IMG/VR virus record: IMGVR_UViG_3300050120_000231
Span: 1 to 29,419 of that record
Strand: one strand, 5' to 3'
DNA length: 29,419 bases
Source of the DNA: a virus
Shown: piece after piece, positions 1-29,419 of the stretch
How positions within the stretch are numbered: position 1 is the first letter of the stretch
How the letters are laid out: each line of letters begins with the position of its first letter
Position numbers and translations under genes: made by a program
Notes under the pieces: generated by a model
What the model was told of the DNA's origin: nothing
Databases searched by the model: none
What the model saw: the letters and a program-made list of their open reading frames with translations, nothing else

Positions 1-8
1 TTATTGTT

Positions 9-1745
9 GTGAATCATAGTGACATTATTGAGCAGTCAGAAAAACTGCTGGCTACAGGCGATCCTGAAGCACAATTTGTAGCGGCACAGCTGGCGTTAAG
101 CGTGTTGCCTGCAACATATTTTATTGAAAACTATCTGGAAGACAACGGAGGCCAACTTCAGAACCTCGATGGCTTCCCAATGATGCGCCCGATTTACGAT
201 CACATTCCTCAGCGATTGTTATTGAAATGTAGTCGTAAAACATTGAAGTCTACACTGTTAAGTAACTTTATATGTCTGAATATGATGAGATGGCAAAAGT
301 ACAATATGTTGTACGTAGGCCCACAAGAATTATCGGTAAAATATTTTTCGCAGAATTATGTTAATCCACGATTCAGTAGTAGAAGAGTAAAGCAGTTGTT
401 CAGAAAATGGACAAAGAATGACGTGTTTGAAAAAATTCTACAAGATTCAGGCTCCGCCTGTCTCTTTCGTTACTGCAGTGATGACGCGACACGACTTCGC
501 GGACCAGCTGTAGACCATATCATCTATGATGAGATTCAGAATATCGACGACAAGACGTTGCCGATTATCAATGAGTGTTTTCGTATGTCGAAGTACAAGA
601 GGCTTATGTTCGCAGGAACACCTCTCACGACCGACAACACGATTGAGACCCTGTGGCTCAAGAGCAACCAGCTAGAATGGGCTACTCGATGCGGTTGCGG
701 CCACTGGAATACCCTAACCCTTGACAATGAGCCTCTCAAGATGCTTACCCCTGCTGGGTATGCGTGTCCCAAATGTGGAAGGCTCATCAATACCCGTGAA
801 GGTGAATGGGTGTCATTCCGACCCCAGAACAAGGATTATGTCGGGTACCATCTGGCTCAGCCAATGCTGCCTCACTTCAACGATGTCAGTACCGAAGAAG
901 GTAGAAAAGAATGGAAAGAGTTTTACCTGACTGTTGCAAAGGGTGACCGAAGTGTCGCGCAAATCTTCAATGAGAATCTTGGTATCTCGTATGACATTGG
1001 CTCGAAGCCTATCACCGAAGAAGAACTCCGCAGACTCTGCACTCTCGGGCCTATCCGGGATGACAAGGGCCGTCTCAAGATCGTCGAAGACAATCGTAAA
1101 AAGTATCTCGCCTACACCGGAGGTGCTGACTGGGGTGTTTCCAACGTTACTTCCCGAACCGCTACCTGTATGTTGGCAGTCCAGGAAAACGGTATGATCG
1201 ACTGTGTCTTCGCAAAAGTGTTTCAAGACTTCGACTACAAAGATCAGATCAAAGAAATCGCAAAGATGTCCAATAACCTCAGGGCCAAGATGGCGGTTGA
1301 CTCAGGCCCTGACCCCCAGCGAGGCATCGAACTCGGCAGAATGACTGATCCTGGCCGTATCAACCTTGTTAGGTATGAACACGGTCGAGTCATTCAAAGC
1401 TGGAACGAACCTGCTGGGGCTTTTGATTGGACCCAACTGAGATGGTGTTTACATCGATCAGATTGCTTTACCATTTTATTTCAGTGGTTGAAGTCAGGTC
1501 GTATCAGATTCCCCAGGATTGAGGACATGGGCGATGCCTTCCAAGATATTCTCAATGTGTTCATCGAAGTCAAAGAGGTCTCTGAACGCCAAGAAATGTA
1601 TTACCGAAAGAAATCGGGCAAAACCGACGATTTTGCCCATGCGCTCCTGTATGCCTTGATGAGCATGTTGATGGAGATGGGAGACCCCTGTCTGAATGCA
1701 CCGTCTAGCGATGCAGATTCGTACCGGGGTGATCCAAACGACTAA
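9..1745 (+). CDS. terL: Terminase large subunit (DNA-packaging ATPase/nuclease)
   Basis: This is the motor that pumps phage DNA into the prohead and cuts the concatemer. The N-terminal ATPase half has a deviant Walker A around residues 74-82 (CSRKTLKST), a Walker B at 171-175 (IIYDE) and a coupling-motif-like AGT at 202-204. A four-cysteine zinc-finger-like insertion follows (C228, C230, C253, C256). The C-terminal RNase H-like nuclease half starts at GGADWG (D374), continues with AVDSG (D431) and ends with DDFAHALLY (D540/D541), the usual acidic residues. The length of 578 residues is normal for TerL. The start used is a GTG with no SD; the frame stays open to the window edge, so the true start may lie upstream. 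The gene converges on the endonuclease gene, and the two stop codons overlap. GC is about 33 % at 241-420 but near 55-58 % in sampled lines after 600. The family call is firm; the start is not. Confidence 0.93.
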   Translation: MNHSDIIEQSEKLLATGDPEAQFVAAQLALSVLPATYFIENYLEDNGGQLQNLDGFPMMRPIYDHIPQRLLLKCSRKTLKSTLLSNFICLNMMRWQKYNMLYVGPQELSVKYFSQNYVNPRFSSRRVKQLFRKWTKNDVFEKILQDSGSACLFRYCSDDATRLRGPAVDHIIYDEIQNIDDKTLPIINECFRMSKYKRLMFAGTPLTTDNTIETLWLKSNQLEWATRCGCGHWNTLTLDNEPLKMLTPAGYACPKCGRLINTREGEWVSFRPQNKDYVGYHLAQPMLPHFNDVSTEEGRKEWKEFYLTVAKGDRSVAQIFNENLGISYDIGSKPITEEELRRLCTLGPIRDDKGRLKIVEDNRKKYLAYTGGADWGVSNVTSRTATCMLAVQENGMIDCVFAKVFQDFDYKDQIKEIAKMSNNLRAKMAVDSGPDPQRGIELGRMTDPGRINLVRYEHGRVIQSWNEPAGAFDWTQLRWCLHRSDCFTILFQWLKSGRIRFPRIEDMGDAFQDILNVFIEVKEVSERQEMYYRKKSGKTDDFAHALLYALMSMLMEMGDPCLNAPSSDADSYRGDPND

Positions 1746-3232
1746 CGAGTATAGACCCACAGCTTCTTGCCGCAATCCCATATACGATGTAGCTCCCGCA
1801 GGTTTGCCCATTGCAGTTCTGTTAAGTTCTCCGGACAACCAGTAGCACTCTTACGTTGTGATTGTTTGGATAATCTCTGTAATTTCCCGTCAAACTTAAT
1901 GTAACTATAGTCTGGAGGTAGCTCACGAGTTAGCTTAAAGCCAAGTTTTTCATACACATTCCCCTCGCTCCAGCGGTTATCACTCCAACTTAATAACTGA
2001 GGAGCATCTGTATAGGTCAACAACTGCTTAAACATTTTAGATGCAGCCCCGACAACACTATGATTGGACTTAACACAAAACCTGTCCAGCGTAACAATAT
2101 TTTCTTTTCGTGGATGTCGGCCAAGACTCATGGCCGCGACTAAATCCCCCGAATAAAATGCTCCCAAGTAAATAAACCCTAAATGATTAGCCCCTTGGAT
2201 ATGGTGTGCGTCAAAAAATTTACGTCCGTCGATAATGGATAATTGATGAATTTCACATTTTCGAGCAAAATAAGAAACGCTGTTCCTATTGACGATTGAT
2301 CTCAACATATTTTTACACTGATCATTCCGATGAGACCATTCATCCTCAAAAATTGTTATGAGACGAACGCCATTAGCCAAACACTTCAACCGTTTATCGC
2401 TATGATAATTTTTTAATCTCGGGGTTAAAGAATCTTCTGTATGCCAATACAGCCCACAATACTCAATACCCAATTTAAGAGAGTCTTCATACAGGTCAAT
2501 TTCCCTACCTTCCAAAATACGGTGATTCGGCTGAAAATTATAACCGAATTGATTTAACCAAGTTTGAATCTCTCCCTGCGTCTTACCATGAGTGTTGTTA
2601 GGCCAACAAGTTCCATATTTGCCCATGAAAGTTATGCGCAGCTTCTCCTTAACTGCAGGGTCTTGAGAAGGGTGTGTTACACCTCTTTTAGCTAAACTTG
2701 TTTCTCGTGTCTTATTGAGGTATTCTTGAGACTGTGTATAAAATTCTACTCCGTAGGTGCGAAGGTTATGGGCCTTAATTTTATCCTTGATCTCTAAGAG
2801 CGCAAAAACATTTTCAACTCCGTACCTACCTTTAACGGTCTCGTCCCGTTTAGATAGCACACCAGGGGCCTTAATTGGATTAACAACCCCGTATCGTTCC
2901 ATCAAAGTAGACTCTCGACGCGAGGTTTGAAGATGATACTGTTCTTTCGTACGGTTACCACATATCTCTTTCATTTTAGAAGGCTTGCATTCAACACAAC
3001 AAAAAGAATCTAGCGAAAAATTCTTATTCTTTCGTTTAATTTTTGCGATAGCCCAGTGAGATGTTTCCTTCACTTCCCGACAAAATGAGCACTTCACCAA
3101 CACTGGGAAATGGGAACTCTTTGAAAGGTCGTAAAGAGAATACCCGTATTTTTCCTTCGTTTCCTCAATCAATAAGCATTTATGAACTTCAGTAGGATTA
3201 ATCTTAACTTTTATACGTAATGGATTGAACAT
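1742..3232 (-). CDS. Vsr-like (EDxHD-type) homing endonuclease with GNAT-like C-terminal domain
   Basis: Free-standing phage homing endonuclease that probably cuts a related phage genome lacking the gene and spreads by repair. Residues 48-82 hold two cysteine pairs (CSFC, CVEC) that could bind zinc. Residues 100-210 carry repeated units of the form R-x-x-x-x-x-x-R-Y-G-V-x-N/H-P, which I take to be DNA-binding repeats as in this family. The nuclease core is at about 236-300: E241/E244 and D246 (REIDLYED), E257 with YCGLYWH (H264), and IFEDEW at 294-299. This matches the Vsr-fold family typified by I-Bth0305I. Residues 322-447 resemble an acetyltransferase-fold domain (DRFCV, YEKLGF), as is common in long members. 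There is no SD; a TACAAT hexamer lies 8 bases before the ATG. Its stop codon (TAG) overlaps the terminase stop (TAA) by two bases. It appears AT-richer than the virion genes. Confidence 0.85.
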   Translation of the reverse strand: MFNPLRIKVKINPTEVHKCLLIEETKEKYGYSLYDLSKSSHFPVLVKCSFCREVKETSHWAIAKIKRKNKNFSLDSFCCVECKPSKMKEICGNRTKEQYHLQTSRRESTLMERYGVVNPIKAPGVLSKRDETVKGRYGVENVFALLEIKDKIKAHNLRTYGVEFYTQSQEYLNKTRETSLAKRGVTHPSQDPAVKEKLRITFMGKYGTCWPNNTHGKTQGEIQTWLNQFGYNFQPNHRILEGREIDLYEDSLKLGIEYCGLYWHTEDSLTPRLKNYHSDKRLKCLANGVRLITIFEDEWSHRNDQCKNMLRSIVNRNSVSYFARKCEIHQLSIIDGRKFFDAHHIQGANHLGFIYLGAFYSGDLVAAMSLGRHPRKENIVTLDRFCVKSNHSVVGAASKMFKQLLTYTDAPQLLSWSDNRWSEGNVYEKLGFKLTRELPPDYSYIKFDGKLQRLSKQSQRKSATGCPENLTELQWANLRELHRIWDCGKKLWVYTR

Positions 3233-3247
3233 AGTTGTAAATTGTAG

Positions 3248-3772
3248 TTAATCCCAGGCGATGTAGGCATACAGGGGGTTATTAGCCTCCATCCTGGCAG
3301 CCTCTCGTTGAGAACGGCAGTAAATATCCACCACCAGCGCATTGTGTTCTGCTTTGGTTCTGGCGGCTTCTCTGGCAGCTTTTCGTGACACCACAGCGCT
3401 TCCGCTGTCGAGTGCCCTGAAGGTACCAATGCCTTCTACGTGTACGTGCTTGTAGAAGGGAATCTTGTCGGGGTTTACCGCACACACACCGCTACGCAGG
3501 GGTTCACCTGTGGAGGTTTGTCCACGAGATGAGTAGTAATCCTCGTCCTTCGTATAGTACGTGATGCGAGCCAGCACACGGTTCTTAGGAGCTGGTGTCG
3601 GTTGTTTAATGGACATGTGGGCGTCAGCCAAGTCCTTAGTGGTTATCACGATAGGTTCTACCCGTTTCGTGTTGGCTGGATATGCTTGTGCATCTTGGTT
3701 ACTAACTGGTGTGGTAAACACAGTTGCTGTAAGTAAGCACACTAGTGCTATGCTGCGACAAATAAATGTCAT
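3248..3772 (-). CDS. Secreted 3D-domain (double-psi beta-barrel) cell-wall protein, putative lytic transglycosylase
   Basis: Probably acts on host peptidoglycan during lysis or entry. Residues 1-30 look like a signal peptide: a positive start (R6), the hydrophobic stretch SIALVCLLTATVF, and a possible cleavage after AQA. A 35-residue polar linker follows, then a 3D-type domain (about 65-174) with CAVNPDKIPF, the FRALDSG aspartate (D122) and VVDIY (D149). These match the aspartate positions of the 3D/MltA C-terminal family. The pair C97 and C152 could form a disulfide outside the cytoplasm. An alanine- and arginine-rich helix (about 128-143) is inserted between the two motifs. The start is well supported by a strong SD (AAAGGAG) 6 bases upstream of the ATG. 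The next gene downstream is the homing endonuclease, 15 bases away. Substrate and reaction are inferred from the fold. Confidence 0.72.
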   Translation of the reverse strand: MTFICRSIALVCLLTATVFTTPVSNQDAQAYPANTKRVEPIVITTKDLADAHMSIKQPTPAPKNRVLARITYYTKDEDYYSSRGQTSTGEPLRSGVCAVNPDKIPFYKHVHVEGIGTFRALDSGSAVVSRKAAREAARTKAEHNALVVDIYCRSQREAARMEANNPLYAYIAWD

Positions 3773-3801
3773 AACTATCTCCTTTGTTAAGGGTTATCCG
3801 A

Positions 3802-4347
3802 TTAACTCAATTGATCAAGATAATCGGTGGTACGATTAAGATGGAAGTGGAACAACTCTTCCAACGTTTTGTTCTTCTCACTATCGTCACTAGGAGGACA
3901 GACAGGCATTATCGCTGACGGAAACATAGTCGGAGGACTAGAAAATCCATGGTTGAAAAATATCTGTCCTACGTAGGCTCTAATTGTGTCATGGAACTGG
4001 ATGGGGCCATTGAGCAACAAAATAGCCTGAGCGAGTCCGAAAATGATTTCTTCAGGGTCCAGAGGTTCGAAATCTTCGAAACTGTCTGGAACATTACTAA
4101 ACTGATGGCAAATATTTTGAAATACTAACCAATCAGATTCAAACTGATGATCTGTCAATACGTGGATTGCGGCCTGAAGTTTATCGCTGTTGAGAGCGGT
4201 CATCGCCACTCCGTAATCTTCTTTGATTTGCTGTCGCACTAGCTCAGGCTCCCACTGAAACGCTGCAGTACCATAAGTGCGGACCAATGATACCAATAGG
4301 GCAGCGGCGGGGGCCTCAGGGTCTTTAAAACATTGAGCGGTGAACAT
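3802..4347 (-). CDS. Hypothetical protein, 181 aa
   Basis: I do not recognise this protein. It is acidic, predicted mostly helical, with a hydrophobic helix near residues 103-114 (IIFGLAQAILLLNG) that is too short and too interrupted to be a clear membrane segment. There is no signal peptide and no recognisable catalytic motif. It starts 8 bases after the stop of the upstream gene (4356-4595) and ends 29 bases before the 3D-domain gene, so it probably belongs to the same transcript. A GAGGG element lies rather far (about 14 bases) upstream of the ATG. Coding status is supported by length, dense packing and the lack of a competing frame. Confidence 0.75.
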   Translation of the reverse strand: MFTAQCFKDPEAPAAALLVSLVRTYGTAAFQWEPELVRQQIKEDYGVAMTALNSDKLQAAIHVLTDHQFESDWLVFQNICHQFSNVPDSFEDFEPLDPEEIIFGLAQAILLLNGPIQFHDTIRAYVGQIFFNHGFSSPPTMFPSAIMPVCPPSDDSEKNKTLEELFHFHLNRTTDYLDQLS

Positions 4348-4355
4348 ACATTAGG

Positions 4356-4595
4356 TTAGCCCTCACTAACGATCTTGTCAACCAGCCCCAACCTGACGAC
4401 CTCCTCCCTAGGAAACACGACGCGCTTTGAAAAATATCGATACGTCCCAGGACCTTTTCCTCCCCATCGGGAAGGAATCAAGTCTGTAATCTCTTCATGC
4501 TGAATTTTTAAATCCAATAGCCTGGCTTCTGTTAGGTCATCAACCTGAACTCTTGGGCAGTGACCACGACCCTTAAGTTTAAATTCCGAGGGCAT
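4356..4595 (-). CDS. Hypothetical small protein, 79 aa
   Basis: Not recognised. It is a small basic protein, with a conserved-looking RWGGKGPGTYRYF segment in the middle and a C-terminal helix. The open frame reaches a TTG at 4610, but the ATG at 4595 is preferred because GGAA lies upstream of it and it shortens the overlap with the previous gene (ends 4579) to 17 bases. It is one of four small genes (4356-5235) with overlapping or touching ends, typical of co-translated phage accessory genes. No domain can be assigned. Confidence 0.68.
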   Translation of the reverse strand: MPSEFKLKGRGHCPRVQVDDLTEARLLDLKIQHEEITDLIPSRWGGKGPGTYRYFSKRVVFPREEVVRLGLVDKIVSEG

Positions 4596-4836
4596 GACAT
4601 ACAGTTCCAATCATACGGTTGCCTCGACTACGTTCAGCCCGATCTTGATCCACTGATACCACCCTAAACTGGCCCCTAGTACCATCTAGGCTCTGACGCA
4701 TATCTTTGACATCATCGTTAGCGACCTTTCTGGTAGGATATATTTCTGGTTCCTTAGTGTCGCTATCGACTAGGTCTTCCCAATCGCAGCCTATTGCAGT
4801 CTGTATCTTGTATCCGTTGGGGTTTTTAGAGGGCAT
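4579..4836 (-). CDS. Hypothetical small protein, 85 aa
   Basis: Not recognised. It is a polar, charged protein. The order of an aromatic/acidic segment (CDWEDL), then YPTRKVA, then a basic QFRVVSVDQDRAER segment is a layout I associate with small uncharacterised phage proteins, but this is an impression, not a family match. The frame opens at a TTG (4851), but the ATG at 4836 is favoured; it overlaps the end of the upstream gene (4826) by 11 bases, which suggests translational coupling. No SD is visible. Confidence 0.68.
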   Translation of the reverse strand: MPSKNPNGYKIQTAIGCDWEDLVDSDTKEPEIYPTRKVANDDVKDMRQSLDGTRGQFRVVSVDQDRAERSRGNRMIGTVCHALGI

Positions 4837-5014
4837 AATTGAATGGGTCAAGGGTTTGATCTACTAGGTCTTGGCCAGCCATCCGGTCAGCCAATCCTTG
4901 TGAAATCTCCTCCCCAGGAGGCATAGGGAATCGCCTGAGCAATTCACCCACCTCCTGGTTGGAAAGATTGTTAGCCTTCTGGAGATTAGCCAGAAAAACC
5001 TTATTGCTGTCCAT
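4826..5014 (-). CDS. Hypothetical small protein, 62 aa
   Basis: Not recognised. It is a small helical protein with the segment LSNQEVGELLRRF near residues 17-29. The start is well supported: the ATG overlaps the stop codon of the upstream gene (TAATG), with AAGGAA a suitable distance upstream. This tight coupling to the 73-aa gene argues that both are real genes on one transcript. Confidence 0.7.
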   Translation of the reverse strand: MDSNKVFLANLQKANNLSNQEVGELLRRFPMPPGEEISQGLADRMAGQDLVDQTLDPFNYAL

Positions 5015-5235
5015 TAGGGTTCCTTAAAAATATACTTCGCTGGAGGAAACTTGACCTGGACAGTTTTCTTTACCTGTGCGATCTGGACTGTTACTTCATC
5101 TCCATATTCAGATGCAATATCCTTAGCTTTTTCAAGCGCCTCGGTCCAATCATTGAGGGGAGTTGAGGTGTGATTCTTCTCGTTAACAATAATCAGATAT
5201 TGTGAGGGTGTGGGACTGTATGATTTATTCGCCAT
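5014..5235 (-). CDS. Hypothetical small protein, 73 aa
   Basis: Not recognised. The order is strand (YLIIVNEKNH), helix (LNDWTEALEKAKDIASEYG), strands (EVTVQIAQVKKTVQVKF), which suggests a small alpha/beta fold. The ATG lies 3 bases beyond the stop of the GIY-YIG gene in a very AT-rich stretch with no SD. Its TAA overlaps the ATG of the next gene. Before the endonuclease gene arrived, this gene was probably directly downstream of the RNA ligase gene (inference). Confidence 0.68.
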   Translation of the reverse strand: MANKSYSPTPSQYLIIVNEKNHTSTPLNDWTEALEKAKDIASEYGDEVTVQIAQVKKTVQVKFPPAKYIFKEP

Positions 5236-5238
5236 ATT

Positions 5239-6096
5239 TTAATTTAAGTTATATTTGATCAAAGTTCCATCACGATTAAACGTGGGGTTGAGGAACAGTT
5301 CTATATTTTCTACCAGTTGTTCTTTAGTACGGATATTTATGAAGTCCATTACATTACTCTTCGCGATTATCTTATTCTCTTCCAATAGTTCAGAATATCG
5401 GTAATACTTAGTAGGCCTAACACCTGATTTTGTTGGAGTGGCGAAAAAATCAGCAAACTCTTCAAGATTTTCTAACAAATACGAAGAGCGCTTCACTTCG
5501 AAGTTAAGTTTTGCGTCTTCTCCATACAAGTACAAAGCCATGCGGTCGTAAGCTTCTGCAGCTTGTTCCTCGTATCTAAAGTTCTTGGTATATTTCTTCT
5601 TATTGTGGGTTATTTCACACGTATAGGAATTAATCCCTGACTTCGGTTGATACACACCTACATACTTACGATGATTAGAAGTTTTTCTACCTCTTCTCGC
5701 TTTCGTAGTCGCGGTGTAAAATAACAGCTTGTCTGCTGGTGACCTACCACTATGAAAACGCTTCACACCTTTAGAAATACTCTTACACACCTCGTCATTA
5801 AAAAACTTGATATGGTCGTCCTGCCACAACATGTTGTAACCCTTCAATGGGTTCATTGTGTCCAATTGAGTAATCCATTCCGTCTCTCTTTTAACAAGTT
5901 CTTCCAACGTATCAACATTTTCCAACTCTTCAATTGAAAAATTTTCTACGCCATATTTTCTAAAGGCACGGTACAATGCAAAATTTAATTTACGGTAATT
6001 ACTCACATGTTCTTTCCACCTTTTTTCGATAGAACGAGTCGTGAGCCCGACATAAATTTTACCATTAACTCGATTTTTAATCGCGTATATCTTCAT
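5239..6096 (-). CDS. GIY-YIG homing endonuclease with AP2 DNA-binding domain
   Basis: Mobile endonuclease of the free-standing type. The N-terminal GIY-YIG domain (about 1-92) shows IYA at 3-5, YVG at 15-17, the arginine/histidine pair R26 and H30 (EKRWKEH), a glutamate near E71 before WI, and GYN at 86-88. Together these are the usual active-site elements. Residues 144-199 form an AP2-like domain: KYVGVY, then NSYTCEI and KKYTKNF strands, then the helix EEQAAEAYDRMALYLYG, ending AKLNF. AP2 domains bind DNA and occur in phage and cyanobacterial endonucleases. The C-terminal 85 residues are unassigned. The gene appears AT-richer than its neighbours (about 30-38 % GC in sampled lines). It sits between the RNA ligase and a small gene, with an inverted repeat covering its start. 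The target site cannot be deduced. Confidence 0.9.
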   Translation of the reverse strand: MKIYAIKNRVNGKIYVGLTTRSIEKRWKEHVSNYRKLNFALYRAFRKYGVENFSIEELENVDTLEELVKRETEWITQLDTMNPLKGYNMLWQDDHIKFFNDEVCKSISKGVKRFHSGRSPADKLLFYTATTKARRGRKTSNHRKYVGVYQPKSGINSYTCEITHNKKKYTKNFRYEEQAAEAYDRMALYLYGEDAKLNFEVKRSSYLLENLEEFADFFATPTKSGVRPTKYYRYSELLEENKIIAKSNVMDFINIRTKEQLVENIELFLNPTFNRDGTLIKYNLN

Positions 6097-6145
6097 ATGA
6101 TAATCTTAACTGATACTCAGCAGTTAATCAACTATTTTATCATAT
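6095..6145 (-). promoter_or_regulatory. Nested inverted repeat over the start of the GIY-YIG gene; possible promoter
   Basis: A 9-base inverted repeat (ATATGATAA at 6095-6103 and TTATCATAT at 6137-6145) encloses a 6-base one (TAACTG at 6107-6112, CAGTTA at 6121-6126). As RNA, this would bury the endonuclease ATG. The same bases also contain a sigma70-like pair on the minus strand: TTGATT (6126-6131), a 17-base spacer and TAAGAT (6103-6108), ending 6 bases before the ATG. Either reading would control the endonuclease; the sequence does not decide between them. Confidence 0.45.
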
Positions 6146-7278
6146 TATTCCTCAAATCGAAGACTAAATTCTGGATTAATCACCTTGAAAGAAACCCGAC
6201 CGAGCTTACGCTCGAATGACTCGACAGTGGGTCGAAATACTTTACCTTCAATCCAGACATCCCTGTTGAGGGAGCTTTTAATGGTAGACATCCCCACGAG
6301 TTCATCCACAGTATGGTTCAACACAAATGGAGGGTCGAGCGGTACGGTGTCGAACCCAAATAAGCTACAAAAACTTTTGAAAGCTGTGTAGTCTAGGTAC
6401 TTACCTGCAGTAATGTTGAACACGTTAAAAGCAAAGAATCTTACCTTATCCAGCTTCAACTTATTACCCTGAACACCAGGTCCAACACGTTCACCCTGTA
6501 CAGCGTACTCGGTGCTGTAATTCTCGGTAAAGGCTCTCCGGAGCTTCGCTTCAGCGTCGATCTCAATAGCAGTTGACCAGAACGGTTCACCCGGATCGGG
6601 TTCAAGATCAAAGTTACGGCTGCAAACACCAAACTCGTTGTCCTTGAAATACATAGTACAGGACTGTCCATCAAGTTTCTCGGAAGTATAGAACTCCTTA
6701 CCGAGGTAGTTCTGGATGACTCCGTAGCAATTCTGGATACGTTCCTCATCGGTCTTCTGGAGGAAGCTGGGCCAGTTCTCTACACGACCCTTACGGACGT
6801 GCGACCTGATCTTGCACTGACCAGTCTCGGGAGGCATGTATTTCCTGACGTTAAGAACTTCTGTTACGTCCTCCCCTTCCCACGTTAACCATTTATCATT
6901 ACTTATGGAAGCATTCCCAGCAGTAAAAGATTCAGGTAAAATAGATAATGGAAACGCAATTCCCTGGCTAATCTGACCACGAAGTTTGATCGTCTTGACT
7001 CGAAAATCCCTGGCCTTCATAAACTCAAACTCGGCACGGTCTGGTAGGATGGACCCTACCACGACATAAACCACCAAGTCCCCTGCCTTGAACTCGCCTT
7101 TTTTGACTACCACATGCCATCCAAGAATCTGAGCGCATTCAAGGCTATCGGCGTTATCGATAGGATCAAGTGCCACGATTCGCTGGATGGTGGCCAACGA
7201 CTTGAATTTCGTTAGATTCTGTTCTATGTTCTCGACTTCAGGAGCCAGATCAGCTGGCAATGTTGCAAGGTCTGTCAT
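6145..7278 (-). CDS. RNA ligase, DRB0094/Rnl5 family
   Basis: ATP-dependent RNA ligase that joins RNA 3'-OH ends to 5'-phosphates. The founding enzyme, from Deinococcus radiodurans, seals nicks with an RNA 3' end. The layout fits that family: an N-terminal OB-like module (about 25-115, with VVVKKGEFKAGDLVVYV) comes before the nucleotidyltransferase domain. Motif I is EKLDG at 200-204, so K201 should carry the AMP. Further motifs are RNF (221-223), GERVGPG (262-268), EGKVFR (344-349, motif IV) and SFKVIN (363-368, motif V). The length of 377 residues is near that expected. Its ATG overlaps the stop of the upstream gene (ATGA). It may repair tRNA or mRNA cut by host defences; that role is inference. 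The GIY-YIG gene follows it. Confidence 0.92.
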   Translation of the reverse strand: MTDLATLPADLAPEVENIEQNLTKFKSLATIQRIVALDPIDNADSLECAQILGWHVVVKKGEFKAGDLVVYVVVGSILPDRAEFEFMKARDFRVKTIKLRGQISQGIAFPLSILPESFTAGNASISNDKWLTWEGEDVTEVLNVRKYMPPETGQCKIRSHVRKGRVENWPSFLQKTDEERIQNCYGVIQNYLGKEFYTSEKLDGQSCTMYFKDNEFGVCSRNFDLEPDPGEPFWSTAIEIDAEAKLRRAFTENYSTEYAVQGERVGPGVQGNKLKLDKVRFFAFNVFNITAGKYLDYTAFKSFCSLFGFDTVPLDPPFVLNHTVDELVGMSTIKSSLNRDVWIEGKVFRPTVESFERKLGRVSFKVINPEFSLRFEE

Positions 7279-7466
7279 TTCTTCATCTCCACATTAGCTT
7301 TGTTAAGTTCAATTTTAGCAATTACAACATCCATGATTGCTTCCAGTAGGAAACTAGCCTTCGTAGGTTCTAGGGATAACCCATGGACTAAAGTCAGTTC
7401 TGCCGCAGCTTTAGCGTCAGCGTAGTCCTTACTACGCTGAAACAGGATTTCTTGATCAACGGCCAT
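7275..7466 (-). CDS. Hypothetical small protein, 63 aa
   Basis: Not recognised. It is a mostly helical small protein (SKDYADAKAAAEL, then SFLLEAIMDVVIAKIELNKANVE), possibly a short helical hairpin. The frame can be read from a TTG at 7487, but the ATG at 7466 has AAAGGTG at a good distance and is chosen. The start overlaps the end of the preceding gene (7456), and the stop overlaps the RNA ligase start (ATGA), so it is translationally coupled on both sides and may be linked functionally to the ligase. Confidence 0.7.
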   Translation of the reverse strand: MAVDQEILFQRSKDYADAKAAAELTLVHGLSLEPTKASFLLEAIMDVVIAKIELNKANVEMKK

Positions 7467-7653
7467 GACGCACCTTTGGACGATCAAAAATCACGTCGAT
7501 CACCGAGTTGCCGCCCAACGTCACATCATCTACTTCAATCGTAATTAAACTACGTGGGTCGATGGCAGCTTTACTGTCCTGGCTTTCAATATGGGCGATC
7601 AATATTCTAGCTAGTTCTTTACCCGTCAGTCGGAATTTTTGGAATGTTTCCAT
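7456..7653 (-). CDS. Hypothetical small protein, 65 aa
   Basis: Not recognised. It starts METFQKFRLTGKELARIL and has a beta-rich second half (LITIEVDDVTLGGNSVIDVIF). Longer readings back to 7746 would overlap the upstream gene by more than 120 bases, so the ATG at 7653 is preferred, which leaves a 35-base overlap. Only a weak GAAGA element is seen upstream. The C-terminus overlaps the next gene by 11 bases. Confidence 0.6.
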   Translation of the reverse strand: METFQKFRLTGKELARILIAHIESQDSKAAIDPRSLITIEVDDVTLGGNSVIDVIFDRPKVRHGR

Positions 7654-8041
7654 TTTTTCTATCTTCAAGTATTTGGTTGATTGCACGTTTCCGAATCTTA
7701 CATAGATAAGGGAATTGCAGAATTTTCTCAAGATGGGCATCATCACAGTTCTTCAGGAATACCCACCGGGTTTCGGCCAACTTACCGTCCTTGCCATGGG
7801 TACCCCAAATAATCTTATGTTTGATCTCATCCTCAGGGCTCTCGTCAGTGAGCCTAAGATCGATAACCTTACCATCCTGTATCAGTTCCTCAATAGGCCC
7901 ACTACACTTAAAGTAGGCGGTGCCGCCGTCAAGCATGATATCCTTACCGTCTACCTCAGCGGTCACATAATCATGCCGGTACGCACTGATCAGTATTTGC
8001 CGTTTCTTTACCAACCACAGCGCATTCTGTACTATTTGCAT
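7619..8041 (-). CDS. Phage protein of unknown function, 140 aa
   Basis: The N-terminal half (YRHDYVTAEVDGKDIMLDGGTAYF) and the later segment IIWGTHGKDG followed by DDAHLEKIL resemble a widespread family of small phage proteins of unknown function. These have an RHDFV, VDGG and WGTYG order of motifs. This is recalled from general knowledge; no family name is claimed. A helical C-terminus follows (CKIRKRAINQIL). The ATG at 8041 is supported by AAAGGA 7 bases upstream. The gene overlaps the end of the previous gene by 71 bases, an unusually long but same-strand overlap. Confidence 0.75.
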   Translation of the reverse strand: MQIVQNALWLVKKRQILISAYRHDYVTAEVDGKDIMLDGGTAYFKCSGPIEELIQDGKVIDLRLTDESPEDEIKHKIIWGTHGKDGKLAETRWVFLKNCDDAHLEKILQFPYLCKIRKRAINQILEDRKNGNIPKIPTDG

Positions 8042-8342
8042 TTCGAATCCTTTCGCTTTTAAGTCTAAGTTCGGCCCAGTTATTCTTTACCCATTGCACG
8101 GCCTCTTTATAATCGTCGTGTCCAGTATTAAACACGATGTGCGATGGGTTGTTATAAATCCTGAAGCACCACTTGCCTGTTGCGTTACTATTACCCCACC
8201 ACTTACCGTCGTAATGAAGATAACCCACCTGAATATCTTTCTCTCTTACATTGCCATTACGAGGAGGAGCACATACACGAGCCAGCCCAGTCTCCTTAGG
8301 GGATCGCTTAAATACAGGTTTCGGAATTTTAATTTTGGCCAT
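7971..8342 (-). CDS. Hypothetical protein, 123 aa
   Basis: Not recognised. It starts MAKIKIPKPVFKRSPKETG, is basic at the N-terminus, and has a central aromatic segment (VGYLHYDGKWWGN, then KWCFRIYNN), probably a small beta fold, followed by a C-terminal helix. The frame opens at a TTG (8357), but the ATG at 8342 is chosen; it overlaps the upstream gene by 14 bases. The last 24 codons lie inside the start of the next gene, so the C-terminal tail (rich in N, T, A) may be poorly conserved. Confidence 0.65.
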   Translation of the reverse strand: MAKIKIPKPVFKRSPKETGLARVCAPPRNGNVREKDIQVGYLHYDGKWWGNSNATGKWCFRIYNNPSHIVFNTGHDDYKEAVQWVKNNWAELRLKSERIRNANSTECAVVGKETANTDQCVPA

Positions 8343-8712
8343 AATGTTCGAATACAAAATATCGGTAAATCCCCACCTTAAGACTCCGGGTAAACAACAC
8401 CTTCAGCTTCACCTGAGGGGTGCCACCACCATCAGGGTCTCTCGCCATCCACGGAGGTACTTCCCCAGCCTCCAGAACGCTGAAAGTCATAGGTTGACAG
8501 TCATACCCCTTGTTGATCAGGAACCAAATCTTGATGATGTCACCCTCTACAGAAGCGTCCAGCATATTGGATGCTTCTGGTACCAATATGGTTGTAGAGC
8601 CTGGTGCATTGAGAGCGTAGGAGACAATCTCCATATCGTTCAGGTGGGAGGGATGCAATCCTGCATCCTCCTGCACCACTTCCAACTTTTTCTCGGATTT
8701 CTTTTTTCTCAT
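8329..8712 (-). CDS. Hypothetical protein, 127 aa
   Basis: Not recognised. A lysine-rich N-terminus (MRKKKSEKK) is followed by a predicted beta-rich domain with TTILVPEASNML, IIKIWFLIN and LKVLFTRSLKVGIYRYFVF. There is no signal peptide. Its ATG overlaps the stop of the upstream 423-aa gene (ATGA), which shows translational coupling. A partner role for that protein is possible but is only inferred from position. Confidence 0.7.
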   Translation of the reverse strand: MRKKKSEKKLEVVQEDAGLHPSHLNDMEIVSYALNAPGSTTILVPEASNMLDASVEGDIIKIWFLINKGYDCQPMTFSVLEAGEVPPWMARDPDGGGTPQVKLKVLFTRSLKVGIYRYFVFEHYGQN

Positions 8713-9980
8713 CGTCTCAATGTTGTTACGGCTTCCAGCTTTGACCGGGTTTTATCCGCCAACGGAATACCGATCTCTTTGATATACTTCGCAGTCAACC
8801 GGAAAGAACTTTCGTACCCAGGAATAGGTTCAATCCAATTCTCCTCCTTGTAATGCTGAAACGCAAAATGCGCTTTAGCGTGTAGCAAGAATTCAAGCTC
8901 GGTAAACTTAGCTGTACCAAAAGTTTCTCCAAGACTACGGAGCAACGTATCGTCATTCAACTTAGTTTTCACAACCTCGTCAGGCATAACTAATGCTGCC
9001 GATTCCACTAACGTTTGAACGTCCTTGTTGTCCTTGAGAATACGAGCCATCTCTCTGTTGGAAGCTTTCTTCAAGACAGCCTTCGCGCCAGCCAGCTGAC
9101 CCCGATTAATTCCAGCGGCCTCCATAACTTCCTTATCAGAGAACTTCTCCAGGATCATTCGTTGAGCCAAACTACGCTGGGCTTTATTAGTAGGCTCGGT
9201 AGGCCCAAATTTCGTGATCTTAGGTTGACCCTTTTTCTTCTCTTCGATTCGATCTACGAAGTAGGTCCGATCCAATTCGATACCACTTAAATTAACCCCC
9301 ATCGTTACCATAAAATTCTTAGAACCTTCGTTCGAATAACGGCAGTAAAATGTTTCCTGGTAGCCTTCAGGGTAATACTCCTGGATAATCTCCAAGAACA
9401 TTTTCCGCATGATTTCACTACGACGGCCCTTCCCTAGCTCTTCCTCTTCCTTAGCTACTCGGTCATGAAAAGCTTCATATTCGGGAGTATGCTGCGAGGC
9501 ATGTCCACTGTGACGAGCCCGTTCTGCGAACGTAACAATCAAGCAATGAAGACGGTCGCGGTGTTCGTGCACAAACGCCCTTAACGTGCATAGTGACTCA
9601 GGATACCACCCACCACACAAGTCAAGATAGACTATATTGGCAGGAGACTCAATAAGATGATCCCATACGTTACCAAACTTATAATCGATGTTCAGCCAGT
9701 CGTAAGCAGGTGCCCCGATCTTCCCTTGAATACTACCTACACAATTTTTGTAAGTCGCATGGTTATACTCAAAAGCTTCCAAACGAAATGAAGCTTTTGA
9801 GACAGGAGAAATCTTCTCATAAAACTCTTTCTCCCATTGCCAGTCATTCCCAGGCAACGTCAATATATTCCAATGATTCTTATCGCAGTTTTCGGGATGT
9901 GAAACCAACTCCTTGATCTGCTCAATTAGCTCTGTCCCTACACTCCGCTTATCGGGAGAGTTGTCGTATGCGAATGGCAT
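8709..9980 (-). CDS. Unknown protein with Rossmann/methyltransferase-like motif and helix-turn-helix
   Basis: I cannot assign a named family. The N-terminal part reads like a nucleotide- or SAM-binding Rossmann fold. Residues 68-73 (EAFEYN) have an acidic residue after a strand, NIDY lies at 97-100, and a strand enters D120-L-C-G-G at 116-124 (IVYLDLCGG). This recalls class I methyltransferases, but the classic glycine-rich motif I is not clear. The middle (171-200) is charged and helical. Residues 280-303 (FSDKEVMEAAGINRGQLAGAK) look like a DNA-binding helix-turn-helix. The gene starts at an ATG overlapping the stop of the upstream gene (TAATG), without an SD, and is coupled at its end to the 127-aa gene. 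A DNA or RNA modification enzyme is plausible but unproven. Confidence 0.7.
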   Translation of the reverse strand: MPFAYDNSPDKRSVGTELIEQIKELVSHPENCDKNHWNILTLPGNDWQWEKEFYEKISPVSKASFRLEAFEYNHATYKNCVGSIQGKIGAPAYDWLNIDYKFGNVWDHLIESPANIVYLDLCGGWYPESLCTLRAFVHEHRDRLHCLIVTFAERARHSGHASQHTPEYEAFHDRVAKEEEELGKGRRSEIMRKMFLEIIQEYYPEGYQETFYCRYSNEGSKNFMVTMGVNLSGIELDRTYFVDRIEEKKKGQPKITKFGPTEPTNKAQRSLAQRMILEKFSDKEVMEAAGINRGQLAGAKAVLKKASNREMARILKDNKDVQTLVESAALVMPDEVVKTKLNDDTLLRSLGETFGTAKFTELEFLLHAKAHFAFQHYKEENWIEPIPGYESSFRLTAKYIKEIGIPLADKTRSKLEAVTTLRR

Positions 9981-10369
9981 TAGGCGATGTTGGTTGCGGG
10001 AGCCGGAAGATTACCGGTGGTCACCTGGTTGATATCCCCGACGAGAGTTTCGCCCTGAGGTTTGGCCTTGGCGATGACTTCGAGGGCACGTTCCACCGCG
10101 AGCTTAACTCCGACCTTACGGTTATAGGGATCGACGTTATCACAATGAGCATGACCCTCGGCTTCAATACCTTGGGGAGTCATAATTGAAACTACTGTAA
10201 GGCCACCTTTAGGATAAAATTCATCGTTGGTGGCATTGTAACTGGGGATAAGGAGTCTACGCCGCATAGACTTCTTACGGGATATGCGGTAGTGGATGAC
10301 CCGAACTTTGTTACCGAGCTGACGAAGCATATGAACTGGGCTGATGTAGTGACTATTGTTATTAGACAT
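9980..10369 (-). CDS. Hypothetical phage protein, 129 aa
   Basis: Unknown function. The central part (GGLTVVSIMTPQGIEAEG, then AHCDNVDPYNRKVGVKLAVERAL) has the pattern of small phage proteins in which a beta hairpin precedes a helix: G, then A-x-C, then D, then N-R-x-x-G-x-x-L-A-x-x-R-A. The N-terminus is basic (VIHYRISRKKSMRRR). I know this pattern only as an uncharacterised phage family. The ATG has no SD; a 7-base perfect hairpin lies 28 bases upstream. The stop overlaps the next ATG. Confidence 0.72.
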   Translation of the reverse strand: MSNNNSHYISPVHMLRQLGNKVRVIHYRISRKKSMRRRLLIPSYNATNDEFYPKGGLTVVSIMTPQGIEAEGHAHCDNVDPYNRKVGVKLAVERALEVIAKAKPQGETLVGDINQVTTGNLPAPATNIA

Positions 10370-10396
10370 ATAATGTATGGTAATGTTGTGTTGTTT

Positions 10397-10414
10397 GATG
10401 GGAAACGTCCCATC
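10397..10414. other. Short perfect hairpin between genes
   Basis: GATGGGA (10397-10403) and TCCCATC (10408-10414) pair perfectly around a 4-base loop, in the 61-base gap between the nucleotidyltransferase stop and the next minus-strand ATG. On the minus strand no U run follows, so it is not a typical terminator; on the plus strand a T-rich stretch follows. It may be an RNA processing or stability element. Confidence 0.4.
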
Positions 10415-10430
10415 TCTTTGTTTGTTGTGG

Positions 10431-11492
10431 CTATTTCATTGGAGCGCCACGGAACCACTTAATAAACGAGTCCTTAATGAACTCGGGGGTATAAATCTTT
10501 ACCCACTGATCGAAATCTCCGTCTCCAAAGACTTCGACTACTTCCTTCTTGAACTCACTGATTAGCTCACCTACCCGGTGAGGAAGAATTTCTGTACTGC
10601 AACTTTGCATCGCCCAAGCTTTCACGCAGTCCCCATTAAACTTCGTTTTCTGGTAACGGCGGTCCTCGCATTGGAGCTTGGCTTCGATCAACTTGCCTGC
10701 CAGTTGCGGAAAACCCCTGGTAATCCTAGGCAGATAGACCAACGGGTCATCAAGATAAGCAAACTTCCTGTACTTATGCTTATTGCTCTCAAGCCATTGG
10801 ATAAAATGCATGTAGCTGGTTCGCTTCCGATTCCTGGTACGATTGATATGATTCAACTTATCCAGGTTATACTGATCGGCGTTGAAGTACTTCGAGCTGG
10901 CCACCCAATCAAACATTTCTTCGAGAGTCGTGAACCCTTTATTGAACTTGGCAAAAGAAAACCCTCCGAATGTCAGAATTTCCTTTGGGTCTCTCGATAA
11001 CGTGACCGTGTCCAGGACTGCACTGTTGAGTGAATCGGACAACCCCACGGTTCTCTCTCGGATGACGTATTGAAGTCCTTCGTGACCATACTTAAGACCA
11101 AAACCGTGGTACACGCGACCACACAGATTACCGCAGTCATTCCACGAAAAATACGTGTAGGCTGCGGTAAAAATCTTAGGGTCTACAACAATGACATCAA
11201 CCTGAAACCCATCCACAGGAAAACTATGAGTATTGTTGTTGGAGTGGACCTGGTCAGTATGAAACGTCTCCTGAACCAACCTTCTATAATCGATGTACGG
11301 GACGCTGCTGACCAGCATATCGAGATCACCGAATGTTTCCTTGGCATGATAGGAAGGGATGACGTCCAGCCGAGTACCTGCAGGTAATGCGGTGGTCAGG
11401 ATACTCCGGACCTTGCCAACCAACTCCCAATACTCTTCTCTATTCAACCGCTTGCCTTCGTAGCCAAACTGTTTTATAGCGTTACCACCCAT
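10431..11492 (-). CDS. Pol-beta-type nucleotidyltransferase
   Basis: Enzyme of the polymerase beta-like nucleotidyltransferase superfamily, transferring NMP to an unknown substrate (RNA end, protein or antibiotic-like molecule). Seen in the sequence: a helix, then SYHAKETFGDLDMLV with G55-D56-L57-D58, the first two metal aspartates. A third aspartate is at about D99 in FQVDVIVVD, the typical spacing. The canonical G-S before the DxD is replaced by F-G-D. Downstream there is a basic helical region (NHINRTRNRKR) that could bind nucleic acid. The ATG at 11492 is preferred over the GTG at 11504, because it lies 1 base after the stop of the 47-codon zinc-ribbon gene and so is coupled. The gene shares a cluster with an RNA ligase, so a joint RNA-repair role is tempting, but it is inference. 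Confidence 0.78.
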   Translation of the reverse strand: MGGNAIKQFGYEGKRLNREEYWELVGKVRSILTTALPAGTRLDVIPSYHAKETFGDLDMLVSSVPYIDYRRLVQETFHTDQVHSNNNTHSFPVDGFQVDVIVVDPKIFTAAYTYFSWNDCGNLCGRVYHGFGLKYGHEGLQYVIRERTVGLSDSLNSAVLDTVTLSRDPKEILTFGGFSFAKFNKGFTTLEEMFDWVASSKYFNADQYNLDKLNHINRTRNRKRTSYMHFIQWLESNKHKYRKFAYLDDPLVYLPRITRGFPQLAGKLIEAKLQCEDRRYQKTKFNGDCVKAWAMQSCSTEILPHRVGELISEFKKEVVEVFGDGDFDQWVKIYTPEFIKDSFIKWFRGAPMK

Positions 11493-11493
11493 G

Positions 11494-11637
11494 TCAGTTA
11501 CCACACCAAGGGCAGATGGGCTTGCCCGACGATGTCCAGTTTAAAGTGTTTCCACACCTGTGACACAGACCCAAGGCCTGCACAATGCGTTTATACCAGT
11601 AGTAGGCTCGGTATCTAAATTTTTGAATTATACTCAT
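11494..11637 (-). CDS. Small zinc-ribbon protein, 47 aa
   Basis: A short gene found by reading the minus strand between two longer genes. It starts ATG at 11637 and stops TGA at 11494-11496. Residues 1-20 are basic and aromatic (KFRYRAYYWYKR); residues 25-28 are CHRC and 42-45 are CPWC, each followed by G-N. This makes a symmetric two-knuckle zinc ribbon with a 13-residue spacer. It is coupled on both sides: its ATG overlaps the stop of the MazG-like gene (ATGA), and its stop is 1 base before the nucleotidyltransferase ATG. The perfect fit between neighbours and the paired C-x-x-C-G motifs are the evidence. It probably binds nucleic acid or a protein partner. Confidence 0.8.
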   Translation of the reverse strand: MSIIQKFRYRAYYWYKRIVQALGLCHRCGNTLNWTSSGKPICPWCGN

Positions 11638-11909
11638 CGGTTATTTTTCTTCATGACAATGTCTTTATGGATACAGAGTGCAATGGCGATGACCTGTGCA
11701 AGCTCTTCATCCAGGTGGGCAAGTGATCTATTGGACGCGCGTGCCCACGTGATATCTTTTACCTCATCAACTTCTTCAAGGAGAAGTGCATAGCCTTCAT
11801 GAAGGCTTTTTATTTCATATTTCTTAGTGGAAATTCTATCTAGCTCAAATTCTACAGCCTTAAGAAATTTATTGTAAACCGGGTCTTTGAGACGTTTAGT
11901 TTGATTCAT
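11634..11909 (-). CDS. MazG-like (all-alpha NTP pyrophosphatase-like) protein
   Basis: All-helical protein of 91 residues resembling phage MazG-like nucleotide pyrophosphohydrolases, which hydrolyse (d)NTPs to monophosphates or clean up nucleotide pools. Key features are HEGYALLLEEVDEV with E45, E46 and E49 (the E-E-x-x-E metal motif), and a second acidic helix, LAHLDEELAQVIAIALCI, with D67, E68 and E69. The length is short, as in the minimal phage forms. The ATG at 11909 is chosen over a GTG at 11921 that lies against the terminator T run. It is the first gene after that terminator and is coupled to the zinc-ribbon gene (ATGA). Activity is inferred from the motif pattern. Confidence 0.65.
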   Translation of the reverse strand: MNQTKRLKDPVYNKFLKAVEFELDRISTKKYEIKSLHEGYALLLEEVDEVKDITWARASNRSLAHLDEELAQVIAIALCIHKDIVMKKNNR

Positions 11910-11921
11910 ATTTTTTGGCAC

Positions 11922-11964
11922 AAAAAACCCGTCTGGTGCGCTGATCGTGGGAAGCGTGACGGGT
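11922..11964 (-). terminator. Rho-independent terminator (minus strand)
   Basis: Reading the minus strand: ACCCGTC (11958-11964) pairs with GACGGGT (11927-11933), with an inner CGCT/AGCG pair (11953-11956 with 11939-11942) around a 10-base loop. A run of T follows directly (11922-11927 as A on the plus strand). It should end transcripts from the 350-aa gene and separate them from the MazG-like cluster. Confidence 0.7.
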
Positions 11965-11979
11965 GTTGTTTAAAGGGCG

Positions 11980-12027
11980 GAGACCGCCAGCTAGACGGTC
12001 TCGGGAACTCCTCCTACACGTGGTAGG
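11980..12027. other. Two further hairpins in the gene-free spacer
   Basis: GAGACCG (11980-11986) and CGGTCTC (11996-12002) form a perfect 7-bp stem with a 9-base loop. CCTAC (12013-12017) and GTAGG (12023-12027) form a 5-bp stem right after the stop codon at 12032. With the terminator they fill the 110-base spacer. No promoter, tRNA fold or credible open frame was found here. They could stabilise the 3' end of the upstream mRNA or form a small RNA. Confidence 0.5.
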
Positions 12028-12031
12028 TGAG

Positions 12032-13084
12032 CTAAATTGATTTTAGTCCTGACAACTCACGGAGCAACGCTACGTCAGAACGAGGCATCGTAGGCATGAG
12101 GTCAGCTAGAGCTTGTTTGTCCATCGGGTCTACTTCAATACCGAACGCCTGACGATAATGTTCGGCGCTTACCTTTTGAAGGTCGGTTACACGATAATTT
12201 TGGCCACCGGCTTCAATCACATCAGTGAGTTGGGCGACTTTCTCTGCGGTAATGGTAAAGAAACGATCAACTGGGTCTCCCAAGAACCGGGCAGTGTCAG
12301 GATGATCCCAAAGACCTTGATTCTTCTCGGTGTAAAAGCACACCTCAGCAATCTTCATGACATCTTCATTACTATCGATCTGACTGGCGAGCTTAGACAA
12401 TTCACCCAGATAAAGGTCTTTGGCTTCCGCAGTCTTGAGACGAGGCTGACGACGTCTCAGCTCAGCCTTTACGATCTCAGGAGTGGAAAAGCACATTGAA
12501 GCGTACTTGGCTACCAAGTCGGGAATCTCGTCGATCCCCATCTCTTTAGAAGCCTTGACCAGGTCCTCGGCGATCTTCGCACGAGCTACCATAGGAAAAC
12601 TCTGGGTATTAGTAGCAAACTGTTGGGCTGCCAACGTGAGGTCAGCAGCCGTCTTGTACGGGAACAACTCCAGTACGGTGCCGTCTAGGTCCGTAGCGCT
12701 GGCGTACTTTAACTGGTAGTCAGAGGCTTGCTTCTGATTCAACTCGGCAGAATACGCTACCAAATCAGGACTGATCCCGAAAATATCGGCTGCCTGTTTG
12801 ATCTTGGCTTCAAGGCGTTCAACATAGCCCTTGCCATGAAGTTTCTCCAGACCTGCACGCTTCTGTACAAAATAGACGTTGGAAACAAATGTACGGGCTG
12901 GAGTATTGATCGGATAAGTCTTACGTCCAGAGTCAGCAAAGGCTTCCTTTGGAAGGGTCTGAAGGGTCTCGCTGTCGTCTACAGGTGCGTCCTGTACGTA
13001 ATCCGGTACCGAGGAAGCGGATTTGAGAAAATTGTAAATTTCAGCACCGCTGAAGTCGGAAGACTGTTCGTATTTTGTTTTCAT
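12032..13084 (-). CDS. Putative virion or assembly protein, 350 aa
   Basis: Function not recognised with certainty. Residues about 44-58 (LPKEAFADSGRKTYPI) recall a motif (LPDSAFA, R-x-YPI) seen in several phage structural and head-maturation proteins. After residue 70 the protein is almost entirely helical and rich in A, K, E and L, with repeated Y/S-A-S and KTA segments. That would suit a scaffold, decoration or internal head protein. It ends in a leucine-rich helix (LMPTMPRSDVALLREL). There is no signal peptide or enzyme motif. The ATG has no SD. It is transcribed away from the plus-strand gene at 13140 and is followed by three hairpins including a terminator, so it is probably monocistronic. 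A TATAAG hexamer lies upstream but has no good -35. Confidence 0.72.
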   Translation of the reverse strand: MKTKYEQSSDFSGAEIYNFLKSASSVPDYVQDAPVDDSETLQTLPKEAFADSGRKTYPINTPARTFVSNVYFVQKRAGLEKLHGKGYVERLEAKIKQAADIFGISPDLVAYSAELNQKQASDYQLKYASATDLDGTVLELFPYKTAADLTLAAQQFATNTQSFPMVARAKIAEDLVKASKEMGIDEIPDLVAKYASMCFSTPEIVKAELRRRQPRLKTAEAKDLYLGELSKLASQIDSNEDVMKIAEVCFYTEKNQGLWDHPDTARFLGDPVDRFFTITAEKVAQLTDVIEAGGQNYRVTDLQKVSAEHYRQAFGIEVDPMDKQALADLMPTMPRSDVALLRELSGLKSI

Positions 13085-13103
13085 GTAGTTTGGTTAAAAG
13101 GCA

Positions 13104-13133
13104 TTGACTCGCGGGCGATTACCCTCTTATATT
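13104..13133 (+). promoter_or_regulatory. Sigma70-type promoter for the plus-strand orphan gene
   Basis: TTGACT at 13104-13109, a 17-base spacer and TTATAT at 13127-13132 (or TATATT with an 18-base spacer) make a near-consensus promoter. The -10 ends 6-7 bases before the ATG at 13140, so the predicted transcript starts on or next to the start codon and would be leaderless. No SD is present. Confidence 0.65.
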
Positions 13134-13139
13134 CGTTCC

Positions 13140-14519
13140 ATGAGGATAACGGAATTCATCAGTAGGGTCAACCTGGAAAGATTTTTGAAACTGCAGAAGG
13201 ACGACAACTACTACTATCGTAGACATGACTATTTGGGGTGGATAGCTTATTTTAGAAACGGTGGAGAATATGCGGGTTGTCTTCTTGATCGGACTAGAAC
13301 CCATCACTGGCCTACGCTGTATCAATATGTAACCCAACAGCACCCTGAATGTCTCGATACGCCAATCGTGTACAATAAAAAGGCTGATGAAGCTTATCGA
13401 GAAAATATTCATCGATATGAACTTGTTAGCAACGTTTTCGATATAGCCCAAAAACACATGAACGAATTTGTTACACATTACAATATTCCAGGGTTGGTAC
13501 CATTTACCCGTAGATGTACCCTTAAAGACTGGCTCATTACCCGAGGATGCAAAGGATGTCCTGATAACGGATTTGGATCGATCTCTGATAGTGTCTACCA
13601 GGACTACCCCGATCTAACATTCCCTAAGGACTATTACTACCAACGCAACTTACTGGTTCCTAGTTGGACAGCCAAGGGTATTTTATTTTCACTTGAGGCA
13701 TGCCACCCTGAGGCTCCCAACGAACGGGAGCTAGTATACTGCATGGACCCTAATATCCCAATGGGTTGGTATGGGGACCTGAACGCTCCGGTCGTAGAAG
13801 ACCTTAATCACCTGGCCATCAAAAAAGGACTGGTCTGGTCACCTCACGCTCGATCATTTCTGGAACACCCTGTTGTTATTGACCCGGAACTGTCTCCTGC
13901 TAAATGTATGCAACTATGGGTCACCCCTAGGATCGAATTCGCCCGGAATCCTGCCGAGATCATCAAGGAGCGTGGAATGGAGGATTACATAAAGGAAAAC
14001 CTCTATAAGCTAAGTAAAAACCAGCTAAACACCCTAGAGAACAACGTGGGGACATCCTTTCAGAACGACTGGTTGTCGCTCAGGAAAGAATGCCGTGATA
14101 TAGGTGGTAAAAATTACCAGCTACGTTCGGATGGATATTACGTGACCCATTCACCTCAAGATATTAGGATTACGGACTTCACTCTCAATTTGTTGAAAGT
14201 GGTGTCACCATTTAAAGGGAAGATGCAGCTTCATGTAGAGATCAATCGAGATCAGACCTGCCACACTGTCATCATGACATACCAAAATTTCCAAAAAGGA
14301 AACTTCGTGTTCAAGCTTAAAGAACACCTTATGGAACTGGGCATCGCCAAGGCGTTTGTACACCCCAGCTACGAATATATGCTGGCTGACATAGCCACCG
14401 AATTTTGGCCAGAATTAGTCACCAGGGAAAGACCCGAAGAGCTAGAAAAAAAGACTCCGGAAACCCCTGAAAAAAATAGTGAGGTTGCTGGAAACCAATT
14501 GGCTTCCGCAACGGTATAA
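13140..14519 (+). CDS. Orphan plus-strand protein, 459 aa, possibly primase/helicase-accessory-like
   Basis: The only convincing plus-strand gene after the terminase. The frame can be read from a TTG at 13104, but that base is the first of the -35 box, so the ATG at 13140 is chosen. The N-terminal part is rich in aromatic residues (DNYYYRRHDYLGW). A cysteine cluster (CTLKDW, then RGCKGCPDN) lies near residues 127-143. The region of about 340-440 resembles, by eye, the beta-rich module found before the helicase part of some phage primase-helicases (Y-x-V, then R-I-T-D-F-T-L-N-L-L, then the QNFQKGNFVFKLKEHL segment). No Walker motif follows, so a helicase part is missing. The C-terminus is a low-complexity E/P/K tail. 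Function is unknown; the primase-like hint is weak. Confidence 0.75.
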   Translation: MRITEFISRVNLERFLKLQKDDNYYYRRHDYLGWIAYFRNGGEYAGCLLDRTRTHHWPTLYQYVTQQHPECLDTPIVYNKKADEAYRENIHRYELVSNVFDIAQKHMNEFVTHYNIPGLVPFTRRCTLKDWLITRGCKGCPDNGFGSISDSVYQDYPDLTFPKDYYYQRNLLVPSWTAKGILFSLEACHPEAPNERELVYCMDPNIPMGWYGDLNAPVVEDLNHLAIKKGLVWSPHARSFLEHPVVIDPELSPAKCMQLWVTPRIEFARNPAEIIKERGMEDYIKENLYKLSKNQLNTLENNVGTSFQNDWLSLRKECRDIGGKNYQLRSDGYYVTHSPQDIRITDFTLNLLKVVSPFKGKMQLHVEINRDQTCHTVIMTYQNFQKGNFVFKLKEHLMELGIAKAFVHPSYEYMLADIATEFWPELVTRERPEELEKKTPETPEKNSEVAGNQLASATV

Positions 14520-14566
14520 GAAGCTAATAACTTCTTACAACGTACTATACCACAAACCAATACAAA

Positions 14567-14593
14567 GTACTGGGAGGGGTCGCCTCCCAGTAC
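14567..14593. terminator. Bidirectional terminator-like hairpin
   Basis: GTACTGGGAGG (14567-14577) and CCTCCCAGTAC (14583-14593) form a perfect 11-bp stem with a 5-base loop, midway between two convergent genes (stops at 14519 and 14612). T runs are weak on both sides (TTTGTATTGG on the minus strand, none on the plus). The position and stem strength still make termination the best explanation. Confidence 0.65.
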
Positions 14594-14611
14594 CAAGCAA
14601 CCAAACAGAAA

Positions 14612-15133
14612 CTATTTCACCAAAACCAAGTCTGCGGTAGACTGCGCCTTATCAGGATGATCGTGGTTACAACCTTCCTGACACTTCTGATGGCCTTCCT
14701 GTTCAGTACCATTCTGAGGGCCATCTGGGACTCCGTGACAAAGAGCCATCTCTTTCATGGCCTTTTCAATGTCCGCCTGGGTTGGAGGAGGCAGCTCACC
14801 CATCAAATCCTTGACGATAGCGTTACCCCACTCCTGGCAAGCCTTAAGAACATTGGCGTTAAGTTCTGGAGAGACCTTCATCATCTTGACGCCAATGGGG
14901 CTCTGCATGAATGTGTCGAACTCAGACAATTCCAGTTCGGTAAACGCCTCGTCGTAAAACGGAACAATAAGTTCAATCACTGCCGAATCATCCGCCTTGC
15001 CGAGGTATTTGGCACGAAGTTCTTCCTGATCTGACGTGGTCAGTGTGATATAAGTTCGAAGATTCGCGCCGAGAGACAGCGCACCAGTGCCTTGCAGAAT
15101 TTGGACGATGAGGTCCCGTTTCGTTTGAGTCAT
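14612..15133 (-). CDS. DUF2059-like protein with Cys/His-rich tail
   Basis: Residues about 57-103 match the DUF2059 pattern: VPFYDEAFTELELSEFD, then TFMQSPIGVKMMKVSPEL. DUF2059 proteins are usually small bacterial envelope proteins of unknown function; here there is no signal peptide, so a cytoplasmic or virion location is more likely. After a proline-rich linker the tail has H148, C151, C155, H157 and H159 (HQKCQEGCNHDHPD), which could bind a metal ion. The N-terminus is helical. The gene has its own extended -10 promoter about 50 bases upstream and ends at a strong hairpin, so it seems to be a single-gene unit. The ATG has no SD. What it does for a phage is unknown. Confidence 0.7.
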   Translation of the reverse strand: MTQTKRDLIVQILQGTGALSLGANLRTYITLTTSDQEELRAKYLGKADDSAVIELIVPFYDEAFTELELSEFDTFMQSPIGVKMMKVSPELNANVLKACQEWGNAIVKDLMGELPPPTQADIEKAMKEMALCHGVPDGPQNGTEQEGHQKCQEGCNHDHPDKAQSTADLVLVK

Positions 15134-15191
15134 ATTTGTTAGTCTGAATAATGTTTTAGGGATGGCAAGAAGTTACCATTTACCTTTAGAT

Positions 15192-15200
15192 ATTATACCA
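15192..15200 (-). promoter_or_regulatory. Extended -10 promoter for the DUF2059-like gene
   Basis: On the minus strand the sequence is TGGTATAAT, a perfect extended -10 (TG-N-TATAAT; the hexamer is 15192-15197). No good -35 is seen, which extended -10 promoters do not need. Transcription would start near 15185, about 50 bases before the ATG at 15133. Confidence 0.6.
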
Positions 15201-15227
15201 GTAAACAAAATGTTCCCCAGGAGGGGG

Positions 15228-15818
15228 TTACAACATTGGACGCAAAGGGTTGAAAGGAAGCGGGTAGGTAGGTTCAACACCAGTTCTGGGAAGACGACCA
15301 GGCAAACAAGTATCGGCAGAATCCGGATGAGGGCTGGATGGAGTGTAACGAATCCCGATGGGCAAAGTGATGAGCAAAATTGTACGATCTTTGACCCCTG
15401 TTCCACTTCCAATCAATTCACTAGCAATGACGTCCATAAAATATGTTCCGGCAAAAAGATCGGCAGTTACATCTGAAGGAATCCAGATTTGGTACTGACT
15501 GGTGTTGGGTGAGAAATATAACCCGTTATTGAGTATACCTTGCCACAACACTTCGATTGCAAATTCACTCTTCTTCAAAATGCATTTTATATCCCAGCCG
15601 GTGGGTGCGATAAGGGCTCCATCAACGCACAATTGTGCATCGTAAACGATGGTCTCTCCCTGTGAAAACACAGGAACCGGTGGGGTAGCTGGTACAAACG
15701 GAATACCAGGAAATCCAAACTCTGCAATAGGGGATGCTGGAACCGGTTCCGGTACGTTTAATCGAGGACGAAGAATAGTCCTGTTACAACCTGGTTTCTG
15801 GCTAGAAGGTATCTCCAT
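15228..15818 (-). CDS. Small beta-rich virion-type protein, 196 aa
   Basis: Probably a structural or fibre-associated protein. It begins with a proline-rich segment (about 18-50: RLNVPEPVPASP, then FVPATPPVPVF), then a beta sandwich of about 90 residues. The order is VYDAQLCVDG, GWDIKCILKK, EVLWQGILNNGLYF, YQIWIPSDVTADLFAGTYFMDVIA, then a final strand. Similar sandwich proteins, in which a strand pair precedes TxxLxAGxYxxD, are common near phage tail and neck genes. The C-terminus is proline-rich and looks disordered. It is the last gene of the virion block and ends 95 bases before the DUF2059-like gene. A TAGAAT hexamer (15825-15830) ends 6 bases before the ATG, with no SD, so a leaderless start is possible. 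Confidence 0.68.
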   Translation of the reverse strand: MEIPSSQKPGCNRTILRPRLNVPEPVPASPIAEFGFPGIPFVPATPPVPVFSQGETIVYDAQLCVDGALIAPTGWDIKCILKKSEFAIEVLWQGILNNGLYFSPNTSQYQIWIPSDVTADLFAGTYFMDVIASELIGSGTGVKDRTILLITLPIGIRYTPSSPHPDSADTCLPGRLPRTGVEPTYPLPFNPLRPML

Positions 15819-15822
15819 ACTG

Positions 15823-16140
15823 TTATTCTACGCATAGCTGGGTCAGTTTACCATTCAATTTCTGGAACCAACAAACCTTATCCATACCCAAAATGACCCT
15901 AATACTACGCCAATCTTCCACCGTTAGGTTGGCTAGTGCGGATTCAATCTGAGGTCTAGCGTTAGCAAATGAGTTGATTCCACTATGACGGCCCTGGCAT
16001 GTACCGCATGACTTTTTAGGGTTATTGAGGGAATGGGCCAGGCCCCGCAAAGGAGTGAGCCCCGAGATGTCGAGTAACCGAGGGTGATTATCGAGTAGTT
16101 TAGCCATTTGGGCCACACTTGAAATGATAAGTTGTTTCAT
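15823..16140 (-). CDS. Hypothetical protein with one CxxC motif, 105 aa
   Basis: Not recognised. The N-terminus is helical, then TPLRGLAHSLNNPKKSCGTC with C45 and C48, then a helical part (IESALANLTVEDWRSIRVIL) and more cysteines near the end (C90, C103). The single C-x-x-C may bind zinc or form a disulfide. Its ATG overlaps the stop of the fibre paralogue upstream (TAATG), and its stop is 4 bases from the next ATG, so it is locked into the virion operon and is probably a minor virion or assembly protein. Confidence 0.68.
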   Translation of the reverse strand: MKQLIISSVAQMAKLLDNHPRLLDISGLTPLRGLAHSLNNPKKSCGTCQGRHSGINSFANARPQIESALANLTVEDWRSIRVILGMDKVCWFQKLNGKLTQLCVE

Positions 16141-17012
16141 TAGGTTGGTACAGGTTTACAGAGATCACTCATGGCGAAATCGAGTCCTACAAAAATTGAG
16201 TGTGGGTTAGCCAAGACGGAGTTTGAAGCAGCTATGTCAATGGCGTCAATAAAATTGGTAGTGTCTTGTCCGTCGATAATATTTACGTTTAACCCTTGAG
16301 TCAGCGTAAATTTACCAGAACTGTCCGGTCCTACTCCGTTAATAAAGGAGATAATGTGGGTACAATCAGTCAAGGTGGGATCGATAAACTGGTCAGAACA
16401 TTGTAACGGGATACCGTATCCTTGCTCAACAGTCAGATCAATCAATTGACCTCGGACGTTCAACCTAACATTGTAACCCTCGTAGAACGTGATGTCCCCT
16501 GTGAATGTAGACGAAGCCCCTGGTGGGGTCAACGGAAGCGAGGGCCGATACACCGGCACTACATCTGTACCAGATATATACTCTGGGGCTACCGTAACCT
16601 GAGTCACCCCTTCCCACATATTACTAATTTCGTAGACCAATGAGGGTTCCACCTGTAAGGTGGTGAATATATGGGTACCAGACGGTACGTTAAGAATATC
16701 CTGTCCTATGACCAAGAAGCTTCCATTCGAGATTCTACCAGTGTAGAAAGGAAACTGAATAGTAGTCTTGTCCGATACCGTGAACACATTGGACCCCGTG
16801 AATGTAAAGGTGACTGCGTTACCCGACACCAAAATAGATAGCAGCTGTACCATATCGGTCAGAGGATATCCAGGAATGTAGAGGTTGAGATCGAGCAACA
16901 AGTTTGTGGTAAGGACATAACCCAAGTTAGATGTTCTACTACTGTTTTCTTGTAGCGGATACATTCTTCGACCATTTTCTGTGGTCCAATCAATAATTTG
17001 ACTCTGTGCCAT
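16140..17012 (-). CDS. Tail-appendage paralogue 1, 290 aa
   Basis: First (by coordinate) of five tandem paralogues. The N-terminal module is DWTTENGRRMYPLQENSS followed by LLLDLNLYIPG and a beta-rich stretch. The middle part has TGDITFYEGYNVRLNV and GYGIPLQC, a glycine and cysteine context repeated in paralogues 3-5. Near residue 222 it reads ISFINGVGPDSSGKFTL, a motif also present in paralogues 4 and 5. The protein is almost all beta strand, with no signal peptide, as expected for a fibre or baseplate-attached part. The start overlaps nothing upstream (gap of 1 base) and lacks an SD. The specific role (receptor binding or structural) is unknown. Confidence 0.75.
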   Translation of the reverse strand: MAQSQIIDWTTENGRRMYPLQENSSRTSNLGYVLTTNLLLDLNLYIPGYPLTDMVQLLSILVSGNAVTFTFTGSNVFTVSDKTTIQFPFYTGRISNGSFLVIGQDILNVPSGTHIFTTLQVEPSLVYEISNMWEGVTQVTVAPEYISGTDVVPVYRPSLPLTPPGASSTFTGDITFYEGYNVRLNVRGQLIDLTVEQGYGIPLQCSDQFIDPTLTDCTHIISFINGVGPDSSGKFTLTQGLNVNIIDGQDTTNFIDAIDIAASNSVLANPHSIFVGLDFAMSDLCKPVPT

Positions 17013-17013
17013 A

Positions 17014-17736
17014 TTAAGAAGACATCGTTGTTGCTATGGAATCGGCCGCTACTGAAGTGTTTCCCACGAGACTGATACTAAGCCCTCCACCGCCCTGAGT
17101 CGATACCTTGATAATGTCATTGCTACCCAGAAAGATATTGTTGTCTACGGGTGCCACCAAATTCAGAAGTTTGAGCGCAGGAGATGGAGGAGCATCTGGA
17201 AGCTTGAAGTGTCCCACACCGTTGAAGGCAATCCAGTTATCTGATGGATTCGTTGTAAAAAACATACTGTCCATCGATGGATCACCCAGCAATTCAATCG
17301 TTCCAAATCTGCCCTGTAGTGAAAATAATCCCGCCGTGGACGGAACCGATCTTACCACAGATGGTATAAATGGAACTCCAAAAGTCAGAAGCTGGCTCAC
17401 CTTGTTGTTCCAAAGGTCAACCACACCATCGCCAAAAACAATTCGACCAAGATAACGTTTATTGTAGCTGTTTAGGTTATCGTAGATCGATACATGTCGA
17501 ACGCCAGCTGTATAGCTAGACTGTAAATACGTGAATGACAAAGTGAGCAAATCAAACTGGATCGTGATCGTCAAATCAGTAGCAGACACCAAAATAGATT
17601 GTAGTACGGGGACAAAGCCATCAAATTGTATGAGTGTTGCGTCTACAATCAAATTATTAATAACACTGGTGTTGGGCTGAAGAGGGTAGTGAGTCCTTCC
17701 AAGTTCGTTTTGATAAGATAAAATGCCGGTTACCAT
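17014..17736 (-). CDS. Tail-appendage paralogue 2, 240 aa
   Basis: Second paralogue. The N-terminal module is LSYQNELGRTHYPLQPNTS, then VDATLIQFDGFVPVLQSILVS, where the QSILVS segment matches LLSILVS of paralogue 1. Paralogues 1 and 2 are therefore probably the closest pair. The later part is beta-rich with PPSPALKLLNLVAPVDNNIFLGSND near residues 180-205 and a glycine/serine-rich end. It lacks the ING-V-x-PD motif. It has one of the few good SD sequences in the block (AAAGGGA about 8 bases before the ATG), preceded by a 58-base gap, so translation is started independently here. Confidence 0.74.
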   Translation of the reverse strand: MVTGILSYQNELGRTHYPLQPNTSVINNLIVDATLIQFDGFVPVLQSILVSATDLTITIQFDLLTLSFTYLQSSYTAGVRHVSIYDNLNSYNKRYLGRIVFGDGVVDLWNNKVSQLLTFGVPFIPSVVRSVPSTAGLFSLQGRFGTIELLGDPSMDSMFFTTNPSDNWIAFNGVGHFKLPDAPPSPALKLLNLVAPVDNNIFLGSNDIIKVSTQGGGGLSISLVGNTSVAADSIATTMSS

Positions 17737-17794
17737 GGTCTATCCCTTTGTTTGTGGTCTTCGTAACACAGTGGTTCAACATCTTTTCGCATAG

Positions 17795-19069
17795 TTAACT
17801 CTCGGTGATGTTGTAGAACATGGTAATCATAAGGGTAGGGCTACCGCTAGTGGAAGCTGTATCAACATAGAATTTAGATGACGGTACAAAGGCGCTATCC
17901 GCAGTAGGAACCAGAACAATACCTTCCGATGTAATTGTCCTGGTATTAGGTGCAATTGATGTTGAATCAACCAAGAAGTTGGCCTGTATAGAGCCTGTAG
18001 AAGTCTGGAACCGGATTCTGGAAATAGCTGCGGCCTGTCCAGACAATAGCAGCGGGGTATCCACGGAAGGATCAAAAATTGTATGACTGCCGTTCGACGG
18101 GTTGGTGAGGGTTGCTACGTAAGTCAAAATATACGACGGCCATACCTTGTATTCAGACGCCGTGGCTTCCAAAAAGTCAACTACTGGAGTCTGGGATTTC
18201 GTAAAGTAAGCCAAATCTCCAACAAAACTATCTGCAGCCCTATTAATCAAAAAGTTGGGATTGACTGGTGGTAACTTTTGCGTTTGGTCGCTGCAGAGCA
18301 TCGGCAAATCCAAGTTAGGAGTCATAATGTTTATAGCTCCATCGGTACTATCCTGGATAAACGTAATAGGGTCCACTCCAAACAGGTAAATGTTACTATC
18401 ATTCGCAATTGTAGCGTCATGAGGATACGGAGTTGCGTTATTGATCTGCAGAATCTCTGGAGTAGGGCAATTCCTAAACTCGGAAGAAAAATCAGCTAGG
18501 CTCAATATGGAAGAATTATCTTGCACCGTAAAATTGAATACGTTCGTAGGAGCTGCCGTAGAGGTTTCCACAACGTTAATCAGATTCCCAAAATTAACGT
18601 TACCAGTCAGAATAATATTAGACAAAATTAAACTAGTGACAGGAGGTCGAACATAACAAAACACGACAGAAGGCTCCAGGACTGCATCGGTATAAGCTAA
18701 TGAGTAGAATCCTACGTAATTACTGATATTGGTCACACCACCAAACACCATGTAACCGTCAGCGCCAGGTACAAATGCCGTCAGCCTGACAGCCTGAAAA
18801 TCCTGTGTAATCTGTGCCGAAAAAGTTCCAATTACAACAGAGTCATCCGATTCAGCGTCATAATGCTGAACCGTCACTGACACATAACCATTTCGAAGAG
18901 TGGCCTGAGAAACAAATAGATTGCTCGTGGCCAGCTGAGTAGTTAGTGAAACCGATGCAATCAAATCATTTGGCAACTCAAGCCCATTATTTGACAATAA
19001 GCTAGTCCCTTGTTGAAAGGGATAACGGCGATACAGGTTTTTGTTAAGAAAATCGAGATTTGAGGCCAC
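17795..19069 (-). CDS. Tail-appendage paralogue 3, 424 aa
   Basis: Third paralogue. The N-terminal module is LDFLNKNLYRRYPFQQGTS, followed by LELPNDLIASVSL and the paired strands typical of the group. In the middle, LTGNVNFGNLINVVET matches the TGDITF and QGNVTI segments of paralogues 1 and 5, and LPMLCSDQTQK matches LQCSDQFID of paralogue 1. The C-terminal 150 residues are beta-rich with no recognised domain; they could be a knob or receptor-binding tip. It starts with GTG and has no SD. A 38-base gap separates it from paralogue 4. Confidence 0.75.
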   Translation of the reverse strand: MASNLDFLNKNLYRRYPFQQGTSLLSNNGLELPNDLIASVSLTTQLATSNLFVSQATLRNGYVSVTVQHYDAESDDSVVIGTFSAQITQDFQAVRLTAFVPGADGYMVFGGVTNISNYVGFYSLAYTDAVLEPSVVFCYVRPPVTSLILSNIILTGNVNFGNLINVVETSTAAPTNVFNFTVQDNSSILSLADFSSEFRNCPTPEILQINNATPYPHDATIANDSNIYLFGVDPITFIQDSTDGAINIMTPNLDLPMLCSDQTQKLPPVNPNFLINRAADSFVGDLAYFTKSQTPVVDFLEATASEYKVWPSYILTYVATLTNPSNGSHTIFDPSVDTPLLLSGQAAAISRIRFQTSTGSIQANFLVDSTSIAPNTRTITSEGIVLVPTADSAFVPSSKFYVDTASTSGSPTLMITMFYNITES

Positions 19070-19107
19070 GTATTACAATTCCATACAATGTCACATTAGT
19101 CAAGAGG

Positions 19108-22100
19108 TCACGGAATCATAAACGATAGTGCCTGTGTCCCTGTTCCAGCTCCGTTAGTAGCCGTTACAGTGCATGATGTAGTACCTGAAGCGGCGATACC
19201 AGTTATGATACCTGTTGAAGTATCTAGGCTCGCCCAACTTGGTAATCCGGTTGAGCCATAACCTGTGGGGGTATTGGACGCAACTAATTGGAATGAAAGC
19301 GATTGACCATTTGTACCCGTAGCTACTGGCGAACTCACAATAACTGGAGGCTCTTGGTTGACAGTAATCGTCAACGTCATGGTTCCTGCCCCTATCGCGT
19401 TGGTTGCAGTCAGCAATACCGAAGAGCTTCCGAACCCTGAAGGAATTCCATAAATCTGCCCCGACGAGGTATCGAGGTACAGCCCAGTTGGCAACGTACC
19501 AGAGCTGTAGCTTGTGGGATAGTTAGAGGCTATGATCTGATAGGAACTTGATAATCCTTGATTAAACGTGACTGTAGAAGCACTTGTTATCACCGGAGCT
19601 ACAGTTGCGGAAATTGACAACGATAATAGTTGGGTATCATAACCAAAAGCGTTAGTGGCCGTGATGTCAAAGCTGTATACCCCGATGGTTGATACAGACC
19701 CAGAAATATGACCAGTGGCTGCGTCCAGGACAAGTCCTACAGGAAGTGTGCCGGTGGAAAAACTTGTGGGATCATTAGTGGCCGTAATGTTGTAACCCAC
19801 TGAACCTCCTTGAGAAAAAGATACACTCAAGGAACTGGTTATAACCGGTGAAGACGATCCTACCGTTAAGGTCAACGTTTCAGGCCCAGTACCTGCCGTA
19901 TTAGTCGCACCTAGCGTCACTGAAAATACGCCAGACTCAGATGCTATCCCACTGATCACCCCAGTAAAGGTATCAACATTAAGATTGGTTGGTAAGCCAC
20001 TGGCTGAAAAGCTGGACGGAGAATGTGCTGCAGTGATGGTGTAACTAAAGAATGCACCTTCCGCTACAGCCGCAGTGTTAGGGCTCGTGATAACTGGAGC
20101 GATCAATGAAGTGGTCAGCACTAGCGTCTCGGTATCGGTTCCTGCCCCATTAGACGCCGATATCAAAATATCAGTAACTCCATGAGTTGTCGGCACCCCG
20201 CTGATTACTCCCGTAGAAGAATTCAATGTCAACCCTGTAGGTAATCCCGATACACCATAACGCGTAGGGTGTTGGGAGGCGGTAATGGTGTAGGTGAATG
20301 AATCACCCTGGGTTGCTATGGTCGTTAATGAACTGGTGATCGATGGGGCAATCAAAGAAGCAACGATATCAATCGTAATAGTCTCGGTGTCAGAGCCTGC
20401 AGCATTTGTTGCAGTAACAGCCGTCGAATAATTTGTAACCGTTGTAGGAACACCGCTGAGCACTCCTGTAGCCGTATCGATAGTTACACCAGCAGGCAAA
20501 CTTGTTGCACTCCAACTTGTAGGAGAATTTGTGGCAGACACCTGGTAGAAGAAAAACACCCCTACACCACCTGAAACGGTTTCAGGTGTGATTACAGGAA
20601 CGGCCACCACCTTAACAAGCATGTTAAACTGTGTCGTAGCAGTTGAAGTCAAAATATTTGAAGTAATCAAATAGTTGGTGGATGTAGATTCGGTCGGTGT
20701 TCCCGACAAATTATAGGTAGCTGGAGGTATCGCCGTGTCTACAGTCATCCAGGAAGGTAATGTGGTGGTATCGTAGACTACCAACGCAGTAGTGTATCCA
20801 GGTATGTTGTAAATGAACGGTGTTCCCGACAACGCTACTAATGTGACTGTATCGTTATCGGTCGAATCACAATCCGTGCTTTCCACCGCAATCGTCTGTC
20901 TTCCACCTACAGTCACGTCGTTAATCAAAGAAGGGGATATGGCACCAGGCCAATCCCGATTGACAGTTACCCCAATGGTTCCACTAATCATACCACAAGG
21001 CACAAACAAAATTATTTCAACAACAGCGGTTTCTTTACAATTCAAAGTTCCGGATAGTGAGTTAAGGATAACGCCATCACCATAGCGAATCTTAGTAGTG
21101 TTAGGGATAATCTCTACTGTTCCTGAAAGAGCCAAATCTACCTCGTAGGTAATGGTGTCACCCGTTGGGTTGGCGATGCCGATACTTATCGGGACAAAAG
21201 TTCCATATTCTCCTAACTCGTTCGTACCCTCCATGGTATTGTAACGGATAATACTGTATGGAATCACAAGACCTTCAACGCTGGTGTTGTAAGCTACGAT
21301 AGTATCATTGAGAGTATTGTAGATACCTTCGTCAGCTATCAAAAAAGTAGCAGAACCTGATCCTATCAAAGCGTCAGCGACAATAATGTCAGAGTCATCC
21401 AACACCTCCACAATTGTAGTGACCTGAGTTGATCCAGAGTATTGAATCGTGATCGTCTTGCCTTCATGAAAATACTTTATGAATCCTGATTGGCCTGAAA
21501 GTGTTGATGTAAACAAAGTCGCAGCAATCGTAGTAGCGGCTGACGTGGCAGTAAAATCCCCTGATGTGTGGTCAGATTCCACAGCTGCTCCATAAAGCTC
21601 GAACATACCATCTTGAACACGCGCCATGTAATCGGCGAAAGCGTTCATATTAACAGGAGCGCACTTCGCTTGATAGTTGTTTTGAACCAAGAATGAATGT
21701 CCCACAGATAGCGCAGCAAATGTATTAGGGGACTGGTACGGAATCGAAAAAGGCGTATATGCAGTAAGAACATCGGCGTATAAAGTCAAATCAGCTTCAC
21801 TCAACAATGTTACGGAATAGCTGTCGTCAAACTGCAAAGCGATATTACCATTACTGTCGGGAACACGTCCATTCAGTGTAGCCAGTTTAGTCGAATCCAG
21901 TTCCGGACAACTGGTATACAGTCCTTTTCCTGCGCGAGGAATAACACCAAGTGAAAGTCCTGCAGCCAGCACTGCGTCGATATTGGCTCCAGGAATCAAA
22001 TTCACCGTAGTGCCTGCCTCGAAAGTATGAGCCGTAACAATTGGATAATTATTGTTAACTACCAGGGATTTAACTGTAGGACTATAAGGTGTTATTACTG

Positions 22101-22509
22101 TAGGAGAAAATTCCGTTTCAACCACAGTGTAGGTTGTATCAAAACTGGTAGAGATCAATCCTGTAACACCAGGTCCAAACTCCATTTTCAAGGAATAATT
22201 TGCGGATGAACTGCTTACAAAACTATGAGAAGTGTTGCCAATACAATCTACCGCATCAGCAGCTGCCACTACCAAAGTTGCTGTCAAGGTTGAATTGTCG
22301 GGGTTAGTAAAATAGAACGTAATCGAAGTATTTGCCACGGAAACGATTCGGCTAATAAATAGTCTCTTAACCGTACCTACCAAATCTACGAATTGAAAAT
22401 CAACCAGGTCGGCAGGCCACAATTGCGGAGATGCAATTACTTCACGACCCTCCAGAAACGGGTAGGAAATCCTCGAATTGAGTGTTTGGTATTCTAATGT
22501 AGTTGCCAT
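19108..22509 (-). CDS. Tail-appendage paralogue 4 with Ig-like repeat stalk, 1133 aa
   Basis: Largest member of the paralogue set. Residues 1-60 carry the shared module (LEYQTLNSRISYPFLEGRE, LWPADLVDF). Near 205-227 it has GLYTSCPELD and LNGRVPDSNGNIALQF, the second shared motif. Residues of about 325-400 hold a small beta module (TSGDFTATSAATTIAAT to GSATFLIAD) that resembles one in the 733-aa protein. From about 638 to the end there are six Ig-like units of 80-84 residues of the putative-Ig (He_PIG) type, each with P-x-I-T, a G-x-x-x-x-Y turn, SxLPxGLxLDxxTGxIxG and T-A-x-N-x-x-G. A degenerate seventh is at about 555-637. Such repeats form stalks or bind surface sugars. It has no SD. Confidence 0.85.
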   Translation of the reverse strand: MATTLEYQTLNSRISYPFLEGREVIASPQLWPADLVDFQFVDLVGTVKRLFISRIVSVANTSITFYFTNPDNSTLTATLVVAAADAVDCIGNTSHSFVSSSSANYSLKMEFGPGVTGLISTSFDTTYTVVETEFSPTVITPYSPTVKSLVVNNNYPIVTAHTFEAGTTVNLIPGANIDAVLAAGLSLGVIPRAGKGLYTSCPELDSTKLATLNGRVPDSNGNIALQFDDSYSVTLLSEADLTLYADVLTAYTPFSIPYQSPNTFAALSVGHSFLVQNNYQAKCAPVNMNAFADYMARVQDGMFELYGAAVESDHTSGDFTATSAATTIAATLFTSTLSGQSGFIKYFHEGKTITIQYSGSTQVTTIVEVLDDSDIIVADALIGSGSATFLIADEGIYNTLNDTIVAYNTSVEGLVIPYSIIRYNTMEGTNELGEYGTFVPISIGIANPTGDTITYEVDLALSGTVEIIPNTTKIRYGDGVILNSLSGTLNCKETAVVEIILFVPCGMISGTIGVTVNRDWPGAISPSLINDVTVGGRQTIAVESTDCDSTDNDTVTLVALSGTPFIYNIPGYTTALVVYDTTTLPSWMTVDTAIPPATYNLSGTPTESTSTNYLITSNILTSTATTQFNMLVKVVAVPVITPETVSGGVGVFFFYQVSATNSPTSWSATSLPAGVTIDTATGVLSGVPTTVTNYSTAVTATNAAGSDTETITIDIVASLIAPSITSSLTTIATQGDSFTYTITASQHPTRYGVSGLPTGLTLNSSTGVISGVPTTHGVTDILISASNGAGTDTETLVLTTSLIAPVITSPNTAAVAEGAFFSYTITAAHSPSSFSASGLPTNLNVDTFTGVISGIASESGVFSVTLGATNTAGTGPETLTLTVGSSSPVITSSLSVSFSQGGSVGYNITATNDPTSFSTGTLPVGLVLDAATGHISGSVSTIGVYSFDITATNAFGYDTQLLSLSISATVAPVITSASTVTFNQGLSSSYQIIASNYPTSYSSGTLPTGLYLDTSSGQIYGIPSGFGSSSVLLTATNAIGAGTMTLTITVNQEPPVIVSSPVATGTNGQSLSFQLVASNTPTGYGSTGLPSWASLDTSTGIITGIAASGTTSCTVTATNGAGTGTQALSFMIP
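19111..20598 (-). repeat. Six tandem Ig-like domain repeats (about 83 residues each)
   Basis: Units start at residues of about 638, 720, 803, 887, 971 and 1054 of the 1133-aa protein. The conserved skeleton is LP-x-G-L-x-x-D-x-x-T-G-x-I-x-G followed by T-A-T-N-x-x-G. The unit length is nearly constant, but residues differ enough that the array arose by old duplication rather than recent copying. The protein ends inside or right at the end of the last unit, so no separate tip domain follows. Confidence 0.85.
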
Positions 22510-22515
22510 CGTGAT

Positions 22516-23409
22516 CTAGCATGAACAGTTCGCGGATGCATTAATAGTTGAAAGAATTGAATTCTGCTGGCTATCAAGCCACTGATAGTAGCTTCTTAAA
22601 TCGCCAAGATTGTCTTCCAACTGGGTTAGTCTTGCTGTCAATGTAGCCAAGTCTTCACAACCCGAGCATGGGACGCAGCAGGTGTCTGAAATTGAAATTG
22701 TTGCAGCCGATGAAGTTGATACTCCGGTGCAACCCGTACCCAAGATAGATATGTTGCCGTTGCCGTCAGGAGTTACACCATTAATTCTAGTGATGTAATT
22801 TATCTCTTGGCACTGGGTATTTAATCCCAGACCTTGACCAGCATCCAATGTTAAGGTGTTGGAACCCGAATCGTAGGTAAAGCTTAAATTGGTCCTGGCA
22901 ATGATAGTAACGTTACCCTGCAGAGTCTGAGTGACTCCGGTGTCATCAATAAACGTAATAGACGAAACGCCTTGCACCGCTGCGATGATCGTTCTGGACA
23001 ATAGTTCAGCAGTAGTCAATGTAAAACTGTACGAACCTGTGGGAGATCGTTGCATACCCTGTAGGCTTCCAACCGTGAGCTTACCGGTAGCAACCTGATA
23101 AGAGCCGGTAGATGTAACCAACGGAATGACTTGATACTCGGTAAACGAACCTGCCTGTACCGTGAATGTTCCCACCACCACGCTGGCTTGATCCGAGATA
23201 GTCACCACAACAGACGTCAACCGATTGACTATTGTGGATACATAATAGCGGTTACCTACGGCAGAACCTGTCGCAATCGACAAGTCTACCATAAAGTCAT
23301 TAGGTATGACAAATTGACCTGATTGATCCAGCCTCGTAAGCCCATCTCGAATCGGATAACTTCTCAGCGAGTTCTGATTCAGCCACTCCAAGCTCTCGAT
23401 TTGTGGCAT
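22516..23409 (-). CDS. Tail-appendage paralogue 5 with C-terminal coiled coil, 297 aa
   Basis: Fifth paralogue and the first one transcribed. The N-terminal module is LEWLNQNSLRSYPIRDGLT, then FVIPNDFMVDLSIA and strands VVVTISDQASVVVGTFTV (close to VVIGTFSAQI in paralogue 3). LQGNVTIIARTNLSFTY, GQGLGLNTQC and ITRINGVTPDGNGNISIL are the other shared segments. After a cysteine cluster (CCVPCSGC, near 242-249) there is a short coiled coil (about 252-275, LATLTARLTQLEDNLGDLRS), ending ANCSC. The coiled coil suggests oligomerisation, probably trimers. It starts 4 bases after the stop of the 733-aa gene in an AT-rich leader with no SD. Confidence 0.78.
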   Translation of the reverse strand: MPQIESLEWLNQNSLRSYPIRDGLTRLDQSGQFVIPNDFMVDLSIATGSAVGNRYYVSTIVNRLTSVVVTISDQASVVVGTFTVQAGSFTEYQVIPLVTSTGSYQVATGKLTVGSLQGMQRSPTGSYSFTLTTAELLSRTIIAAVQGVSSITFIDDTGVTQTLQGNVTIIARTNLSFTYDSGSNTLTLDAGQGLGLNTQCQEINYITRINGVTPDGNGNISILGTGCTGVSTSSAATISISDTCCVPCSGCEDLATLTARLTQLEDNLGDLRSYYQWLDSQQNSILSTINASANCSC

Positions 23410-23413
23410 AAAT

Positions 23414-25615
23414 TTAAATCAAAGACCAATACGTAGCGAGAACTCCGATATCACCAGAATATAAGTTCGATCCAGAGAAATCGCGAGTCAACAAAAAGTT
23501 GACAATGCTGTCTTCTCCGATATTGGCTGCAGGTATGGCTAAAGAAGTCGATTGAAATTTAAGTGCTTGTTGGGCCAGATATCCAGAAGGCAACGCAAAA
23601 TTGACTACTCCGACAACTGTGTCGTTGGGAAGCACTGCACCAGCTACAGTTGTATTAGCTGCAACCACCGAAGCAGGTGCCAATCCATTCAATACGGTGC
23701 TGACGTTATAGGACAGATTGAATCCAACATTAACGTTAACCGAGGCTACATTCGATAAACCAATAACATGAAGAACAATATACAGCGTCTTTCCATATGG
23801 AAATGATTTAGGCAAAACAATCTTACCAGTCAAACCATAATCAATAGGTAGAGCGCTGTAAGGCAACCGAATATAGCTGTGAAGACTTCCCCCCAAATTA
23901 ACTAACTCGGCATTCCGAGGCGTGACATCGTAACACATCCCGGACACACCCTGAGACTGGTAGCTCACCAAAAATTGACCTGAACCCACTGGTGATTCCG
24001 TGACCAAAATACCAGACGCAGGTGCTCCTGTAATTGACGAAACCACCGGAACGGTGGTTCTGGTCCACACACCAGCAACAGGATCAAATACCATCGATCC
24101 TAAAGCTTTATTGCCTGAAACAGCGACTACATCAGCGTTGAAAGACTGGTTGAATTTGAGGAACAAGTCTCCAACACTAGCAGGTAGACCAGTGTTCTTA
24201 TCGACAAACGTAATAGACGGAGTCGAGTTATTTGTTGATCCGTCGTTGAATGGGGCCAACGAAGTAATGAAGACCTGATTAAAAGCTGGGTTGAACCTAA
24301 CGAACTGTAGAAAAATACGGGCTCGCTCACCGTCAGATACTACGGTTGTCATCCAGTCAGAAGGAGTCCAGTCTGAAACTAGGTCTGCGGCCCACGGCTG
24401 AGTACCTGTTTGATCGTTGTACCACCAAATACCGTAGTTATCAATAGAATAAATGCCATCTGTAGCGTCTACATTTCTAAAAATCTGTTCAACGCCATTG
24501 ACTGTCAAAGTGTTGAAATCGGCAGGGCTAGGAGGGATAAGTGCAGCCAATTCGGTAGCTTCAGCCTGTTCGTAAGGAAACAAACTACCAATAGAATAAT
24601 GTAACCCGGTTCCTGTCGCAACAGTGTGACTCAACACAATACTAGTGGCAGAATTAACTGTCTCGATGGTATAGGTTCCACGAGAAGCAATAACAATTGA
24701 AACCCCCGCCATTCCAGCTCCAAAGTTCGCAGATGAAGATGTAAATGTGGTGGAACCATTGGCTACGCCATCTGTTCCGGAGTTATCAGCGTTGTCAGTT
24801 GTGTAGTCGGATGGAACATTATAAAGGAATTTGGCACCGGGGGGTACCGTGATCGCTGCGATGGCGGATGGGTTATTAGACTGAAGCCAAGTAATATCGA
24901 CCCAACCCAGCCGAGTCATATCAGAGTTCGGTATTGTCCAAGTTGTACTGGTCAACACAGGAGCTGCTGTAGGGCGATCCAAGACGTTGAAGCGATAGTT
25001 CTGGAACAGGGCTGAAAGCTGATCCACGTTCGGACACAGCAAAAACTCAGTCGGACTAATACCATAACCAACCAACACCGCCAATCCACCAGGATTTGCC
25101 GTGACCTTACCGGGTGTAATCTGAGAAAGATAGTACGGTCCTACTCGAAAAGTCTCAGTGACTCCTACTGAAACAGGCTGAAGCAGTCCATTGGTAGGGT
25201 CATCAACACGGAACGGAAGCTTGATCAGCCCCTCCAACCAAATATCTGCATTCCCTGTAGTGGACACGTTGGACACAATACCGAAAGTGTATGACGAGTT
25301 TGCTGCGGTGAATGTGGTGGTGGCGGGGTCAGTGACAAACCCCACGACAGCACGCTTTAGTCCGGTACCGGTATTGTCGCTGGCGAAGTAAACTGCGTTA
25401 AGCGAACCAGAAACAATCTGGGTGATTTCAGTGGGGTGTATAGGTTGAGCAAAAGCTGTCAGCACAGACAAATCCACGGCATTCTGAAATTGGTCGTAGA
25501 GATATTGTTCACGAGCGATCAACTGTGCGAGAATCGGATTAACGACCGATGCACTTACTGGGGTTCCATCCTTGACGAGTGAAACCTGCGGGACCCAATT
25601 AGTTGTAGTTGCCAT
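23414..25615 (-). CDS. Large baseplate/tail-fibre virion protein, 733 aa
   Basis: Structural protein, beta-rich throughout. The N-terminus, WVPQVSLVKDGTPVSASVVNPILAQLIAREQYLYDQF, has the look of a virion-attachment segment seen in phage fibre proteins (a G-x-P-V-x-A-x-x-x-N strand followed by a helix with R-x-x-Y-L). Residues of about 278-345 carry a beta module (GSTTFTSSSANFGAGMAG to GLHYSIGS) of a kind common in phage adhesins, and similar to part of paralogue 4. The C-terminal 200 residues (SYIRLPYSALPIDYGL onwards) look like a jelly-roll-like tip. It sits between the 194-aa virion gene and the paralogue array. There is no SD. It could be a baseplate hub or wedge or the main fibre; I cannot decide. 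Confidence 0.75.
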   Translation of the reverse strand: MATTTNWVPQVSLVKDGTPVSASVVNPILAQLIAREQYLYDQFQNAVDLSVLTAFAQPIHPTEITQIVSGSLNAVYFASDNTGTGLKRAVVGFVTDPATTTFTAANSSYTFGIVSNVSTTGNADIWLEGLIKLPFRVDDPTNGLLQPVSVGVTETFRVGPYYLSQITPGKVTANPGGLAVLVGYGISPTEFLLCPNVDQLSALFQNYRFNVLDRPTAAPVLTSTTWTIPNSDMTRLGWVDITWLQSNNPSAIAAITVPPGAKFLYNVPSDYTTDNADNSGTDGVANGSTTFTSSSANFGAGMAGVSIVIASRGTYTIETVNSATSIVLSHTVATGTGLHYSIGSLFPYEQAEATELAALIPPSPADFNTLTVNGVEQIFRNVDATDGIYSIDNYGIWWYNDQTGTQPWAADLVSDWTPSDWMTTVVSDGERARIFLQFVRFNPAFNQVFITSLAPFNDGSTNNSTPSITFVDKNTGLPASVGDLFLKFNQSFNADVVAVSGNKALGSMVFDPVAGVWTRTTVPVVSSITGAPASGILVTESPVGSGQFLVSYQSQGVSGMCYDVTPRNAELVNLGGSLHSYIRLPYSALPIDYGLTGKIVLPKSFPYGKTLYIVLHVIGLSNVASVNVNVGFNLSYNVSTVLNGLAPASVVAANTTVAGAVLPNDTVVGVVNFALPSGYLAQQALKFQSTSLAIPAANIGEDSIVNFLLTRDFSGSNLYSGDIGVLATYWSLI

Positions 25616-25616
25616 A

Positions 25617-26201
25617 TTACGATACTGTGAGGAATTTAATACCCCAAGAGATAGCTAGGGCGTAAGAAGAATCGTATTCAATTTGGTTAAAGTTAATACG
25701 GGCGTACGGGATGTCGTCATTCGGATTGCTGGTCGGAGTCGCCACCAAAGCCAACTCATAAAGGTTGCTGGTTCCACTCGTGAAATCGTTTCCGTAAAAG
25801 GAAGTGGCCGAGGCAATGATGGTGGAGAAAATGACTGTGTTGTTTATGTACCCGGAATCCGACAAAAAGCTTGGAGGGAATGACAACGGAAGTCGGAGAT
25901 ATCCAAATCCTGCCGCCACACTGAGCTGATTAAATGGCTGGCTGTAAGCAACATCTATAGTTGGATACGTGAAAGAATCGTTATTATTGAAGCCGATGTA
26001 AAAAGAGCTAATTCCACTACCTGAAGCACCAGAAAGTAGACGGGCCAGCAGACCTGCCCCCAAGTTCAGAATGGTATTATCTTTGTCGAGCACAAGAATC
26101 TTCTCACCAGTGACCTTGTGCACTTTCCAAATCTTAACGAACCCTCTGAGTTTAGCTGTGTATGTTTCCTGGGGGAGAGCAATTTCAGATTTCATAATCA
26201 T
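25617..26201 (-). CDS. Virion protein (baseplate/tail type), 194 aa
   Basis: Small structural protein. The segment GFVKIWKVHKVTGEKILVLDKDNTILNLGAGLLARLLSG at 20-58, followed by a beta part with SSFYIGFNN, matches a common layout of phage tail-region proteins: a strand, then N-x-I-x-N-x-G-x-x-L-L-A, then y-x-x-G. The rest is beta-rich, ending ARINFNQIEYDSSYALAISWGIKF. Two ATGs (26201 and 26195) are possible; the first is kept. A sigma70-like promoter ends 5 bases before it and there is no SD. Confidence 0.75.
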   Translation of the reverse strand: MIMKSEIALPQETYTAKLRGFVKIWKVHKVTGEKILVLDKDNTILNLGAGLLARLLSGASGSGISSFYIGFNNNDSFTYPTIDVAYSQPFNQLSVAAGFGYLRLPLSFPPSFLSDSGYINNTVIFSTIIASATSFYGNDFTSGTSNLYELALVATPTSNPNDDIPYARINFNQIEYDSSYALAISWGIKFLTVS

Positions 26202-26206
26202 TTTTT

Positions 26207-26235
26207 AGTATAACGGTAGCTTTAAGAGAAGTCCA
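26207..26235 (-). promoter_or_regulatory. Possible promoter upstream of the 194-aa virion gene
   Basis: On the minus strand: TGGACT (26230-26235, 4 of 6 to consensus), a 17-base spacer, TATACT (26207-26212, 5 of 6). The -10 ends 5 bases before the ATG at 26201, so the transcript would be leaderless or nearly so. The -35 lies across the end of the upstream gene. Confidence 0.4.
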
Positions 26236-28006
26236 TGATGTTTAAGGTTCTAACCGTGCGAGTTGTAGCCCCTGTAGGGATGTGTGTCAACACCTTAGCA
26301 GCCTTCACCAACGCCTGTCCAGAATCTACCGCGTTAAGATTCACCACGTCAAAATTTGAAGAGTCCGTCAGCGGTTCTCCATCTTTCAAAGGAGCCTTTG
26401 CTACCACAAACAACCGAGTAGGTAAGTCTTTAAAGTAGTACGGGGCCTCATTGGCCATAAACCCGTCGGAATCCGATCCGTCCGAATTGAACGGTACGTT
26501 GCCTAGTCCTGGAATAATTATGCAGTCGTTCAACTGATTGTATACATCTACCGCAAAATTAAGCGTAACTTGCTGCATCAAAAATACATGCGGAGGCAAC
26601 AAAGGTTTGAGCAGTTCCATGTAGGTCAAAACCTGTGATGTCACGTCGGCGTCAGGAAGATTCACATACAATAGTGCCATATTATCGTTGAAGAAATTCT
26701 GAAACAACCACTGGGTCGGTATGATGGGGACCGCCGATTTATTCAAAGCAGGATTCGACGAAGTTGTCAGACCGAATCCGGCCAAAATGGCCGGTAAATT
26801 GGCCGGATCGTTGAGCATGGCGTTGAAAGTCGCTACGTCCTTTGAAGAACCCTCGACCGGGAAAGCCAGGACTCCGTCAGCAGATAAAGTCACCAACTCC
26901 AGGGTGTTGCTAAAGGTTAGCTGGAATTGATACGAGCCGAGGAAGATATTGGAAGAGAACGGTACTACGGGCCAACCGGAAAACACCTTCTCCCACCAAC
27001 GAGGCAACACTGAGCTGTCGTAATATTGAATAGCATCGACTAGGACATCTCCAGTCTGGACAACTGCCCCCACTACTGTGGTGGGCAAAAAATTAAGAGC
27101 CAGATCAAATCGGTACACGTGTGAGTCGGTGACCACGAGTTTGGAAAACTTGTCCTGGTAGATGTTCTGGATCGTCTCGGATGGCTCGATAACTACCGGT
27201 ATTCCTGCAAACGCTGCCACCAAAGATTTCAACCGGGAAGGAGTCGCTCCCCCTACACTCAACCCCATCAATGATTGCATGATCTGGGCAGACTGTTGAG
27301 TGGATGGTAGCGTCAGATTGTAAAGGTAGCCAAAATTATTGGTAACATTTTGGTTGTCTTCCTGGAGATGGTAACACCACAAAATCATGAATCTGTCTTG
27401 TACGGTATTGCCGCTGGAGTCTTGAAAAGTTGCGGGTATCCCTTCAGGATTAATGATCGGGTAGGTGGGGGTGGTCGGGTTGCCGAACGGGTTAGTGTTA
27501 AAATACAGCACCGATTCTTGGAGTGTAACATCAACATTATTGACGTACACCACCGATGGAGCTATGACGCGGTTTGCGATCACTGAGAACTCAGCGAAAG
27601 TTGCTGGTACATCTACTGTCCAGACATTTTGGGTAGGTGACTTCGTCCCTCCGAACTGGAACACTGCAGAAGCGTAGAATGGATCGGTTGTAGGTTGTGC
27701 ACCGAATACGGTACCGGAAGGCTGGAAAGTGAGTGGACTCGCATTCAGGTCAGACAGCTTCACCACCAATGGATACCAACGTTCCTTATCCAGAATCGGG
27801 ATGTTATTGACTCCAAAGCTATTGACCGTATCGACAAGCTGACAGTAAGTCTGGGTAAGCTCCTCAGCCAACCCGAGACAATACCCTGTAACAGTAGCCT
27901 TCTCGTTGAAGACCATATTCCAAAAACTACCCAACGAAGCCTGCAGAACATTAGGGTCCGTAGCTCCACCGGTAGGATACTGGTAGATTGGATAATCGTT
28001 AGCCAT
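26222..28006 (-). CDS. Baseplate-associated virion protein, 594 aa
   Basis: Probable baseplate or tail-end structural protein, called mainly from position directly after the baseplate J-like gene and from its size. The N-terminus (FWNMVFNEKATVTGYCLGLAEEL) is helical, and a mixed alpha/beta region with many aromatic residues follows. Around 505-540 there is a polar loop (NSDGSDSDGFMANEAPYYFK). No enzymatic motif, signal peptide or repeat is visible. Its ATG overlaps the stop of the J-like gene (TAATG), so it depends on that gene for translation; its own stop is 20 bases from the next ATG. Confidence 0.75.
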   Translation of the reverse strand: MANDYPIYQYPTGGATDPNVLQASLGSFWNMVFNEKATVTGYCLGLAEELTQTYCQLVDTVNSFGVNNIPILDKERWYPLVVKLSDLNASPLTFQPSGTVFGAQPTTDPFYASAVFQFGGTKSPTQNVWTVDVPATFAEFSVIANRVIAPSVVYVNNVDVTLQESVLYFNTNPFGNPTTPTYPIINPEGIPATFQDSSGNTVQDRFMILWCYHLQEDNQNVTNNFGYLYNLTLPSTQQSAQIMQSLMGLSVGGATPSRLKSLVAAFAGIPVVIEPSETIQNIYQDKFSKLVVTDSHVYRFDLALNFLPTTVVGAVVQTGDVLVDAIQYYDSSVLPRWWEKVFSGWPVVPFSSNIFLGSYQFQLTFSNTLELVTLSADGVLAFPVEGSSKDVATFNAMLNDPANLPAILAGFGLTTSSNPALNKSAVPIIPTQWLFQNFFNDNMALLYVNLPDADVTSQVLTYMELLKPLLPPHVFLMQQVTLNFAVDVYNQLNDCIIIPGLGNVPFNSDGSDSDGFMANEAPYYFKDLPTRLFVVAKAPLKDGEPLTDSSNFDVVNLNAVDSGQALVKAAKVLTHIPTGATTRTVRTLNIMDFS

Positions 28007-29419
28007 TAGATTAGTGATATCCCTATATTGTCAACCGAGTTACCAGATAGGTCTTGCCCTAGATAATCAATAAAATAGAGAGTAGTATTCGAAGTGACAC
28101 CATCCGGTAGGCTCGAAGGAATTGTCAGGACGTCGCCACTCGAAATAGAGATCGTTGAGCCAGATAACGTGTAGATCAAGCCGGTCATAGTGATTGGTAG
28201 ATCGACTCGTTTGATCGGATAATTATGGCATATTTCAACAATCTTGGATGCGTAAAGACTTTCACCAAACGGTATCGTATTAATGTAGTTAAAAATATCC
28301 TGCTTCATTGCAGCGATACCAATCGACTCAGCCGTGTCGGTGACGTTCTGTTTAAATAGTGCGAGATTCAACGAGACAAAACATGGCAATGCTGCACGTA
28401 CTAGGTAGTCACCACAGAGAATACGGTCTTCACCATCCTGAAACATCTGCTGGATATCCCTAATGTTTGGTTGATACGTCAACGTCACGTCCATGCTTAC
28501 AGTCGAACCTATCGATACCACTGCAGGTTCGGTGTACTGGAACGTTACAACCGCTGTCTGGTAAGAAGAGAACCTGGCGTCAGCAGCATTATCAACCGTG
28601 TTGTTGGCGTTAAATTGGTTCTGATCGTATCCGTACTCCACAGAATTGATCACCAACGTACCGGCTGTAGTGATGTTGTTCACCGGAGTCGGGAGCAGTG
28701 AGGCGATCTGGTAAAACCCAGGAGCGTCAATAGCTGCCATATTCAATTGCCAAATACCTGTAAAAATCTTGATAGCCGTTTTCTGCACCACGAGCTGCTC
28801 TACTGCTACAGCAGTCCTTACATAAACATCAGCTTTTCCAAAAGTGGATGTACCTACAAAATTGCGCCTGGAACGAACCATCTCAGCGTCATTCGCACCC
28901 ACAGCTGACAACGTCTGGAATGCCGGAAAGTCTTGCGCCAACACTGCAGCCATAGCCCTGGGCGAAGTCAGTGACAGATTGGTAATATTAGTCTTCATCT
29001 TCGCAATCAATTGTTTATCAGTATCCTGAGGCAACCCTGTTGTAAAGGCCCCATAAGCCTGTATCTGAACAACATTTGTGATATTCGATGATGAAACCAA
29101 TGAGAATGACGACCCACTTGAAACCTGATACTGAGACCCTACAGCCGCAGCCACTATGGGAATCAAAAAGTAATAAGTGGTACCGTCGAACAGTAAAGGA
29201 AGTTCCGAGTTACTGCCAGGTACACCGGTCACCACAGTATAGGCCTGGGCCGTCACATACTGCAGGTTCAGAGCAGGCTGTATGAAAGCCGTACCAGACG
29301 GCATCGTGTAACCGCGATTTCCAACCGCCACTGTAACCTTCAAGATACCAGTAGATAGTTTGCCTTGGTAACGAGTCGTCAAAAAATTTGATGCTACTTC
29401 ATCGATTGCTGGGATGTAA
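28006..29419 (-). CDS. Baseplate J-like protein, 5' end outside the window
   Basis: Large baseplate wedge-type protein (gpJ family layout). A TTG at 29382 can serve as a start, but the frame continues upstream to the window edge (reading Y-I-P-A-I-D-E-V-A-S-N-F-L before TTRYQGKL), so the gene is cut off and its true start is outside. The visible part has the YTMPSGTAFI strand near the start, a helical stretch (QLIAKMKTNI, then SPRAMAAVLAQDFP) and a series of beta segments. It ends with the helix-strand region AMKQDIFNYINTIPFGESLYASKIVEI, which is typical of the C-terminal domain of J-like proteins (an INTIPFGE-like turn). It is coupled to the next gene. Confidence 0.8.
   Translation of the reverse strand, partial: YIPAIDEVASNFLTTRYQGKLSTGILKVTVAVGNRGYTMPSGTAFIQPALNLQYVTAQAYTVVTGVPGSNSELPLLFDGTTYYFLIPIVAAAVGSQYQVSSGSSFSLVSSSNITNVVQIQAYGAFTTGLPQDTDKQLIAKMKTNITNLSLTSPRAMAAVLAQDFPAFQTLSAVGANDAEMVRSRRNFVGTSTFGKADVYVRTAVAVEQLVVQKTAIKIFTGIWQLNMAAIDAPGFYQIASLLPTPVNNITTAGTLVINSVEYGYDQNQFNANNTVDNAADARFSSYQTAVVTFQYTEPAVVSIGSTVSMDVTLTYQPNIRDIQQMFQDGEDRILCGDYLVRAALPCFVSLNLALFKQNVTDTAESIGIAAMKQDIFNYINTIPFGESLYASKIVEICHNYPIKRVDLPITMTGLIYTLSGSTISISSGDVLTIPSSLPDGVTSNTTLYFIDYLGQDLSGNSVDNIGISLI

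Follow-up and report, generated by a model that had tools for sequence, protein, structure and literature searches.

Enzyme folds that are retained without their chemistry are already known in DNA replication. According to two reports, the N-terminal domain of vertebrate Twinkle descends from TOPRIM-primases but no longer has primase activity, and its roles lie in capturing DNA and in the function of the helicase (PMC7231222, PMC9723800). A second set of relevant proteins comes from mobile elements: according to one study, Cch contains DUF927 and is related to SaPIBov1 Rep, SaPI Rep proteins are self-loading initiator helicases and Cch is a distant homologue of one of them (PMC7581432).

Here we analyze a phage gene whose 459-residue product, P459, is predicted to combine elements of both. 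On balance we lean, by a modest degree, toward reading P459 as a non-catalytic, DNA-binding replication adaptor with a primase fold, encoded by a core gene of a large phage family.

Gene layout of the window

The window, meaning the whole stretch of DNA that was analyzed, is a complete 29,419-base IMG/VR virus record and, by its gene content, a piece of a larger phage. It starts with the terminase large subunit (TerL; 9..1745, plus strand), whose named relatives are only distant (best identity 25.5%), and nearly all later genes lie on the minus strand, P459 excepted. The P459 reading frame runs from an ATG at 13140 to a stop ending at 14519 on the plus strand. The initial annotation had described it as a lone plus-strand gene, and this description is correct: no other credible gene between 1742 and the end of the window is on the plus strand.

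Three neighbors, all on the minus strand, frame the locus. A conserved 181-aa protein (3802..4347) lies between TerL and a 350-aa protein of unknown function (12032..13084), which is the invariant head-to-head partner of P459. Directly behind P459 is a DUF2059-domain protein (14612..15133). DUF2059 is conserved in bacteria according to its Pfam description, and the protein has no match in 17 relative contigs, making this gene, more than P459, a candidate accessory gene.

The window also carries accessory genes elsewhere. About 7.7 kb (4356-11921) separate its 181-aa and 350-aa genes, compared with roughly 0.1-2.4 kb in relatives; this real accessory cluster of the window includes an RNA ligase, a GIY-YIG/AP2 homing endonuclease and a nucleotidyltransferase-like ('DNA polymerase', phrog_24943) protein. 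Directly behind TerL, positions 1742-3232 encode a homing-endonuclease-like protein with a GNAT-like stretch, a 42% homologue of which is found elsewhere in a relative (G011).

Conserved gene order and divergence of P459

With the 733-aa protein (23414-25615) as query, we obtained one relative contig, where a P459 homologue (25% identical, E 1e-36) stands beside a 45%-identical 350-aa gene in the same head-to-head orientation. Searches with the 350-aa gene and with TerL yielded 10 and 13 contigs, respectively, 15 in total and some near-identical to each other. A P459 homologue, 18-25% identical, lies head-to-head with the same 350-aa gene in all 14 contigs that hold the site, each of which was found through a neighboring gene (the 350-aa gene or TerL) and not through P459. 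Thirteen of these homologues were detected by BLAST and one (L027) as the gene's first part at a contig end, read directly in the sequence; the fifteenth contig (L030) ends just past TerL and was left out. Searching with a P459 alignment gave 31 contigs, and the order TerL (plus), 181-aa (minus), 350-aa (minus), P459 (plus) holds in 31 of 31, where the presence of P459 is given by construction but the order is not, and where the outermost genes are cut by the contig end in some. A pattern scan of genome_contigs produced 109 matches, with no relative among them.

P459 is also lone on its strand in the relatives. Within the fetched flanks of 27 loci, TerL and P459 are the sole ORFs of at least 400 aa on their strand (TerL being cut in some). 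As a candidate operon partner we considered a 184-190-aa ORF that comes next on P459's strand, and rejected it: it is present in only three of the 27 loci (L052, L057 and L062), its L062 copy has an HNH endonuclease domain and it looks like a mobile insert.

We compared how P459 and its neighbors have diverged, using 22 sequences from which near-duplicates and fragments had been excluded. The pairwise divergence of P459 correlates with that of TerL, the 350-aa protein and the 181-aa protein (Spearman 0.87, 0.88 and 0.89, respectively; 231 pairs), and the correlation is still 0.72-0.78 within the 19-member main clade alone. In that clade, mean identity is the same for P459 and the 350-aa protein (0.66 each) and higher for TerL (0.79). 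The window's P459 is an outlier, sharing 18-25% identity with all others, compared to 46-53% for its TerL and 35-53% for its neighbors. The dN/dS of P459 is about 0.03, a value from a single independent usable pair with saturated dS.

The initial annotation had proposed a self-contained moron cassette and suggested comparing synteny to see whether it is present or absent as a unit. That proposal conflicts with what we found, namely the same neighbor and orientation in every testable contig, the same order throughout the larger set and no indication that the gene is acquired or lost as a unit. Together, the fixed synteny and a divergence that tracks TerL and the neighboring genes argue that P459 is a vertically inherited core gene of its family.

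The family consists of large phages, with contigs of up to 204 kb. In the 189.6-kb contig of G011 (L066 and L075), the last 200 nt recur near the start with an offset of 444, hinting that this genome is terminally redundant and near-complete; an exact 644-nt overlap of its ends was looked for and not found. The GC skew of one 189.6-kb relative is flat near P459 and TerL, and no origin was inferred from it.

Signals flanking P459

A near-consensus sigma70 promoter had been reported at the start of the gene. The match itself is there: TTGACT at 13104-13109 is followed after 17 nt by TTATAT at 13127-13132 on the plus strand, and with an 18-nt spacing to TATATT the agreement is 10 of 12. As a sign of a promoter it is weaker than first described. 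Our scan of 10001-29419 found 35 promoter-like sites compared to 31.5 ± 5.9 in shuffled sequences, with the P459 site among the two best, and 1.2% of all 81-nt stretches in the contig score 10 of 12. Such sites are thus no commoner than in shuffles, and none of the P459 upstream regions in 23 relatives scores 10 of 12, their best scores being 7-9.

The sigma70 consensus may not even apply. SD-like motifs precede 3 of 27 starts in the window, 18 of 199 in one relative (L066-L075) and 3 of 68 in another (L008-L011), which is approximately the frequency estimated for chance and suggests that the host dispenses with SD sequences and so may not be E. coli-like. Taken with a Tenacibaculum phage as the best tail match, the same counts hint, short of proof, at a host in Bacteroidota. 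This phage family may also read its own promoters, because one relative encodes a protein with sigma-70 region 3 in its virion module (L005:3744-4379, E 6.9e-10). An annotated sigma factor likewise lies within the structural module of Salmonella phage Arash.

P459 and the 350-aa gene share a divergent intergenic stretch of 55 bp (13085..13139), where the corresponding gap in 23 relatives is 14-39 bp. Main-clade relatives (L044, L046, L052, L057 and L060) have in common a ATTATACT-like word immediately ahead of the P459 start codon; on the other strand it becomes TATAAT before the 350-aa gene and may be the -10 element of that gene. No iterons were found beside P459 in the window, and only chance-like pairs in three relatives.

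Behind the P459 stop, the 11-bp perfect hairpin described in the initial annotation exists (14567..14593, arms 14567-14577 and 14583-14593). A T-run follows it on the minus strand only, which argues against a terminator of P459; if the hairpin is an intrinsic terminator, it would serve the leftward gene that stops at 14612. Independent expression of P459 is possible.

Predicted fold of P459

P459 has no match of weight in Pfam, PHROG, NCBIfam or PDB sequences. Single-sequence look-ups by INPHARED tblastn, IMG/VR patterns and NCBIfam returned nothing, phmmer against the PDB gave one row (E 0.83) and the CHC2, DNAG_N and Toprim profiles did not match. Pfam's WH_DRP matched 22 residues in one of 24 family members (E 1.1e-5), short of the family's cut-off, and was taken as chance. 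A P459 profile, whole or trimmed to the primase region, likewise aligned to DnaG and phage primase-helicases without significance (hhalign probability 0.5% against nine DnaG-type primases and 0.1% against three phage primase-helicases).

An AlphaFold model of the full window P459, built from a 24-row alignment, reached a pLDDT of 80.3 and a pTM of 0.63, and a model of the first 304 residues of a relative's protein (L061) reached 90.7 and 0.85. For the L061 model, Foldseek places the Aquifex primase first (E 2.3e-4); the next ten rows, all with E above 1e-3, are likewise DnaG-type primases, T4 primase or T7 gp4. In VIA-align, rows 1-22 for this model are all DnaG, T7 gp4, T4 gp61 or Twinkle (Z 8.1-4.5), and the next row, an unrelated protein, has Z 3.3. 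No Foldseek row for the full window model reached E<=1e-3, and the weak rows were unrelated folds (PX domains and tyrosine phosphatases).

Residues 1-277 of the window model align with the Aquifex primase 2au3 (Z 7.8, 235 residues, 7.5 A), and residues 317-431 align with Cch (Z 10.1, 97 residues, 3.3 A) and SaPIBov1 Rep (Z 9.4, 99 residues, 3.0 A). VIA Z values of 6-8 fall in the tool's middling range, with an rmsd of 5-8 A. The first 300 residues are thus predicted to adopt a DnaG-type primase fold. Residues 1-67 (13140..13340), with 2au3 aligned from residue 1, would occupy the position of the zinc-binding domain, and residues ~88-303 (13401..14048) would form an RNA-polymerase-domain/TOPRIM-like region. 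Residues 317-431 (14088..14432) are predicted to resemble the N-terminal domain of DUF927-type helicases. The protein ends about 30 residues past this domain and matches no AAA family, indicating that an AAA+ motor with Walker motifs is absent. Both modules can precede the motor in primase-helicases, so that the pair is more convincing than each module alone.

The initial annotation had suggested a weak resemblance of the C-terminal half to a primase-helicase accessory module without any helicase motif, and the models indicate that this suggestion was right in kind, with the N-terminal part resembling primases as well. It had also called for remote-homology searches and structure prediction; of the two, the sequence profiles gave nothing significant and the predicted structure matched primases.

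Catalytic residues and a separate primase

The 24-row P459 alignment contains no conserved set of Cys/His zinc ligands in the zinc-domain region. We mapped the catalytic positions through motif anchors and secondary structure, not superposed coordinates. The column mapped to DnaG R221 is an invariant E, the column mapped to E265 varies among E, A, G, P, R and K, and the DxD column reads D-x-E/D only in the window and L063/L064, the other 21 of 24 rows lacking it. By this motif-anchored mapping, the TOPRIM glutamate and DxD appear not to be conserved in the family. Only the window's own P459 is acidic at each of the three mapped TOPRIM positions (E220, D247 and E249).

The family has another primase. 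A separate 302-aa primase lies near a DnaB-like helicase in 15 of 17 contigs, the exceptions being G008 (43 kb) and G016 (79 kb), and its CPTC, CFIC, VVEG and acidic LD-x-E motifs are intact in all 12 sequences read. The DnaB-like helicase was found in 14 of 16 contigs (G001 not counted) and is missing in the same two. We rejected P459 as the phage's main primase on these grounds; because the family already has a motif-intact primase, P459 would be its second primase-fold protein.

Proposed role and alternative explanations

In the adaptor reading, P459 would be folded like a primase-helicase that stops short of its motor. Its zinc-binding-like domain would have lost the zinc ligands, its RNA-polymerase/TOPRIM-like region would no longer conserve the acidic residues that bind metal, and its last domain would be the one that stands before the AAA+ motor of DUF927-type helicases. 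Such a protein would make no primers. We infer that it binds DNA, most likely single-stranded DNA, a fork or an end, and that it may serve the replication proteins encoded by the phage itself as an adaptor or loader with no enzymatic activity, a part comparable to that of the inactive primase domain in vertebrate Twinkle toward its helicase. Expression of P459 probably starts from a short divergent promoter region of its own.

Its location counts against a replication role, as P459 adjoins the TerL region and not replication genes. The partner of P459 may be a helicase, a primase or a terminase, the predicted fold favoring replication and the location favoring packaging. More tentatively, and with some doubt, we propose that a free-standing pseudo-primase is a core part of a large phage family in which a motif-intact primase is encoded as well; here a primase-helicase would have been cut to two DNA-handling modules that serve as an adaptor at forks or DNA ends and that, lying next to TerL, might connect replication with packaging.

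The location invites an explanation by packaging, whereby a primase-derived DNA-binding fold would assist TerL in selecting or holding the DNA end. P459 sits among virion genes, on TerL's strand and in its neighborhood in 31 of 31 contigs, and the two are the only large ORFs on that strand within the flanks of the 27 loci. However, opposite-strand genes separate them in every contig, so that they do not form one operon, and any contact between P459 and TerL is hypothetical. Small terminase subunits also look different from P459. We consider a packaging role unlikely.

Alternatively, P459 could be an active, very divergent primase, the second of the phage. Its predicted primase fold would fit, as would the D-x-E/D at the DxD position in the window copy and two others and the E at the E265 position in the window copy. 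Activity is nevertheless improbable when the mapped positions are lost in the other 21 of 24 rows, zinc ligands are absent and relatives encode a motif-intact primase beside a DnaB-like helicase.

We give a similarly small chance to a counter-defense or host-takeover protein, a primase mimic that would sequester host replication or defense factors. A non-catalytic fold of a host-like enzyme is consistent with mimicry, the window P459 is far more divergent than its neighbors and a lone strand would permit separate timing. Against this, P459 evolves no faster than the 350-aa neighbor in the main clade, and PADLOC, applied to three members, was empty for two and gave a lone Csm3 row (E 0.033) for the other. 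Fixed synteny is also unusual for counter-defense genes.

A moron, that is, a recently gained and independently expressed accessory gene, is very improbable despite the lone strand, promoter-like match and hairpin, since P459 is fixed in all testable relatives and co-divergent with its neighbors, the promoter match is not conserved and the terminator is on the other strand.

The adaptor reading would carry further meaning. If P459 does bind DNA and aid the phage's helicase or terminase, it would be a new kind of replisome part. As a single gene at a constant location it would then offer a clear genetic handle, and it gives a lead to function in its large-phage family.

Comparison with known systems

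P459 is an ordinary core gene within its own family, yet an unusual kind of protein. Our literature search on inactive phage primases turned up no enzyme fold without its chemistry that was described as a free-standing phage core gene, which is thin evidence of absence.

Compared to DnaG-type primases (Aquifex DnaG 2au3, E. coli DnaG 1dd9/1eqn, T7 gp4 and T4 gp61; Z 4.7-8.1), P459 is predicted to have the same domain order of a zinc-binding-like domain, an RNA-polymerase domain and a TOPRIM-like region. It differs in the absence of zinc ligands, in basic and acidic catalytic residues that are not conserved, in a shortened TOPRIM and in a lack of sequence similarity. The CHC2-TOPRIM primase fusions of the Bacteroidota phages laban6-1 and Ingeline_5 resemble P459 in having primase domains followed by a long C-terminal part, but their primase domains are intact by Pfam, unlike those of P459, and their hhalign comparison with P459 was not significant.

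The likeness to SCCmec Cch and SaPIBov1 Rep is confined to the predicted resemblance of residues 317-431 to their N-terminal domain, whereas P459 has neither their AAA+ motor nor their C-terminal DNA-binding domain. Twinkle, whose human form appears in the VIA list with Z 4.5, offers a precedent for the state proposed for P459, a primase fold that has ceased to make primers. In Twinkle this fold is joined to the helicase, whereas P459 is free-standing and also has a Cch-like domain.

Follow-up and report, generated by a model that had tools for sequence, protein, structure and literature searches.

Five tandem paralogous genes beside a baseplate J gene suggest a five-part host-attachment apparatus in uncultured phages

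Introduction

Duplicated phage appendage genes are known, but they are usually few in number, exchangeable, or recognisable by fold only. The tailspike proteins TSP1-4 of the Ackermannviridae (e.g. phages CBA120 and S117) have conserved N-terminal domains, among them the XD and TD domains, by which they assemble on the baseplate, together with variable C-terminal parts, and TSP4 and TSP2 of CBA120-type phages interact via related XD2 domains (PMC11414711, PMC8825819). In phage T4 the baseplate and short-fibre proteins gp10, gp11 and gp12 are homologous, and are thought to be derived from one primordial fold (PMC3004832).

Here, we describe five tandem genes, P1-P5, in a window of 29,419 nucleotides – the whole stretch of DNA analysed – from the IMG/VR virus record IMGVR_UViG_3300050120_000231. 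As in the Ackermannviridae, several proteins have conserved N-terminal domains and there are variable C-terminal parts; however, XD domains occur only in TSP2 and TSP4, whereas the whole core is present in all five proteins here, and all four tailspikes bind receptors, whereas three members of the array lack a variable part. The phage T4 proteins offer a parallel as a homologous set of baseplate and short-fibre proteins, but they number three and their kinship was recognised from superposed structures, whereas the five proteins here are related at a level detectable in sequence; no sequence relation between gp10, gp11 or gp12 and P1-P5 was detected. Adhesin-like tail fibres with He_PIG and fn3 repeats (phrog_8763) resemble the tail of P2, which is made of such repeats, but account only for that variable tail and not for the common core.

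The phage group that carries the array is known from environmental DNA only, and no cultured carrier was found. By terminase, the nearest cultured relatives are Salmonella phage Arash and Vibrio phages D69, D148 and D181, at 25-26% identity. These have a homologue of the baseplate J gene (gp13 in Arash, annotated as a structural protein), and a search of two of the genomes, Arash and D69, gave no trace of the five-gene family.

Results

The original prediction of five tandem paralogous genes, encoding products of 240-1133 aa, is correct in coordinates and sizes (Table 1). A baseplate J gene lies just upstream of the array. The J assignment comes from orthologues of 534-553 aa, six of 11 of which match PF04865 (best 3.5e-7) and five of which match phrog_6 (baseplate wedge; best 1.4e-15). 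The window copy aligns from their residue ~83 and, scanned alone without its N-terminus, matches neither PF04865 nor phrog_6.

Table 1. Coordinates of the five-gene array, its sub-features and its neighbours in the window.
Feature	Position (strand)	Extent	Description	Basis
Baseplate J-like protein	28006..29382 (-)		N-terminus lost at window end, ~83 residues short relative to orthologues	
T2	26222..28006 (-)	594 aa	Conserved by synteny, after baseplate J	
T3	25617..26201 (-)	194 aa	Conserved by synteny; phrog_5417 8.8e-5	
T4	23414..25615 (-)	733 aa	Conserved syntenic tail gene immediately upstream of the array	
P1 (position 1)	22516..23409 (-)	297 aa	~230-aa core, conserved Cys motif, C-terminal helix	ORF
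P1 N-terminal module	23020..23409 (-)	Residues 1-130	YP motif and predicted beta-sandwich	AlphaFold2
P1 Cys cluster	22657..22680 (-)	C244-C245-x2-C248-x2-C251		Orthologue alignments
P1 C-terminal long helix	22534..22650 (-)	Residues 254-292	Likely coiled coil	Predicted model
P2 (position 2)	19108..22509 (-)	1133 aa	Likely long adhesive fibre	ORF
P2 constant head	20890..22509 (-)	Residues 1-540	Contains common ~230-aa core	
P2 variable tail	19111..20646 (-)	From residue 622	He_PIG Ig-like repeats	
P3 (position 3)	17795..19069 (-)	424 aa, GTG start	Core ~1-320 and variable C-terminal end	
P4 (position 4)	17014..17736 (-)	240 aa	Most divergent member of the family	
P5 (position 5)	16140..17012 (-)	290 aa		ORF
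D1	15823..16140 (-)	105 aa	Small, conserved, after the array	
D2	15228..15818 (-)	196 aa	Conserved, after the array	

P1-P5 are true paralogues, and every member is linked into the set. Single pairs are related by BLASTP (P1-P3, 1e-9; P1-P5, 6e-6; P1-P2, 1e-4; P4-P5, 2e-4), and in a control of 300 shuffles the real score was never reached for P1-P2, P1-P3, P1-P5, P2-P3, P3-P5 or P4-P5. Single-sequence scores of P4 against P1, P2 and P3 lie within the noise of this control; the remaining links are settled by orthologue profiles, whose comparison by hhalign finds significant similarity among the five: P1-P3 2.7e-20, P1-P5 2.6e-15, P1-P2 2.3e-12 and P4-P5 3.8e-10, with weaker links for P2-P5 (4.4e-8), P3-P5 (3.6e-7) and P1-P4 (1.9e-5). 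Control families J, T2, T3, T4 and D2 score 0.003 or worse against the five, and hhalign rules out both the upstream gene T4 and the downstream gene D2 as a sixth member.

The N-terminal module proposed from the sequence is indeed homologous in all five proteins, but it extends over ~220 residues – nearly all of P1, P4 and P5 – rather than residues 1-70. Its signature motif required adjustment: as first written (aromatic-x3-N-x3-R-x2-YP) it matches none of the five, whereas the looser [WYF]-x3-[NL]-x(1-4)-[YF]P[FLIV] is present in all of them and absent from every other ORF in the window (chance rate 0.0014 per random 30-mer), the corrected spacing being aromatic-x3-N-x2-(R)-x-YP-(F/L/I/V). 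Across 70 family members the proline is invariant and always preceded by Y or F (70/70), with N in 57/70 and R in only 44/70. The ING..PD..GN segment occurs in P1, P2 and P5 (paralogues 5, 4 and 1 in the numbering of the original prediction), and the GxGxxxxC segment in these and in P3, both as proposed. An alignment of four paralogues contained no stretch conserved enough for a scan of the collection.

That the module has no name also holds, as nothing in Pfam, in PHROGs, among PDB sequences or in cultured phages matches the core family, and the Ig repeats of P2 provide the only functional family match for the five proteins. Searches of 50,697 phage records by tblastn gave nothing significant with P1 and P3 of the window, with P1 and P5 of one close relative, or with three distant P1 proteins, and hmmsearch of all PDB chain sequences with profiles built from P1, P4, P5 and the head of P2 gave no match to solved gp10 or TSP4-N chains. 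The N-terminal domains of P1 and P5, predicted separately, have the same strand order (P1 residues 21-130 by AlphaFold2, pLDDT about 60-91; P5 residues 21-120, 79-97). Prediction is poor for the middle of P1, where the mean pLDDT is 54.5; the P5 model has a mean pLDDT of 70. Foldseek gave no match at E <= 0.001 for P1 (PDB) or P5 (PDB, BFVD); comparison with the XD fold (beta-jellyroll XD2/XD3) gave a best Foldseek E of 0.18-0.19 and best VIA-align Z scores of 4.9 (P1) and 4.4 (P5), within background.

Relatives were reached through a terminase alignment search of viral contigs; single-protein scans of these contigs with P1, P3, T2 and terminase gave no match. The complete array was found in 21 distinct uncultured phages, with exactly five members in one order in all of them, and the YP motif, the ~220-aa core and five syntenic copies following J-T2-T3-T4 are all present. 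The order J-T2-T3-T4-P1-P2-P3-P4-P5 is kept in close relatives, and in distant phages too the array directly follows baseplate J and T2-T4 in strict synteny. The sole array of three members, in G020, starts within a truncated ORF that stands in the place of P2, is open-ended and has 3625 codons or more. In a tree of 70 proteins the clusters follow position and not genome, with four position changes, the minimum possible (mean of shuffled trees, 42.9). Independent expansion in the distant phages, with all 35 distant proteins in one clade, is rejected (AU p = 0.004). Position 3 is not one resolved clade (support 34/0). For positions 2-4 of the distant phages single profiles are ambiguous, and orthology is assigned from the tree.

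The C-terminal ends do differ in P2 and P3, as had been proposed for all five, but P1, P4 and P5 have near-fixed lengths and, among relatives, stay conserved right up to the C-terminus. P2 orthologues vary from 786 to 4062 aa in total, with a constant head of ~530 residues (28-32% identity across all orthologues) followed by a variable Ig/fn3 tail. In the window this tail matches PF05345 in six stretches (2.1e-47; 159.9 bits against a gathering cut-off of 24) and the tail protein family phrog_8763 (1.2e-48), and tails of relatives additionally carry fn3, CarboxypepD_reg and NHL domains. P3 orthologues are 345-826 aa and variable beyond residue ~320. From this constant/variable split, host specificity in these uncultured phages is likely to reside in P2 and perhaps also in P3. 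Some relatives have giant fn3-like genes inserted between P2 and P3 in which no family module was detected, and adhesins may thus also be mounted in another way. On the question of whether P2 changes first, one phage pair at 99.2% identity aligns in one piece and two pairs at 100% are uninformative; a further pair (L127/L128) is at 91%.

P1 orthologues share 39-45% identity in close relatives, where they are 292-301 aa long, and 23-29% in distant ones, P4 orthologues are 237-262 aa, and P5 orthologues are 283-324 aa in close relatives and 385 aa in L127-L129. Because of these near-fixed lengths and conservation over the full length, P1, P4 and P5 look like structural parts and not variable receptor binders. 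The helix at the end of the P1 model may point to oligomers.

Discussion

We consider it probable that P1-P5 are five homologous, non-interchangeable subunits of one host-attachment apparatus at the baseplate of a myovirus-like phage; that they are virion proteins and bind receptors is inferred, as are their oligomeric state and contacts. One ancestral appendage gene would have been duplicated before the phage group diverged. The core of every member would comprise the N-terminal YP segment, a small beta-sandwich and a beta-rich ...GDV..G.N...G.GL...C segment, with an additional ING..PD..GN segment in most, and most likely serves to attach the protein to an adjacent component of the baseplate or to one of the other four. 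P2 would be a long adhesive fibre whose constant head bears a variable mosaic of Ig and fn3 domains, the probable point of contact with the host, and P3 a second, less variable adhesin, with P1 (carrying the Cys cluster and putative coiled coil), P4 and P5 as constant structural parts.

The original prediction had the module as a generic docking domain on which several fibres or receptor-binding proteins are mounted; in its full form five independent proteins would recognise different receptors and confer host-range flexibility. A module common to all five is real by profile comparison, the ends of P2 and P3 are variable and partly adhesin-like, and the strategy exists in the Ackermannviridae tailspikes (PMC11414711), yet we regard this reading as unlikely, since no variable C-terminal domain is present in P1, P4 or P5, whose conservation reaches the C-terminus, and since number and order are constant in 21 arrays, unlike those of exchangeable receptor binders. 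Such invariance of copy number and order over deep divergence points to five separate sites, or to a single defined complex, more than to a generic dock.

The same fixed set and order, together with position-specific conservation and the TSP4-TSP2 interaction through related XD2 domains (PMC11414711, PMC8825819), would suit a single hetero-oligomeric branched fibre, joined via the common core and with one baseplate contact, as in the Ackermannviridae TSP complex; but common ancestry does not require contact and no profile matches solved gp10 or TSP4-N chains, so that an arrangement of this kind seems to us quite doubtful. Ig repeats are also present on phage heads and sheaths, and the functional family match is limited to the Ig repeats of P2, as might be the case if the proteins acted elsewhere in the virion, decorating the neck, head or sheath, or solely during assembly. 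The strict synteny behind baseplate J and T2-T4, seen in close relatives and distant phages alike, makes such a role highly improbable.

That the genes are always five and in the same order suggests one ancient attachment domain copied into a five-part host-attachment apparatus. The paralogy is visible in sequence, involves exactly five members, and retains the identity of each position among phages with terminase identity as low as ~29%; it thus allows the build of a multi-part attachment device, and its variable parts, to be tested by sequence. Because the family has no Pfam or PHROGs entry, related genes of environmental phages have probably been left as hypothetical proteins.

More tentatively, the five-subunit apparatus could be an obligatory baseplate machine, fixed before a large uncultured group diverged and built on an undescribed core domain, in which the P1 Cys cluster may bind metal or form disulfides that lock the complex. 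When the cluster is taken together with C200 and C227, five positions remain cysteine in 25 orthologues, and the Cys pattern, used as a search, found L157 and L158.

Organization of the tail genes

The 29,419-base IMG/VR virus record carries a minus-strand run of tail genes that reads, from the right end leftwards, J (baseplate J-like), T2, T3 and T4 (conserved upstream neighbors), the five adjacent paralogous genes P1, P2, P3, P4 and P5, and the downstream genes D1 and D2. Orthologues of J match Baseplate_J (PF04865; best 3.5e-7) and the phrog_6 baseplate wedge subunit (1.4e-15), and are longer than the window copy by ~83 N-terminal residues, so the listed TTG is not the true start. Searches of Pfam and PHROG gave no significant match for P1, P3, P4 or P5; the sole match among the five is in the C-terminal half of P2, which consists of He_PIG Ig-like repeats. 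A clear Shine-Dalgarno sequence is seen within 25 bases upstream of 0/11 tail genes (J to D2, 15228-29382), the leaders being mostly A/T-rich, and translation in the host may start without one.

Coordinates of the tail genes and other features of the window
Feature	Position	Strand	Remarks
J	28006-29382	minus	runs off window end
T2	26222-28006	minus	
T3	25617-26201	minus	
T4	23414-25615	minus	
P1	22516-23409	minus	
P1 cysteine motif	22657-22680		residues 244-251
P2	19108-22509	minus	
P3	17795-19069	minus	
P4	17014-17736	minus	
P5	16140-17012	minus	
D1	15823-16140	minus	
D2	15228-15818	minus	
ORF	5239-6096		by-eye likeness to GIY-YIG homing endonuclease
ORF	1742-3232		adjoins terminase; possibly second endonuclease-like gene

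Relationship among the five proteins

BLASTP links P1-P3 (1e-9), P1-P5 (6e-6), P1-P2 (1e-4) and P4-P5 (2e-4). In a 300-shuffle control, the real scores of P1-P2, P1-P3, P1-P5, P2-P3, P3-P5 and P4-P5 were reached by no shuffle and that of P2-P5 by two, and P4 as a single sequence was indistinguishable from noise against P1, P2 and P3. Comparison by hhalign of orthologue profiles built from related phages upheld the predicted paralogy, with significant values for P1-P3 (2.7e-20), P1-P5 (2.6e-15), P1-P2 (2.3e-12), P4-P5 (3.8e-10), P2-P5 (4.4e-8), P3-P5 (3.6e-7) and P1-P4 (1.9e-5), and controls against the neighboring families J, T2, T3, T4 and D2 negative at 0.003 or worse. P2-P3 (0.003) and P3-P4 (0.09) are not individually significant, and the five are therefore linked as a connected set rather than pair by pair.

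The original prediction took residues 1-70 as the stretch for a profile of the common N-terminal module, but the alignments extend far beyond this, over ~220 residues (P1 5-233 with P3 3-240; P1 6-238 with P5 6-253). Its opening motif, N-x3-R-x2-YP, matches 0/5 proteins as written; a looser form, aromatic-x3-[NL]-x(1-4)-[YF]P[FLIV] (chance 0.0014 per random 30-mer), is present in all five and absent from every other window ORF of at least 80 residues. The P is present in 70/70 family members, preceded by Y in 65 and F in 5, with N in 57, R in 44, and the D of the downstream LPxDL-like strand in 61. Most members share a second block, GDV..G.N, followed by G.GL....C and ING..PD..GN.

Distribution and age of the array

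By its terminase the window points, at only 25-26% identity, to Salmonella phage Arash and to the Vibrio phages D69, D148 and D181, and a three-terminase alignment yielded 47 IMG/VR loci, mostly at 49-54% identity. With the paralogue profile, 17 of the 26 records examined were positive, some of them contigs as long as 204 kb, as against 0/6 Arash-like records; the Arash and D69 genomes, searched whole, gave no match to the family, and searches of 50,697 phage records gave no significant relative. The order J-T2-T3-T4-P1-P2-P3-P4-P5 is identical in 11 distinct close relatives, and D2, often with D1, follows wherever the retrieved stretch extends there. Scans with P5 and P1 added two loci nearest to the window (L105 and L107) and the distant L130-L134, and a genome scan added two MAG-binned contigs, L157 (Methylococcales) and L158 (Phycisphaerales), whose host assignments may be binning errors. 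We found no earlier description of the array in the open-licence literature; one may exist elsewhere.

With near-identical records collapsed to one, 21 distinct complete arrays have exactly five members in one order, and the Arash and D69 stretches have none. One record has three members, but its contig opens, at the P2 place, partway through an ORF that is open-ended and at least 3625 codons long. The census profiles were built from most of the counted sequences; in the seven arrays independent of them (G006, G008, G010, G011, G013, G016 and G017), the census put 35/35 genes at the position expected of them. Profiles from close relatives alone recognized positions 1 and 5 in 5/5 distant arrays, and positions 2-4 more weakly.

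Mapping the five positions onto a maximum-likelihood tree (70 proteins, 14 phages) requires four changes, the minimum (shuffled mean 42.9), with support of 72/93, 91/83, 94/85 and 93/84 for positions 1, 2, 4 and 5, and only 34/0 for position 3. Independent expansion in the distant phages, which would place all 35 distant proteins in one clade, was rejected (AU p = 0.004). To judge from these sequences, the duplications are most likely older than the divergence of these phages, because the order is fixed, the tree groups by position, a single distant clade is rejected, and the terminases, located in four distant carriers, are 29-32% identical to that of the window. Because the distant set comprises just seven arrays, drawn from searches that favor relatives similar enough to detect, arrays with a different copy number may have been missed.

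Predicted structures

In the P1 model (12 sequences; mean pLDDT 54.5), residues ~30-130 form a well-predicted beta-sandwich and residues 254-292 a helix; the P5 model (28 sequences; mean 70.1) scores 79-97 over residues 21-120. Built from separate alignments, both have the same order: strands at 39-46, 55-63, 66-73, 75-85 and 99-113, a short helix, and a strand. Neither model scored above background against solved structures and viral models, but the weakness or lack of a match is no proof of a new fold. No PDB chain was matched convincingly by the profiles built for P1, P4, P5 and the head of P2. Immediately before its helix P1 has a D-x-C-x3-C-x2-C motif, and C200, C227, C244, C248 and C251 are invariant in 25 divergent orthologues; these cysteines could form a metal site, or disulfides within an oligomer.

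Fixed and variable parts of the array

P1 (292-301 residues; last segment 71% mean identity), P4 (237-262) and P5 (283-324) are conserved to their ends in close relatives. P2 ranges from 786 to 4062 residues; conservation of its head reaches ~residue 530, and its tails carry varying sets of He_PIG, fn3, CarboxypepD_reg and NHL domains. P3 spans 345-826, with conservation reaching ~320. P5 of L127, L128 and L129 is 385 aa, about 50-100 residues longer than in other close relatives (283-335).

The most economical account would be one ancestral core common to five parts of an attachment apparatus, mounting each of P1-P5 on its own specific neighbor; P2, and perhaps P3, would reach the host, and P1, P4 and P5 would be fixed parts. 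Their place in the virion, their oligomeric state and any receptor binding are our inferences from where the genes lie and which domains they encode. Two systems serve as precedents: gp10, gp11 and gp12 of phage T4, which share a primordial fold (PMC3004832), and the tailspike complex of the Ackermannviridae (PMC11414711, PMC8825819). In the latter, linking XD domains occur in TSP2 and TSP4 only and all four tailspikes bind receptors, a pattern unlike that seen in the P1-P5 array.

Some relatives have giant genes between P2 and P3, fn3-like by eye, of 1689, 1773 and 3616 aa (among L094/L095 = G011 and L089/L090 = G001), in which no family module was detected; G010 (L102) has an open stretch of 1600 codons there. 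After P5, L158 has a long open frame (12873-17108; 1412 aa to the record end) whose GPPGPP-type repeats suggest a collagen-like fibre, and in L157 the matching place is taken by a gene rich in serine and proline.
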